A stretch of 64,000 nt of DNA from Methanomicrobiales archaeon (GTDB taxonomy: Archaea > Halobacteriota > Methanomicrobia > Methanomicrobiales > Methanospirillaceae): contig JANYKQ010000009.1 in the NCBI GenBank assembly GCA_025358115.1, positions 1 through 64,000 of the forward strand, in the 5' to 3' direction. The stretch's first letter is position 1; each line of letters begins with the position of its first letter. The notes below the pieces were generated by a model. The model ran no database searches. It was not told where the DNA came from and saw only the letters and a list, made by a program, of their open reading frames with translations. A program made the translations under genes and the position numbers. Of the stretch, positions 1 through 64,000 are shown piece after piece.

Positions 1-69
1 TATCACCGGATAACCGCTCTCGGGGACTCCGTCCCCGCCGCTAGGGCAACCCTAATCAGGATTCCATAC

Positions 70-96
70 GCGCAAAAGGTCTGTCGACTTTTGCGC
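70..96. terminator. Perfect 9-bp inverted repeat gcgcaaaag-N9-cttttgcgc; a second hairpin cgggga-ctccg-tccccg lies at 21-37
   Basis: Read directly; lies just beyond the 3' end of the minus-strand CDS at 160-1272. Confidence 0.4.
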
Positions 97-159
97 TACA
101 AATTACCGGAAACTTGGAAATCCTAAATCGGGAGAAGAACCAAAATTTTTAAAAAGTGT

Positions 160-1272
160 TTAATATTCTTCCCAGCGGTTTTTCTTTCGCAGGAGGAAAT
201 ATGCGGCAACTGCAATTATTACCACAATTACTCCGGCAATGATCAGGGTTGTGGTATTGAGCCAGCCCGCACCGCTGCTGCCACCGGTTTTTGCCAGGGC
301 AAGTTTGAGGTTGATGGCATCGGTTAAGGATTCGTTACCTTTGTCAAATGCCTCTTTTGCTTTCACGCGGGAGAACGCGTAGTTGCCCATGGTATGGAGA
401 TCCCGTGCCGATGAAAGGTATTGTTCTGCACTCTCTTTCTTGGCAATGATGATCGCAAGGCGCGGGTCATTCGTAATACTCTTGTTAACGGTGAAATACA
501 GTATCAGGTCATTGGTTTTGGTAATCGGGGCCCGGGCATTTTCCAGTTCTTTTTCTGCCCATGCCATGTCAAGGAGTTTCTCCCCGTCATCTATCAGGCC
601 GGTTGCCGTGTTGAGGGAGGCCTGGGCTGTGGCAAAATCTGCACTTTTTGCCGACTGGATGGCTGCCTGGGCAGCCGAGTACTTCTGTTCAGCGGCAGTG
701 GTGTTGATTCCCTTCATGGCCTGTGCATTGATATCCGTGCGGAAGGAACTCAGATCTGCCTCCCGCACCGCGATATTCTGGACAACGTCCGTTGGATTGA
801 CGATTACCCGCTCGTAGGTGACAATGGAGGCTGGTATCAGTGCATTGTTCCCATCAAGTTGCTGGACAAGGACTATGGTCCTGTTCATGGATTTGGTTAC
901 CGAGGGAACTGAGCCTTCAAGGGATATCCGTAACGATTCTTGTATGGATGACGGGTACGAGAGGATCCATCCGGAGAGATAGATACTGCGCCCGAATTCC
1001 TGCGGTGCCGGCTGATCGATTCCGTTCTTGACCAATGTAACGGTCCATTTCGCATTGTTCAGATCGGTAAAGACCTGGAGCGTGTTGTCCTTGGGAAATG
1101 TATCGGTCCCGGAGGGGGTCATATCGATCTTAAACGAGGCACTGACATTTGTCCCTGCGGTAAGATCCCCGGTCGGGTTTATGACGGGATTTGATACCGT
1201 GACCGCTGAAGCGATCTGGATTCCGATAATGAGAAACAGCACGATTCCAAGACTCAGATTTCGTAATTTCAT
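160..1272 (-). CDS. Exported, C-terminally membrane-anchored protein with a helical repeat stalk; function unknown
   Basis: Signal peptide MKLRNLSLGIVLFLIIGIQIASA; C-terminal TM helix followed by RKKNRWEEY; start placed at MKLRN. Confidence 0.75.
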   Translation of the reverse strand: MKLRNLSLGIVLFLIIGIQIASAVTVSNPVINPTGDLTAGTNVSASFKIDMTPSGTDTFPKDNTLQVFTDLNNAKWTVTLVKNGIDQPAPQEFGRSIYLSGWILSYPSSIQESLRISLEGSVPSVTKSMNRTIVLVQQLDGNNALIPASIVTYERVIVNPTDVVQNIAVREADLSSFRTDINAQAMKGINTTAAEQKYSAAQAAIQSAKSADFATAQASLNTATGLIDDGEKLLDMAWAEKELENARAPITKTNDLILYFTVNKSITNDPRLAIIIAKKESAEQYLSSARDLHTMGNYAFSRVKAKEAFDKGNESLTDAINLKLALAKTGGSSGAGWLNTTTLIIAGVIVVIIAVAAYFLLRKKNRWEEY

Positions 1273-1434
1273 CCACAATCTCCCCTGTTTTTACGTTTTG
1301 CTCGATTAACTGGACTATCATTTTATAGTCATATAATACCTTTCATTTTTCTCCCCTGCTGGCGTAAAAATTACCCGGACCTGCGGGGAATCACGGTTGA
1401 TTTCAGGAACAATATTAAAAAAAAAGGGCAGTGA

Positions 1435-3426
1435 TTATGGCTGGACTTTTTCCCCGCAGGTATTGCAGAACCGCTCGGTCGGATCGAGCTCAGCATTGCA
1501 CTTCCTGCACAGGATGACTTTCTTCTCCGGCCGGGGAATGGGAACCGGCACTGCCCCTCCCCCGACAATGACCGGGGCGCCGAATCCTCCCGGGGAAACA
1601 ACGGTCGTGCCTCCGGAAGAACCGGGCGCTGCCCGGGTCGAGGCGGTCTGCCCCATCTCTTCGAGTGACTTGGAATGCACGCGTTCCATGCGATCCATGG
1701 CGCGTTCCTCCATCTGCTGCATGCGCTGGACATAGGTCTCCTGGTCCTTCATCCGCTGTTCGTACATGGCCTTGACCTGGTCGGACCCGTATTTTTCCTT
1801 GAGGGCGGCAGCAACCGCAGCACTGTCCTTTGCATTGAGGGCCATCAGCTGCTCTTCTGAAAGCGCCTTTGCCTGTTTCATCCGGGCGATCTCGGCGAGC
1901 TGCTCACCGGCTTTTCCATCTGCCATGGAGATCTGGGCCTCATCAGTGGCTGCGGAACGGGCTTTGAGGCGCTCCGCTTCGATGTCGGCAGCTTTCTGTG
2001 CCTTTTCAAGTTCAAGCGCCTGGTACCCGGTTGCATCTTCGCGTTTTGCTGCCTTCATCTTCCGCAGCAGCTCGATTCCGGCCTCGGCCTCTTTTACATC
2101 CTGGCTGCTGCCCTTGTCGCGCTTCTCGAGATCATAGTCATCGACCGTCCGCCTCCCTTTGACATCAGCATCAATCACTTCCCCTTTCATATCCAGCACG
2201 TGGCGCTGGGTGATGCTCTCGAGCATGAGCTTGCGGGCATAGGCGTTATCCTGCCGGTTGTTCTCGAAGAGGATCTTCATATCCGTCATGTCGTTGGTGC
2301 GGATCACCCGGTCCTTGTCGATGCTGTAGAGATACTTTTCGAGATCCTCGGCGTTCTTGAACTCGTTCATCTTGTCATCGGTGAGCCGTTCCCGGATCAT
2401 CCGGGTGATCTCGTCGAACCGCTTGCGCTCGATCAGTTCACGCTCGCGATCTACCGATTCTTCGGCACGCTTGATCTCGGTATCCTTGACCTTGGTGGCA
2501 ACGGACTGCTCATAACCGACCAGACCGATCTCGGCTTCTTTGCGCATCTTTTCGCGTTTTTCCAGCAGTTCACGCGACATGGTCCCGCGCTGCCGGATGA
2601 TGTCCTTCCAGTAGGATTCATCATAGTCAAAGTAGGGGAGATGGACCAGCTGGAGTCCCCAGCGGGAGAGGGTTGTTGTGAGGTTGAACTCAAAGTCCTG
2701 TTGAAGTTCTTTCCTGAGTTCAAGGTTCCCGTACAGGTCCTCGAAGGAATAGCCCTTGATCTTTGACTGCAGAACATTGAGGAGCTCGTTCCTGATATTG
2801 GATAACAGATCGATAATTTCGAGATGCGGCCTCGATTTCATCAGGTTGTCGAAGAGAAGAATGGGTTTATCGACCTTTATCACCATCTTGCCTTTGACCC
2901 CGGCATCAAAATTCTCTGATGTGCGGAGTTCCCCAATGGAAAAATCAACAGGAATATCGCCATCATCAACGAGAATGATGGTGGTCTTCTCGTAAAAGTT
3001 CAGGGTCCGTAAGAATTCGAGCAGGCTGTCTGCCGTATAGGTTCCCGGGGGCAGGTCACCCTGGTATTTTCCGCCCTGCAGGAAGATTGCCTTGGTGCCC
3101 TGCATGACGGTAATCTTCTTGGTGAGTCCCAGGAAGTAGGAGTTGAGGTCACTGACTTCAAACCGGTGCGCCAGGTCGTTCGGGCGCCTCTGCCAGACAT
3201 TGGACTTGCTTAAGTCGGGAAATGTATCCGGGTAGGTTGCGCTGGCGTACGTTGTCGGTGCATCAACCTTCGCACCACAACCTGAACAGAACGTTGCCCC
3301 GGATCTCACCGGCTGGCCACATTTGCCGCAGAGCTGACCCGACACCAGCTGACCACACTGTGCACAAAACTTACTGTTTTTTTTATTTTCTGCCCCGCAT
3401 GAGCGGCATTTAATGGTATCAAACAT
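1435..3426 (-). CDS. SPFH/band-7 type protein with N-terminal double zinc ribbon and C-terminal zinc ribbon
   Basis: CRSCGAENKKNSKFCAQCG...CGKCGQPVRSGATFCSGCG at the N-terminus, SPFH-like core with a long charged coiled coil, CRKCNAELDPTERFCNTCG at the C-terminus. Confidence 0.75.
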   Translation of the reverse strand: MFDTIKCRSCGAENKKNSKFCAQCGQLVSGQLCGKCGQPVRSGATFCSGCGAKVDAPTTYASATYPDTFPDLSKSNVWQRRPNDLAHRFEVSDLNSYFLGLTKKITVMQGTKAIFLQGGKYQGDLPPGTYTADSLLEFLRTLNFYEKTTIILVDDGDIPVDFSIGELRTSENFDAGVKGKMVIKVDKPILLFDNLMKSRPHLEIIDLLSNIRNELLNVLQSKIKGYSFEDLYGNLELRKELQQDFEFNLTTTLSRWGLQLVHLPYFDYDESYWKDIIRQRGTMSRELLEKREKMRKEAEIGLVGYEQSVATKVKDTEIKRAEESVDRERELIERKRFDEITRMIRERLTDDKMNEFKNAEDLEKYLYSIDKDRVIRTNDMTDMKILFENNRQDNAYARKLMLESITQRHVLDMKGEVIDADVKGRRTVDDYDLEKRDKGSSQDVKEAEAGIELLRKMKAAKREDATGYQALELEKAQKAADIEAERLKARSAATDEAQISMADGKAGEQLAEIARMKQAKALSEEQLMALNAKDSAAVAAALKEKYGSDQVKAMYEQRMKDQETYVQRMQQMEERAMDRMERVHSKSLEEMGQTASTRAAPGSSGGTTVVSPGGFGAPVIVGGGAVPVPIPRPEKKVILCRKCNAELDPTERFCNTCGEKVQP

Positions 3427-3601
3427 ATGAGATGCCCATCCCTGTATCTTACTTAATCACGAACTGTTATTTAAACATGAGGAATAAATTATGCCCGTTT
3501 AAAAAACCGGTAGCGAATCTCTTTTCTCACCTTTGGGTTGAATCAAAAGATTAATTACAATCCTGAATGGAGATTACCATTAACCAAAGGTGGTGTGAAC
3601 T

Positions 3602-4078
3602 ATCGTCATCTGTCCGAACTGTGGAAAAAATACTCCCGAAGGAAAATTCTGTGAACACTGCGGTGCGGCCGTGAGTACAACACAGACGTTCCAGCAACCC
3701 GCAGCCCCGCAACCGGTATATACCCAGCAACCTGTTGCAGCAAAACAGGAGAAAAATCCCGGGGCAGCTGCAATACTGTCGTTTTTTTTCGCAGGATCCG
3801 GGCAGGCCTACAATGGCCAGACATTAAAAGGCGTGGGAATTCTTATCGGTCTGATCATAACGTCGTTTATTCCCCTCATCCCCATCATTGTCTGGGTTTA
3901 CGGGGTATATGATGCCTATACCACTTCCCAGAAGATGAACAAGGGAGAAATTCCCTCCATTGCTACCAGCACGTTTGCCGTTATCGCGTTCATCGTGGTA
4001 GAAATTATTATCGCGATTGTGTTCTTCCTCGTTATTTATGCGATGATCGTGGGAAGTTCCCCCGGCTATTATTACTAA
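3602..4078 (+). CDS. Zinc-ribbon plus TM2-like small membrane protein, probable ATC start
   Basis: Reading upstream of the listed GTG gives IVICPNCGKNTPEGKFCEHCGAAVSTTQ in frame, preceded by a stop at 3596 and SD-like aggtggtg; closely matches MVSCPNCGKNTPDGKFCEKCGA at 39920-40267. Confidence 0.7.
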   Translation: MVICPNCGKNTPEGKFCEHCGAAVSTTQTFQQPAAPQPVYTQQPVAAKQEKNPGAAAILSFFFAGSGQAYNGQTLKGVGILIGLIITSFIPLIPIIVWVYGVYDAYTTSQKMNKGEIPSIATSTFAVIAFIVVEIIIAIVFFLVIYAMIVGSSPGYYY

Positions 4079-4173
4079 TTTTTTTCTTCCCCTTTTTTTA
4101 TTCCCGTTCGTAATCGATCCCATTTTAATACTTGAAAAAACATATTCCGCCACTAGCGAGGTACTGATTCTGC

Positions 4174-4674
4174 ATGGTGACTACTACATCGGTTATTGAA
4201 TTTTTGGGAAAGCTGGTGCCCGGGTATGATTATCGCGCCAAGATGAGCCGGCTGAACACGGACCGCTCCGTGCGGGAGAAACTTGCCCGCGAGCTGCGAA
4301 AGTCTGCGGTGAATTTAAAGGAAGTGAGCGATCTCGCGTACCGGGATGGCAAACGGGAAGTTGTCGACCATATCAAGGATATGCTCAAGGCCATCGACCT
4401 GTTTATTGTCGAGATTGAAGATGCCCCGTTCGGCCAGTCACCGCTGTTCAAACAGGACAAGGTCTCGGATGAGGATATCGATCATATGATTGAGTTCGAC
4501 CGCCAGCTGGTCACCGAGCTCGAAGTGATCACCAAGACCTCCGAGCTCATCTATGACCATGTCTTAAAAGGGGAGACCTCCGATATCATCATGCAGGTGA
4601 GGAAGCTCAAGAAGGAGATCGATGTTATGAAGAATACCTTCTCTGACCGGCTGGATTATTTCATGAAACGGTGA
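4174..4674 (+). CDS. Conserved-looking hypothetical helical protein
   Basis: 166-aa ORF followed 10 bp later by the next ORF on the same strand. Confidence 0.65.
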   Translation: MVTTTSVIEFLGKLVPGYDYRAKMSRLNTDRSVREKLARELRKSAVNLKEVSDLAYRDGKREVVDHIKDMLKAIDLFIVEIEDAPFGQSPLFKQDKVSDEDIDHMIEFDRQLVTELEVITKTSELIYDHVLKGETSDIIMQVRKLKKEIDVMKNTFSDRLDYFMKR

Positions 4675-4684
4675 GGGGAAGATC

Positions 4685-6100
4685 ATGGCAAAAGAACCTC
4701 TCTTTTTCAAGGACGAAGCGGCGATGGGCGATGTCTTTGAAGTGGCAAAACAGATAATCGAGCAGACGCGACTCTCTCGGGATGAGCGATCCCGCGTTGC
4801 AACCATCACCGAAGACCGGCTCAAACAGCTGACCGGCAAATTTATTGAATACGATACGATCAATGGCCAGAACAACGAGTACCGGATACGGATTCACCAG
4901 CTGCGGGTGAAGCTGCTCAAGGGCGAGTTGACTCCCGAAGAAGCAAAAACGGCCCTGGACACGCTGGCCGGAGAACGCGAGGAACTCCAGAAGAAGTATG
5001 CGGGTTTAGTCGAGCTCCTTGACGGGCAGATGAAAAATATCGATGCCGAGGTTGAGACCCTCAATACCCGGGAAGCTACCCTCATGCGGCAGCGGGACCA
5101 GTACCATTCGGCCCTCCACATGGAAGTGAAGTGGCTTGCCGAGGGGGAGCTCAAGGAGATTGCCGGGCTTAAGGAGAGCTTAAAGAAAAAACGCGAGTCG
5201 CTGGTGGAAGAAAAAGCCCTGATCTTCAACAAGAAGGCCGAGCTCGCGGAGTCCTTCTCCCTTGTGGAAGATGTAATTGGGAAGAAGACGACCCGGTACG
5301 TATCTGCGGATAATGCCCGGGCCAGCGAGCTCAACTTCCTCGCCCGGTTCGATATGAAGATGAATGCATTCCCGGTCAGGATCTTCTCCCCGCAGGAAGG
5401 TAAGACCTATACCGTGACCGACTGGAAGAAGCATTACCATTATGATGCCGGCCAGGCTGCCGCAGCGCCCGTTAAAGATGCGGCGGTCCCCGTCATTCCG
5501 GTGAATGCCGGTTCGGTGTATGCCATAGAGCACAAGGATCTCGCCTACTTTGGCAAACCGCACAAGACCGTTGTTGCGGAAGCGTTCTCGTACTGCAGCA
5601 TCAGCGATTATGCGGATCTCGGGTTCGATACCCGGGCAGTTACGCTGACAACCCTGATGGGCGTGCTCCGCCCCATCATCCAGCAGGCCGAGGCGGGGGA
5701 TTATTACCATGTGCTCGGGATTGCATCCCCGACCGGCTGGGCGGATGACGTGATTGCGTGGGTGAACGGCGATGGTTCGGGCAATGCCTACCTGAGCCGG
5801 AATGTGGCAGTCTGCCTGATCGATTCGGTGATCGGTGAGATCTATTACAACAGGAGTGACAACCGCATCCTCAGTTACATCGACTATTTCCGGCACGAGT
5901 TTGACCGGGAGCGGGTCGAGAAACTCAAGCCGATCATCCGGGCGGACTTTGAGAACGTTGAATATCTCGAATTCGAGAAGATGTTTGAGAAGACCAAAGA
6001 GGAGCGGTTCATCATCCGGCTGGCATTCTACGAACTTGAGCGGGAGAAAGTGGGGAGGATCAAGTTTGTGGAAGGGGTTGGTATGGTGTTCATGCGGTGA
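4685..6100 (+). CDS. Coiled-coil protein of unknown function with a globular C-terminal half
   Basis: 471-aa ORF; long coiled coil over about the first 200 aa; probable operon with 4174-4674. Confidence 0.7.
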   Translation: MAKEPLFFKDEAAMGDVFEVAKQIIEQTRLSRDERSRVATITEDRLKQLTGKFIEYDTINGQNNEYRIRIHQLRVKLLKGELTPEEAKTALDTLAGEREELQKKYAGLVELLDGQMKNIDAEVETLNTREATLMRQRDQYHSALHMEVKWLAEGELKEIAGLKESLKKKRESLVEEKALIFNKKAELAESFSLVEDVIGKKTTRYVSADNARASELNFLARFDMKMNAFPVRIFSPQEGKTYTVTDWKKHYHYDAGQAAAAPVKDAAVPVIPVNAGSVYAIEHKDLAYFGKPHKTVVAEAFSYCSISDYADLGFDTRAVTLTTLMGVLRPIIQQAEAGDYYHVLGIASPTGWADDVIAWVNGDGSGNAYLSRNVAVCLIDSVIGEIYYNRSDNRILSYIDYFRHEFDRERVEKLKPIIRADFENVEYLEFEKMFEKTKEERFIIRLAFYELEREKVGRIKFVEGVGMVFMR

Positions 6101-6166
6101 GGGGAGAAAAACTATTTTAGATTTTTTTTGCAAATTGCGTAAAAAATTTCGTTTTTACCTCATCTT

Positions 6167-6265
6167 TATCCCCGGTTCCTGAACCCCGCACGTACCTGAT
6201 GCACAATAGTCTCTGCCTTCTGGATGAGTTCTTCAGGAATTTCTGTTACTCCTATCTCCACTAAC
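6167..6265 (-). pseudogene. Orphan fragment of the C-terminal tail of the PQQ-kinase family
   Basis: Encodes VEIGVTEIPEELIQKAETIVHQVRAGFRNRG, matching the C-termini of the 20376-26168 and 29502-33194 kinases; flanking DNA does not encode kinase. Confidence 0.8.
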
Positions 6266-6513
6266 GCATCCACACTCCATAAAACATCCTCAAACCACAA
6301 AAATCTTCCAACCACCCACCTTCTCAAGAATTTCCTGCCGCGCCCAAAATTTCCCCCCACAAAAAACCAATCCCCCAGCCCCCTTTCCCCCAAAAACCGG
6401 TTCGTATAACCCGCAGGTTCATAGTTTTTTAAATACCGGGTTGCCCCTCCTTTCATTACTGCAATGATCCACAAAAATTTCAGAAACCAAAACCGGGGGG
6501 CTGGCGAAACCCC

Positions 6514-7014
6514 ATGACTAAGGGGAGGCCATCAATAAAAGCCCTGGAGATCGCGACAGGGATGGCGAAGAGCCGGGGCAGGTTATGGGAAGCACCGGCA
6601 AAAGCCGGGCTGCCGTTTGATTTTATAATCTTCTCCGGGTTCTGCACATGGTTTGTCAAGGTCCGGCGTACCCGTTCGAACGTGAGTGCGCCACCGGAGC
6701 TCCTTTTGCTCTGCACAGCCGCGATACGCGGGTTACGCCAGATGCCCGGGAGTGAGGTTTCGGCACGGGAACTCTGGACGCTTTCGCCCCACGGGACATG
6801 GCAGTTCTTCCGGATCGCTGATGATGCAGTAATGGAACTCCGGAGCGATGGAACGATCATGTCCGGTACCGGAACGAGTTCCCCGGATCCCCATCTACAG
6901 CCAGCGGGATCCGGTGTCCCGGTCCCTGGCCAGAGCTTGCCCCCGTCACCCCCGGGGAGCGTCATCTGTCCGTACCTCTCCTCTGCCCTGGGGAGGACCC
7001 GAGATCTCCTTTGA
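6514..7014 (+). CDS. Small hypothetical protein (possible)
   Basis: Open frame with protein-like composition FIIFSGFCTWFVKVRRTR...ELWTLSPHGTWQFFRIADDAVMELRSDG; overlaps an antisense ORF. Confidence 0.4.
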   Translation: MTKGRPSIKALEIATGMAKSRGRLWEAPAKAGLPFDFIIFSGFCTWFVKVRRTRSNVSAPPELLLLCTAAIRGLRQMPGSEVSARELWTLSPHGTWQFFRIADDAVMELRSDGTIMSGTGTSSPDPHLQPAGSGVPVPGQSLPPSPPGSVICPYLSSALGRTRDLL

Positions 7015-7035
7015 TAAATCGGGCTTCTTTTTCAA

Positions 7036-7239
7036 AAATAAGCCTAAAGTATACGGTTTTGTTTTTCGATCAAGTCCCATAATCTGAATATATTCTCATA
7101 AAACGGAGTTTCTAAATCAGCATTTCTGAAATATCTGATTGCTGCACGATATTTGACAAATTACCCCATTTAATCGGGTAAAAATGATCCTTATTGGTAC
7201 CTTTTGGATACAGGAACGGCATTCTGGTGACCTGTATTC
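7036..7239. repeat. About 205-bp imperfect direct repeat, copy 1
   Basis: aataagcc...cataatctgaatatattc...ttggtaccttttggatacagg...ggtgacctgtattc, matching 7440-7644. Confidence 0.85.
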
Positions 7240-7439
7240 CGGGAAAAGATTTACAACCCCATTTTCAAAAAACGCGTTTTTGGGGCTGTCTGTCCCCAGG
7301 CAGAGCGCATCCCGGAACCTCTGTTGGGATCGGCCCGGCATACCAGTACCCGGCCGGGCAGTATCACTTGAACCAGCCTCTCCTCCCCCCTTGGGGTGAA
7401 CCTGATATCCCCCCCTCTCCTTAAAATGCCCCTTTTGCC

Positions 7440-7644
7440 AAAATAAGCCAAAATTGAACATTTTCCTTTTTCGACCAAATCTCATAATCTGAATATATTC
7501 CCAAAAAAACAGATTTCTAAATCACCATTCCGGAAATATGCGATTGCAGCACGAGATTTGACAAAATACCCGATTAAATCAGGCAAAAAGGATCCCTATT
7601 GGTACCTTTTGGATACAGGATCGGCATTCAGGTGACCTGTATTC
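7440..7644. repeat. About 205-bp imperfect direct repeat, copy 2
   Basis: Same sequence order as 7036-7239, offset by about 404 bp. Confidence 0.85.
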
Positions 7645-7732
7645 AGTGACTCATACAGAACACACGATTTCAAAAAAACCGTTTCTTATAAATTACCAGG
7701 ACAATTCACGCCAGAGACCGGCAAAAAAAGTA

Positions 7733-8272
7733 TTACCGGGTCACCACGGTATGGGGGATCATCGCCATATCTGCCGGTAACTCCGGCTGCCCGGTTAACC
7801 GGGGCGGGTTGTACCCGGCAGGAACAATATATGCAGCCACCTGGGTTGCCAGCGCATCGGTGGTTGTCGTCACCATGTCGCACGACCAGGTGTTGTCACT
7901 TTTAATCATGGTGAGTGGCTTGTCCCAGAGTGGCTTGGGTCCCCACCAGCCATCGACAAAGATGTACACAACAACGTTGTACTGTGAGGGCTCCACTCCT
8001 GCCACCCGGCCCCGGATGGGATCCTTGCTCCCAAGCCTGGGAACCGTAGTAAAGACGATCGATGGTGCGGGTGACGTGGTCTGGGGGATGGTGGTGACGG
8101 TGGTCTTCTGGACAACCTGGACCTGGACGGGAACCGGTGAGTTCGGGTCTGACATCTCCTTTGCGCCAAGAAATACGCACCCTGAAGATATGGCCATCAC
8201 GGCAGCGATCAGCATAGCTGCGATAAAAAATACAAACGTCCCCGGCCTCTGGGGGGATCCGGTTATTTTCAT
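7733..8272 (-). CDS. Predicted lipoprotein of unknown function
   Basis: N-terminal hydrophobic segment ending in lipobox-like AISSGC, then a Thr/Pro-rich linker. Confidence 0.65.
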   Translation of the reverse strand: MKITGSPQRPGTFVFFIAAMLIAAVMAISSGCVFLGAKEMSDPNSPVPVQVQVVQKTTVTTIPQTTSPAPSIVFTTVPRLGSKDPIRGRVAGVEPSQYNVVVYIFVDGWWGPKPLWDKPLTMIKSDNTWSCDMVTTTTDALATQVAAYIVPAGYNPPRLTGQPELPADMAMIPHTVVTR

Positions 8273-8348
8273 AGTTGTAATTCTTGGCTGACTTCATTAA
8301 AAACTATCGTCTGCGGTTTCATTCCAGCCCCGTGAAGCAGGATCATGG

Positions 8349-9629
8349 TTAATGTTCCCGGATCGTATGGGTCATCATCACATCTCCCCACCCATGCGCA
8401 TTCGGATATTTTTGTACCGGCACATTGAATGAGCGGAGAAGTTCCCCGTGGGGGCGACTGACAAACTGCAGGGCCACGGGTTCATCACCGGGAAGTATCC
8501 TGACAAACAAAGGTGCGGGTTCAATCAGACGCCCGTCACAATCGGTCCGGCTTCCCACGCGGAAGAACTGGTGCCGGTATTTGAGAAACGATCCATAATC
8601 CCTCGATCCTGAAGCCCGGACAATCTTTGCTGTCCGCCGGTACTGGAATGTCCTGAGGGAGAGCGCTGATATGCAGGATTCTGAGGTGAACAGGTAGATA
8701 TCCGACAGGTTATACTCTCCCTGCACCTCCCGGAGAATTTTTTCTGCCCTGGCAAGCCCCATCCTTGAAGGAAATTCAAAAAAAGGAATCATGCGCCCGA
8801 TACCGGGAACCCGGTTCGTAATATAACTCGCATAGGAAAAACGGGGGGCTCCCAACCTTACCCCGAACCGGTTGAGGAGCCAATGGATGATACGGGAACC
8901 ACGAAGTGGTGTGTCATCTCCCCATACAGGGATCCTTGGGGCAGAAAGGGATACGCGGGGAACGCTCTTTAATATTTCTTTTACCGGCAGCCGGAGCCGG
9001 GTATCGTCAAGGATAGTGCAGATATATCCGGTCTTTGAATTGATTGTCCCCGGAAGGCGAAGAATCCTCCTCGTGTCAGAAGTCACCTTCCGGTCAACTA
9101 CAATCCCTTCAGCAGTAATGCGTTCCAGGAGCTGTAATCTCGCCTGTATTGCGAGCTTTTCACGGTCGTACGGACTTGGGCAGGGATACCGTTTTGGGTC
9201 ATGCGCTACCACGTGAAACCCCTTGCTGCCGCTGAATGCACAGTAACGGATTTTATAGTTGTTCGCCCTGAGGAACTCAAGCAGCCGGAGGGTGTCACTT
9301 TTCGCATCTTCAAGATTTTGTATCGTGAACGGCGACCGGTCGATATCGAAGACGAGATCTGACGAGAGAAAAATATTGTTTGTCAGGGGGGTGCCGTACC
9401 TGCTGCCAAGTACTTCCGGGTTCAGCCAGCAGCTCACTGAATAATATACATCACGAGGGGCAAACCGGACAAGCCAGCTGCGGAGCCGCATCTCTTCGCG
9501 TATCCGGTCATCAATTTTTAAAAAATGCCCGTTTTGTAAGAACAGGCGGAAATGGCGATGGGGAAGATCGGAGAGGCAGCTGAGATCCAGCGGTGCCGTC
9601 CGGTAAAACTCTTTGATCGGATCGGTCAT
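8349..9629 (-). CDS. Archaeo-eukaryotic primase (PriS-like) protein
   Basis: Catalytic-type motifs VFDID, SGSKGFHV and VDRKVTSDTRRILRLPGTINSKTG in the PriS order; atypical N- and C-termini. Confidence 0.75.
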   Translation of the reverse strand: MTDPIKEFYRTAPLDLSCLSDLPHRHFRLFLQNGHFLKIDDRIREEMRLRSWLVRFAPRDVYYSVSCWLNPEVLGSRYGTPLTNNIFLSSDLVFDIDRSPFTIQNLEDAKSDTLRLLEFLRANNYKIRYCAFSGSKGFHVVAHDPKRYPCPSPYDREKLAIQARLQLLERITAEGIVVDRKVTSDTRRILRLPGTINSKTGYICTILDDTRLRLPVKEILKSVPRVSLSAPRIPVWGDDTPLRGSRIIHWLLNRFGVRLGAPRFSYASYITNRVPGIGRMIPFFEFPSRMGLARAEKILREVQGEYNLSDIYLFTSESCISALSLRTFQYRRTAKIVRASGSRDYGSFLKYRHQFFRVGSRTDCDGRLIEPAPLFVRILPGDEPVALQFVSRPHGELLRSFNVPVQKYPNAHGWGDVMMTHTIREH

Positions 9630-9637
9630 TGTGTGTT

Positions 9638-10021
9638 TCAGCGCCGTGTCTGAAGTAACATTCCCGAATGCTGCTGGTTGATAAATGCACGGAATCCCTT
9701 CAGAGCGTTTGCCGGAATTCCGCGTGCCTGTTCACTCCGGATGATCGATTCCAGCTGCATCTGAACCTGGCCTGCGTCCATTCCCGGTTCCAGGAGTGAG
9801 CCATACTTTCTCTGGATCCAGAACACAATGCGGGAATAATCAGGAGATTTTCCCCGTTTTGCTGTTCCTGAAGAGAGACCGGGGAAAACCCGGGCGGGCT
9901 GTTGAGGGAGGGGGGCCGGGCTTTTTAAATTCGGTGCACCTTGGATCGTTACTGGTTTTCCACACTGCTCGCAGAACCGGGAATATTCAGGAATTTTTTC
10001 GCCACAGTGCTCACAGTACAT
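9638..10021 (-). CDS. Zinc-ribbon protein
   Basis: MYCEHCGEKIPEYSRFCEQCGKPV; ends 8 bp before the primase-like gene. Confidence 0.7.
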   Translation of the reverse strand: MYCEHCGEKIPEYSRFCEQCGKPVTIQGAPNLKSPAPLPQQPARVFPGLSSGTAKRGKSPDYSRIVFWIQRKYGSLLEPGMDAGQVQMQLESIIRSEQARGIPANALKGFRAFINQQHSGMLLQTRR

Positions 10022-10185
10022 CCAATAACCCCACTCTGATACTGAATTGTATACTATACTACTAATTAACGGTTTACCCGGTAAAAAGGAAGGGATCGTA
10101 TTTTCATAGAGACAAAACCTTCCCGTTGCTCTATGGACCCGTTCAAGTCCTCGTATCAGACCGGTAAAAAAGGGACGGGAAAATA

Positions 10186-11943
10186 TTACCTGAGTTTTCT
10201 GATAACCAGCACTACGGCAACAAGCGAGATGACTGCGAGTATACTGCCAAACCCGGGCGTCTCGAGCGTTTTTGAGACCTGCATGGGATCTGCAGAGCTG
10301 ACATACAATGCCGATTCATCATCCTTAAATCCGTCTTTTGTCAGCTTCACGATATAGGTACCTTGTTTGAGGTGAAGGCTGGTGGGAGTGGTTCCCTTGG
10401 GAGTATCATCGATATACACGTTCGCCCCGTCGGGAACAGAATTGACAAAGACTACGGTATCCGGTGCAGTATAGCTCCACGGGGTCGTGACCACGACGGT
10501 TGTACCGGGATCGACCGTGACGGTCTTCTTGTAGGTGCCGTATTCCACCATGGTCACTTCGAGGTTATGCACCCCCGGCGTTATTCCAGAGAAATCATAG
10601 GGGGTAGTCTTACCGGTGGGGGTGCCATCAAGGACTATGCTCGCTCCCGGGGGCGTTGAACGCACAGAGATGATCCCGGTCCCCGACGTAAGGGGCTTGA
10701 GTGTCACATCAACTTTTGTTGTCTTGTCCATGGCGAGAGTAACGGAGCGGGATTCTCCCATGTACCCGATCTTCGAGACAATAACCGAGTGTGTGCCCGG
10801 TGAAAGATCGAAAAACGAGGAGGGAGTTGTACCGCGTTGGACCCCGTCAACAAAGATATCTGATCCGGAAGGAGTCGAGGTGATGATAAGGGTTGGCAGG
10901 GCCTGCGATATTTCTATAACGGGCACTGTCGTTGTGGGAACAAGGGGGGCAAACTTCTGGATGCGGTTGAGACCAAGGTCAACAACATAGACATTGCCGG
11001 ACTTATCAACAGCAACACCCGTAGGATTATAGAACTGGCCATCTCCTGTACCCACAGATCCCCATTTACCCAGGAACGTTCCCGTAGGGCTGAGTTTCTG
11101 GACCCGGTTGTTCCCGTAATCCGTCACATACACATTTCCTGCGGAATCAACAGCAATTCCCATAAACCCGTCGAACTGCCCGTCCCCGCTGCCCTGGGAG
11201 CCCCACTTGTTGACAAACATCCCGGAGGGATCGAACTTTTTCACAACACTGCCATGCCCGCCATTCCATTCAATGACATAGACATTCCCTGCCGGATCAA
11301 CATCAATCCCGTTGGGGGTAGCAAACTGGTTGTCCTCAGTTCCCTTTGAACCCCATGCTAAAAGGAAAGTACCATCCGATTTGAATTTCTGGATTCGGTA
11401 ATTGTTGAGATCCACCACGTAGACGTTTCCTGATTTATCGACAGCAATCCCCTCGGGAGCATGGAACTGCCCGTTTTCGGATCCTGTCGAGCCCCATTGT
11501 GTCACGAATTTGCCATCGGACGTGAACTTCTCGATGCGATCGCCACGAGTATCGCATACGTACACATTCCCTGAGGAGTCAACTGCGATTCCTCCGGTCA
11601 TGTTGAACTGCCCGTCCCCGGTGCCCTGGGAGCCCCACTGGGTGATAAAAACTCCCGATGGAGAGAATTTCTGGACCCGGTTGTTCTGGGAATCTGCAAC
11701 ATAGACATTTCCTGAAGAGTCAACCGCAACATCGAGCGGGCTTGAGAAATGCCCGATGCCGTTTCCCGCCGATCCCCATTTTGTCACAAACTGGTACGTT
11801 TCAGAAGCAGCTGCACCCTGAACAAAGATGCAGAAGGCCAGAATACACAGTATGAGGAGAATTTTTTTTGACCGAATACTCTTTCCGGACATAAGTGGCT
11901 TTGGACCGTAATCTGTTAAAAGGATACCGACCCTTTTCGCCAC
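10186..11943 (-). CDS. Secreted NHL-repeat and PEGA-domain surface protein with PGF-CTERM anchor
   Basis: Repeated GxFxxKWGSxGxGDGQFxxPxGIAVDxSGNVYVxD units; PEGA repeats; C-terminal PGFGSILAVISLVAVVLVIRKLR. Confidence 0.9.
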   Translation of the reverse strand: MAKRVGILLTDYGPKPLMSGKSIRSKKILLILCILAFCIFVQGAAASETYQFVTKWGSAGNGIGHFSSPLDVAVDSSGNVYVADSQNNRVQKFSPSGVFITQWGSQGTGDGQFNMTGGIAVDSSGNVYVCDTRGDRIEKFTSDGKFVTQWGSTGSENGQFHAPEGIAVDKSGNVYVVDLNNYRIQKFKSDGTFLLAWGSKGTEDNQFATPNGIDVDPAGNVYVIEWNGGHGSVVKKFDPSGMFVNKWGSQGSGDGQFDGFMGIAVDSAGNVYVTDYGNNRVQKLSPTGTFLGKWGSVGTGDGQFYNPTGVAVDKSGNVYVVDLGLNRIQKFAPLVPTTTVPVIEISQALPTLIITSTPSGSDIFVDGVQRGTTPSSFFDLSPGTHSVIVSKIGYMGESRSVTLAMDKTTKVDVTLKPLTSGTGIISVRSTPPGASIVLDGTPTGKTTPYDFSGITPGVHNLEVTMVEYGTYKKTVTVDPGTTVVVTTPWSYTAPDTVVFVNSVPDGANVYIDDTPKGTTPTSLHLKQGTYIVKLTKDGFKDDESALYVSSADPMQVSKTLETPGFGSILAVISLVAVVLVIRKLR

Positions 11944-12091
11944 AGGGAAGCGGAGAAATGCCGGGCCGGAATATGGCAGTAAATGGCAGGAGTGGGGTTA
12001 AGAAAAGGAGACGGAACGACTGCCGGATTTGTTTTTGTCTCCCGCTGGTTAGATCGTTATCCGGCAAAAACCCTGAACCGGCAGGAAAAAG

Positions 12092-12520
12092 TCAGTCAAA
12101 GAGGGCGAAGTTGTTCTTCAGGGAAATATAATGGCATAAATCCCTGAATATATCTGCAGGAATTCCGAATTTTGCAACATACAGTGAGACCAGGTTTTTT
12201 TCTGCATCGGCAAGCACCCCGTCAGCCATGACAAGATCGAGCAGAATCGCTATCAGTGCAGTCTTCTGATTCTCATTCAGGCTGCAGGCAACCAGGTCAA
12301 CGCAGTCTTCATAGGGAGTGTTCTTAAAGGTTTTATACGCGAGATCAAACGTGGCCTGGTCGCCCCTTACGATCTTTTCCAGATCACAGGTCTCTGCATT
12401 CACAAATCGCCCATCCGCTGCAATCGCGGTGAGGGCTGCAAGAAAAAGGGCGGATTTCGGCCTAAGCGGAGCATCTTCACTATCGGGCCCGTCATCAAAA
12501 AACCCATCTTTGTATTTCAT
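12092..12520 (-). CDS. TerB-like domain protein
   Basis: ALTAIAADGRFVNAETCDLEKI...LLDLVMADGVLADAEKNLVSLYVAKFGI resembles the TerB fold repeats. Confidence 0.6.
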   Translation of the reverse strand: MKYKDGFFDDGPDSEDAPLRPKSALFLAALTAIAADGRFVNAETCDLEKIVRGDQATFDLAYKTFKNTPYEDCVDLVACSLNENQKTALIAILLDLVMADGVLADAEKNLVSLYVAKFGIPADIFRDLCHYISLKNNFALFD

Positions 12521-12598
12521 TATGATCTCCCATTACCTGTTGCAATTATTTAAGAGTACGGCAGTTTTAGGTTTGCCAGTTCTCCTTTGTCGCGATAG

Positions 12599-12632
12599 GA
12601 CCCCCGGCCCGGTTCTCCCGGGAACCGGGGTC
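12599..12632 (+). terminator. GC-rich hairpin followed by a T tract
   Basis: gaccccCGGCCCGGTTCtcccGGGAACCGgggtc then tgattttttt; lies between two minus-strand genes. Confidence 0.4.
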
Positions 12633-12655
12633 TGATTTTTTTGGGATACTACCGG

Positions 12656-14176
12656 TTACAATCCCTTCCGGTTCTTTTTCCGGGAACGGGAGACTGCATC
12701 CTCCAGTGCTGCAACGATCGTCTCCATGATCTTAATCCGGGCATAGTACTTGTCATTGGATTCGACAATGGTCCAGGGTACTGCAGGCGTACTGGTCTTT
12801 TCTATCATCTCCTCTGTTGCAATGCTGTAGAGTTCCCATTTTTTGCGGTTCCTCCAGTCTTCTTCCGTGATCTTGTATTTCTTCAGGACATCGGCTTCCC
12901 GTTCCTTAAAGCGCTGGAGCTGGGTGTCCTGGTCGATCTGGAGCCAGAACTTGATGACCACCCCACCGGATCTCACCAGGTAATCCTCAAGGGAATTGAT
13001 CTCCTGGTAGGCCCGCTGCCATTCCTCCTCCGAGCAGAAACCTTCAACGCGTTCGACTAATACCCGGCCGTACCAGGTGCGGTCAAAGATGGTGATATCG
13101 CCGGCCTTTGGCAGGTTGCGGATGAAGCGCCAGAGATAGTGGTGGCTCTTCTCATCCGGAGTAGGGGCAGCTATGGGCTCAACCACGCTGCACCGGGGGT
13201 TGAGTGCCCGGTCGATCCGTATGATCGCCCCGCCTTTCCCCGCCGCATCGCAGCCCTCAAACAGAATGGTGACCGGAATTTTTTGGGTGTGGATGATATA
13301 CTGGAGTTCGTGCAGCCGTTTTTCGCAGGCTTCAAGACGGGAAATATAGTCTGCTTCCGGCAGTGCTTTCGAGAGATCGATTGCCTGCATCAGGGATGAC
13401 TGCACGGCCGGGCCCTTTGCCGCAGCCCGTGATTTTTTCGCAGGGGCTTCTGTCTCCACGGCCGATCGGGTCATGAGGGTCTCTTCCATGCGACTGAGGA
13501 TCGTTTCATAGACTTTCACGATCGCAAAACGCCGGTCATTTCCCTCCACTATGGTCCAGGGCGCCTGTACAATGCTGGTTTCGGAGATCAGGTTCTCGAG
13601 CACGGGCTGCATTGCATCATAATCCCGCATCTTCCGGGGTGCCCTGCTGTCGTTTTCCGAGAACTCCCTGTGCAGGTCCTGGAATTTGTTCAGCCGCTTC
13701 TTCTGCTCCTTTTTGCTGACATGCAAAAAGAACTTGATGATGAGGGCACCATCGGCGGCGAGTTGTTCTTCCATGGTGATGATATCGGAGAGGGCCCCGG
13801 GAGGGAGCGGGGTTTTCTTACCGGCACCTGAGTAGGCCAGCAGGGCATCCGTATACCAGCTCCGGTCAAAGATTGCGATCTGGCCCTGCGAGGGAGTATT
13901 TACCCAGAATCTCCAGAGCAGCGGGTGTGCACGTTCAGTCTCATCCGGCTGCTGCGTGGAGTGGACCCGGTACCCCCGGGGATCAAGGGCATACGTAAGC
14001 CGGTTGATCGTATTGGAGATCCCCGAAAATCTCCAGCCTTCAAAGACCATGATTACGGGAATCTTTTTCTCATGAAACTCCCGCTGGAGCACACCGAGAC
14101 GTTCGCGAAGTCCCTCAATCACGGCATCATAGGCATTTTTATCAAGAGTCTGGTTCAGATCGAATTTGTCAAACAT
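12656..14176 (-). CDS. Two-domain PPK2-family polyphosphate:AMP phosphotransferase/polyphosphate kinase 2
   Basis: Tandem PPK2 domains, each with VxxxFEG, FDRSWY/FDRTWY and KFxLxxxxxxQxxR motifs. Confidence 0.9.
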   Translation of the reverse strand: MFDKFDLNQTLDKNAYDAVIEGLRERLGVLQREFHEKKIPVIMVFEGWRFSGISNTINRLTYALDPRGYRVHSTQQPDETERAHPLLWRFWVNTPSQGQIAIFDRSWYTDALLAYSGAGKKTPLPPGALSDIITMEEQLAADGALIIKFFLHVSKKEQKKRLNKFQDLHREFSENDSRAPRKMRDYDAMQPVLENLISETSIVQAPWTIVEGNDRRFAIVKVYETILSRMEETLMTRSAVETEAPAKKSRAAAKGPAVQSSLMQAIDLSKALPEADYISRLEACEKRLHELQYIIHTQKIPVTILFEGCDAAGKGGAIIRIDRALNPRCSVVEPIAAPTPDEKSHHYLWRFIRNLPKAGDITIFDRTWYGRVLVERVEGFCSEEEWQRAYQEINSLEDYLVRSGGVVIKFWLQIDQDTQLQRFKEREADVLKKYKITEEDWRNRKKWELYSIATEEMIEKTSTPAVPWTIVESNDKYYARIKIMETIVAALEDAVSRSRKKNRKGL

Positions 14177-14290
14177 AGGATAGTTTGTGGTGTGACTTCG
14201 GGGAATATAAAAGGAAGGTTATTGAGATCCCGGTTTTAAAAAGGTCAACAGATATTTATTGCATCTGAAAAATACATTGGGCCGGAGTAC

Positions 14291-15016
14291 GTGAATTCTA
14301 TGCACCTGCCACCGCCGCCCGATATCGTTTCATTAAGATTGCAGAAAATGAACCGGATATGCCTTTCCCTGCTGTTCATGGGTCTGGTCGCTGCCCTGGT
14401 CGTTGTGGCCGGGTGCACCCAGGTCGGGACCCTGTCCGTCACCTCTGAACCCGCCGGGGCTGATGTGAGCCTGGACAACAAGCTCCTGGGACAGACGAAT
14501 ATTGACCTGAAGGTGGATACCGGAGACTATCTCGTAACAATAAGGAAATCCGGGTACCAGGACTACCGCACATCAGTGACCGTGCGGGAAGGAGAGACAA
14601 CCCGTGTCAACGCCATCCTGACTCCCCTGAGCAGCGGGACGGTCCTGAGAGATGAGACCATTTCCGTCCCGGCGGGTACCTATAAAGCGTACGGCTATTC
14701 AGTCAGCCCCGGGCAAAAAATGAAAGTGTCCATAAAAACCGACGGGGGTACCCTTGAACTGCTGGTCATGAACCGGAACAATTTCAATGCCTATGAGACC
14801 TATTTTACCATTCCGGGTTTTACTCCCGCAGTAACGCTCCTTGCCGATGAGCACGGCACTGAAATTACCCGGATCATTACCGCTCCTGCAACCACGTCAG
14901 GATCTGAGTTCCTGTATTTCGTGATCGACAACAGTGATATGCCGGCCGGGTGGGTCTCGCCGTATATGGGTAAACTGGATGTCTCCGCTCACGTGATCAT
15001 AAGTACAGTAACCTGA
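14291..15016 (+). CDS. PEGA-domain lipoprotein
   Basis: Lipobox VVAGC; GTLSVTSEPAGADVSLDNKLLGQTNIDLKVDTGDYLVTIRKSGYQDY is PEGA-like. Confidence 0.85.
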   Translation: MNSMHLPPPPDIVSLRLQKMNRICLSLLFMGLVAALVVVAGCTQVGTLSVTSEPAGADVSLDNKLLGQTNIDLKVDTGDYLVTIRKSGYQDYRTSVTVREGETTRVNAILTPLSSGTVLRDETISVPAGTYKAYGYSVSPGQKMKVSIKTDGGTLELLVMNRNNFNAYETYFTIPGFTPAVTLLADEHGTEITRIITAPATTSGSEFLYFVIDNSDMPAGWVSPYMGKLDVSAHVIISTVT

Positions 15017-15290
15017 TCACCGCCACTTTTTTTCTTGAGTCTTTTTCCCGGAAGACAAGAGACGATAGTATGTCTTTACCGTAATGGAGTTTTCCGGTTT
15101 CTCTCTGCAGGGTTTCAGGGAATATGACAACGATTACTGCCGGGAGATCATCAGGCTCCCCTTATGGAAAAGAGAGAACGTTAAAATTTACGGATACGTA
15201 AAATCCGCAGATCCTTACCGGGCCGTGAAATTACGCCGGGTTTGAAACCCGTTCCGCTCAACCGGCAGGATTAATTCGCACCATACCCGT

Positions 15291-16988
15291 TCAGGATGAT
15301 ACCGGCTGGCGGTATACCTGGAAATCAATCCGGGACAGGATCTCCGGGATCTGCCGGATAGTGTCGCGGTCTTTCTCTTTCTCGGGTTCAGAGAGTTCCT
15401 CGTACGGTACAAGCGACGGGTGGATTCGCTTTGCATCGTCGCGTTGCTCACCGTAGCGCCATCCTCCCTCTGTCTTGTCAGTCATCCAGCGTTCATGCTC
15501 AAGGGAGGAGAGCCGCTCGGTCTCATCTTCAGAAAACCGGAATTCAAGGGGTGCGTCCCAGTCAGTAACCGGACCGATCTCGCAGCCCACCAGGGACAAT
15601 TTTGTCCAGATGAAGTTGGCCTGCCTGCGGTTGGACTGACGGTATTTTTCCCCGTCAATCCCGTCTTTCTTTTCCGTAAGCGTACCGAGTTCATCCCAGC
15701 TGACCAGCAGACGGTTGGTCTCGCGGGTCAGTCCTTTCTCCTGCTCCTTGCTGCAATAATTTTCATGGATTGACCGTGCAAGGATCTCTTCTTCCCCGGC
15801 AAGAATGAGCTTGCTGTTGGCAGTGAGCTCAAACATATTTACCGGGTGGATCTCCTGTACGCTCTTGAGACCTACCTGTTCATCGGCGATGAGTTTAGCA
15901 ACGCTCGTATTATGATCCATGCGGACAATGAACCTGACATCTTTGCCGGCAGTATGCTGGTGGAGTGTTAAGGCTGCATAGAGCCCCAGGGAATCATCAT
16001 CAAGACAGATATAGGCAACAAAGCCCCGGCTCAGGAGGGGGTTCCTGAGAAATTCCCCGTTCTTGAAAGCGGCCGACCTGACATCCAGGGTGAGCGCACC
16101 CAGGTCGCAGGCCTGGGTGAGTTTCGGGTACTGGATGATGAGGTTCTCCCGGATCAGCCCGGCGTTCACATCCACAAGGATGATCGTCAGCCGGGCCGGT
16201 TCCCCCTTATGCAGCAGGTACCAGGTCCGGGCAATCCGGGTCAGGATATTCTCTCCCAGCCGGCCGGCCCCAAGGATCACGATCGGCAGGGGAGCGGTCC
16301 CCTTTTCTGCCGACGGGAAGGCCGGGTACTGGTCGAGAAGTGCCCGGGCTCCAAGGGCATACTGGTTGAAGAACTCGATCCGGATAGACGAGTCTTTCCG
16401 TGCGGAAAAAGCGTGTTTCCTGATGATCCCGTAGAGTTGCGGGTTGATCACCTGGATGATACAGGTGAGTGCCTGGTGCTTTTTTTCCGGCACCATCCGC
16501 ATCACGTTCAGGGCGACTTCTGCATTATCCTCATCCACATCATTTAAGGAGAGAACGTATGCGGCATTTTTCACACCGGCCTTTTTGAGCATGGTGGGAT
16601 CGGAGGGAAGCCCGATCAGGACAATCAATCCCAGCATCCTGCAGGATTCAATGTACGTGTTACTTGAATTACTCTCGATGATGACCGGCTTTATTCCCCG
16701 CCGGACCAGGTCATTGACGACCAGGAATGATCGGGAATTCAGGCCACAGATGATGGCATGCCCGCGTTTGAAGCGGAGCGGTGCCGTATGGATCTTGTCC
16801 CGGACATACAGGTAAATAATCCCGGCGGAACTCGAACCGGCAAACGCACCGACTGCAATGCGGATAAAATCGGAATTTGCCGTGCCGATGCTCTCTTTTA
16901 TCGCGGGAAATGCAATGAAAACCCCGACTCCCGTTCCGACAATAGCGAGCAGGGCCTGGATTACCATGTAGATATCAGGAGTATCCAT
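15291..16988 (-). CDS. Membrane TrkA-N/RCK-type protein with C-terminal RyR domain
   Basis: Two N-terminal TM segments, TrkA-N-like HAIICGLNSRSFLVVNDLVRRGIKPVIIE and VILGAGRLGENILTRIAR; C-terminus LSSLEHERWMTDKTEGGWRYGEQRDDAKRIHPSLVPYEELSEPEKEKDRDTIRQIPEIL is RyR-like. Confidence 0.85.
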   Translation of the reverse strand: MDTPDIYMVIQALLAIVGTGVGVFIAFPAIKESIGTANSDFIRIAVGAFAGSSSAGIIYLYVRDKIHTAPLRFKRGHAIICGLNSRSFLVVNDLVRRGIKPVIIESNSSNTYIESCRMLGLIVLIGLPSDPTMLKKAGVKNAAYVLSLNDVDEDNAEVALNVMRMVPEKKHQALTCIIQVINPQLYGIIRKHAFSARKDSSIRIEFFNQYALGARALLDQYPAFPSAEKGTAPLPIVILGAGRLGENILTRIARTWYLLHKGEPARLTIILVDVNAGLIRENLIIQYPKLTQACDLGALTLDVRSAAFKNGEFLRNPLLSRGFVAYICLDDDSLGLYAALTLHQHTAGKDVRFIVRMDHNTSVAKLIADEQVGLKSVQEIHPVNMFELTANSKLILAGEEEILARSIHENYCSKEQEKGLTRETNRLLVSWDELGTLTEKKDGIDGEKYRQSNRRQANFIWTKLSLVGCEIGPVTDWDAPLEFRFSEDETERLSSLEHERWMTDKTEGGWRYGEQRDDAKRIHPSLVPYEELSEPEKEKDRDTIRQIPEILSRIDFQVYRQPVSS

Positions 16989-16990
16989 GG

Positions 16991-17755
16991 TCAGTCCGGC
17001 CCCCCGGGATTGCCCGGCGACGGGTTTGCATCCTGCACCCCGGCCAGATGCGTTTTTATATTTTCGGTCAGGGTCCTGAAATACTGCTGCGCCGGTGGGG
17101 GGAATGCATCAAACCAGTGGGGGATGTTGATGAGATAATCCATGTTCTTTGTCGGCAGGATCTCTTCAATCCGGAACGGGATGATCATGAGGTTTCTTGT
17201 CACCGCCCGCGTCAGTTCGCGGATAACGTGGGGGGAATTATCCGAACTTTTTGAAAAGATCAGCACAACAACCCGGCTCTCATCAATCGCGTCGATGATC
17301 GAACCGGGAAAATTGGAGCCGGGGAGAACATCCCGGGGAGCAATCCAGCAGAGGATCCCCCCGGTCTCAAGATAGGAGCAGAGATCGGTGGCTATCCTCT
17401 GGTCAGGTTTTGAATAGCTGATGAATACCTGGTGGCGGGGTTTTGCAGAACCAGGCCTCACTCCTGCCGGGGAGCCCGGTGATGTCGCAACCTCGTCATC
17501 GATCATATCGGTGCCGGTACTTCCTGCAGGGGCCCAGCCGGCAGTCTCCTCTGCCTTTCCTTTCCACTCTTTTGCCTGCTCCCGGTAGTACTGTTCCCGG
17601 AGCGGGACCTTCCGGGAAAGCCGGAGGAACAGGGCTGTACATTCCTCAGCCAGGCGCCGGGCGGTTACCCGATCCCCGGCTGTTTCTGCTGCGCTGAATG
17701 CTTTGGCATTCTGTTGGATCTTCTGGAGGATATCGGCAGGAGTGTCAATCTTCAT
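16991..17755 (-). CDS. TIR-domain protein with MIT-like N-terminal helical domain
   Basis: QVFISYSKPDQRIATDLCSYLETGGILCWIAPRDVLPGSNFPGSIIDAIDESRVVVLIFSKSSDNSPHVIRELTRAV; N-terminal helical bundle with MIT-like spacing. Confidence 0.85.
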   Translation of the reverse strand: MKIDTPADILQKIQQNAKAFSAAETAGDRVTARRLAEECTALFLRLSRKVPLREQYYREQAKEWKGKAEETAGWAPAGSTGTDMIDDEVATSPGSPAGVRPGSAKPRHQVFISYSKPDQRIATDLCSYLETGGILCWIAPRDVLPGSNFPGSIIDAIDESRVVVLIFSKSSDNSPHVIRELTRAVTRNLMIIPFRIEEILPTKNMDYLINIPHWFDAFPPPAQQYFRTLTENIKTHLAGVQDANPSPGNPGGPD

Positions 17756-17797
17756 GGCAGTACAACGTCATCAGCGGGATTTCAAAAAAAAAGAATT

Positions 17798-18976
17798 TTA
17801 TGAGGCCCCGAACTGCTTGTTCCATTCTTCGTGCTGTGAGAGATCCTTAGGAGTCAAAGGTGATTTTATCCGCGTAATGGCAAGAGTGAAATCCTCCATG
17901 GTAAGTGGACCGGCTTTTAAGGTCTTTTTCTGTAACTCATCAAATGAGAGTTCAGCCATATTCTCAATATTGTCATAGATATCTTTGTTTATTCTGCGGG
18001 TCATGCTCTTCATGGCATCCCGGCAGACGTTCTGGAGATCCCGACCGGAATAATGCTGATTTACAGACCGCTCGCCTATATTTTCGAGGTCCAATTGTGA
18101 TATGTCAAGCCCTTTGGTCTGGATTTTGATGATCTCCTGGCAGGCTTTCTTGTCGGGAAGGGGAATATGGATGCGTTTAGGGAACCGGGACAACACGGCG
18201 TCGTCCAGTTTCCAAGGGGTATTGGTTGCAGAGAGGGTGAGAATGAGTTTGTCGCTTTTTTTATCCTGGAACCCATCCAGTTCAGTCAGGAGTGATGCCA
18301 GCACTTTGCGGGATGCTTCACTCTGATCGTCATCTCTGGACATAGTAATGGAATCCAGTTCATCGATGAATACAATCGAAGGGGCATGCTTGCGGGCAGA
18401 TTCATACAAGGACGTAATGAGCTTTGAGGAGTCTCCCACATATTTTGAAATAATACTGCTTATTTTTACATTATAGAACGTTGCTTTGAGACTACCTGCC
18501 GCAGCAGCAGCGAGCAGGGTTTTTCCGGTACCGGGCGGACCAAAGAGTAAGATACCCTTATCGGGTTTGATGGACTCGGGTTTGCTCAGCCCTGCAATCA
18601 CCACAGTCTCCATGATGAGACTCTTGACTTCCGCCAAGCCCCCGATATCCTTCCATGTCACGGTGGAGGTCTGGATCTGGGTGTCTCCAAAACTGCTGAA
18701 GTCATCCTCGGACTCACTCCCCCTCTCTCCCCGTTCAACCACCGTTTTCCGGGGAGCGGTTCCGGCAGTCTGATCGGCTTCATCCCACCGTTTCGCCTTG
18801 TCAATATGCGCCTTCATCTGGTCCGGAACTTTCTGAGCCAGCTGCCGTTCCACATTGGCACAAATCTTTGCATACTTCTTGACATTCTCAAGATCATTCT
18901 TCGCTAATGCAGCTTTGTACTTCCCCTCGGCTTCCTTCAGCTGCGAATACAGAACTCCGGATAAATCGATGTTCAT
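17798..18976 (-). CDS. Vps4/CdvC/katanin-type AAA ATPase with MIT-like N-terminus
   Basis: Walker A LLFGPPGTGKTLLAAAAA, Walker B SIVFIDELDSI, meiotic-clade C-terminus SPLTPKDLSQHEEWNKQFG; start at MNIDLSG just after SD ggtgaggaggag. Confidence 0.85.
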   Translation of the reverse strand: MNIDLSGVLYSQLKEAEGKYKAALAKNDLENVKKYAKICANVERQLAQKVPDQMKAHIDKAKRWDEADQTAGTAPRKTVVERGERGSESEDDFSSFGDTQIQTSTVTWKDIGGLAEVKSLIMETVVIAGLSKPESIKPDKGILLFGPPGTGKTLLAAAAAGSLKATFYNVKISSIISKYVGDSSKLITSLYESARKHAPSIVFIDELDSITMSRDDDQSEASRKVLASLLTELDGFQDKKSDKLILTLSATNTPWKLDDAVLSRFPKRIHIPLPDKKACQEIIKIQTKGLDISQLDLENIGERSVNQHYSGRDLQNVCRDAMKSMTRRINKDIYDNIENMAELSFDELQKKTLKAGPLTMEDFTLAITRIKSPLTPKDLSQHEEWNKQFGAS

Positions 18977-19088
18977 TGACTCCTCCTCACCATGCTCCGC
19001 TTGCCTACTATCTAAAATATACGGCAATTGATTATTACAATATCGCTTTTTAGTTCCCGATCTCCGTACGGGTTAAAAAAATGAAAAA

Positions 19089-19667
19089 TTATTCGAGTTC
19101 TTTTTTCTGGGATTTGACCGTATCAGGAGATGCGTGGGCCGCACCCTCTTTGCCTGCCCGTATGGTATCGAGAATATCCCCGAGATCGTCTTCTGCTTCC
19201 ACCCCGACTTCCATGGTGCCGGAGGTCATATCGATGATCGCATTGATCTGTGCATCATCATCCATGGTATCGAGCTTCTTCCCGATGAGGTAACTCTCCA
19301 TCTTTTCGGGATTGATCTTTTTGAGCTTCCTGACTACATCTGCCGGGAGATCTTTTTCACGTTCCTTTAAGATGAGAATATTTGAAACGGCCTGCAGATC
19401 TTTATCAATCTGGGCTAATGAAGAGAGTTTCATCTCCTTTTTCTGGAGATATGTCTTGATCTGCCGGGCATAGCTTACTTCTTCGGACTTCGAGGAGGAT
19501 TCTTTTGCCAGATCGTATGTGCGCTGGACTTCCTGATCTATCCGCCGGACCTCTGCATGGATCGTTTCGATCTTCTTGTTGAGCTGGATCTCGGTAACCT
19601 TGAGCTCGTCGACACTGAACGTATCGATGGGATTTCCTCCCCCGAAAAGAGAGGATAAAAATCCCAT
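19089..19667 (-). CDS. ESCRT-III/PspA-like coiled-coil protein, paralogue 1
   Basis: Amphipathic N-terminus MGFLSSLFGG, long helical region, acidic C-terminal part; adjacent to a Vps4-like ATPase; paralogous to 19671-20276. Confidence 0.6.
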   Translation of the reverse strand: MGFLSSLFGGGNPIDTFSVDELKVTEIQLNKKIETIHAEVRRIDQEVQRTYDLAKESSSKSEEVSYARQIKTYLQKKEMKLSSLAQIDKDLQAVSNILILKEREKDLPADVVRKLKKINPEKMESYLIGKKLDTMDDDAQINAIIDMTSGTMEVGVEAEDDLGDILDTIRAGKEGAAHASPDTVKSQKKELE

Positions 19668-19670
19668 GGA

Positions 19671-20276
19671 TTAACTCCCCTCAGTGTCCTTGTTCTCCAG
19701 TTGTTTTTCCATGGATACCAGTTTCTGGGCTGACTCTACATCGATTGCGCCGGTCTCCACGCCGCTCCAGGCATCCAGGAGCTGTTTCTCGGTGTCATCC
19801 GTGGATTGTTCGAGGCTGAAATCGGTGAGTGACCCCTCAAAGACACTGTTGAGATTATTGAGCACGTCATCAAAGCTCTTGCCCTTGAGGTTGACACTTA
19901 TCAGGTTAGTTTCAAAATTCGAAGGATCGATATTGGTAATCTTTGACCAGATGGGGCTCTGTTTGAGCTCTTTCTCATATTGCTTGATCACGACGAGGTT
20001 TGAAATGAACATGTACTCCTTGTTCATGGTCATGAAACCCTTGAACTTCAGCTGGGCCTGCATGTCGAGTTGTTTGAGTTTCTGGGCAAGGATCTTCTTC
20101 TGGATAAGATCGGCGCCAACCCCCTGCTTGAAGGTGTCTTTTTTCTGTTTCTCAATTTTCATTATCTCTTTTCGGGCAAGCTCGACATGGTTCTGGAGCC
20201 GCATCTCCTCCTCTTTGAGCTCGCGGATATTCAACCGTTCAACAGAATTTCCTCGTAAGAAGTCAAGAATTCCCAT
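19671..20276 (-). CDS. ESCRT-III/PspA-like coiled-coil protein, paralogue 2
   Basis: MGILDFLRGN N-terminus and the same architecture as paralogue 1; 3 bp upstream of it. Confidence 0.6.
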   Translation of the reverse strand: MGILDFLRGNSVERLNIRELKEEEMRLQNHVELARKEIMKIEKQKKDTFKQGVGADLIQKKILAQKLKQLDMQAQLKFKGFMTMNKEYMFISNLVVIKQYEKELKQSPIWSKITNIDPSNFETNLISVNLKGKSFDDVLNNLNSVFEGSLTDFSLEQSTDDTEKQLLDAWSGVETGAIDVESAQKLVSMEKQLENKDTEGS

Positions 20277-20304
20277 GTAAGTATCCTCATCTCGATATTA
20301 TTGA

Positions 20305-20325
20305 CCTGACTTTAAATATTTATTC
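20305..20325 (-). promoter_or_regulatory. Candidate TATA-box promoter for the five-gene minus-strand operon
   Basis: tttaaatatttatt about 35-50 bp upstream of the start at 20276. Confidence 0.4.
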
Positions 20326-20375
20326 AAAGATGGATTTTTGGGGGGATTTAGGATTAAACTGATAATTCCACTCTG

Positions 20376-23300
20376 TTATCCCCGGTTCCTGAACCCAAGA
20401 CTCACCCTGTGCACAATATTCTCCGCCTTCTGGATAAGTTCTTCAGGAATTTCTGTCACTCCCATATCCATTCTCATCCTGATCTGTCCGGCTAATTCCT
20501 GCGCTTCTTCCTTCACGTCGCCTTTGGAATAATGAGCGAGATCGAGGAGATACTTAAAGGCTGTTGGAATATCGCCGGTCAGCATATTGATCAGGACGAG
20601 ATCCCCGCAATAGGATGCAGACCGCTGGAGATCATTGGCAGTTACGCTCAGGGTGAGGGATTCGGTATAGGTGACCCGCAGGAAGAGTGCCAGGTCTTTC
20701 TGGAGTTCAAGCACGGACTGGTACCGTTTACTATGATTTTTTTCCAGGCACTTCATGATTATCGATTCAACCGGTTGTGAGCCCGGTTCAACAGATGATG
20801 GCAGTGCCGGGTTTTTTGATGCAATCGCACCCATGACGGCAACCATCGAATCGCCGGTAAACGGCAGGTGCCCGGTCACGAGTTCATAGAAGATCACGCC
20901 AAGCTGCCAGATATCGGTGCGTTCATCCTTGTGCTCACTGCTGATCTGTTCCGGCGCTGCGTAATACGGGGTGAAGGATGCAGTGGTAGTCGATGTCGAC
21001 TCGGAGATCACGCGGGAGAGTCCCCAGTCTGATATCTTCGGCAGGCCGTTTTTTATGAGAATGTTCTGCGGTTTTAGGTCCCGGTGAATTATCCGGTTTG
21101 CATGGGTAAATTTCAGACCTTCACAGACATTGAAGAGAATCCATGCTGCTTCCTCGCTGTCGATCGGTTTTTTCCGGTCAGCAAGGGAACTGTCACAGAG
21201 TTCCATCTCGAAATAGGGCAGCGGCATGATATTGAAATCATAGAGTTTCACGATATTGGGATGGTTGAGTTTAGTCCAGTTCTGCATCTCGGCAATGAAT
21301 GATTTTCCGGTGGATGCGTCCATGGATATCGGGATCTTCACCGCCACAAACTTCCCGTCCTTCCGTTTTGCCTTAAAGACCCGGGCAAACCCGCCTTTGC
21401 CGATGAACTCCGACTCGGTATACCGATCGGAGAGATCCGGCGGGAGTTGTTTTAAGGTGAGGGGCCGGGGAGTGAACCGGGAGACGGGACTTTGTGGCGG
21501 AGTTGCTGCGACATCTTTCTGAGGGGTAAGGGTCATCCGGTCTACGACATCGATCCAGAACTCGTGGGTTATGTCATACGTTTTTTCCTGCCCGTAACGG
21601 CAGTGGACGGTGATCTCGAGCGGAATGTTGCCCTCCTTCTTTGGCAGGATGCCAATCTCGACAGTGGTGCTCTTCCCCGCTTCGATATCGGTGGGCTTGA
21701 TCCACCGTGTCTCGAACTCGCTGGAGAACGAGAAACTCACCCCGGATGCGTGGGCATCCCCGCTGTTGGTGATCTGCACACCTACCTTGTGCCACTTGTC
21801 CGCAACAAGACGGGTGTGATCGAGCACGAGCGTGAGAGCGGGTTGTGCGGAAGCCACAAACGCATCGAGATCCTTAATCGCATGCTCAATATCGGCAATC
21901 TTTTCTGATGCGAGCTTTTCCTGCAAGGCTTTGGGAACACGCCCGAACTTCCCGGCTTTTTCGAGAGATGAGGCTGCCCTCTCCCTGAACGCGATTATCG
22001 CTTTTCTCTGCTCCTGCCACTCACTGCAGGCATGGATGAACTCTTCGTACTTCCCGTTGTCAAACAGGGAGATAATTGCCGGTTCCGTAACTTCGGACTT
22101 CAGGACTTCAGCTTGAGCAAACACTTCCCGGATCCGTATGATCTCTGCAACCGTTTTCTCCGATCCAATGATTGCTTCACCATAGTTTTCTTCCACAATC
22201 TGTTTACGGATTGGATCTGTTGAGTGTGTGACAACCGCACCTTCGGTTTGCACTGTTGAGAGTACGGTGTTTGCCTGTGATAATTGCTGTTCTGCAAGGT
22301 TCCTGAGCATCTCTTTGGCGCCGGGGAAGTCACGTTCCCGGATGCTCCTGAGAATGGGTATGAGTCCCTCTTTTATCGCGGGAGAACTGGTCTCCTTCTG
22401 TACTTTTTCCACATCGTCGCGAAGGTTCTGTTCAATGATCTTCAGCCTTTCCTCCTGGACCCGCGTGATCTCCGCAATCACTCGTTCCGCATTGATAATT
22501 GCATCGCCATAGTGCTCCATTGCAACCTGTTCGCGGATGGGATCTGGAGAGAGATGGGCTGCATCTTCGGCTGGCATCGTGGAGTGTGCGGTATATGCCT
22601 GTGATACCTGCTGTTCTGCAAGGCTCCTGAGTTTTTCTTTGGCGCCAGGGAAATCACGCTCCCGGATACTCTTCTGAACGGGTATAAGTCCCTCTTTTAT
22701 CGCGGGAGAACCGGTTTCCTTCTGTACTTTTTCCACCTGTTTGCGGAGATCCTGTTCAATGATCTTCAGCCTTTCCTCCTGGACCCGCGTGATCTCCGCA
22801 ATCACGTTTTCCGTATTGATGATTGCATCGCCATAGTGCTCTGCTGCAATCTGTTCGCGGATGGGATCTGAAGAGAAATGGGCAACTGCACCCCCGGTCG
22901 GGAACGTTGAGAGTGCGGCATTCGCCCGGGAAAACTGCAGTTCAGCAAGATCTCTGAGTTTTTCTCTGGCAGTGGTGAGATCGTGCTCCCGGATGCTCTT
23001 GAGAACAGGGGTGATCTCCTCTTTTATTGCGGGAGAACGGGTCTCCCGCTGAACTTTTTCAGCTTGTTCGCGGAGGTTCTGTTCAAGGATCTTCCGGTTG
23101 TCCTCATCCTGGCGTATTATCCCGGTCAACTGCCGGTAGTCCTTCTCTGCCGTGTCAGCCAGGGAAGGGTTCTTCAGGTTTTGTTCTAGAGAGGAAACGA
23201 TGCTGGCAGTTTCCGGTTGTTCAACCAGGTCCGGATACAAGTTCTTCTTTGCTTCAAGATCCCGGGCAATTATTTCGAGACGGTTGATATCCAGTTCTGA

Positions 23301-26168
23301 CTTCCGGAAGAGGGAGAGCACAGCATCGGTATTACGGGGAAACCCTCCTTCAAGTTCCGGGATCGTATACCCCTTTGCCTTCCATCCTGCAAGCACTGTC
23401 TCACACGTAAGCAGGGCATCGAGAGGATCGTTAACCCGCTTCAGGGTTTTTTGTGCATCACTGTATCTACCGGCGGTGATCTGATTCCGTGCTTCCTCAA
23501 AGGAACTTACAGTCAGTGATCCATACCGGGTGAGTTTCTCCGCCTTTTCGTACAGGCGGGAGAACAACTGTTCTGCATCCTGCTGCCGGGCCCGCTCCTG
23601 CTGGTCATGCAGGATCTGCTGCTCCAGTGCTTCGATCTCCTTTTCAACAGAGGGAATATTTTTCGGATCGTGCAGGTGTGATTCAATGTCCGCGATACGC
23701 CGGGCAACCCGGGGATCTGCGTTTTCTGCGCTGAGCGATTGTTTCAGTTCCTGTATCCGGTTCTCAAGGTGTCGGAGCCTGACAAGATCCTGTTCAAAAT
23801 TCTTAAATGCTGTAGTGATGGTGGCGGGGTTATCTGTCCTGAGCAACTCAAGAGGTGTGGTGGCATATCCTTCCTCTTTCCATTGCATGAGCCGGGTTTC
23901 GCATGACACAAGGGAAGTGATCGCATCCTCTGCGGTGATGAGCATTGTCCGGGCTGCATCATATGCTCCCGAACGGTTCTGTTCCCGGGCTTGTGTTATG
24001 AGTGCCTGGACCGGGTTACGGAAGAACATGAGCCCGGAGGCTTCCTGTTCAACCAATGCGATCTTTGCCAGCACGGATTCCGATTCCCTGCGTTCCCAGT
24101 CATCTGGTGGCGGAGGGGTTGGCAGGGCCGGCTCTCCCGTAGGCCCTTTCATTAAGGGTACCTGAAGTACCGGTATTACCGGGATTTGATCCCCGGCTGG
24201 CTTTCTCTTCATCCGGTAGAATGCATATCCCCCGCCGGCAAGGATTACTACTCCGAGGATGACGATGACGGGCAGGACCGGATTGGCATTGCCGGTGTCC
24301 GAAGGTGATGGGGATGAGGGGGTACTCTGAACCCCCGGGGCCGGGGTGGAGGCGGTCAGGCTCGCATTGCTGCTTCCCGAAGGTGTCGGTGATGAAGCGG
24401 TACTCTGCATTCCCGGTGTTGCTGAAGTAACCAGCCGGATTACCGGTGCCGGGGCTACTCTTCCCACTGCATAAAGGTGGATATCATAACTTGCGACATA
24501 GACGATCCCGTTTGACACGGCCGGCGATGATCGGATGTCAGCGCCAGTAGCAAACCGCCATTTCTCTGTTCCCGATACCGCATTCACGGCGTACAGGTTG
24601 CCGTCATAACTCCCGATATAGACGATGCTGTCGGTAACCGCCGGCGATGAATACAGGTCACCTTTCGTTGCGAACTGCCACCGGTTCTTTCCTGTGACGG
24701 TATCCACAGCATACAGCTTGTTATCATTACTGCCTATGTAGACAAGTCCGTTTGCAACCGCCGGGGATGACGATATACCGTTTTCCGTGGCAAACCGCCA
24801 CTGCTCCTTCCCGGTCAGTGCATCGACAGCATACAGGTTCTTGTCCCAGCTCCCGACATAGATGACACCATTAACCACGGCCGGGGATGAATACACAATA
24901 TTTCCGGTGGCAAACCGCCATTTCTCCGCTCCCGTTACCGCATCGATCGCGTAGAGATTTTTATCTTCACACCCGACATAAACGACCCCGTTTGCGACCG
25001 CCGGGGATGACCGCACCCGTCCCGTTGTTGCAAACCGCCACTTCTCTTTTCCGGTAACGGCATCGACTGCATACAGGTCGTAATTGTCGCTCCCGATATA
25101 GACAACCCCGTTCGCTACCGCCGGGGATGACCAGACATAATTTCCCGTAGCAAACCGCCACTTCTCCTTCCCGGTCACTGCATCGACTGCGTACAGGTAG
25201 CTGTCCGCACACCCGATGTAAACAACGCCGTCCGACACCGCCGGAGAGGATGCGGAGACCGCACCTCCCGTAGCAAACCGCCACTTCTCCTTCCCGGTCA
25301 CAGCATCGACAGCATACAGGGCGTTATCCGGACTCCCGATATAGACGACCCCGCCTGAAACCGTTGGTGATGATGATGACACTGACGTACCCGTCACGAA
25401 CCGCCACAGCTGAGTATTGGATGGCACCATCCCGCCCGCATCGTACACGCCAGTGTGCTCCGGGCTGGCGCGGAACATCGAAGCGGCAGCAGGGGTGAGA
25501 GAACTATCCGGTATTGTCTGGCTTTGCCCTGCCAGACCCGGCTGCTGACCGGAGCCCGGCGGGGTCTCGAGCTGGAGATATTTCCATCTCGTTTTGGTAT
25601 TGGTGTCGTCGCTGTATGCGCTTACCCCGAAAAAAACCTGGTCCTTTTCTGCATAGGGAATCGTCAGGTTGACTGTTCCGCAATTGGGTACCTGCCAGAG
25701 GGGCTGGCTGTACTGGTCCTCCCCCTTGTACACAAAGAACCGGACATCTCCGGATCCTTCCCTGCAGGCTTCCCCGGAAAGATGCACAAATCCACCAGAG
25801 CCGGGAATGGTAACACGTATGACAGCATCCCGGTCATACCCGGTAATATTGACCGCAGACGGAAAAGCGTAGATTCCTTCCGGATCGAAGGGAATCTGAT
25901 CAAGGTTCGGGTTAACACCCCGCGTGATCACCGGCTTGGCTTTTGGGGCAGAGGGTATGCCAAACCAGTAATTCCCGTTTTTTTTCAGGTATTCCAGATT
26001 GGTATACCCGGCGCTGTCCCGTGACTGGAGCCAGATGCCATTTTCTCCATTCTGCGTAACGGGAAATTTATCGAAAAGAGAAAAAGTATCTGCGTGAACC
26101 GGCACAATTATGAAAATACATAAAAAAAGGATGAAGACCGGTAGTGGCCTGAGGTTCATACTCTTCAA
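20376..26168 (-). CDS. Giant PQQ-propeller receptor Ser/Thr kinase with tandem coiled-coil repeats
   Basis: Signal peptide, PQQ-type repeats, TM segment, about 100-aa helical repeats, Ig-like domain, kinase core IGKGGFARVFKAKRKDGKFVAVKI...HRDLKPQN...SDWGLSR. Confidence 0.9.
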   Translation of the reverse strand: MKSMNLRPLPVFILFLCIFIIVPVHADTFSLFDKFPVTQNGENGIWLQSRDSAGYTNLEYLKKNGNYWFGIPSAPKAKPVITRGVNPNLDQIPFDPEGIYAFPSAVNITGYDRDAVIRVTIPGSGGFVHLSGEACREGSGDVRFFVYKGEDQYSQPLWQVPNCGTVNLTIPYAEKDQVFFGVSAYSDDTNTKTRWKYLQLETPPGSGQQPGLAGQSQTIPDSSLTPAAASMFRASPEHTGVYDAGGMVPSNTQLWRFVTGTSVSSSSPTVSGGVVYIGSPDNALYAVDAVTGKEKWRFATGGAVSASSPAVSDGVVYIGCADSYLYAVDAVTGKEKWRFATGNYVWSSPAVANGVVYIGSDNYDLYAVDAVTGKEKWRFATTGRVRSSPAVANGVVYVGCEDKNLYAIDAVTGAEKWRFATGNIVYSSPAVVNGVIYVGSWDKNLYAVDALTGKEQWRFATENGISSSPAVANGLVYIGSNDNKLYAVDTVTGKNRWQFATKGDLYSSPAVTDSIVYIGSYDGNLYAVNAVSGTEKWRFATGADIRSSPAVSNGIVYVASYDIHLYAVGRVAPAPVIRLVTSATPGMQSTASSPTPSGSSNASLTASTPAPGVQSTPSSPSPSDTGNANPVLPVIVILGVVILAGGGYAFYRMKRKPAGDQIPVIPVLQVPLMKGPTGEPALPTPPPPDDWERRESESVLAKIALVEQEASGLMFFRNPVQALITQAREQNRSGAYDAARTMLITAEDAITSLVSCETRLMQWKEEGYATTPLELLRTDNPATITTAFKNFEQDLVRLRHLENRIQELKQSLSAENADPRVARRIADIESHLHDPKNIPSVEKEIEALEQQILHDQQERARQQDAEQLFSRLYEKAEKLTRYGSLTVSSFEEARNQITAGRYSDAQKTLKRVNDPLDALLTCETVLAGWKAKGYTIPELEGGFPRNTDAVLSLFRKSELDINRLEIIARDLEAKKNLYPDLVEQPETASIVSSLEQNLKNPSLADTAEKDYRQLTGIIRQDEDNRKILEQNLREQAEKVQRETRSPAIKEEITPVLKSIREHDLTTAREKLRDLAELQFSRANAALSTFPTGGAVAHFSSDPIREQIAAEHYGDAIINTENVIAEITRVQEERLKIIEQDLRKQVEKVQKETGSPAIKEGLIPVQKSIRERDFPGAKEKLRSLAEQQVSQAYTAHSTMPAEDAAHLSPDPIREQVAMEHYGDAIINAERVIAEITRVQEERLKIIEQNLRDDVEKVQKETSSPAIKEGLIPILRSIRERDFPGAKEMLRNLAEQQLSQANTVLSTVQTEGAVVTHSTDPIRKQIVEENYGEAIIGSEKTVAEIIRIREVFAQAEVLKSEVTEPAIISLFDNGKYEEFIHACSEWQEQRKAIIAFRERAASSLEKAGKFGRVPKALQEKLASEKIADIEHAIKDLDAFVASAQPALTLVLDHTRLVADKWHKVGVQITNSGDAHASGVSFSFSSEFETRWIKPTDIEAGKSTTVEIGILPKKEGNIPLEITVHCRYGQEKTYDITHEFWIDVVDRMTLTPQKDVAATPPQSPVSRFTPRPLTLKQLPPDLSDRYTESEFIGKGGFARVFKAKRKDGKFVAVKIPISMDASTGKSFIAEMQNWTKLNHPNIVKLYDFNIMPLPYFEMELCDSSLADRKKPIDSEEAAWILFNVCEGLKFTHANRIIHRDLKPQNILIKNGLPKISDWGLSRVISESTSTTTASFTPYYAAPEQISSEHKDERTDIWQLGVIFYELVTGHLPFTGDSMVAVMGAIASKNPALPSSVEPGSQPVESIIMKCLEKNHSKRYQSVLELQKDLALFLRVTYTESLTLSVTANDLQRSASYCGDLVLINMLTGDIPTAFKYLLDLAHYSKGDVKEEAQELAGQIRMRMDMGVTEIPEELIQKAENIVHRVSLGFRNRG
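22150..23115 (-). repeat. Three or more tandem repeats of about 320 bp (about 105 aa) inside the 1930-aa kinase
   Basis: VIAEITRVQEERLKIIEQ-LR-VEKVQKET-SPAIKEGLIP-SIRERDFPGAKE-LR-LAEQQ-S... recurs. Confidence 0.85.
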
Positions 26169-26272
26169 TAATCCCTGATCGATTAAAATATTATACTATC
26201 TTGTTTTATTCCGGTTTTTTAATTACTTCTGTACAACCCTCAATCCTGACGGCCCCCCCGCTCTTTGTCATT

Positions 26273-26340
26273 CCATGTTCCTGAATCCAAGACTCACCTT
26301 GTGAACGATTATTTCTGCTTTCCGGAGAAGTCCATCCTCA
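26273..26340 (-). pseudogene. Second orphan fragment of the kinase C-terminal tail
   Basis: Reverse-complement translation EDGLLRKAEIIVHKVSLGFRNME* matches EELIQKAENIVHRVSLGFRNRG; lies downstream of the kinase-less PQQ gene. Confidence 0.8.
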
Positions 26341-26360
26341 ATTTTTTTCTTTCTTTTTTG

Positions 26361-29300
26361 TTACCCAATATTTGATCCCGTAACAACACTATCTGCGATG
26401 GTAACATCCCCGCTACATTTGCCATCCATATCACAGTTGTTCAGAAGATTCGTCCTTGTAAGAACAGAATCCTTTATCGAAATATTGAAAATATTCTGGA
26501 TATTTCCCCTCTTCGATACTTCTTCGGTGACGTGACGGTTTATCTCAGCGAGGAGACCTGTGAGATCTTTTGGATCGTGGCTGAAGGCCGTTATTTCAAC
26601 CATGTCCATGTCTTTTGCGATACCGAGTTTGATCACCATATCCTTTTGAGTGACTTTTGTCTTTCCATAATACCAGGATTCAAAATTATTGGCTCGCCGA
26701 AGCGTACTGATATGCCGGATATCATGGTGTTGAATCACACTCTGGAAGAGCTTCAGTTGAGTTGGTGCGTCGAGATTTCTGGGAACTGAAAATATTTTTG
26801 TATCCCGTGATGGGAGGGATTCGATGAGTTGTTTGAGTGATCCGATATTCACTTGTTCTTTTGTCTCAAAGATTGGACAGACAACCTGAATTTTGAGTGG
26901 ATCCATGTCGAGCGATCCGGGTTTCCCCTGTGCATCCTTATACCGTATGTGGCATTGTACATCGGTTCCTTCCTTTGCGCAGATGGTCGGTTCGAGGTAG
27001 AGACTCACCGTTCTGTCATTGTTCGGATTGATAGTCCCGAGTTTAATTTTCTCGTTTTCATAGGGATATTCTTCCGGTTCATGCCGTTCCAGATAAAGAA
27101 TTGCACGATCAAAATCGGGTTCTAAAATAACATTGTGAATGGTGAATGGCGTTAGATTTTTCACTGAGATTTTCAGGCGAATATACCCGGCATAGAATTC
27201 ATACGCACGGATGATCTGGAAGTCTTGGGACGATATTGTTTTATTTGGGAATTGATCCACAGATGAGGTCGTACCCTTTTCAACAACAGCGATCCAGAAC
27301 TCCTGCACCTTCCGGTATTCCCTGCCATCAACATTCTTGTACGTAAGGATTGCTTCGAGCAGGACCTTGCCGGCATTTTTCGGCATCAGGGTAAATTCGA
27401 TATGAGTTACCGTGCCTACCGGGACGGAGACTGGCTTTATCCCCTTGGTCTGGAACTCTTCAGAGAAGGAAAGCAGGACATCGGTTGCATTGGCGGCACC
27501 GGTATTTTTCAGGGAGGCCCGGGTCAGGACCCATACGCCCGCTGTGAAGGTCGTGGTCTCAAGCCCGATCTCCAGATCGGGGGTTGCCATTCTCCGGAAT
27601 TTCTCGAGACCGGCAATTGCATCTTCGACTACAGATATTTCCCGGGCCTGGAATTTTGATTCAACGTCCGAACGCAGGCTGTCGGGAATCTGACCGAACT
27701 TTCCTGATTCAGCGAGGAGTTGCCGTCCTTTTTCCTTGAGTGCGGTAAGTTTTCCCTGGTATTCCAGCTGCTGTTCAAAATTCTGGAACGCTGAATTGAT
27801 CGTTGCAATATTTTCAATTTTCAACTGCTCAAGAGAAGACGTATCATGTCCTTTTGATCGCCATTCTGCAATGCAGTCTTCCTGGTTTTTAAGGTTAGCA
27901 ATTACCCGTTCTGCGGTACTGAGCGTTGTCCGTGCGGATTCATAGGCACCTGAATTGTACTGGTTTTTTGCTTGGGCAATAATTGCCTGGGCCTGGGTTC
28001 TGAAGAGTACCAATGACGAGGCACCCTGCTCTGCCGCAGTGATCTTCCGGGGGATGTCGCTATTTTTGACCAGCGTTGCTCTTCTCCTCCGGTAGATGAC
28101 ATATCCTCCAACAAGAAGGAGCAATAGTCCGAGAAGAATTATAGAAATTGGAATGTTTGCGATACGATTGGTTGGATCGGATACCGCTGAAAAAATACCC
28201 TGAATACTTGGAATGGTGGCTCCTCCAATCGCATACAGGTTGTTATCAGAATACACATAGACAACACCGTTTGCAACCACTGGTGCTGATGCTATTGAAG
28301 ACCGCGCAGTAAATCGCCACTTTTCTTTGCCGTTTGCTGCATCAACTGCATATAGGTTATGATTGTTACTCCCAACATAGACGACGCCATTTGCTACTGA
28401 TGGCGATGTAAACCCTGTAGACATCGGATCAGATTTCCCTATACTGAACTTCCATTTCTGGTTCGCCGTTGCGGCATCAATCGCATACAGGTTATTTTCG
28501 GAATCCCCGATATAGACAACGCCCCCCGTTACCGCCGCCGAGTCTTTAACTATACCGTCGGCAATAAACCGCCACTTCTCTTTCCCTGTAGCAGTATCGA
28601 GAGCAAACAGGGCCCATCCCGGTTCTGCATAACCCCCAATATAAACAACACCATCCGCTACCGTTGGTGTTGTACCGGTCCCGAGACCCCCAGTACCAAA
28701 TCGCCACATCTCTCTCCCGGTCGTGGCATCGACTGCATACAGGTTCTCATCTGAACTATGGACATAGACGACACCGTTAGCTACAGCGGGGGATGAAGAG
28801 ATGCGATCTCCTGTTGTGAACCGCCACTTCTCTGTCCCTGCTGCCGCATCAACCGCATACAGGTTCTTATCTGAACTACCAACATAGACGACGCCGTTTG
28901 TTACAGCCGGTGATGAATCCACACTACTCCCCGTAGCAAACCGCCACTTCTCTGTCCCCGTCGCAGCATCGACCGCATGCAGGTTCTTATAACTACCAAC
29001 ATAGACGACGCCGTTTGTTACAGCCGGCGATGAATCCCCACCATCTCCCCTAGCAAACCGCCACTTCTCTTTCCCTGTTGCCGCATCGACCGCATACAGG
29101 TTATCATCCGAACTCCCGAAATAGGCGACGCCGTTTGTTACAGCCGGCGATGTGCCACGGATAATTCCCGAATTAAAGTGCCATAGTTCTGTATTGCCCG
29201 GTTCAATGCCGCCATTATCAAAGACGCCGGTATGTCCGGGATTGGCACGGTACATTGCATCGGCAGCGGCAGCGGGTGATATGAGAAGCACAGGAATGAG

Positions 29301-29375
29301 AAGACAGAGACATGTACAAAAAATTGCGATCCCGATACTCTTCCCGCGACCGTTCATGCTTTCCTGTTGCTTCAT
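26361..29375 (-). CDS. PQQ-propeller membrane protein of the same family lacking a kinase domain; C-terminal 'DSVxTRxN' repeats
   Basis: Signal peptide, PQQ-type repeats, TM, coiled coil, Ig-like domain shared with the kinases, C-terminus IKDSVLTRTNLLNNCDMDG...IADSVVTGSNIG. Confidence 0.85.
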   Translation of the reverse strand: MKQQESMNGRGKSIGIAIFCTCLCLLIPVLLISPAAAADAMYRANPGHTGVFDNGGIEPGNTELWHFNSGIIRGTSPAVTNGVAYFGSSDDNLYAVDAATGKEKWRFARGDGGDSSPAVTNGVVYVGSYKNLHAVDAATGTEKWRFATGSSVDSSPAVTNGVVYVGSSDKNLYAVDAAAGTEKWRFTTGDRISSSPAVANGVVYVHSSDENLYAVDATTGREMWRFGTGGLGTGTTPTVADGVVYIGGYAEPGWALFALDTATGKEKWRFIADGIVKDSAAVTGGVVYIGDSENNLYAIDAATANQKWKFSIGKSDPMSTGFTSPSVANGVVYVGSNNHNLYAVDAANGKEKWRFTARSSIASAPVVANGVVYVYSDNNLYAIGGATIPSIQGIFSAVSDPTNRIANIPISIILLGLLLLLVGGYVIYRRRRATLVKNSDIPRKITAAEQGASSLVLFRTQAQAIIAQAKNQYNSGAYESARTTLSTAERVIANLKNQEDCIAEWRSKGHDTSSLEQLKIENIATINSAFQNFEQQLEYQGKLTALKEKGRQLLAESGKFGQIPDSLRSDVESKFQAREISVVEDAIAGLEKFRRMATPDLEIGLETTTFTAGVWVLTRASLKNTGAANATDVLLSFSEEFQTKGIKPVSVPVGTVTHIEFTLMPKNAGKVLLEAILTYKNVDGREYRKVQEFWIAVVEKGTTSSVDQFPNKTISSQDFQIIRAYEFYAGYIRLKISVKNLTPFTIHNVILEPDFDRAILYLERHEPEEYPYENEKIKLGTINPNNDRTVSLYLEPTICAKEGTDVQCHIRYKDAQGKPGSLDMDPLKIQVVCPIFETKEQVNIGSLKQLIESLPSRDTKIFSVPRNLDAPTQLKLFQSVIQHHDIRHISTLRRANNFESWYYGKTKVTQKDMVIKLGIAKDMDMVEITAFSHDPKDLTGLLAEINRHVTEEVSKRGNIQNIFNISIKDSVLTRTNLLNNCDMDGKCSGDVTIADSVVTGSNIG

Positions 29376-29501
29376 GTGTCAAGGGGGGTCATCGGCAGTG
29401 CGGATAAATGTTGTGAAATAAAAGTTAAAGGATACCGTCCCCGGGAAAATCACTGCAGAGCGATGAGACACTTGCGAGGAAGTGATGGCATTTCCCGAAC
29501 C

Positions 29502-32500
29502 TCAACCCTTTTTCCTGAAACCCACACTTACCTGATGCACGATAATCTCCGCTTTCTGGATGAGCTCTTCAGGAATCTCTGTCACTCCCATATCCATTCT
29601 CATCTGGATCTGTTCGGCTAATTCCCGGGCTTCCGATTTCACATCACCTTTGGAATAATGAGCAAGATCAAGGAGATACTTATAGGCAGTTTGAATATCG
29701 CCGGTCAGCATATTGATCATGACGAGATCCCCACAGTAGAATGCTGATCGGCTGTAATCCTGAACGGTCACACTTGTTTTCAATAAGTCCGCGTAATTTT
29801 CCCTCAGATAAAGCGCAAGATTTTTCTGGAGTTCAAGAACGGACTGGTACCGTTTTGCCGGATCTTTCTGGAGACATTTCATCACGACAACGTCTATTAC
29901 ATGGGCATCGGGAGTAATTTCGGAGGGACGTTTTGGATCCTTTGTGGCGATACCCATCCCGATCTCGATCATACTGTCACCCTGGAACGGTAACACACCC
30001 GTGACGAGTTCATACAGGATCACACCGAGCTGCCAGATATCAGTCCGTTCGTCTTTTGCCCGGTTGTTGATCTGTTCCGGTGCCGCGTAGTAAGGAGTGA
30101 ACGATGTCGCAGATGTGGTTGTTGCCTCGGAGATAACCCGCGAAAGGCCCCAGTCTGAGATCTTCGGAACGCCATTTTTGAGGAGGATGTTCTGGGGTTT
30201 CAGGTCACGATGGATAATCTTGCGGTCATGTGCGAATTTGAGCCCTTCACAGATGTTGAACAGAATCCATGCAGCTTCTTCGCACTCAACAGGCTTCACC
30301 TGATCTGCAAGTGCACAGTCGCAGAGCTCTTCCTCGAAAAACGGCATCGGCATGATGTTGAAATCGTAGAGTCCCACGATGTTGGGGTGGCTGAGTTTTG
30401 TCCAGTTCTGCATCTCGGCTATGAACGATTTCCCGGTCACGGCATCCATGGATATAGGGATCTTTACAGCGACAAATTTCCCATCCTTTCGTTTTGCCTT
30501 AAAGACACGGGCAAACCCGCCTTTTCCTATGAATTCAGATTCGGTATACCGGTCGGAGAGATCCGGAGGGAGTTGTTTGGGTGTATCGGGTTTGGGTGAA
30601 TAATGAGATACCGGACTTGATGTCGGAGGGGTAGCCATACCGGGTTCGGATGCCGAACTTATCCTGTCCGCAACATCAACCCAGAACTCCTGTACAGTCT
30701 CATATTTCTCCCTCTTTGGATCCTTATATTTCAGCGTAACTTCCAAGAGTACATTCCCGTCATTTTTAGGTAAAATACTGATGTCCGTACGCGATGACTG
30801 CCCCGGGCGGACAGTAACTGGTTTTATTCCCTTGGTCTCGAATTCATTTGAGAATGTAAACGTGACATCATTTGCCTGGGCTAACCCGTGGTTGGTGAGG
30901 GTTATCCCCAACTTATGCCATCTCGCGGCAGTAAGTTTCATGGTGTCAATCGTGATTGCCAGTTCGGGTTTGGCTGTTTTTTGTATTTTCTCGAAATCTG
31001 CCTGATCACGTTTGAATGCGAAGAGGAGTCTCTGCACATCGCCAAGACGTGCGGGATCTTTTAAAATCTGTCGGATTTTCTCAGACCGGGTAAGAATATC
31101 TGGTTGTGAAAAAAACACCGGATCGGTTTTCTGTATGTGAGTCAGTTCCTCATCGATTCTCTGCAACGTTTTGATTTGCTCTTCGAGATTCTTGATATTG
31201 GCGAGTATCTCCCGAGCCGTTTTTTGTGAGACATTTTCAGGAAGTTTGACACTATACCCATCTGTCGTCCACTTGTCAAGAGATTCCTTGGCTTTCCCAA
31301 CTTGGGCATCGAGTTCGATCAGTGTGTTCAATTCAGATAAGGCCTTTTCAATATCGGTGATCTTTTCAGGATTCCGGATATTTTGTCCTATGTTTCTGAT
31401 GAATGGTTGGGCATCTCGGCAGTTCAGAAGTGAACTGTATGATGTGGCCAGCTTTTGATAGTCCCGTTCAAGCGTTCTTAACTTGGCTATCTTCTGGTAG
31501 AGTGTATCACATCGTTGTCGGATCTGATCGATTGTTCCGGTATCCGAGATCAGCTGCGGGTCGATGAGATACCCCTCTCCTTTCCAGGAAGTTATGTTCA
31601 GTTCACACCTCTTTAAATGGGGTATCCCAGTCTCTAACTGAGATAGAAGGCGCTCTGCGTCTGAGAAGTTTTCTGAAAAAATTGAACGGTTGACTTCGGT
31701 TAGTATGCGAGTCACCGTCACCTTAAAAAAAGTCAGTGAATCTGATTGCCGGGTGACTGATTCAAGCCGGGTAGATAATTGTGGTGACGGTTTGCTTACT
31801 GGATATAATGAAGCGACTGATTCTGAACGGGGACCCGGAGTGTGCGGATTCGTGTCCGGTATTTTCCGTCGCCATCTGAAATATCCGATTCCACCTATAA
31901 CCAGAACAATGAGGACAACCCCGACAAGGATCACCGGAATTATGTTTGTGAGGTTTTTTGTTGAGGTACTCGGTTGTTGAGATAAAGATGAAACTGTTGT
32001 TTGTGTGGGTATCGTCTTTGTAGTGGTAGATATCGATGAGTTGGTTAACACAACTCCAACTGCATACAGGTTATGATCCCAACTCCCAACATATACAACA
32101 CCATTCGCCACAGCTGGGGACGATATTACCCAATTTCCCGTCGTGAATTGCCATAACTCTTTCCCCGTCACTGCATCGAGAGTATACAAGTTGCAATCCT
32201 TGCTCCCGACATAGACAACACTCTCCGACACAGCAGGTGAAGAACTCACCCCTCCTCCAGTAGTGAACCTCCACTTCTCTTTCCCAGTCTCCGCATCGAT
32301 AGCATACAGGTTCTTATCTTCACTTCCGACATAGATGATATTGTTCGAAACCGCAGGTGATGAACGTATCAAATCTCCAGTAGTGAACCTCCACTTCTCT
32401 TTCCCTGTTACCGCATCGATGGCATACAGGTTCTTATCCCAACTTCCGAAATAGATAACATTATCCGACACCGCAGGTGATGAAAATACATAACCTTCAG

Positions 32501-33194
32501 TAGTGAACCTCCACTTCTCTTTCCCCGTTACCGAATCGATAGCATACAGGTTCTTATCATTACTCCCGATATAGACAACACTATCCGATACCGCAGGTGA
32601 CGAACTCACTCCACCCCCTGTCGTGAACCTCCACTTCTCTATCCCTGTTACCGCATCGATAGCATACAGGTTCTTATCATTACTCCCGACATAGACAACA
32701 CTATCCGACACCGCAGGTGACGAACCCACTCCACCTCCAGTAGTGAACCTCCACTTCTCTTTCCCTGTTACCGCATCGATAGCATACAGGTTCTTATCTT
32801 CACTTCCGACATAGACGATATCGTTCGAAACCGCTGGTGATGAAAGGTACTCGTCACTTCCCATTTTAAAATTCCATTTCTCTTTTCCCGTCACTGCATC
32901 GATGGCATACAGTTTGTCATAATCACTCCCGACATAGACAACACTATCCGACACCGTAGGCATTGATTCAACATAATATCCCATCTTAAAATGCCACAAC
33001 TCCGTATTGGTTGGCACAATCCCCCCAGTATCAAAAATCCCCGTGTGCTGTGGGTTGGCGCGGAACATCGAGTCGGCAGCGGAGGTAGAGGGGATGATCA
33101 ACATTATGAGGAAAAAAAGAATTAAACAGGAGTGATACGCCCCGAATTCGTTACATATCCCGTGATTGCCCAAGGTCTCCCGCCGTTTAATCAA
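29502..33194 (-). CDS. PQQ-propeller receptor Ser/Thr kinase
   Basis: Near-identical PQQ repeats, TM, coiled coil, Ig-like domain, kinase core HRDLKPQN and SDWGLSR. Confidence 0.9.
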   Translation of the reverse strand: MIKRRETLGNHGICNEFGAYHSCLILFFLIMLIIPSTSAADSMFRANPQHTGIFDTGGIVPTNTELWHFKMGYYVESMPTVSDSVVYVGSDYDKLYAIDAVTGKEKWNFKMGSDEYLSSPAVSNDIVYVGSEDKNLYAIDAVTGKEKWRFTTGGGVGSSPAVSDSVVYVGSNDKNLYAIDAVTGIEKWRFTTGGGVSSSPAVSDSVVYIGSNDKNLYAIDSVTGKEKWRFTTEGYVFSSPAVSDNVIYFGSWDKNLYAIDAVTGKEKWRFTTGDLIRSSPAVSNNIIYVGSEDKNLYAIDAETGKEKWRFTTGGGVSSSPAVSESVVYVGSKDCNLYTLDAVTGKELWQFTTGNWVISSPAVANGVVYVGSWDHNLYAVGVVLTNSSISTTTKTIPTQTTVSSLSQQPSTSTKNLTNIIPVILVGVVLIVLVIGGIGYFRWRRKIPDTNPHTPGPRSESVASLYPVSKPSPQLSTRLESVTRQSDSLTFFKVTVTRILTEVNRSIFSENFSDAERLLSQLETGIPHLKRCELNITSWKGEGYLIDPQLISDTGTIDQIRQRCDTLYQKIAKLRTLERDYQKLATSYSSLLNCRDAQPFIRNIGQNIRNPEKITDIEKALSELNTLIELDAQVGKAKESLDKWTTDGYSVKLPENVSQKTAREILANIKNLEEQIKTLQRIDEELTHIQKTDPVFFSQPDILTRSEKIRQILKDPARLGDVQRLLFAFKRDQADFEKIQKTAKPELAITIDTMKLTAARWHKLGITLTNHGLAQANDVTFTFSNEFETKGIKPVTVRPGQSSRTDISILPKNDGNVLLEVTLKYKDPKREKYETVQEFWVDVADRISSASEPGMATPPTSSPVSHYSPKPDTPKQLPPDLSDRYTESEFIGKGGFARVFKAKRKDGKFVAVKIPISMDAVTGKSFIAEMQNWTKLSHPNIVGLYDFNIMPMPFFEEELCDCALADQVKPVECEEAAWILFNICEGLKFAHDRKIIHRDLKPQNILLKNGVPKISDWGLSRVISEATTTSATSFTPYYAAPEQINNRAKDERTDIWQLGVILYELVTGVLPFQGDSMIEIGMGIATKDPKRPSEITPDAHVIDVVVMKCLQKDPAKRYQSVLELQKNLALYLRENYADLLKTSVTVQDYSRSAFYCGDLVMINMLTGDIQTAYKYLLDLAHYSKGDVKSEARELAEQIQMRMDMGVTEIPEELIQKAEIIVHQVSVGFRKKG
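32050..33010 (-). repeat. Highly similar tandem PQQ-propeller repeats of about 120 bp
   Basis: Units encoding KEKWRFTTGGGVSSSPAVSDSVVYVGSNDKNLYAIDAVTG recur with very few changes. Confidence 0.85.
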
Positions 33195-33347
33195 TAGTGG
33201 GAGGTTACCGGCAGGGCGGATAAATCTTGTGAAATAATAATTATGGGATATCCATCTGAAAGTCGCGTGATATTCGAGACTCTGAAACCCCCCCTTTCGT
33301 TAGCATTATTAACTCTCCCTCAAGAGTATGAATAAAAAGAACACCTC

Positions 33348-35375
33348 TTGGGAACCGGCATGGACACGGAATATGCAAATACGGTAAAATATAACAAGTG
33401 CCCCTCATGCGGGGCAAACGTACTCTCGACCATGCAGTTCTGTGTGAGCTGCGGTGCCAGGATGACGACCCGAACCTGCCCCCACTGCAATACCGCCATT
33501 ATCGGAAACCCGGAGTTCTGCCGGAACTGCGGAAAAACGCTCGTGCCCTCGAAGAAGTGCCCGAAATGCAATATCCCGATCTCGGGAAATCCCGAGTTCT
33601 GCCGGAACTGCGGGGCTCCGCTTCTCGAATCCCGCAAATGCCCGTCCTGCGGGGCGATCATCAGCAGGGATGCGAAATTCTGCAATGGCTGCGGGAGGGT
33701 CATGGAACCGGAAAGCCCGGCCGGGGGAGGGATGGATGTCGCCCTGATGGAAAAGGCGCAGGAACTCCTCTCCATGGTCGGGCGGTTCGGCACGATACCC
33801 GACCCGCCAAACCCCGACATGAATACGTACAACCCGTCTTCGCTGAAAAAAACCGTCACCTCCATGGAAAAATTCTTAGAGACCGCAACGCCGGATCTCA
33901 CCATCAGCCTCAGCCGCATGTACCTGAATCTCTCAACATGGCACAAGATGGGGATACAGATCACCAATACCGGAAAAGCGCACGCCTTTTTTGTCACTCT
34001 CGGGTTCTCCGATGATTTTGAGACCCGGCGGATCAAACCCATCACGGTCGAAGCGGGAAGTACCCAGACCGTTGAGATCGGGATAATGCCAAAGACACAG
34101 GGCAATATCCCGATCGAAGTCACCCTGCATTACAAGGATGGCAACAACAGGGATTACACCCAGACCAGCGACTTCTGGATAGATGTCCAGCCCCCGTCCA
34201 GTACGCCCCACCTCTTCAAAGCGGAAGAGGATATGCAAAACCTCCCTGCGGCAACCCCGCAAACCTCGCAGTCACCCCTGTTGCAAAACCCCGTAACCAT
34301 GCGTTCCCTTCCCCCGGAAATGACGGCAAAATACACGAACTCGGAGTTCATTGCCAAGGGAGGGTTTGCCCGGGTCTTCAAGGCAAAGAGAAAAGACGGG
34401 CAGTACGTTGCGGTAAAAGTGCCCATCGATCTCGATGAATCAACCGGCAAATCGTTCATTGCCGAGATGCAGAACTGGACCAAGCTCAACCATCCCAATA
34501 TCGTGAAAATTTATGATTACAACATCATGCCGTTTCCGTATTTTGAAGAGGAACTCTGCGACAGCGGTCTTGACAAGGTCAAAAAACCCATGGGTATCGC
34601 ACAGGCGGCATGGATCATCTTCAATGTCTGTGAAGGCCTCAAGTACGCCCATTCCCTCAAGATTATTCACCGCGACTTAAAACCCCAGAACATTCTTATA
34701 AAAAACGGTATTCCCAAGATCTCCGACTGGGGACTCTCCAAGATTGTCACGGACGTCTCTTCCATAACCACTGCCTCCTTCACCCCGTTTTATGCAGCCC
34801 CCGAGCAGGTGACCAACAAGACCAAGGATCAGCGGACCGATATCTGGCAGGTCGGGGTTATATTATACGAACTGGTAACCGGGACACTCCCCTTCACGGG
34901 AGAAAGCATGATCGATATCATTACGAGCATCCCGACAAAAGACCCGAAGCCCCCGGGGGATATCAATCCGGATGCGAAACTGATCGAGGGGATCATCCTC
35001 CGGTGCATGGAAAAAGATCCGGCGAAACGGTACCAGTCGGTGATCGCACTGCAAAAAGATCTGGCGGGCTTCTTAAAGATCGATTATACGGAGTCTCTCC
35101 GGATGAGTGTCGGGGCAAAGAATCTCCGGCAGTCGGCCGAGTACTGCAGCAAGCTCCTCCTTGCCAACTTAAAGAGCGGAGACCTGCGTGAAGCCTACAA
35201 ATATGCAACAGATCTTGTCAATTATTGCGAGGGAGAGGTCCGGGACCAGGTAAAGGAGTTGTCTGCCGAGATCCGCATCCGGCTTGACAATGACCTGGAT
35301 GAAGTGCCGGACGAAATTATGGAGGCAGCCGAACTGATCGCCCACAAGATCGGTGTGGGGTTGACCACCCTGTGA
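33348..35375 (+). CDS. Zinc-ribbon Ser/Thr kinase (cytosolic member of the family)
   Basis: Several CPxCG...FCxxCG ribbons, GRFG helical segment, Ig-like domain, kinase core with HRDLKPQN and SDWGLSK. Confidence 0.9.
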   Translation: MGTGMDTEYANTVKYNKCPSCGANVLSTMQFCVSCGARMTTRTCPHCNTAIIGNPEFCRNCGKTLVPSKKCPKCNIPISGNPEFCRNCGAPLLESRKCPSCGAIISRDAKFCNGCGRVMEPESPAGGGMDVALMEKAQELLSMVGRFGTIPDPPNPDMNTYNPSSLKKTVTSMEKFLETATPDLTISLSRMYLNLSTWHKMGIQITNTGKAHAFFVTLGFSDDFETRRIKPITVEAGSTQTVEIGIMPKTQGNIPIEVTLHYKDGNNRDYTQTSDFWIDVQPPSSTPHLFKAEEDMQNLPAATPQTSQSPLLQNPVTMRSLPPEMTAKYTNSEFIAKGGFARVFKAKRKDGQYVAVKVPIDLDESTGKSFIAEMQNWTKLNHPNIVKIYDYNIMPFPYFEEELCDSGLDKVKKPMGIAQAAWIIFNVCEGLKYAHSLKIIHRDLKPQNILIKNGIPKISDWGLSKIVTDVSSITTASFTPFYAAPEQVTNKTKDQRTDIWQVGVILYELVTGTLPFTGESMIDIITSIPTKDPKPPGDINPDAKLIEGIILRCMEKDPAKRYQSVIALQKDLAGFLKIDYTESLRMSVGAKNLRQSAEYCSKLLLANLKSGDLREAYKYATDLVNYCEGEVRDQVKELSAEIRIRLDNDLDEVPDEIMEAAELIAHKIGVGLTTL

Positions 35376-35463
35376 TGAACGCAGAATTGATCGACCTTGT
35401 ATCCCCCCCGTGGACTTTTTCCCGGAAGACTGAAAGAAGAGCAGTCATTTTTGGAAAATTACC

Positions 35464-36204
35464 ATGAATCTTACCTGGTGCGGGAGCACCCACATCTGCG
35501 GGAGACCGAAAAACGAGGATGCTTTCGCCATGCAGCAGATCAGCGAGCACCTTGCTGCGTTTGTCGTAGCCGATGGCCTGGGGGGTTTGCCTGCGGGCGA
35601 AGTTGCAAGCCACCTGGCCGTAACCTCCCTTATTGATACGGTCCGCACGCTTGCCCCGGTGAATACAACCAGCTCCCCCGCACAGATGAAGGAGATCCTC
35701 ACGAAGGGATTCCTGGCCGCTGCCCGGGCCATCGGTGACGACAGTTCCAAAAATCCGGCCCACGAGGGAATGGCGACAACAATGGTCGCGGTACTCATCA
35801 ACGATGCGTCTGAGGTTGTCGTTGCCTATGCTGGTGACAGCCGGGCCTATAGCGGGGAGGATGAGCTGGTCCAGATCACCAACGATCATTCGCTGGTCCA
35901 GGAACTGTTCCGGAAAGGACTGATAACCAAAGATGAAGCCCGGCTGCATCCCGATAAAAATGTGGTAACCCGGGTTGTCAGTGAGGTACCGGTGAACCCG
36001 GACTTTACCCATCTCCGCCTTGAGAGAAACACCCTTCTTCTCTGCACGGACGGGCTTTTCGATGCGCTCACCGATGAGGAGATCTTCTCGGAAATGAATG
36101 AGAGGGACGTGAACCGCATCTGTCCCTCCCTTATCGAGCGTTCCCGGAAGGTGAACCGGGATAATACCACCCTTATCGTGATCCGGGCGGCGTCCCGTTC
36201 CTGA
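35464..36204 (+). CDS. PP2C-family Ser/Thr phosphatase
   Basis: GRPKNEDAF, VADGLGG, AGDSRAY and DNTTLIVI motifs. Confidence 0.9.
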   Translation: MNLTWCGSTHICGRPKNEDAFAMQQISEHLAAFVVADGLGGLPAGEVASHLAVTSLIDTVRTLAPVNTTSSPAQMKEILTKGFLAAARAIGDDSSKNPAHEGMATTMVAVLINDASEVVVAYAGDSRAYSGEDELVQITNDHSLVQELFRKGLITKDEARLHPDKNVVTRVVSEVPVNPDFTHLRLERNTLLLCTDGLFDALTDEEIFSEMNERDVNRICPSLIERSRKVNRDNTTLIVIRAASRS

Positions 36205-36476
36205 TTGTCTCTCTTTTTTCAATGCTCCGGGGAGTGGTCCGGATTCTTATGTTCAGTTACCCGGCGAAAGGGATATGCGTCTCCTCATGAGAAATCACCG
36301 GATCCCCGTCACAATGACGATACCGGCACCGGAAAGCGGGAGCGGTTTTCCGGGTGAAAAGGGGCCGGATTGCATTCCAAAGAACCTTTATTAATGAACC
36401 CTCCATAGTATTTTCACCGAAATATTCTCTCAATATTTCCTATGGTAGTCAATAAGAAGGACCGGATACCCCAGCC

Positions 36477-37553
36477 ATGTTCAAAGAAGGCAATCGCGAT
36501 TGTATTGACCAGCTTCTCAAACCCTCCCGGAGCGTCCTCGACACGGGGGTATCGATCCGCAACGAGACCTTTGAGAAGCGGCAGGCACTCTGGCACGAGA
36601 TCCGGGCAAATGCCGACCGCTACCGGAACGGGGAGTGCGGAACCTTTCTCAAGGATTTGCATGGCGTTTTCCTGGCCCGGTTTGATGCCTCGCTCCTGCT
36701 CCTCGCGCTCGCATTCCGGCAGAACAACGAACCGTTCGAAGGAACGGGGTACTTCAGTGCACGGGAGATCGAGGCCTACGAGACCATCGAGAAATACAGC
36801 TATTTCAGGATCCTGACAAAAGGCGAGATTGCAAAAAAGATCGGGTCCCGGGATGAAAAAACCCTGACACTGCTCAAGGAATATTCCGTGTCCATGAAAA
36901 AACACATGGACGAGATCCTCGGGGATGCCGGGATCCGGGATACTGTCCGCAGTTACTTAAAGAAACAATGGGACGAGAACACCAAGAAGATCGGGGAGGC
37001 AATTTCCAGTGCCGGGGTGGACCTTGACTGGTTTTCCAGCCTTCCGCTCACTGCAAAAGATGCCGACAGGGCCCCGCAGGTCATCTACAACATAAATGCC
37101 GGAAACGATGCTGCCATCAATCTTGGCGCAGGAAATATTGCCAAAGATGCAGTACTTACCAATTCCACGATGGAGTCTTCGGGTGGCGGAGGAACAACCG
37201 TAAAGGATTCCGTCATCACGAGATCCACGATTAAGAATGAGGGGAGCAGTGGAGCTGAGAAGAGTATCAGCATCAGTGACAGCGTGATCACCTCATCGAC
37301 AATCGAATCAGTCCAGGAGCGTCCCGCTGAACCGGTAAAAGAACCGGTAAAAGAACCGGTAAAAGAGACGGTAAAGGAAACCCCGCCCAAATCACCCCAG
37401 TACATCTGCCTCTTATGCAAGACCGTGGCAAAGCCGGGAGCGAAATTCTGTACAACCTGCGGGGCAAAAATAACCCCGGTCTGCGGCAGTTGCCAGTCTC
37501 CCCTTTCCCCGAATGCAAAATTCTGTTCTGACTGTGGCCGGAAAACGTTGTGA
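36477..37553 (+). CDS. Protein with 'DSVITxSTI' repeats and C-terminal zinc ribbons
   Basis: AVLTNSTMESS...VKDSVITRSTIKN...ISDSVITSSTIES, then VKEP repeats and two zinc ribbons. Confidence 0.75.
   Translation: MFKEGNRDCIDQLLKPSRSVLDTGVSIRNETFEKRQALWHEIRANADRYRNGECGTFLKDLHGVFLARFDASLLLLALAFRQNNEPFEGTGYFSAREIEAYETIEKYSYFRILTKGEIAKKIGSRDEKTLTLLKEYSVSMKKHMDEILGDAGIRDTVRSYLKKQWDENTKKIGEAISSAGVDLDWFSSLPLTAKDADRAPQVIYNINAGNDAAINLGAGNIAKDAVLTNSTMESSGGGGTTVKDSVITRSTIKNEGSSGAEKSISISDSVITSSTIESVQERPAEPVKEPVKEPVKETVKETPPKSPQYICLLCKTVAKPGAKFCTTCGAKITPVCGSCQSPLSPNAKFCSDCGRKTL
37331..37378 (+). repeat. 12-bp tandem repeat encoding (VKEP/VKET)n
   Basis: ccggtaaaagaa repeated about four times. Confidence 0.9.
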
Positions 37554-38521
37554 AAACCGGCAAATCCTATAAACAACCATTTAACCCGCCCTGCCCGATT
37601 GGATCTATGGATCGGCAAGAACACGTCCATATCATCAGTGCCGGTGAGAAGATCGCCATTGCGTATCCGGCAATATTCCGCGAACTCCCGGGCATCACCC
37701 GGACCATTGTCTTTTCCGACAGCACCGTTCATGAGTGTTCACCAGACCCGGCAACGGAGAAACACCGGATCGCGGTCAGAAACGCGGTTACGGCAGTGCA
37801 GGAGATCTCGGCATCGCTCGCGATCCCCTTCATCCGGGTCGTGATCTTTCCCCCAGCATATGTTTCTGTCCGGTCAGCGCTGGCGAAATGCCGCCGCGAA
37901 CACCCGGACGCCCGCTTCACCTTCGATCTCTCCGGTGGTTCAAAGGAACTCTGCCTGGCCCTTTTTTCGTTTGCCTCCTGGCTTGGCGGGGAGGTCTTTT
38001 CATCGTTTGACGAGAAGACCGCCCGTCAGGTCCCGCTGCCGGATCGCACCATCAGTTCGGTGCTGGTCAATCCCAATCACCAGATGATTCTCGCGATCCT
38101 TCTCAACCGGCGGGACAAGAAAAAGGGGGCTGCCCGGGGAGCGGTTCCTGCGGTCCAAATGGTCTCAACAGTTCCAGAAAGTCCGGCAGGTCCAACGGTG
38201 TGGGTGCCCCGGCAGTACCTGTACCAGCAGCTCTGGCCGTTCTATGTCCCGTCCCGGACGAAGAAGGAAAAACCCGGGGATCCACCCAAGCCCGTTATAC
38301 GGTACCGGAAGGGTGAGAAGCCGGCCGCAGAAATATCCCACGCCACTTTCTCCGGGTTCATCCGCACTCTCCGCGATGCCGGGCTCATTGAGGAGGGATA
38401 TTCTCCGGAGAGCCGGAAGGAGAAGAGCTACCGGATTACTGAGGCCGGGGAGATTGCCTTCCGGTTCTTTTCCGTTCCAGCTACCGGCTCGCTGGTCAGG
38501 AGCGTGCTGGAGAGTTCCTGA
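37550..38521 (+). CDS. CARF-like domain plus C-terminal wHTH-like regulator
   Basis: HVHIISAGEKIAIAYPAIFRELPGITRTIVFSDSTV and FTFDLSGGSKELCLALFSFASWLGGE resemble archaeal CARF motifs; C-terminal SGFIRTLRDAGLIEEGYSPESRKEKSYRITEAGEIAFRFF is wHTH-like. Confidence 0.6.
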   Translation: MKTGKSYKQPFNPPCPIGSMDRQEHVHIISAGEKIAIAYPAIFRELPGITRTIVFSDSTVHECSPDPATEKHRIAVRNAVTAVQEISASLAIPFIRVVIFPPAYVSVRSALAKCRREHPDARFTFDLSGGSKELCLALFSFASWLGGEVFSSFDEKTARQVPLPDRTISSVLVNPNHQMILAILLNRRDKKKGAARGAVPAVQMVSTVPESPAGPTVWVPRQYLYQQLWPFYVPSRTKKEKPGDPPKPVIRYRKGEKPAAEISHATFSGFIRTLRDAGLIEEGYSPESRKEKSYRITEAGEIAFRFFSVPATGSLVRSVLESS

Positions 38522-38608
38522 GCAGTCATTTGGGATCATTTTTTGTTCATTTTTTTGTACACCTTTTCCGGGCATGGCTTTCTTTTTTGAAATTTTTTTT
38601 AATCGGAT

Positions 38609-38770
38609 CCTGCCTGAAAATTTTCAATCGCGATCGCAGGGTGTTAGTTGGTGAGGCTACAATTGGATAATTATGCTACAAAATGCATATTTATGCTACA
38701 AAATTTTTGATTCTCCGGTGTGAGGGTCCGGGAAATGCAATCAAGGTCCGGTTGAAAATTTTCAGGCAGG
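38609..38770. repeat. 19-bp exact inverted repeat flanking an AT-rich segment with a 20-bp-period direct repeat
   Basis: cctgcctgaaaattttcaa at 38609-38627 and its exact reverse complement at 38752-38770; ttatgctacaaaat at 38671-38684 and 38691-38704. Confidence 0.85.
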
Positions 38771-39060
38771 GGCTGAGGGGTCGATTGAAATTTTTTTGCC
38801 AGAGATCGATTTTCAATTTTATTTTGTGAACCGGATCCGGAATTTTTTGTAAAAAGAGCTTGCAAGATTTGATCTGAATTGATTCAAAATCAAAATACAG
38901 GAATTGCTGAAAATGGTGAATAGCAGGAGGGTTCCCCGCCTCATGGCCTCCCCGGGGCACGGCGGAGCAATTTCGCTGCCCCACCCCAGGCGCCGGAAAC
39001 CAAGCTTTTTGATATATGGCATTCCACGGTGAATACCCATTCCTTTAAACCCGGTGAATC

Positions 39061-39837
39061 ATGTCCCCCTCCCCCCGTATCCTGATCGTCTGCGAAGACG
39101 CAATAATCGCAAAACTTGCCTCCACGATGCTCCAGAAAAAAGAGTATAGTATCCTGGATGTCTTAAAAACCGGGGAGGAGGCGCTGGTAAAAATTGCCTA
39201 CACGGCACCGGACCTCGTAGTAATGGATGTCAATATTGGGGGAACCATGGACGCGATCGATGCCGCCCACTACATCTTCCAGATCTTCCATATCCCGGTC
39301 CTCTTCATCGCGGGATCTGCCGAAGAGGATAAACTCGCCCGCATCAAGGTTGCCCAGCCGTACGGGGTGGTCTTCCGGCCGTTCAATATCAACCAGATCA
39401 CGACCTGTATCGACATTGCGCTGTACAACCATGCCGACCGGCTCCCATCGCTGGGGAATCTGCCGCTGGGTGACTCCCGGAAGATGATGGACATGACCGA
39501 GGAGGCGCTCATCCTCCTCGACAAGCGGGGCAGGGTCCTGCTGTTCAATACGTTTGCATCGTGGATGGTGGATATGCAGCTGCCAAAGGCGTTCATGCGG
39601 CACTGGCGGGATGTCCTGATGTTTATAAGCGACAGTTCCGATGAAGAGATCAGTGACCCGGTGACCGCAGCCACGAAGCAGATGGCCGGTGCCATCTATG
39701 ATTCCAGCACCTCTCTGGTGACGACGACATCCAAACGCCGGAAAATCAGCCTTGCCGTCCGCCCGATCCGGGACAACCACGATCGCCTTATCGCTTCCGT
39801 CATGTCGCTTAAGGAGAACAAGAAAACGTACAAGTGA
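39061..39837 (+). CDS. Response regulator receiver with PAS-like C-terminal domain
   Basis: ILIVCEDAIIAKLASTMLQKKEYSI...DLVVMDVNIGGTMDAIDAA...IPVLFIAG. Confidence 0.8.
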   Translation: MSPSPRILIVCEDAIIAKLASTMLQKKEYSILDVLKTGEEALVKIAYTAPDLVVMDVNIGGTMDAIDAAHYIFQIFHIPVLFIAGSAEEDKLARIKVAQPYGVVFRPFNINQITTCIDIALYNHADRLPSLGNLPLGDSRKMMDMTEEALILLDKRGRVLLFNTFASWMVDMQLPKAFMRHWRDVLMFISDSSDEEISDPVTAATKQMAGAIYDSSTSLVTTTSKRRKISLAVRPIRDNHDRLIASVMSLKENKKTYK

Positions 39838-39919
39838 TTCCGGGATCTTCGGGGAGGCGGCGTTCATCCCGTTTTCTGAAATGAGATTATGAACTCTTAG
39901 ATGGGTTTGGTTCTTCTAA

Positions 39920-40267
39920 TCAAATTTTTTCAAATTCCTTCAATTGAGTTTCAAGTAACGTTAACTCTTGTTGAATTTTTGGACGGGCCGCGTAACGAAT
40001 TTCAAACCAAATTACTGCGACTATGATTAAAATAATTCCAACATAGATGCCCAATGTCAATATCCCTAATATACCCAAAATTAGTGGACCTTCATAACTT
40101 TTTGCGGTTTTGAGTTCTTCCTTTTTTTTGAGAATTTTTTCTTGAAATTGGAAAACTAGGGTTACCTTTTCTGAAATCTCTCCTTTTTGAGTCTGGAGAG
40201 ATGCCCCACATTTTTCACAAAATTTACCGTCTGGGGTGTTTTTTCCACAATTAGGACAGGAAACCAT
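39920..40267 (-). CDS. Zinc-ribbon small membrane protein
   Basis: MVSCPNCGKNTPDGKFCEKCGA followed by a coiled coil and TM segment. Confidence 0.7.
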   Translation of the reverse strand: MVSCPNCGKNTPDGKFCEKCGASLQTQKGEISEKVTLVFQFQEKILKKKEELKTAKSYEGPLILGILGILTLGIYVGIILIIVAVIWFEIRYAARPKIQQELTLLETQLKEFEKI

Positions 40268-40522
40268 AATATCCCAAAAAATTTAGTTTTCGAATAGATC
40301 ATACCTTTTTAATAATCTTATTAATAAATTGGGATTTCACATTTAGCAACCCATCACTTCTTATATCACATTATCCCCCACCAGCCGGCAACATTCATCC
40401 TAAAAAGACCGACCCCCCCAGATCAACTATGATACTTTTTTCATGACTCATGCAGATAATTAATAATAGAACCGTGCACTTCCCGCCGGTCAACCGCTTC
40501 CTCAGGTAACAAAAGGAGTCTG

Positions 40523-41410
40523 ATTACCATCGCCGAAATTCCCAAAGAAGAATACGTGCTGAAATGTACATCCGCATGCGCCGGGTGCAGCGACTCGCTG
40601 GCACTGCGGTACGTGCTCAAGGCAGCCGGCCCCGACACCGTCATGGTGGTTCCCGCCTGCTGCACGAGTGTCATCCAGGGCATCTACCCGAACACCGCGT
40701 TCAATGTGCCGGTCTACAACATCGCCTTTGGCGCTGCAGCTGCCTGCGCTTCAGGCATGAGCAATGCGTTCCGCGCCGAAGGAAAGAAGACGAACGTCAT
40801 CGTGTACGCCGGCGACGGCGGAACGCTCGACATCGGCATTCAGGCCATGTCGGGGGCATTCGAGCGGGGCACGGATTTCCTGTATATCTGCTATGACAAC
40901 GAGGCATACGGAAACACCGGCATGCAGCGCTCCGGGGGTACCCCCATGGGGGCCAAGACCACCACCACGCCCACCGGCAAGACCGATGCCAAGAAGGACA
41001 TCGATGCGATCGTTGCTGCCCATGACCCGCCCTACATGGCAACGGCCTGTGCAGCCTACCCGCAGGATATCTTCAAGAAAGTGCAGAAAGCCCTCACCTT
41101 CCGGGGCCCCACCTTCCTCCACATCCTTGCACCGTGCCCGCCCGGCTGGCGCTACCCCACCGAGAAGACCGTTGAGATGGGAAAACTCGCGGTCAAGAGC
41201 GGCATGTGGGTGCTCTACGAGCGGGAGTATGGGAAAGTCACCATCGGACCGCAGTCCAAGGTTGCGATGAAGAAACCGATCCCGCTCGAAGACTATCTCT
41301 CGCCGCAGGGACGGTTCAAGGGCATCGATCCGAAGATCGTTGAGATCTTAAAACAGCGGATAACAAAGAACTTCCAGCGGCTGGCAGCCGAAGAGGAGGC
41401 GTCAGCATGA
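40523..41410 (+). CDS. porB: Pyruvate:ferredoxin oxidoreductase beta subunit; probable ATT start
   Basis: CTSACAGCSDSLALRYVLKAAGPDTVMVVPACCTSVIQG; TPP motif GDGGTLDIGIQAMSGAFERGTDFLYICYDNEAYGNTG; an in-frame N-terminus (M)TIAEIPKEEYV precedes the listed GTG. Confidence 0.85.
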   Translation: MTIAEIPKEEYVLKCTSACAGCSDSLALRYVLKAAGPDTVMVVPACCTSVIQGIYPNTAFNVPVYNIAFGAAAACASGMSNAFRAEGKKTNVIVYAGDGGTLDIGIQAMSGAFERGTDFLYICYDNEAYGNTGMQRSGGTPMGAKTTTTPTGKTDAKKDIDAIVAAHDPPYMATACAAYPQDIFKKVQKALTFRGPTFLHILAPCPPGWRYPTEKTVEMGKLAVKSGMWVLYEREYGKVTIGPQSKVAMKKPIPLEDYLSPQGRFKGIDPKIVEILKQRITKNFQRLAAEEEASA

Positions 41411-42519
41411 AGAAGATTGCCACCGGCAACAAGGCAGTTGCAGAAGCGGTAAAACAGGCGAATCCCACCGTTGTCGCTGCATACCCCATCACCCCCCAGA
41501 CCGAGATCGTGGAGCAGATCGCCGAGTTCGTCACCAGCGGCCAGATGCCCGCCAGGTACATCGCGGTCGAGAGCGAGCACTCCGCCATGGCAGCCTGCAT
41601 TGGCGCAAGCATCACCGGCATCCGCACGTTCACGGCCACCAGCTCGCATGGCCTTCTCTACATGCACGAGATGACCAACTGGGCTGCAGGTGCACGTCTC
41701 CCCATCGTTATGGCTAACGTGAACCGCTCGCTGGGACCCGGCTGGAACATCTGGGCCGAGCACACCGATGCCCTGCAGGAACGCGATACCGGCTGGCTTC
41801 AGGTATATGTCAGCACGGTGCAGGAAGCCTATGATGCAACCCTCATGGCATTCCGGATCGCCGAGCACAACGATGTGCTCCTGCCGGTGATGGTGAACCT
41901 GGACGGGTTTTTACTCTCCCACATCATGCAGCCGGTTGATACCGTTGAACTGGGTGACTTCATTCCTAAAATTCATCTCCCCCACGCAATCGATCCGAAA
42001 CACCCTGCCGGGTACGGTACCCTGACCGGTCCTGACCAGCAGTTTAAGTTCCGCTGGGAGATCGAGCGCTCGATGCGGGATTCCGTGAAGGTCATCGAAG
42101 AGACCGAGAAAGAGTTTGCAAAACGCTTCGGTAGGAAGTACGGGTTCACCGAGAACTACCGGTGCGAAGATGCAGACGTGATCGTCATCGCGATGGGAAC
42201 CCTTGGCAAGGAAGCGGAAGTGGCCGTTGACCTGCTCCGGAACGAGGGCATCAAAGCCGGTTCCATGCGCATCCGCTGGCTGCGGCCGTTCCCGAAACTG
42301 GACCTGAAAGGAAAAGAGGTGGTTGTGATCGACCGCGATTACTCGTTCGGGTTTGGCGGCATCCTTGCCGGTGAGATCCGGTCCAAGACCGGTATCAGCC
42401 TCTACAGCGTGATCGCCGGTCTCGGCGGGCAGGAAGTGACCTACGATGATATCGCAGATTTCGTACGCACCCGTCGCACAGGAGAAGAGTTCTGGTTCGG
42501 GGTGAACGCCCATGTATGA
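41407..42519 (+). CDS. porA: Pyruvate:ferredoxin oxidoreductase alpha subunit
   Basis: YPITPQTEIVEQIAEF...VESEHSAMAACIGAS; overlaps porB by 4 bp. Confidence 0.85.
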   Translation: MKKIATGNKAVAEAVKQANPTVVAAYPITPQTEIVEQIAEFVTSGQMPARYIAVESEHSAMAACIGASITGIRTFTATSSHGLLYMHEMTNWAAGARLPIVMANVNRSLGPGWNIWAEHTDALQERDTGWLQVYVSTVQEAYDATLMAFRIAEHNDVLLPVMVNLDGFLLSHIMQPVDTVELGDFIPKIHLPHAIDPKHPAGYGTLTGPDQQFKFRWEIERSMRDSVKVIEETEKEFAKRFGRKYGFTENYRCEDADVIVIAMGTLGKEAEVAVDLLRNEGIKAGSMRIRWLRPFPKLDLKGKEVVVIDRDYSFGFGGILAGEIRSKTGISLYSVIAGLGGQEVTYDDIADFVRTRRTGEEFWFGVNAHV

Positions 42520-43039
42520 GATCCGCATCCACTCCCGGGGCGGGCAAGGCGGCGTTACCGCGGCCCGGCTCCTCGCGATGGCAGCTCTCCATGACGGCAA
42601 GTACGCAACCGCATGCCCGTTCTATGGCGCCGAGCGCCGGGGGGCACCGATCGTCTCGTTCGTCCGCATCGATGACAAACCGATTAAGGTCTACAGCCAG
42701 ATCCGGCAGCCGGATATGGTGGTTGTGCTTGACGCAAGCGTGATGGATGTTGTCGATGTGCTCCACGGGCTGAAAAAAGGCGGTCGCATCTTCATCAACA
42801 GTGCCGGTAAGAGGGAGTTCGCCGGCTTTGAGTGCCGCAACGTTGACCTGACGGGTATCGCACTGCGGGAGAACCTTGTGGTCTCGGGCAGCCCGATCTT
42901 AAACACACCGGTACTCGGAGCGCTTGCATCGATGGGGATCATCACTGCAGACTCCGCGAAAAAAGCGATCCGTGAGATGTTTTCCGATGAACGCAATGTC
43001 AAGGCTGCCGAAGCAGCGTATAAGGAGATGAGCGCATGA
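42512..43039 (+). CDS. porG: Pyruvate:ferredoxin oxidoreductase gamma subunit
   Basis: EIRIHSRGGQGGVTAARLLA...FYGAERRGAPI. Confidence 0.85.
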   Translation: MYEIRIHSRGGQGGVTAARLLAMAALHDGKYATACPFYGAERRGAPIVSFVRIDDKPIKVYSQIRQPDMVVVLDASVMDVVDVLHGLKKGGRIFINSAGKREFAGFECRNVDLTGIALRENLVVSGSPILNTPVLGALASMGIITADSAKKAIREMFSDERNVKAAEAAYKEMSA

Positions 43040-43290
43040 GTTCTTCACGTGAGCGCCTTGCAATGAGCCGGCCTAAGGAAGGGGCAGCTGGGCAGACCGG
43101 ATCCTGGCGGGTATTCAAACCCGTGGTTGACCGGGAGAAATGCAATGCCTGCGGGCTGTGTGCCATGTACTGCCCGGACGGTGTGATCGATGAGGACCTG
43201 AATATCGATCTCCGGTTCTGCAAAGGCTGTGGTATCTGCGCCAACGAATGCCCGAAAAAGGCAATCGCTATGGTCAGGGAAGAGAAGTAA
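43036..43290 (+). CDS. porD: Pyruvate:ferredoxin oxidoreductase delta subunit, 2[4Fe-4S]
   Basis: CNACGLCAMYCP...CKGCGICANECP; overlaps porG by 4 bp. Confidence 0.85.
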   Translation: MSSSRERLAMSRPKEGAAGQTGSWRVFKPVVDREKCNACGLCAMYCPDGVIDEDLNIDLRFCKGCGICANECPKKAIAMVREEK

Positions 43291-43391
43291 AATCCGTATT
43301 CTTTTTTTATAAATATCTGGACCGTATCCAAACCGGGCCGTATCCAAATCTTTTTTTATTCATGGATGGATATTGGCTTGAGTGAGCGTTT

Positions 43392-44114
43392 TTGAACAGA
43401 AAACATTTTGGCGACCAGCGGGATCTTTTTAAATTCGATCTGGTTCGCCATATCATGAAATCCTTACCCGGCCTTACCAGTTTCACGTTTATTCCCATGC
43501 TGACCGAGACTGATGCGAAGAACGATACGGATCGCGGGACGAAAAAAGATATGGAAAAGGCGGTAAAAATTGGAAAAGCGGGGAGCCAGAACTTCAATCT
43601 TCTCCAGCATGTATCACGTTTACAGGAGATCGACAGCGATCTTGAATATGCCCGGTCTCTGTGTCATTATTTTAAAAACGAGAATATCTTAATGGATATC
43701 CTGCACCCGCATTCCTTCACCCATAAGGAGAGGGAGAAATATTTCAACAGCATTTTTTCCGACTTCCCGAAAAAATCACTGGTATTTCTTGACCCGGATA
43801 TCGGACTTGAAGAGAGTAAGCCGGACCAGCGCCATCTTCTCCTTGACGAGGTGAAGATGATCTATGACCACCTGGATGCCGAATCTGTCCTGTTGATCTA
43901 CCAGCATTTCCCCCGGAAAGTCCATGCGGATTATATCCGGCAGCGGTGTTCGCAGCTCTCTGAACTAACCGGTTCTTCGCCTCTCACCATAACGGATAAT
44001 GAGATCCTCTTCTTCATCTGTACAAAAACTCCCCGTATGCAGGAGCGCCTTGAAATGGTTCTGGAGAGTTACGCAAACAGTTATCCGGCGCTCTGTTCTC
44101 ATACGTGCAGGTGA
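43392..44114 (+). CDS. Hypothetical protein, TTG start
   Basis: 240-aa ORF starting NRKHFGDQRDLFKFDLVRHIMKSLPGLTSFTFIPMLTETD; contains FLDPDIGLE. Confidence 0.65.
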   Translation: MNRKHFGDQRDLFKFDLVRHIMKSLPGLTSFTFIPMLTETDAKNDTDRGTKKDMEKAVKIGKAGSQNFNLLQHVSRLQEIDSDLEYARSLCHYFKNENILMDILHPHSFTHKEREKYFNSIFSDFPKKSLVFLDPDIGLEESKPDQRHLLLDEVKMIYDHLDAESVLLIYQHFPRKVHADYIRQRCSQLSELTGSSPLTITDNEILFFICTKTPRMQERLEMVLESYANSYPALCSHTCR

Positions 44115-44184
44115 ACAACCACCGGACTCCTTTTTATTGCTGAATGGTGACCGGCAGTTTACCGTATCTCAATAGCCTGTCACC

Positions 44185-44550
44185 TTAATGGATTTTCAGT
44201 TCATCCTTTGCTATAAACTCGAGATCGAACTTGTAGAAATGGGTAAAACCACACTTGCGGCACCGTACCGAGAGGTGACGGGTGCCGACCGTAATGTCAT
44301 GCAGACCGGTTGTATGGCAGTTCCGGCATTCTGCATCCTGCACCAGCTCCCAGACCGGGTACTTCCCGATCGGGGTAAATGATCCAGGCTGTGCTACTTC
44401 CTGTATCCGCGGTACAAAGACACGGGTTGCCCCACAGTTGTCACAGGCCACCTGCGCTTTGTTGGGAACGGCCTTGATTATCTGGTCTGCCACCTGTTTG
44501 CAGTGATAGCAGTCTGTGCGATGTTTTGTGAAGATGAACCGGTCGCTCAT
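44185..44550 (-). CDS. Hypothetical protein with several Cys-pair zinc-binding motifs
   Basis: CYHCKQ, CDNCGA, CRNCHTTG and CRKCGF motifs. Confidence 0.65.
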   Translation of the reverse strand: MSDRFIFTKHRTDCYHCKQVADQIIKAVPNKAQVACDNCGATRVFVPRIQEVAQPGSFTPIGKYPVWELVQDAECRNCHTTGLHDITVGTRHLSVRCRKCGFTHFYKFDLEFIAKDELKIH

Positions 44551-44675
44551 GAGTGATACTGGATGCGTCCGGGTTCATTAATCTGTTGCCGTTAAGGATC
44601 TTCAAAAAAAAGTGCTGTACTTTTTTTACCGGGGAAAGGTGCAGGCAAAACAGTGAACCGGACGTATTACCCGCA

Positions 44676-44755
44676 AATTTTGGTGCTGCTGGCAAAAGGG
44701 TCTCAATTTTTATCGTAAATTTAATTACACGGTGATTACAATGTAATTTCCATGA
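44676..44755 (+). promoter_or_regulatory. Duplicated leader/promoter, copy 1
   Basis: ttttggtgctgctggcaaaagggtctcaattttt..cgtaaatttaattaca, shared with 45375-45453; TATA-like taaatttaatta about 30 bp before the ATG. Confidence 0.6.
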
Positions 44756-45306
44756 AGAAGTTCATTGGATTGCTCGTTCTGATGATTGTCCTTGTGATGG
44801 TCAGCGGCTGTACCCAGCCGGCTAAACCGGTTGAAGTAATTACCCCGGCCCCCACCGCGGTTCCGACCGCTGCCCCAACCGCAGCCCCGACAGAAGTGAT
44901 ACCCGTTCCAACCATTGTACCAACAACTGAACAGACCCTGGTGCCCACAACGGTGACTACGACCCTGTCCAAGCCGAAGGTCACCCTGGTACCCCAGACC
45001 ACCAAGACGATCATTTACATGCGGAACAACACGTTCGTCCCCCTGGAGCTCACGGTCCTGCCGGGAACCGGTATCACCTGGGTGAATGACGATTCCGTCA
45101 ACCATGCCATAAAAACAACCGGGGTCAACACCGGCATGTTCAACTCCGGCGACATTATTCCCACAGCCACATGGGGATACACCTTTGGTACTGTAGGGGT
45201 GTACGAAATCGTCTCTCCCGATTCTCCGGATATGAAGGGTACGATTGTTGTCAAGAACGGTGCTTCGGTTGTAGGTGCACCGGCAATGCAGACACCTTCC
45301 CCCTGA
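44752..45306 (+). CDS. Cupredoxin-like lipoprotein, tandem copy 1
   Basis: Lipobox MVSGC, Pro/Thr-rich linker, NTFVPLELTVLPGTGITWVNDDSVNHAIKTTG...GYTFGTVGVYEIVSPDSPDMKGTIVVK. Confidence 0.8.
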   Translation: MKKFIGLLVLMIVLVMVSGCTQPAKPVEVITPAPTAVPTAAPTAAPTEVIPVPTIVPTTEQTLVPTTVTTTLSKPKVTLVPQTTKTIIYMRNNTFVPLELTVLPGTGITWVNDDSVNHAIKTTGVNTGMFNSGDIIPTATWGYTFGTVGVYEIVSPDSPDMKGTIVVKNGASVVGAPAMQTPSP

Positions 45307-45374
45307 TCAAACGATCTTTCCCCCTTTTTTAATTTCATTTCTCCCGTGCTATCGGGTGCCGGTAAACAGATCAC

Positions 45375-45453
45375 AATTTTTGGTGCTGCTGGCAAAAGGG
45401 TCCCAATTTTTTTCGTAAATTTAATTACAGGGGGAAACAATTTTATTTCCATG
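45375..45453 (+). promoter_or_regulatory. Duplicated leader/promoter, copy 2
   Basis: Near-identical to 44676-44755. Confidence 0.6.
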
Positions 45454-46041
45454 AAAAAAATTATTGGATTGTTCATTCTGGTCATTGTCCTTGCATTGGT
45501 CAGCGGATGCACTCAGCAGGCACAGCCCGCAGCAATAATTACCCCGGCAGCCACGCCAGTCGTGACAACACCAGCTACTGCGGTACCAACAGTTCCCCCT
45601 GCAACAGAAGCAACACCGGTTCCAACTGCGGAACCCACGACCGTTGCCACCATCCTCCCGGATACTACTGCAACCGTAACTACCATAGCTACCGTGGCCA
45701 GGACACCCATCCCGGTGGGAACTGCATCAACCAAAATCACCACGATCCATATCCTGAACAATTCGTTTGTTCCCCAGCAACTCACGGTGCTGCCGGGAAC
45801 CGGCATAACGTGGATCAACGATGATCTTACTCCCCATGCCATCAAGACAACGGGCACTCACGCCGGTATGTTCAATTCAGGAGATCTTGGGTTAGGCTCC
45901 AACTGGGGCTATACTTTCGGAGCGAACGAGGGCACCTTTGAAATTATCGATACCTACTCGAATGCAACCTGTGTGATCATTGTCAAGAAAGGCGAGTTGT
46001 TGAGCAGTGTCATAACCGCACGCCCCACCGCAACGGCATAA
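45451..46041 (+). CDS. Cupredoxin-like lipoprotein, tandem copy 2
   Basis: MKKIIGLFILVIVLALVSGCTQQ; NSFVPQQLTVLPGTGITWINDDLTPHAIKTTG matches copy 1. Confidence 0.8.
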   Translation: MKKIIGLFILVIVLALVSGCTQQAQPAAIITPAATPVVTTPATAVPTVPPATEATPVPTAEPTTVATILPDTTATVTTIATVARTPIPVGTASTKITTIHILNNSFVPQQLTVLPGTGITWINDDLTPHAIKTTGTHAGMFNSGDLGLGSNWGYTFGANEGTFEIIDTYSNATCVIIVKKGELLSSVITARPTATA

Positions 46042-46072
46042 ATTCATTCCCTTCTTTTTTTAATGCCATTAA

Positions 46073-46093
46073 GGATACCCCCTCAGGGTATCC
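46073..46093 (+). terminator. Perfect 8-bp hairpin ggataccc-cctca-gggtatcc downstream of the cupredoxin-like gene
   Basis: Read directly. Confidence 0.45.
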
Positions 46094-46282
46094 CAACCCC
46101 GTCAAAAAGGACCCCGCTAATGATAACAATGAATGGACAGTCTGCCCGGAACTCCCCCGTGGCGGGACTTAAGGCGAAAAGCGCCGGGGGTCGCGGGTGC
46201 ATCAAAACGTCCGGAGTCTTTCTCCAGAGTCGGACAATTACGGATAAAAAATACGGAAAAAAAACGGGAAAAATATTTTAGG

Positions 46283-47941
46283 TTAGTAGTCGCCCATGCC
46301 CGGAGGCATGCCGCCCATTCCACCCATACCGCCCATGCCACCCGGGGGCATACCCTCGGGTGCATGGCTCTTGGAGGATGCAATGACATCGTCAATACGC
46401 AGGATCATGATGGCTGCTTCTGCTGCTGAAGAGATTGCCTGGGTCTTGACCCGGAGGGGCTCGACAACGCCGGCTGCCTTCATATCGACTGCCTTGCCTT
46501 CGAACACGTTGAGTCCGTAGGTCTTCTTGCCCTTCTCGTGGGCTGCACGGATCTCGACTAACATATCGATGGGGTCAAGTCCTGCATTCTCTGCAAGGGT
46601 TCTCGGGATGATCTCGAGTGCGGATGCGAATGCCTCAATGGCGAGCTGTGCCCTGCCACCAACGGTTGCGCCGTACTCGCGGAGACGGAGCGAGAGCTCG
46701 GTCTCAGGTGCGCCGCCACCGGCTACGACCTTCTTGTCCTCGACAACGACACCGACAACGCGGAGTGCGTCGTGGATTGCGCGTTCGAGTTCGTCGACTA
46801 CGTGCTCAGTTCCTCCCTTGATGATGATGGAGACTGCCTTGGGGTTCTTGCACTGCTCGACAAAGGTCATATCTTCGCCACCGACTTTGCGCTCCTCAAC
46901 GAGGCCGGCCTTGCCGAGCTCTTCCTTGGAGATTGCATCGATCGAGGAGACGAGGGTTGCACCGGTTGCACGGGCAAGCTTCTCCATGTCGCTCTTCTTG
47001 ACACGGCGGGTTGCAAAGAGTCCTGCCTTTGCAAGGTAGTGCTGTGCAATGTCGTCAATGCCTTTCTGGCAGAAGAGGACGTTTGCACCGCTCTTGACGA
47101 TCTTCTCAACAATGTCCTTGACCATGCGCTCTTCCTCATCGAGGAATGCCTGGAGCTGGTCGGGAGAGGTGATGTTGATCTCGGCGTCGACTTCGGTCTT
47201 CTTGAACTCGACTGCTGCATTCAGGAGAAGGATCTTTGCATTGGTGACCTTCTTTGGCATCGAGGGGTGGACGCGTTCCTTGTCAATGAGTACTCCTTCA
47301 ACAATCTCGGAGTCCTCGATTGAGCCACCGGTCTTCTTCTCGACCTTGATGTTCTCGATGTCAACGGTGCCGTCTGCATCGGTGACCATGGTCACTGCCT
47401 TGACTACAAGTTCACAGAGTTTGTCCTTGCTGGCCTCTGCGCCCTTGCCGGTCATTGCGGTGCCTGCAATGTTCTTTAAGAGAGTCTTGTCGGTGATTTT
47501 TATATCGAAAGCGATCTCTTTTAAGAGCTGCTGGGCCTTCTCGGCTGCCTGGCGGTAACCTGCTGCGATGATCGTCGGGTGGACGTCCATCTCAAGGAGG
47601 TCTTCTGCCTTCTTTAAGAGTTCCCCGGCAATGATGACTGCGGTGGTTGTTCCGTCACCGACTTCATCGTCCTGGGTCTTTGCGACCTCGACCATCATCT
47701 TTGCGGCCGGGTGCTCGATGTCCATTTCCTTTAAGATGGTGACACCGTCATTTGTGATCACTACGTCGCCAATGGTGTCGACGAGCATCTTGTCCATGCC
47801 TTTTGGACCGAGCGTGGTCCTGACTGCACTTGCCACTGCCTTTGCGGCGGTGATGTTCATACCCTGAGCGTCGCGGCCGCGGGTACGGGTGCTGCCTTCT
47901 TTAAGAATAAGAATCTGCTGTCCTCCAAGTTGTTGTGACAT
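46283..47941 (-). CDS. Thermosome (group II chaperonin) subunit
   Basis: [68 protein letters not shown]-rich C-terminus; TATA-like tatatata upstream. Confidence 0.97.
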
Positions 47942-48016
47942 AAATTTCACCACTTTTGTACTAGATTTAGCACTAAAATTGGTTTGTGGTTCTATATATA
48001 CGTTATGCAAAAAAGT

Positions 48017-48943
48017 TCAGTCGCCCAGCAGGTCGAGGAGTTCGAAACCGTCCTCAATCCGGTGGAGGCGCTTCTCGCCAATCACGAGCGTCTTTCCGAT
48101 CTTCTTTTCCTTGTGGTAATCGGTAATCACGCACATCGCATGCTTCTTTGCGATCTGCGAGAGATTGCCAATGAGGGCAGCCCGCTTCACCACTTTCTGG
48201 GCAGGTCCATAGCCCGTGAGGATCGTCTGCTTGTCAAACGTGAGGAGGGCCTGGAACGGGGCCCCGTGAAGCGTGTGAAGGCGGACCCCGATCAGTTCCA
48301 GGAATTCCATCGGGCTCTGCTGGTGGGCACCCGTCAGCTCCTTTTCCGCCTCCATCGCTTTTGGCGGTTCATTCCGGATGAGATCGATGGACTCGACAAC
48401 ACCGGTATTGAAGTATTCCTCGATTCGTATGGCCACATCCAGGGTCGTGCCCATCCCGCTCTCGTACTTGCTGATGGTGCGCCGCGAGACCCCGAGCACG
48501 GTCCCGAGATCGCCAAGCGACATGTTACGCCGTTCCCGTAATTCCCGGAGCGCTTCTCCATTGATGTTGACATACAACCCTCCGGGCGATGCGTACACGA
48601 GCGGGGGAATCTTCTCGACAAAATAATCGTAGAGGGTTGAGGGACTGATCGCATAGATCCCGTACCGTACATAAACAGCCCCGCGTTCCAGCTCCGCGTC
48701 CCGTGCGCGTTCACCCACAATCAAAGGAATACCCCCCAGCAGGCGCGAGATGAGCTCGATATCGAATGCCACCTCTTCGCTAACGGAATCGATATGGGAG
48801 ACCACCTTGATGACGAGCAGCGTCCCGTCGTTGCGGGCGATGAGGTCAAAACTCCGCGGACGGAGGGTGAACCTCTCGGAGACATCGAAGCCGGCCGTGA
48901 TCATAACACTGGTAACCAGCTGGAGCTGGCGGTCCTGGGACAT
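48017..48943 (-). CDS. Archaeal HTH-type transcriptional regulator (COG1395-like)
   Basis: LRELRERRNMSLGDLGTVLGVSRRTISKYESGM helix-turn-helix; start placed at MSQDRQ; divergent from tiaS with atatattaatata between. Confidence 0.8.
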   Translation of the reverse strand: MSQDRQLQLVTSVMITAGFDVSERFTLRPRSFDLIARNDGTLLVIKVVSHIDSVSEEVAFDIELISRLLGGIPLIVGERARDAELERGAVYVRYGIYAISPSTLYDYFVEKIPPLVYASPGGLYVNINGEALRELRERRNMSLGDLGTVLGVSRRTISKYESGMGTTLDVAIRIEEYFNTGVVESIDLIRNEPPKAMEAEKELTGAHQQSPMEFLELIGVRLHTLHGAPFQALLTFDKQTILTGYGPAQKVVKRAALIGNLSQIAKKHAMCVITDYHKEKKIGKTLVIGEKRLHRIEDGFELLDLLGD

Positions 48944-48986
48944 GTAGTTACAAATGGATGGAGCGTGCCCATATATTAATATAGAC

Positions 48987-50207
48987 ATGCTGATCGGGAT
49001 CGATGACACGGACTCCCCGCAGGGAATGTGCACCACCTACCTTGGGGCAGTGTTGGTCCGCAGGCTGATTCATGAGCACATGCTTGTACGGGAAGCCCGG
49101 CTGGTCCGGCTCAACCCGAATGTGACCTGGAAGACCCGGGGGAATGCCGCGATCATGTTCGATGTGGAAGGCGATCCTGCCCGGGCTTTCGAAATATCCT
49201 GTAGGCTGGTGGAGGAGCTGGCCGACTTTTCCTGCGAGAACACGAACCCCGGCGTTGTGGTTACGGACCGGCACCTGGATCCGGCGTTTTTCAAAAAAGC
49301 GGTCACTGATTTCTGCACAACTGATGAAGCGGTTGCCCTCCTAGATACGGCTGGAGCCCGGTACAGGGGCTGGAAGAACCGGCGCGGGCTGATCGGCGCA
49401 ACGGCTGCGGTGGCAAGTGAGCTTGCGGACAAGACCTCCGAGATCCTGGTGTACCGGGAGCCTTCGGCATTCGGCTCACCCCGCAATGTGAGTCGCGAGA
49501 GCCTGTTTGCTGCCGAGGCTGCAACATTTCCGCATACGTGGGATACCGTGGATTTCGCCAACGGTGTTGTGGTCTGCGTTCCGCATACGCCCGATCCGGT
49601 TCTCTTTGGGATCCGGGGTGAGAGCCCGCGGTGGGTGATGGCAGCCCGGCAGATGATTGAATCTGAAAAAACCGGAATCGAGCAGATCTGGGTGACGAAC
49701 CAGGGGACCGACGCTCACCTGCTGCCCGGAACAACTGGTCATCTTACCGATCTCCTCTCATACCTGGTGCCCGGTTCGGTCACCAGTAAACCTGAGACAA
49801 AGGAGGGGGGACATGTCTCGTTCATGATGAACGACGGGGATTTTAGCGTGCGTTGCATGGCCTATGAACCGACCAAGAATTTCCGCACCATCATCCGGCA
49901 ACTGGTGCCGGGTGATGAGGTTATTGCTGTTGGCAGTTTCAAGAAAGGGAGCATCAACTTAGAAAAAATCCGGATCGTCTCGCTGGCCCGGCCAGCAACC
50001 ATCCGCCCACCGCTCTGCATATCCTGCAACAAGCGGATGACCAGTGATGGCAAAGGGAAAGGATACAAGTGCAAGCGGTGCGATGCCCGGGCTGCGGAAC
50101 CGGAGGTGCAGGAAATTTCCCGTTCGCTTGAGCCCGGGTGGTATGAGGTTCCGCCCACCGCCCGGCGGCACCTGGCAAAACCATTGTGCCGGGGCGAGCC
50201 GGAATAG
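48987..50207 (+). CDS. tiaS: tRNA(Ile2) 2-agmatinylcytidine synthetase TiaS
   Basis: MLIGIDDTDSPQGMCTTYLGAVL; C-terminal zinc ribbon CISCNKRMTSDGKGKGYKCKRCDARA. Confidence 0.92.
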   Translation: MLIGIDDTDSPQGMCTTYLGAVLVRRLIHEHMLVREARLVRLNPNVTWKTRGNAAIMFDVEGDPARAFEISCRLVEELADFSCENTNPGVVVTDRHLDPAFFKKAVTDFCTTDEAVALLDTAGARYRGWKNRRGLIGATAAVASELADKTSEILVYREPSAFGSPRNVSRESLFAAEAATFPHTWDTVDFANGVVVCVPHTPDPVLFGIRGESPRWVMAARQMIESEKTGIEQIWVTNQGTDAHLLPGTTGHLTDLLSYLVPGSVTSKPETKEGGHVSFMMNDGDFSVRCMAYEPTKNFRTIIRQLVPGDEVIAVGSFKKGSINLEKIRIVSLARPATIRPPLCISCNKRMTSDGKGKGYKCKRCDARAAEPEVQEISRSLEPGWYEVPPTARRHLAKPLCRGEPE

Positions 50208-50433
50208 CAACAATCCTGCAATCTTTAATCCTTTTTACGGCGGATTACCGGAACCTGAAAAATTTCCGGTTCAATAATTCCCTTTTCCCCATGGCGACAG
50301 CATAACGTCCCGTAAAAAAATTCGGAGTTCCTCTCTCATTGAAAAAGAGTACTTTTCATGAAGAGTTACATGCAGTACGCTAATATAGAAAGGAATAGAC
50401 TGTAAAACAGGAGCACCGATTACCAGATGCCTG

Positions 50434-51552
50434 ATGCAACCCGGGTTCTCACCAGAAAAAATCGGGGAGATGTCCCGCATGCTTAATCACGAGCCGTTCG
50501 ATAAGAGCCGTGCAGAAAACCTGCCGGATTACATTGTCGTATGCGACGCGGACGGAAAGATCCTCTACATAAATCCGGCCGTGGTGAGGGCACTGGGGTA
50601 TGATGCAGGAGTGATGACCGGTACATGCCTGCTTTCGTATGTGGCAGATGAATCCCGTGAAAGTATGGCTGCCAAAATGGCAGCACGCGATGAATATGGT
50701 GAAGTTTCCCTCTATGAAATTTCACTTATTGCAAAAGACGGGCTCTGTAGATCGGTGATGGTGAAAAGCAAACCGATCCGGTACGACAACAATCCTGCAA
50801 TCCTTCTTTTTCTCATTGATATCACCCGGAGAAAGACGCTCGAAGACCAGCTCACTGCACGCGCAGCAGAGCTCCTGCAAATCTCAACAGCGTTCCAGCA
50901 GGCAAATAAAAAACTCACGCTCCTCTCCACCATCACCCGGCACGATATCAACAACCAGCTGACGGTGCTGAAAGGATATCTCGGACTGCTGGAAACCGGA
51001 CAGCCCAACCCCACGCTGACGGCGTACTGCCGGAAAGCTCTGTCCGCAGCGGAGCGAATCCAGGCCATGATCCGGTTCACCCGGGAATACGAAGATATCG
51101 GTATTGCCGCCCCGGCATGGCAGGATCTCCATACCCTCGCAGATACCGCCGCAAAAGAAGCCCCGCTCGGCAAGGTCATGGTAAAGAATGATCTCCTCGC
51201 CGGTACCGATGTGCTGGCTGACCCGCTGGTTGTCAAGGTTTTCTATAATCTCATGGATAACGCGGTCCGGTATGGCGGGAAGATCACGACCATCCGGTTT
51301 ACGGTGCAGGAATCCGGAGAGGATCGTGTTATCATCTGCGAGGATGATGGCGACGGTGTGCTCTTTGAGGAGAAGGGGAGGATCTTTGATCGGGGTTTTG
51401 GGAAGAATACCGGGCTTGGCCTGGCTTTATCCCGGGAGATCCTTGCGATTACCGGTATCACCATCACTGAAACCGGTGTACCGGGCACCGGTGCACGGTT
51501 CGAGATGACGGTACCGAAGGGTATGTGGCGTATCGCAGGAATTGATGCATGA
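50434..51552 (+). CDS. PAS histidine kinase (methanogen type)
   Basis: H-box TITRHDINNQLTVLKGYLGLLE; HATPase VFYNLMDNAVRYGG...CEDDGDGV...GFGKNTGLGLALSREIL. Confidence 0.85.
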   Translation: MQPGFSPEKIGEMSRMLNHEPFDKSRAENLPDYIVVCDADGKILYINPAVVRALGYDAGVMTGTCLLSYVADESRESMAAKMAARDEYGEVSLYEISLIAKDGLCRSVMVKSKPIRYDNNPAILLFLIDITRRKTLEDQLTARAAELLQISTAFQQANKKLTLLSTITRHDINNQLTVLKGYLGLLETGQPNPTLTAYCRKALSAAERIQAMIRFTREYEDIGIAAPAWQDLHTLADTAAKEAPLGKVMVKNDLLAGTDVLADPLVVKVFYNLMDNAVRYGGKITTIRFTVQESGEDRVIICEDDGDGVLFEEKGRIFDRGFGKNTGLGLALSREILAITGITITETGVPGTGARFEMTVPKGMWRIAGIDA

Positions 51553-54500
51553 TGACAGATACCTGCCGGGTCCTCTATGTCGATGACGAACCCGCACTTC
51601 TTGAGATCGGGAAAATATTCCTTGAAAGATCCGGAAATTTTTCTGTTACAACGATTGAATCGGCACATGCCGCACTGGCGCTCCTCAGGACCGATACATT
51701 CGATGCCATCATTGCCGATTACCAGATGCCGGAGATTGACGGGCTGGAATTCTTAAAACAGGTCCGTCTCCATCACGGCCTGATCCCGTTTATTCTCTTT
51801 ACCGGAAGGGGGCGCGAGGAGGTGGTCATCCTCGCACTCAACCATGGTGCGGATTTCTACCTGCAGAAAGGCGGGGATCCCCTGGCGCAGTTTACCGAAC
51901 TCTCGCACATGGTACGGGTTGCCATAGGGAAGCGTGCTGCGGATACTGCGTTTAAGGAGAGTGATGAAAAGTTTCGTGTCCTGTCCGACACCACTCCCGT
52001 AGCCATTACCGTATACCAGGGCACAAGGGATGTGTATGTCAATGACTATGCCGCCCTTATGACGGGATACAGCAAGGAAGAGTTGTATGCCATGAATTTC
52101 TGGGATATGATCCATCCGGATTCCCGGGAACTGATAAAAGAACGGGGTCTTGCCCGGATGCAGGGAGATAATACTCCGACAATGTATGAGGTAAAATATG
52201 TGACCAAATCCCGGGAAGTCCGGTGGGCTTACCTCTCTACGGGAAGTATAACCTACGAAGGAAAACCCGCGGGTGTGGCAACGCTTGTTGACATTACCGA
52301 GCGTAAAAAGGCCGAGAGTGAGCTGCTCTCTTCCTACGAGCACATGGCAGCAGCAGAAGAAGAATTGCGGGAACAGTACGACACGTTAAAAGAGAACCAG
52401 CAGCAGCTGCAAAAAAGTGAACAGGATTATCGTACTATCCTGGAAAATATCCAGGATGTCTATTACCGCACGGGTACCGAGGGCAACCTGATTCTCTCAA
52501 GCCCGTCTCTTGCAACCCTGCTGGGTTATTCTTCGGTATCGGAGCTGTACGGGAAAAATATCTCTGAGACCCTGTATTACAATCCCGACGATCGGCAAAA
52601 AATCCTGGCTGATATCAGGAAGAACGGATCTGTTGCTGATTATGAGGTTATGTTTAAAAAGCGGGATGGAACCCCGGTCATCATCTCTACCAGCAGCCAT
52701 GAGTATTTTGATGCTGAAGGAAATTACCTGGGTATTGAAGGAATTTTCCGCGATATCACCGGGAGAAAAAGGGCCGAGGAATCCTTAAAACAATCGGAAA
52801 ACCTGTACCGGACAATCTTTGAGATGACCGGGGCGGCCACCATCATTATTGAAGATGACACAACGATCTCCCTGGCGAACTCAGGATTTGCCCGGCTCTC
52901 CGGCTTTTCCATTGAGGAACTGGAAGACCGGAAGAGCTGGACTGAATTTATTGTCAAAGAAGATCTCGAACGGATGAAGAAGTATCACGTTGACCGCCGT
53001 GATGACCCGCCACTTGCCCCCAGGGTCTATGAGTTCAGGTTAATCACCCGTTCCGGTGAAATACGGCACTGCATCAATAATGTCGCGTTGATCCCCGGGA
53101 CAACCCGGAGCGTTGCGTCCGTTCTGGATATTACCTCCCGGGTGCAGGCAGAGGAACTCTACCAGACCGTCTTTGAAAATACGGGGACTGCGATGGCTAT
53201 TCTGGACGAGGATACCACCATCGTTCAGGTGAATGCGGAGATGGAAAAGATCTGGGGGTATTCCCGCGAAGAGATTGAGGGGAGGATGAAATGGCCGCAG
53301 ATGATAGTTCAAGAGGATCTGCCAAAAATGCTGGAATTTCATCACCGCCGGAGGATAGATCCGGATTCTGCACCAAAGAGTTATGAATTCCGTTTTATCC
53401 ATAAAAACGGGGAGATCCGGGACGCCTCGCTCACCGCTGCAATGATTCCGGGCACGGGAAAGAGCGTGATCTCCCTTCGCGATATTTCGAAATTTAAGGA
53501 GACGGTAAAGGCGCTGCGGGACAGTGAGGCGATTTACCAGCAACTGGAATCCCAGCTTCCGGATTTTGTCATCATCCACGAAGGTGAGACGATCGTCTTT
53601 GTCAATGCGGAAGGTGCCCGACTTATGGGAAAAACCCCGGAGCAGATTATCGGAACATCGGTCCTGTCGTATGCTGCCCCGGAGTACCACGGGCTTATCA
53701 AAAAGAACACCTGGCTCCGGTACCAGGGAATCGCGGTTGAACCTTATGAGATAGAGATCATCGCACCTTCCGGAGAGCATCGCTGGGTCGTGGTCAGGTC
53801 AACCCGGCTCCCCAACCGGGAAACCCCGTCAACTTTGACGGTCCTTACCGATATTACCGAACGCAGGCGTGCAGAAGTGGCGCTGCGCGAGAGCGAGGCC
53901 AGGTATCGCACCATCATCGAGAATATGCAGGATCTGGTCTACCAGACGGACCTGCAGGGGAATCTCACGATGGTAAGTCCGGCCGGAATCCGGCTGGCAG
54001 GCTATGCATCTCCCGAAGCGGTTATAGGCAGGAATGTTGCCCGGGATCTCTACGCTGACCCGAAACAGCACGAGGAATTCCTCGCAATGCTTGCCCGCGA
54101 TGGGAAGGTCAATGATTTTCCGGTTAACCTTAAGGCCGGCGATGGAACCATTCGTTACGCCACGGCGAGCAGTCATTTCTATTTCGATGCCAACGGGAAG
54201 AGGCTTGGTATCGAAGGTGTCCTGCATGATATCACCGAACGCATAAAAATTGAAGAAGCACTCCGGCAGGCGAACCAGAAACTTCACCTTCTGTCCGGCA
54301 TCACACGCCATGATATCAACAACCAGTTGACAGCGCTTTCGGGATACCTTGCACTCCTGGAAGTGAAGATACCCGATCCTGCCCTCAAGGTATATCTCTT
54401 AAAGACCAGAACGGCTGCAGATCAGATCTCTTCGATGATACAGTTTACAAAAGAGTACGAGGAGATTGGCGTCACTACTCCCGTATGGCAGGATATACGG

Positions 54501-54920
54501 ACACTTGTAACTCTTGCGGGAAAGGAAGTACCCCCCGGGCTGGCCCGGCTGGACAACGATCTTCCCGCCGGTATGGAAGTGTTTGCCGACCCGCTGATTG
54601 GCAAGGTCTTTTTCAACCTGATGGACAATTCTCTCCGCTACGGGGGGAAAAATACAACTTTACGGTTCTTTGCCAAAGACCGCGGTGGTGATAAGATTGT
54701 CGTGTGCGAGGACGATGGTGCCGGCGTGGCCCCCCCTGATAAAGAGAAGATCTTTGAGAGGGGTTTTGGGAGGAACACCGGGCTTGGCCTGGCCCTGTCG
54801 CGCGAGATCCTTGCTATTACCGGCATCACGATCGCAGAGACGGGAGAGCCGGGTACTGGTGCACGGTTTGAGATGACAATTCCTGGCGGCATGTGGCGTA
54901 TGGGGAGTGAAAAAGAATAA
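51549..54920 (+). CDS. Receiver / multi-PAS / histidine kinase hybrid
   Basis: VLYVDDEPALLEIGKIFLE receiver; several PAS repeats; GITRHDINNQLTALSGYLALLE and HATPase. Confidence 0.88.
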   Translation: MMTDTCRVLYVDDEPALLEIGKIFLERSGNFSVTTIESAHAALALLRTDTFDAIIADYQMPEIDGLEFLKQVRLHHGLIPFILFTGRGREEVVILALNHGADFYLQKGGDPLAQFTELSHMVRVAIGKRAADTAFKESDEKFRVLSDTTPVAITVYQGTRDVYVNDYAALMTGYSKEELYAMNFWDMIHPDSRELIKERGLARMQGDNTPTMYEVKYVTKSREVRWAYLSTGSITYEGKPAGVATLVDITERKKAESELLSSYEHMAAAEEELREQYDTLKENQQQLQKSEQDYRTILENIQDVYYRTGTEGNLILSSPSLATLLGYSSVSELYGKNISETLYYNPDDRQKILADIRKNGSVADYEVMFKKRDGTPVIISTSSHEYFDAEGNYLGIEGIFRDITGRKRAEESLKQSENLYRTIFEMTGAATIIIEDDTTISLANSGFARLSGFSIEELEDRKSWTEFIVKEDLERMKKYHVDRRDDPPLAPRVYEFRLITRSGEIRHCINNVALIPGTTRSVASVLDITSRVQAEELYQTVFENTGTAMAILDEDTTIVQVNAEMEKIWGYSREEIEGRMKWPQMIVQEDLPKMLEFHHRRRIDPDSAPKSYEFRFIHKNGEIRDASLTAAMIPGTGKSVISLRDISKFKETVKALRDSEAIYQQLESQLPDFVIIHEGETIVFVNAEGARLMGKTPEQIIGTSVLSYAAPEYHGLIKKNTWLRYQGIAVEPYEIEIIAPSGEHRWVVVRSTRLPNRETPSTLTVLTDITERRRAEVALRESEARYRTIIENMQDLVYQTDLQGNLTMVSPAGIRLAGYASPEAVIGRNVARDLYADPKQHEEFLAMLARDGKVNDFPVNLKAGDGTIRYATASSHFYFDANGKRLGIEGVLHDITERIKIEEALRQANQKLHLLSGITRHDINNQLTALSGYLALLEVKIPDPALKVYLLKTRTAADQISSMIQFTKEYEEIGVTTPVWQDIRTLVTLAGKEVPPGLARLDNDLPAGMEVFADPLIGKVFFNLMDNSLRYGGKNTTLRFFAKDRGGDKIVVCEDDGAGVAPPDKEKIFERGFGRNTGLGLALSREILAITGITIAETGEPGTGARFEMTIPGGMWRMGSEKE

Positions 54921-56224
54921 TGGTGCCTTCAATCCGGCTCCTCTACGTTGATGACGAACCTTCGTTACTGGAGATCGGAAAACTTTTTCTTGAGGATAAT
55001 GGTGAGTTTGCAGTCGACACAGTCACCTCTGCCAGAGAGGCCCTGTCACGGCTGAAAACAGAGCGGTATGATGCCATCATTGCCGATTACCAGATGCCGG
55101 AGATGGACGGGATCCAGTTCCTGGTTGAAGTGAGAACACACTTTGGACCCGTTCCGTTCATCCTTTTCACCGGCAGGGGACGGGAAGAGATTGTCATCCA
55201 GGCACTCAACAGCGGGGCAGATTTCTATATCCAGAAAGGTGGTGAGCCGGTATCGCAGTTCGCCGAGCTTTCGCATAAGGTTATTTCAGCGGTGACCGGC
55301 AGGAGTGCAGAAACGGCGCTCAGGAAGAGCGAGGAGAAGTTCCGGTATCTTGTTGAGAACGCCCTTGAAGCTATCATGATCCTTGACTTCCAGGGAACGG
55401 TCCTGTTTGCCAACAATGCAGTAAGAAAACTCATTGAAGCCGGGGACTTCGCCGGTCTTATCGGCAGGAATGTGATGGATTTCATTGCCCCGGAGTCGCG
55501 GGAGGATGTCATTAAGGACTTTATCCTGGTATCACAGGGTCACGATGCATTTCTTGCCTATTACCACGTGATTTTGGCAAACGGGAAAAAAATCTGCACT
55601 GAGTGTATTGGCAAACTGGTAACCTATGAAGGCAAACCCGCAGATCTCATCTCCATACGGGACATCACCGAAAGCAAACAGCATGAGGAGGTTGTGCGGC
55701 AAAAAAACCTGATGCTGACAACCCTCAACGATCTGCAGAGAGAATTTGCCGAGCTGCCTGCCGGGAAGCGTGTCGAGGACCTGGTTGTAACAAAGCTCAG
55801 GCAGTTGTCCGGGGCAGAAGTGACCCTGTTCTCGGTCTATGATTCATCCGGCCGGACACTGCAGGTGACCAGCCTGGACATTGAACCGGGCATGCTGGAA
55901 AAGGCAGTACGGTTGCTGGGGAAACGACCGGAAGCCATGAAAGTACCGGTGAGCGAGAAGATATACCAAGAGATTATCAGCTCGGTGATCGGCAGGAGAG
56001 ATACCCTGACCGAGATCAGTTTTGGCCAGATCCCCCCCCTTGTCAGCACAAGTATCCAGAAGCTGTTAGGCATCGATCATTTTGTGGGGATTTCCTATGT
56101 TATCGAGGGGGAGTTATATGGCACATCAATCCTTGCCATGAAACCCGGCCAGCCTGATCCATCCCTGGAACTGCTGGAATCGTTTGCGCACATTGTCGCG
56201 GTATCCCTGCGCAGGAGAAAATAA
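54920..56224 (+). CDS. Receiver-PAS-GAF-like protein without kinase core
   Basis: LLYVDDEPSLLEIGKLFLED; ends in a GAF-like domain with no H-box or HATPase. Confidence 0.75.
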   Translation: MVPSIRLLYVDDEPSLLEIGKLFLEDNGEFAVDTVTSAREALSRLKTERYDAIIADYQMPEMDGIQFLVEVRTHFGPVPFILFTGRGREEIVIQALNSGADFYIQKGGEPVSQFAELSHKVISAVTGRSAETALRKSEEKFRYLVENALEAIMILDFQGTVLFANNAVRKLIEAGDFAGLIGRNVMDFIAPESREDVIKDFILVSQGHDAFLAYYHVILANGKKICTECIGKLVTYEGKPADLISIRDITESKQHEEVVRQKNLMLTTLNDLQREFAELPAGKRVEDLVVTKLRQLSGAEVTLFSVYDSSGRTLQVTSLDIEPGMLEKAVRLLGKRPEAMKVPVSEKIYQEIISSVIGRRDTLTEISFGQIPPLVSTSIQKLLGIDHFVGISYVIEGELYGTSILAMKPGQPDPSLELLESFAHIVAVSLRRRK

Positions 56225-56229
56225 CGGGG

Positions 56230-58797
56230 ATGCCCCGGCATGAGGTCTTAGGAGTCTATGCATGGGATCTTGCAACCCGGATGATACCCGACAAAAACCG
56301 TCGCGAGGGGATCCGTTCCCGGATGGAGGAAAGTATAAAATTAACCATCAAATCCGGAACCATTACCCACCCGGATCCGGTTTACTATGAGTTCCACCGT
56401 CATGATGGGACAACTGCTATTGCCAAACAGATCGAGTTTATCGTAAAAACCTCGCACGGCCATATGATAGGGACCCTCAACCAGGATGTTACCCCGGAAA
56501 AGTGTGCAGATGAGAAAATTAAGGAGAGCGGGGAACTCTTGCGTGATATCATTGAAAAAAATCCCCTGTCGATCCAGATCGTGGACGGGGATGGTTTCAC
56601 GCTCCAGGTAAACCCGGCACACACCAAACTTTTTGGTGCGGTTCCCCCGCCGGATTTTTCGATTTTTACGGATCTCGTAAATAAACATCCAGAATTTGAG
56701 GAATGCATCTTGCGGGTTAAAAGCGGAGAATCTGTTCAACTGCCCGATGTCCAATACAATGTGCATGATATCTATCCGGAGTGTCCGGATGTTCCGGTCT
56801 GGGTACGTGCCATGATTTTTCCGTTAAAAGACAAGCACGGCAGACCGGAACGGTTTGTTTTCATGCATGAAAATATCACGGAACGCAAAGAGGCCGAAGA
56901 GCGGTTGTCGGAGATCAACCGGGCTTTTCTGACATTCGGTCCCGATCCGCTGGTCAATATCGGAATTCTTACCGGGCTGGCCGGCCGGCTGCTCAGGGGA
57001 ACCTGTGCACTCTATTACCGGCTTGAAGGGGGAATTCTCCGTTCCCTGGGGATGTGGAATACCCCTTCGGATTTTACCCCCTGCGACAGGCCGGAAGGAC
57101 ATATATGTACGAATATAATCCGGACCGGGGGGAGTTCTCCTACCATAATTTCCAATCTCCTGGAATCCACCTATGCTGATACGGACCCGAATGTCAGGCG
57201 CTATCAGTTCAGGACCTGTGTGGGTATCCCGGTAAAAATAGGCGAGAGTTTCCTTGGGGCACTCTGCATAGTGTACCAGGATGCATATTCCCCCTCCCCG
57301 CAGGATCTGGAGATTCTCGAGTTCATTGCAAAGGCGATCGCAACAGAGGATGAACGGAGAACCGCCGGGCTGGCGCTGCGGGAGAGCGAGGCAAAACACC
57401 GCATTCTTATTGAAGAATCATCAGACCCCCTTTTTACATTCACTCCTGAAGGCAGGTACACCTACGCCAACCCGGCCCTTGCAGACGTGTTCGGAAAGCC
57501 CGTCGGGGAGATCATCGGCAAAAGCATCTGGGATTTCTTTCCTCAGGAGATGGCGGACAAGCGTTTTGCAGCGCTGAGCCAGGTATTTCACACCGGCGAA
57601 AAGAATGTTGTCGAGGGCCCCGTCCCCACCGCAGATGGAGACCGGTATTACCTGACTACCATCACTCCGGTTAAAGACACGGCGGGAAAAGTGATCTCTG
57701 CAATCTGCACATCCATAGATATCACCGAACGCAAAGTGGCGGAGGAGGCGCTTTTTGAGTCTGAAAATAAATTTGCCTCCGTCTTCTATGGCAGCCCGGT
57801 TGCACTCACTCTCGTTTCGGTGACAGATGGATTATTTGTTGATGTCAATGACACCTTTGTGAGAGTTACCGGGTATTCCCGGGATGAGGTGATTGGGGTA
57901 ACCTCAGAAGCCCTGGGGATTTTTGACAACAATGATGAGCGTGAGCAACTGGTCTCAACCCTCCGGGGCCAAAAGACCGTTCATGACATGGAGATCAGAT
58001 GCCGCATGAAAACCGGGGAGATCCGGCCATGCCTGTTTTCATCCGGTCTCATCCTGATCGGGGGCAAGCCCCATATTTTATCCACCATCAGAGATATCAC
58101 TGACAGCAAGCGTGCAGAAGAGATGATCAGATCCTCCCTTGCTGAAAAAGAAGTTCTCCTCCGGGAGATCCACCACCGGGTGAAGAACAACCTGACCGGG
58201 ATTATTTCGTTAATCGATCTCCAGAGGGGCACGCTCACCGATCCGGCCGCCATCTCCCAGATAACAGACCTTGAAGCCCGGATCCGGAGCATGGCGCTGG
58301 TCCATGAATCCCTGTACCGGACAGAGAATCTTGCACGGGTCAATGTTGCCGGTTACACGGAAAACCTGACCCGGTACCTGTTCCCGGTATATGAAACAAC
58401 AACCGTGATACGGACCAGCATTGAGATGGGAGATATCACCTTACCCATCGAGACTGCCATCCCCTGCGGGCTGGTCATGAGCGAGATCGTTACCAACTCG
58501 TTGAAATATGCCTTCCCTCCGACGTTCTCCTGCAGTGAGATCCGCGGGGAGCCCTGCACCATTGCGCTCACCTTGCAGCATGAGGGAAGCGACTATATCC
58601 TCAGGATCGCAGATAATGGCATTGGGATACCAGAAGGAACCGATGTTTCCATGTCGCACTCGCTGGGCTTGTACCTTATCCGGTTCATTGTTGAGCACCA
58701 GCTTCGCGGGAGCCTTGAGATCAGTACCCTGGGAGGAACAGCGTATTCCATCCGGTTTCCGGAGCCGGCAATAAGGGAGCGAATTACCCATGAATAA
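56230..58797 (+). CDS. PAS/GAF histidine kinase with HisKA_2-type H-box
   Basis: LREIHHRVKNNLTGIISLIDLQ; HATPase IVTNSLKYAFPP...IADNGIGIPEG. Confidence 0.85.
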   Translation: MPRHEVLGVYAWDLATRMIPDKNRREGIRSRMEESIKLTIKSGTITHPDPVYYEFHRHDGTTAIAKQIEFIVKTSHGHMIGTLNQDVTPEKCADEKIKESGELLRDIIEKNPLSIQIVDGDGFTLQVNPAHTKLFGAVPPPDFSIFTDLVNKHPEFEECILRVKSGESVQLPDVQYNVHDIYPECPDVPVWVRAMIFPLKDKHGRPERFVFMHENITERKEAEERLSEINRAFLTFGPDPLVNIGILTGLAGRLLRGTCALYYRLEGGILRSLGMWNTPSDFTPCDRPEGHICTNIIRTGGSSPTIISNLLESTYADTDPNVRRYQFRTCVGIPVKIGESFLGALCIVYQDAYSPSPQDLEILEFIAKAIATEDERRTAGLALRESEAKHRILIEESSDPLFTFTPEGRYTYANPALADVFGKPVGEIIGKSIWDFFPQEMADKRFAALSQVFHTGEKNVVEGPVPTADGDRYYLTTITPVKDTAGKVISAICTSIDITERKVAEEALFESENKFASVFYGSPVALTLVSVTDGLFVDVNDTFVRVTGYSRDEVIGVTSEALGIFDNNDEREQLVSTLRGQKTVHDMEIRCRMKTGEIRPCLFSSGLILIGGKPHILSTIRDITDSKRAEEMIRSSLAEKEVLLREIHHRVKNNLTGIISLIDLQRGTLTDPAAISQITDLEARIRSMALVHESLYRTENLARVNVAGYTENLTRYLFPVYETTTVIRTSIEMGDITLPIETAIPCGLVMSEIVTNSLKYAFPPTFSCSEIRGEPCTIALTLQHEGSDYILRIADNGIGIPEGTDVSMSHSLGLYLIRFIVEHQLRGSLEISTLGGTAYSIRFPEPAIRERITHE

Positions 58798-61789
58798 GGC
58801 AGACATTCTCGTTGTTGAAGATGAAGCCCTCATCGCAGCCAGCCTTGTCCATACCCTCACCTCGCTCGGCTATACCGTGCAGGAGCCCGTTTCAACCGGG
58901 GAGGACGCGATCCGGGCGGTAAAAGCCCGGCAACCGGATCTTGTGCTCATGAACATCGAGCTGATCGGGCCGATGAATGGAATCGAAGCTGCAGAGAAGA
59001 TCCGGGCATTTGCCGATATTCCCATCGTGTACCTCACTGCCTATACCGATAACCTGAAACTTAAGCAGGCACAGCTCACCAACCCGTACGGGTACCTTGC
59101 TAAACCCGCCCATAACCGGGAACTCAATGCCACCATCGAGATGGCCCTGTACAAGCATGCACTCGACCGGAAACTACAAGAGAGCGAGGAGTTGTTCCGA
59201 AGTTTATTCGATAGTGCAAACGATGCAATATTCCTCCACGATTTCCTGCCGGATGGGAAACCCGGCAGATATATCAAAGTAAACGAGATCGCCTGCGAGC
59301 GCCTTGGCTATACCCGGGAAGAACTGCTCACCATGTCACCTTTTGATATTGTATCTCCCGGACACCGCCTCATTATGCCGGAGATAATCCGCACGATATA
59401 CATGCAGGGGCAGGGGACATTTGATACAATCCACAAAAGAAAAGATGGAACAGAATTTCCGGTAGAGATCAACACCCGGATTCTCGAATCGAACGGAAAG
59501 GAAGTGGCACTTTCCATAGCCCGGGACATCACTGAGCGTAAGACCACGGAGTCCGTCTTCCAGGCCCTGGTCAGGAGCATGGTGGGAACAACCGGGTTCA
59601 ATTCCTTAAAGAAAATTACGGAAAACATCCATTCGTGGCTCGGAGCCGAATGCGTCATGATCGGCGAGATCCAGCCGGACCGCCAGACCGTAAATGTCCT
59701 GTCCATGTTCCTTGACGGTAAGGATGTTACCGGTTTTTCCTATACCCTCAAGGGGACCCCCTGTGAAAATGTTGCCGAAAAGGGATTCTGCCTGTACCCG
59801 GATAACGCTATTGAGCTCTTCCCGGACAGTAAAGACCTCGTTGAGCTCAATATCAGGGGATACATCGGTACCCCCCTGAGGAATTACGAAGGACAGGTGA
59901 TTGGGATCCTTTGTGCGCTTTTCCGGAAACCCGTAAAAGCCACTTCTTCAATGCAGGAGATCATGGACATTATCGCGGTAAAAGCTGCCGCGGAGATCGA
60001 ACGCAAGCAGGCGGAAGAGACGCTGGTGGAGAGCGAGGAACGCTTCCGCATGCTGCTCCAGCATGTCCCCTCAATAGCCATCCAGGGTTATAACCTGGAT
60101 GGCATTACCCAGTACTGGAACGAGGCCGCCGAAAAACTGTATGGATACACCCCGGAGGAGGCCTTGGGAAAGAATCTCATCGATCTTATCATCCCGCCGG
60201 AGTTAAAAGATGAGGTAAGAAAAACAATGGTGGATATGGAGGAGACAGGAAAACCCACCCCGGCATCAGAATTATCCCTCATGCGAAAGGATGGATCCCG
60301 CGTGGACGTATTCTCCCATCACGCTCTTGTGAAAAATCCGAAAAAGGGTATGGAGCTGTTCTGTATCGATATTGATCTTACCGAGCGCAAACGGGCGGAG
60401 GAGATGATACGGGAAAGTGAGGATCGGTTCCGCACCATCATCAACTCGATGCAGATTGGCATTGTCATCATCGATGCACAGACCCATAGGATCCTTGAAG
60501 CAAACCCGAAAGCTCTCGAAATGATCGGGAGTACCACAGAGTCGGTAACAGGTTCGGTATGTCACCAGTTTATCTGTCCTGCCGAATCGGGTAAATGCCC
60601 GGTTACAGATCTTGGACAGACGATTGATTCCTCCGAACGTGTCCTTCTCACCCACAAGGGAGAGAGATTATCCATCCTCAAGAGTGTTATCAAAATGATG
60701 CTTGGGGGAAGGGAAGTAATGATAGAATCCTTCACCGACATCAGTGACCGCAAACGGACCGAGGAGATGCTGCGGGAAAGTGAGGAGAAATACCGGACCC
60801 TGTTTGACAGTGCAGGGGATATGATCTTCATCCACGATCTGAACGGGAGGATACTGGCATTCAACACGCTTGCCTGTGAACGGCTCGGCTACACCCGCCA
60901 GGAACTGATGTCCTTCACGGTCGGAGATGTGGATTCACCGGAGAATGCTCCGCATGCACCGGAACGTATCGCCCGGCTCAAAGAACAGGTCCATATCTCG
61001 TTTGAAACAGTGCATCTGCGCAAGGATGGTTCACGTATCCCGGTTGTCGTAAGCGCGAAGCTGATCACATGGGAGGGGCAGCCGGCAGTGATGAGCATCT
61101 GCCATGACATCAGCGACCGCAAACGGGCAGAAGAAGCCCTGAATCTGGCCGGCAAAAAACTCGCACTCCTCTCCGGCATTACCCGGCACGACATCAACAA
61201 CCAGCTTACGGTTCTGAGAGGCTACCTTACCATTCTCGCAAAGAAGCAGCCCGATCCAGCACTCAATGAATATATCCGGAAGGCTTCATCCTCTGCGGAG
61301 CGTATCTCTGCCATGATCCAGTTCACCAAGGAGTACGAGCAACTGGGAGTGAGTGGTCCGGTCTGGCAGGAGATTGGGAAGATTGCAAAAATGGCAGCGG
61401 TTGATCTTCTGCCGGATGGTGTCAGCCTCACGGTGAATACAGGAAGTTACGAAATCTATGCCGATCCCATGTTCATGATGGTTATTTACAATCTTTTTGA
61501 CAATGCCAAACGCCATGGGGTGCATGTCACAGAGATCACTGTTTACTTCATAAAAGAGGAACACTCTGCGACACTTATCGTTGAGGATAATGGTATTGGT
61601 GTGCCTTCGCCTCTTAAGGAGACAATATTTGAAAAGGGCTTTGGGAAGAACACCGGGCTTGGCCTTTTTATGATCCGGGAGATCCTTGCCATCACCGGCC
61701 TGTCCATTCAGGAGACTGGTACTGAAGGAAAAGGTACCCGTTTTGAAATAACGCTGCCGCCCGGGACCTGGCGCGAGGGTCCGGGCTGA
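58790..61789 (+). CDS. Receiver-PAS-GAF-PAS histidine kinase
   Basis: ILVVEDEALIAASLVHTL receiver; GITRHDINNQLTVLRGYLTIL H-box; HATPase GFGKNTGLGLFMIREIL. Confidence 0.88.
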   Translation: MNKADILVVEDEALIAASLVHTLTSLGYTVQEPVSTGEDAIRAVKARQPDLVLMNIELIGPMNGIEAAEKIRAFADIPIVYLTAYTDNLKLKQAQLTNPYGYLAKPAHNRELNATIEMALYKHALDRKLQESEELFRSLFDSANDAIFLHDFLPDGKPGRYIKVNEIACERLGYTREELLTMSPFDIVSPGHRLIMPEIIRTIYMQGQGTFDTIHKRKDGTEFPVEINTRILESNGKEVALSIARDITERKTTESVFQALVRSMVGTTGFNSLKKITENIHSWLGAECVMIGEIQPDRQTVNVLSMFLDGKDVTGFSYTLKGTPCENVAEKGFCLYPDNAIELFPDSKDLVELNIRGYIGTPLRNYEGQVIGILCALFRKPVKATSSMQEIMDIIAVKAAAEIERKQAEETLVESEERFRMLLQHVPSIAIQGYNLDGITQYWNEAAEKLYGYTPEEALGKNLIDLIIPPELKDEVRKTMVDMEETGKPTPASELSLMRKDGSRVDVFSHHALVKNPKKGMELFCIDIDLTERKRAEEMIRESEDRFRTIINSMQIGIVIIDAQTHRILEANPKALEMIGSTTESVTGSVCHQFICPAESGKCPVTDLGQTIDSSERVLLTHKGERLSILKSVIKMMLGGREVMIESFTDISDRKRTEEMLRESEEKYRTLFDSAGDMIFIHDLNGRILAFNTLACERLGYTRQELMSFTVGDVDSPENAPHAPERIARLKEQVHISFETVHLRKDGSRIPVVVSAKLITWEGQPAVMSICHDISDRKRAEEALNLAGKKLALLSGITRHDINNQLTVLRGYLTILAKKQPDPALNEYIRKASSSAERISAMIQFTKEYEQLGVSGPVWQEIGKIAKMAAVDLLPDGVSLTVNTGSYEIYADPMFMMVIYNLFDNAKRHGVHVTEITVYFIKEEHSATLIVEDNGIGVPSPLKETIFEKGFGKNTGLGLFMIREILAITGLSIQETGTEGKGTRFEITLPPGTWREGPG

Positions 61790-62268
61790 GATTGCACTCA
61801 CCGAGTTCCTGCTCGCGATGGGCATGATCCCGGTGTATGTCCTCACGGGCACGCCCGGCAAAGCGTTTGAGGCCGAGATAAGGAAGATGCTCGAAGAGGC
61901 GGGAATTACCGGCTCGAGAGTCAAAGCGGAAGGCGACCTCTTCGAACTCCAGCAGTGGATCAAAGAGGCCCCGGTCGATCTCCTGATCGGCACTTCGTAT
62001 GGGAAGTACATTGCCCGGGCCGAGGATGTCCCGTTCGTCCGCTTCGGATTCCCGATCCTGGACCGGGCTGTCCACCCGCTCATGCCGGTGGTCGGCTACC
62101 GGGGATGCCTGCGCCTGATCGAACAGATCAGCAACGCCCTCCTGGAACGCAGGGACCGCGACTGCCTGGATGAAGCATTGGAAAAACTCAGTGGCCGGTC
62201 ACTGCCCGACCTCCTCGAACGGGAACGGGGCTGGCTGCTGGACGGTATGGAGGACTCGCATAAATTCA
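61790..62268 (+). pseudogene. nifK-like C-terminal remnant joined to nifE/N-like internal sequence
   Basis: ALTEFLLAMGMIPVYVLTGTPG...PVDLLIGTSYGKYIARAEDVPFVRFGFPILDRAVHPLMPVVGYRGCLRLIEQISNALLE, then RERGWLLDGMEDSHKF; no start codon in a complete context. Confidence 0.8.
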
Positions 62269-62269
62269 A

Positions 62270-62724
62270 CGCGGCCGGCCGATCGTGTACGGCGAGCCTG
62301 AATTCGTGTACGCATTCTCCGGCATCTGCGTGGAGAATGGTGCCGTCCCGGTTGTCATCGCGAGCGGGACAAAGAGCAGCCGGCTTGCCGGAATGTTAAC
62401 CACGCTTCTTGCTGATGCGGATGAGCAACCGGTCATCCTTGAGGAGACCGACTTTGCCGCCATCGATGAAGCAGGATTCATGGCCGGAGCAAATATCGCG
62501 ATCGGCCATTCCGGGGGAAAATTCCTGACCGAACGCCGGGGTATCCCGGTTATCCGGGTGGGATTTCCCATCCATGACCGGACCGGTGGGCAGCGTTGTT
62601 GTCGGCAGGTTATGCAGGAACCTTAGCATTTCTCGACCGGTTCACCAACGCTCTGCTGGAGACCAAATCCGAATCGTACCGCGAACTGCGGAAAGAAGAG
62701 ATGGGTATCCGGGAAGGTGCCTGA
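62270..62724 (+). pseudogene. nifN/nifE-like C-terminal remnant with internal frameshift
   Basis: GRPIVYGEPEFVYAFSGICVENGAVPVVIASGTKS...ERRGIPVIRVGFPIHDR, then in another frame SAGYAGTLAFLDRFTNALLETKSESYRELRKEEMGIREGA*. Confidence 0.8.
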
Positions 62725-62725
62725 A

Positions 62726-62875
62726 ATGCAAAAACCTGAAAAACATATTTTTGTCTGTTCAAGATCACGGCCCAACGGCCAGCAGAAAGGCTTCTGCCAT
62801 GCGAAAGAAGGTGTCGAGATCATGAGCATGGTATACTTTCATAACAATAGCGGCTACACGCCGTTCTCAAAGTAG
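62726..62875 (+). pseudogene. Truncated 2Fe-2S ferredoxin-like remnant
   Basis: MQKPEKHIFVCSRSRPNGQQKGFCHAKEGVEIMSM resembles the N-terminus of thioredoxin-like 2Fe-2S ferredoxins, then stops after about 49 aa. Confidence 0.6.
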
Positions 62876-63139
62876 CCGGAATACCACAAAAGTTACCGGT
62901 TCTGTTTTTCCGGTTCAGGAATGCCCACGTTTGGATTTTCTTTAAAAAAATCCGTTTTTCATCTTCACGCATCTTTGAGGGAAAGAGCATGGGCTTGTGA
63001 GGCTGGTAGACGGTTACAAAATATTATTTAATACCGTTCACAAATTGGATGCTATGACATATTTGGGAGTGGATGTCATCACGATGCTGCGAAAAACTCG
63101 TTTGAAAGATGTGAGACTTTTAAAATACGGGTGGCTTGT

Positions 63140-64000
63140 ATGAGAGCCCGGACTACAGTCGTTATCGTAATTCTCCTCCTTGCCATGTGCATCCTGCCGG
63201 TTGCCGCAGAGACGATCTTTATCCAGACAACACCGGATAATGTCCTGATCACAATCTCATCTGCAACAGGAACGATTGCAAGCGGCAGATCCGCTCCGGA
63301 CTCTGTCCATGGCGGTTTTTGGTTCCAGGCCGACATCCCCCCGGGGAGTTATACGATCCGGGGGGAGCGGGACGGGTATATTACCCAGACGATAACAACC
63401 TCGGTCATCTCGGGTTGGTCCCCCACCGTGGCGCTGGATCTGCCCACTGCATCGGCATCGATGGGGAGAATTGTTGCTTCGACTAATGTCTGCGGAGCGG
63501 AGATCGGGTATTCTGATCCCACCAAGACAACCATCGGGTTTGGAACAACACAGGCACTGATTCCGGATACGGTACCCTGTTACTATAGCACATCGGTTCC
63601 CGCCGGCACGTATGAAATTTCTGCCGGAAAACCCGGGTACGAGACACAGCACCAGACCGTGACCGTGACAGCCGGATCGGAAACCCCGGTCAGCTTTACC
63701 CTGAACGGGCCGGCTGTTGTGACCACAACCGCCTCGGTCGGCCGACCGGGTGAATATACCCTGGAGATCAGCCCTTCACCCGCCTCGGTAAAAGAGTGTA
63801 TCAGCTATGCAACGGATGAAGGAATCCTGACTCAGGGAAAGACCATCTGCACTGAATCCGAATATACCGCACAAAGAACCTCCACGCTCCTCTCCAGCCA
63901 GTACCTTGAGCTGACTGCATCAAAGAAAGGCTATATCCCCCAGACCGTAAAAATCCGGCTCTCCCCGGGTGAGATCCGGGCTGTCCGGATAACACTCCAA
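63140..64000 (+). CDS. Secreted PEGA-like repeat protein, partial (runs off the window)
   Basis: ATG then MRARTTVVIVILLLAMCILPVAAETIFIQTTPDN...; PAGTYEISAGKPGYETQHQTVTVTAGSETPVSF; 287 open codons to the window end; absent from the ORF track because it has no stop. Confidence 0.8.
   Translation, partial: MRARTTVVIVILLLAMCILPVAAETIFIQTTPDNVLITISSATGTIASGRSAPDSVHGGFWFQADIPPGSYTIRGERDGYITQTITTSVISGWSPTVALDLPTASASMGRIVASTNVCGAEIGYSDPTKTTIGFGTTQALIPDTVPCYYSTSVPAGTYEISAGKPGYETQHQTVTVTAGSETPVSFTLNGPAVVTTTASVGRPGEYTLEISPSPASVKECISYATDEGILTQGKTICTESEYTAQRTSTLLSSQYLELTASKKGYIPQTVKIRLSPGEIRAVRITLQ

What the first reader, a model, noticed from the sequence alone, without database searches (positions are those of the whole stretch)
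15291..20276. Compact operon: two ESCRT-III/PspA-like proteins, Vps4-like AAA, MIT-TIR, TrkA-N/RyR
Five same-strand genes have short gaps (3 bp between the coiled-coil paralogues, 2 bp between TIR and TrkA/RyR). The AAA protein has a MIT-like N-terminus and the Vps4/CdvC/katanin-type C-terminal helix (SPLTPKDLSQHEEWNKQFG). The two upstream proteins have amphipathic N-termini (MGFLSSLFGG, MGILDFLRGN) and long helices as in ESCRT-III/PspA. Cdv/ESCRT machinery is established for TACK and Asgard archaea; methanogens normally divide with FtsZ. Inference: this is an accessory membrane-remodelling or membrane-damage module wired to a TIR effector rather than the division machinery.
Basis: partly seen in the sequence, partly recalled or inferred. 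Interest (0 to 1): 0.9.

Follow-up and report, generated by a model that had tools for sequence, protein, structure and literature searches.

The report
ESCRT operon carrying a TIR–RyR pair
A methane-making archaeon that divides with FtsZ also carries a small ESCRT-type membrane-remodelling machine whose operon includes an enzyme (TIR) predicted to make an NAD-derived signal and a membrane protein with a matching signal-binding (RyR) domain; a close relative has a different messenger enzyme in the same slot, which suggests that ESCRT filaments can act as a platform for second-messenger signalling.

Summary
The five genes are real, same-strand and tightly packed. Genes A and B are homologous paralogues (profile-profile probability 99.7%) with a predicted ESCRT-III-like helix layout. 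Some B-family members match Pfam Snf7 over the whole model (best E 2e-4). The AAA has a Vps4_C domain, unique in this genome, and its C-terminus matches only katanin, fidgetin, Vps4 and spastin in the PDB.

A+B+AAA is a conserved cassette in Methanomicrobiales, Methanosarcinales, Archaeoglobi, 39 of 94 Thermococcales genomes and a few Chloroflexota. It fits the euryarchaeal "Main" ESCRT clade of Makarova 2024, so the core is known.

New here is the variant. Methanoregula-type loci add a protein with the AAA's own MIT-like N-terminus fused to TIR, plus a membrane RCK/RyR protein. TIR keeps its catalytic Glu. RyR keeps all four cADPR-contact residues of phage RyDEP at identical spacing. In a congener the same slot holds MIT-like–DAC (diadenylate cyclase), with an RCK-domain antiporter nearby.

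Best model: an accessory ESCRT scaffold docks a nucleotide-messenger synthase whose signal acts on an RCK-type membrane protein. The anatomy is strong. TIR activity, signal identity and MIT–tail docking are inferred.

The parts
19671..20276 (-). Gene A: ESCRT-III-like protein, 201 aa; amphipathic N-term, long a1-a2 hairpin, short a3-a5
   Evidence: AF2 helices 17-52, 57-105, 108-114, 118-129, 135-147, 159-175; Foldseek list rich in ESCRT-III/CdvB2/Vipp1; homologous to B
19089..19667 (-). Gene B: second ESCRT-III-like protein, 192 aa, 3 nt after A; C-terminal helix with MIM1-like EDDLGDILDTIR
   Evidence: AF2; family members match Pfam Snf7 up to E 2.3e-4 over aa 19-190 vs model 4-169/171; motif in 19/29 members
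17798..18976 (-). Vps4/katanin-type AAA ATPase with MIT-like N-terminal domain and Vps4_C
   Evidence: Pfam AAA and Vps4_C; C-term hits only katanin/fidgetin/Vps4/spastin in PDB; only Vps4_C gene in the genome
16991..17755 (-). MIT-like + TIR protein; catalytic-position Glu E180
   Evidence: TIR_2 3e-20; N-term matches AAA-family HMM E 2.4e-9; alignment of L037/L038/L052 homologues
15291..16988 (-). Membrane RCK (TrkA-N, second Rossmann-like segment) + C-terminal RyR domain; N-terminal TM aa 9-27
   Evidence: Pfam; RyR vs PDB E 8.5e-32; H498/W501/H523/D540 at RyDEP spacing; hydropathy
20376..26168 (-). Membrane beta-propeller (PQQ)-coiled-coil-Ser/Thr kinase, 99 nt upstream of A; probable regulator of the locus
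   Evidence: Pfam; kinases recur beside the cassette and in Main ESCRT loci
26361..29375 (-). PQQ beta-propeller protein, same-strand run
29502..33194 (-). Second PQQ propeller-Ser/Thr kinase, same-strand run
33348..35375 (+). Zinc-ribbon Ser/Thr kinase, divergent
36477..37553 (+). E-family protein (recurrent ESCRT-locus partner; probably arCOG09748-like) with C-terminal double zinc ribbon
   Evidence: E-family HMM 2.2e-64; DZR

Best explanation
An accessory, non-divisional ESCRT module. A and B co-assemble on the membrane as ESCRT-III-type filaments and the Vps4-like AAA remodels them; kinase/propeller proteins regulate the locus. In this lineage the TIR enzyme carries the same MIT-like docking domain as the AAA, so it is held at the filaments. 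When they assemble or are remodelled, TIR converts NAD+ into an ADP-ribose-type signal. The membrane RCK/RyR protein made by the next gene binds that signal (or cleaves it), changing ion or metabolite flux or resetting the signal. Shown by sequence: gene set, operon layout, domains, conserved catalytic and ligand residues, co-conservation, replacement of TIR by DAC in a congener. Inferred: filament formation, MIT-tail docking, TIR activity, identity of the signal, its action on RyR, and the trigger (membrane stress or virus).
For: A+B with AAA nearby in 32 loci (AAA wherever the contig is long enough) and the A/B family in 39/94 Thermococcales genomes. ESCRT-III link: B-family Snf7 matches; a Snf7 protein in the same cluster in Archaeoglobi and, at the Pfam cut-off, in Dehalococcoidia; AF2 layout and Foldseek lists. 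Vps4_C and meiotic-clade C-terminus. FtsZ genes present. MIT-like domain shared by AAA and TIR. Five-gene order intact in own, L037, L052; the last four or first four genes as far as the contig goes in L039. RyR ligand residues H/W/H/D at spacing 3/25/42, identical to RyDEP H75/W78/H100/D117, in 4/4 homologues. TIR next to RyR in 6 of 29 other RyR loci. The same slot holds MIT-like+DAC in L035, with an Na+/H+ exchanger-TrkA_N-TrkA_C protein nearby.
Against: A shows no significant sequence match to Snf7 or CdvB (best E 0.46); hhalign of A or B to euryarchaeal CdvB-like profiles failed; all Foldseek E-values are 0.1 or higher. The MIT-like domain found no MIT structure by sequence. The R protein shows only one clear TM and no K+ filter, so its output is unclear. 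Only one DAC-bearing locus was seen, and its second DAC motif reads GTRHS, not GTRHR. No transcription or activity data.
Confidence: 0.5

Rival explanations
1. TIR is a terminal NAD+-depleting effector (abortive response) recruited by ESCRT filaments; the RyR protein is a brake that binds or hydrolyses leaked cADPR, or responds to NAD(H) through its RCK domain.
For: RyR keeps the catalytic H and D of RyDEP, which hydrolyses 2'/3'cADPR; RCK domains commonly bind NAD(H) (general knowledge); TIR keeps Glu180.
Against: Most tested RyR homologues bind without cleaving; the DAC swap favours a messenger role, because DAC does not deplete NAD.
Confidence: 0.2
2. A housekeeping protein-sorting/vesicle ESCRT as proposed for Main-clade systems; TIR and RyR are structural or regulatory adaptors without signalling.
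For: Main-clade systems were proposed for sorting and vesicle formation under kinase control; TIR/RyR absent from most loci.
Against: Catalytic Glu and ligand residues conserved; TIR pairs with RyR elsewhere; messenger enzymes alternate in one slot.
Confidence: 0.17
3. TIR-RyR is a passenger defence pair that landed beside an unrelated ESCRT cassette.
For: TIR-RyR pairs exist alone, e.g. L159-L161, L169; a second pair lies in L038.
Against: The TIR of this operon carries the AAA's MIT-like domain; tight spacing and order are conserved; TIR-linked AAAs form one 100/100 clade.
Confidence: 0.08
4. A and B are coiled-coil adaptors unrelated to ESCRT-III.
For: No significant Foldseek E-value; A lacks any Snf7 hit.
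Against: B members match full-length Snf7; a Snf7 protein and a Pfam-MIT AAA occur in the same clusters; helix layout.
Confidence: 0.05

Closest known systems
Euryarchaeal 'Main' ESCRT systems (Makarova et al. 2024, PMC10936438)
   Same: Vps4-family ATPase with MIT, ESCRT-III genes, STK/propeller proteins, E-type partner; taxa include Methanomicrobiales and Thermococcales; hosts have FtsZ
   Different: No TIR, RyR or DAC is mentioned there; here MIT-like domains carry TIR or DAC enzymes; D-type partner not found in the window or in the flanks of L037/L038/L052; also found on a Chloroflexota contig although that paper says not in bacteria
Thoeris anti-phage systems (TIR ThsB plus effector)
   Same: TIR predicted to make ADPR-type signal, next gene with a signal-binding domain
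   Different: No ThsA; receiver is membrane RCK-RyR; TIR is tied to ESCRT by an MIT-like domain; no defence shown
Phage RyDEP RyR-domain proteins (PMC13232231)
   Same: PF02026 domain with the same four ligand residues and spacing
   Different: Chromosomal, fused to TM and RCK domains, in a TIR operon
Cdv/ESCRT division machinery of TACK archaea
   Same: ESCRT-III plus Vps4
   Different: No CdvA or wH-CdvB seen; genome has FtsZ; TIR/RyR added
IetAS (PADLOC IetA)
   Same: AAA domain similarity
   Different: IetA comes with the IetS protease; none seen among the neighbours scanned here, and the Vps4_C/MIT-like architecture differs

Membership tests
Main-clade euryarchaeal ESCRT | Vps4-family AAA with Vps4_C | tested here: met
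Main-clade euryarchaeal ESCRT | MIT domain on the ATPase | tested here: inconclusive
   Conserved ~80-aa helical N-term with MIT-like pattern; no PDB or Pfam MIT match for this AAA; a second AAA in the Geoglobus cluster matches Pfam MIT at 1.2e-5
Main-clade euryarchaeal ESCRT | ESCRT-III genes next to Vps4 | tested here: met
   A and B; B family matches Snf7
Main-clade euryarchaeal ESCRT | arCOG09748-type and arCOG08177-type proteins | tested here: inconclusive
   E-type present at 36477-37553; D-type not found in the window; arCOG models not available
ESCRT-III superfamily | a1-a2 hairpin plus short a3-a5 core | tested here: met
   AF2 models, (pLDDT 72-74)
ESCRT-III superfamily | Membrane-binding polymer | not testable with these tools
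   needs biochemistry or cryo-EM
Meiotic-clade AAA (Vps4/katanin/spastin) | Vps4_C terminal helix | tested here: met
   only meiotic-clade structures matched
PspA/Vipp1 | PspA/IM30 family match | tested here: not met
   no PspA family listed for A or B members; 5/29 B members match Snf7
Thoeris | TIR with catalytic Glu | tested here: met
Thoeris | ThsA-type effector | tested here: not met
   neighbour is TrkA-N/RyR
RyR (PF02026) | Domain and ligand residues | tested here: met
Cdv division system | Serves as the division machinery in the absence of FtsZ | tested here: not met
   three tubulin/FtsZ-family genes

The most novel reading that the evidence does not exclude
ESCRT filaments in some archaea serve as a scaffold for second-messenger synthases: MIT-like-docked TIR (ADPR-type signal) or MIT-like-docked DAC (c-di-AMP) report membrane remodelling to RCK-domain membrane proteins encoded in the same locus, i.e. 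an ESCRT-coupled, Thoeris-like surveillance system.
Probability: 0.35. Interest if true: 0.9.

Novelty: new variant of a known kind. Interest (0 to 1): 0.76.

Why it matters
It would link two machineries not known to be joined, ESCRT membrane remodelling and TIR/cyclic-nucleotide signalling, in an archaeon that does not need ESCRT to divide. It would give a possible function for euryarchaeal Main-type ESCRT systems, whose role is unknown, and a cellular setting for RyR domains as receivers of TIR signals, a relation so far argued from phage evasion proteins and animal calcium channels. It also makes concrete predictions: MIT-tail binding, NADase activity switched by filaments, cADPR binding by RyR. 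Separately, the tandem A/B genes give a candidate ESCRT-III partner for Vps4-like ATPases in many Thermococcales, which one review says lack ESCRT-III (PMC10117752).

Tried and rejected
PspA/Vipp1 family: not among Pfam matches of A or B members. Sequence proof that A is Snf7: PDB profile searches gave only a weak CdvB match (E 0.46; 1.4); hhalign to small CdvB-like and C-type profiles failed, as did those two profiles against each other, so shallow profiles are the likely limit. MIT identity by PDB profile search: top hit is flap endonuclease, judged irrelevant. PADLOC IetA similarity of the AAA: general AAA relatedness; Vps4_C and context argue otherwise. MIM1-like motif in B: present in 19/29 members but the key Arg is Ile; kept as a lead only. 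Literature: no paper in the library joins ESCRT with TIR/MIT; the ESCRT/c-di-AMP search gave only unrelated papers at the top; Makarova 2010 and Burroughs 2015 were not held, so prior mention there cannot be excluded.
Full report
CHECK OF THE OBSERVATION. The five ORFs are present as described, on the minus strand, in the order A, B, AAA, TIR, TrkA-N/RyR with gaps of 3, 112, 42 and 2 nt. The AAA probably starts at ATG 18976, preceded by ggaggag. Pfam gives AAA + Vps4_C, TIR_2 and TrkA_N + RyR; A and B have no match above a curated cut-off.

CONSERVATION. P0002 found the A/B pair in 12 of 150 genomes of the order, in 7 genera. A collection scan with the A alignment gave 32 loci in Methanoregula, Methanosarcina, Archaeoglobi, Thermococcus, Methanocalculus, Methanogenium, Methanocorpusculum and two Dehalococcoidia. 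In all 32, A and B co-occur (adjacent in 30, about 6 kb apart in the two Dehalococcoidia), and the AAA is nearby in most loci where the contig is long enough. In Thermococcales 39 of 94 genomes match, almost always as the tandem pair. Recurring partners are a ~175-aa protein (D), a 300-660-aa protein (E), and kinase/propeller/zinc-ribbon proteins. In the window, E lies at 36477-37553 and kinases at 20376-35375; D was not found.

ARE A AND B ESCRT-III? A and B are homologues of each other (hhalign 99.7%, E 4e-26; reversed control 1.6%). AlphaFold2 models (pLDDT 72 and 74) show a short N-terminal helix, a long a1-a2 hairpin and short a3-a5. Foldseek gives no E-value under 0.1, but ESCRT-III-superfamily chains (Asgard ESCRT-IIIB, CHMP1B, CHMP2A-CHMP3, Snf7, CdvB2, Vipp1) make up about 20 of the top 50 for A (my count) and are frequent for B. 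Five of 29 B-family members match Pfam Snf7, the best at E 2.3e-4 over nearly the whole model. In Archaeoglobi and Dehalococcoidia a further Snf7 protein sits in the same cluster, in the latter at the curated cut-off (27.5 bits against 27.3; 26.9). No PspA family was listed. I conclude ESCRT-III superfamily, on the Snf7/CdvB side: well supported for B, by homology to B for A.

THE AAA. Its C-terminal 93 residues alone match only katanin, fidgetin, Vps4 and spastin in the PDB. It is the only Vps4_C protein in the genome. The genome has three tubulin/FtsZ-family genes, so division by this module is unlikely. In a tree the TIR-linked AAAs form one clade (100/100), sister to the L035 AAA (93/99).

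TIR AND RyR. The TIR protein's first ~75 residues match the AAA-family profile (E 2.4e-9) and align along the whole MIT-like region. The catalytic-position Glu (E180) is kept. The five-gene order is intact in L037 and L052, and the first four genes are present in L039 up to the contig end; all five genes are under purifying selection. The RyR domain matches solved RyR structures (E 8.5e-32). A 2026 preprint shows that a phage RyR-domain protein cleaves 2'/3'cADPR and that relatives bind these signals; the contact residues are H75, W78, H100, D117 (PMC13232231). Our protein has H498, W501, H523, D540, the same spacing of 3, 25 and 42 residues, as do all three homologues tested. TIR genes lie next to 6 of 29 other RyR loci in the phylum, so the pairing is a recurring unit. 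One related RyR protein is fused to a K+-channel pore (TVGYGD; L167).

A TELLING SWAP. In G125, a congener, the gene directly downstream of the AAA encodes the same MIT-like domain (E 1.1e-14 to a profile that did not include it) fused to DAC, the diadenylate cyclase domain (E 1.5e-18). Further along on the same strand lies an Na+/H+ exchanger with TrkA_N and TrkA_C. The DGA motif is present; the second motif is GTRHS. Thus the slot for an MIT-docked nucleotide-messenger enzyme is filled by TIR or DAC, each with an RCK-domain membrane protein in the locus. This favours signalling over simple NAD+ depletion.

KNOWN OR NEW. Makarova et al. 2024 describe a euryarchaeal Main clade with Vps4, ESCRT-III, arCOG09748, arCOG08177, kinases and phosphatases in FtsZ-bearing archaea and suggest sorting/vesicle roles. 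Our core fits that clade; equating E and D with the two arCOGs is my inference. TIR, cyclases and RCK are not mentioned in its text. The MIT-TIR + RCK/RyR version and the MIT-DAC version are therefore new variants as far as the held literature shows.

WHAT IS SHOWN AND WHAT IS NOT. Shown by sequence: genes, order, domains, conserved residues, co-conservation, swap. Inferred: polymerisation, docking of MIT on B or A tails, TIR product, RyR response, trigger.

Noticed in passing
L035:6513-7313 (-) and 2843-4846 (-): MIT-like + diadenylate cyclase (DAC) protein directly after the Vps4-like AAA, with a Na+/H+ exchanger-TrkA_N-TrkA_C protein downstream, in a genome of the same genus.
   Followed up: partly
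L066 (JALPYG010000006.1) and L067: Full ESCRT cluster (A, B, AAA, Snf7 protein, second AAA, D, E) in two Dehalococcoidia genomes; the L066 contig also carries bacterial ftsA-ftsZ, so this is not misbinned archaeal DNA. Contradicts 'not in bacteria' in PMC10936438.
   Followed up: partly
Thermococcales genomes, e.g. L141-L150: 39 of 94 genomes have a match to the A/B family, nearly always a tandem ESCRT-III-like pair, although a review (PMC10117752) says Thermococcales lack ESCRT-III; G418 has an A-like domain inside a 663-aa ORF.
   Followed up: partly
L167 (RyR locus): TM-pore(TVGYGD)-TM-RCK-RyR protein: a predicted K+ channel with an RyR domain.
   Followed up: no
L038:10170-14427: The AAA gene appears split: the MIT-like N-terminal fragment, then TIR and RyR, then the rest of the AAA; rearrangement or assembly error. 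A second TPR-TIR/RCK pair lies at 16291-19473.
   Followed up: no
L042, L062: Records labelled Oscillospiraceae and Bacilli hold near-copies of Methanomicrobiales/Methanocorpusculum ESCRT loci; probably misbinned contigs.
   Followed up: no
L028:9394-10400: In G001 one of two ESCRT loci has a B gene but only a remnant of A; the second locus (L036) is intact.
   Followed up: no
window 1435-3426 (-): Zinc-ribbon + SPFH/Band 7 protein about 12 kb from the operon; SPFH proteins occur in other archaeal ESCRT loci (PMC10936438).
   Followed up: no
window 12656-14176 (-): Polyphosphate kinase 2 (PPK2) gene downstream of the operon; a protein with a similar start also follows the RyR gene in L052 (15060-16577).
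   Followed up: no
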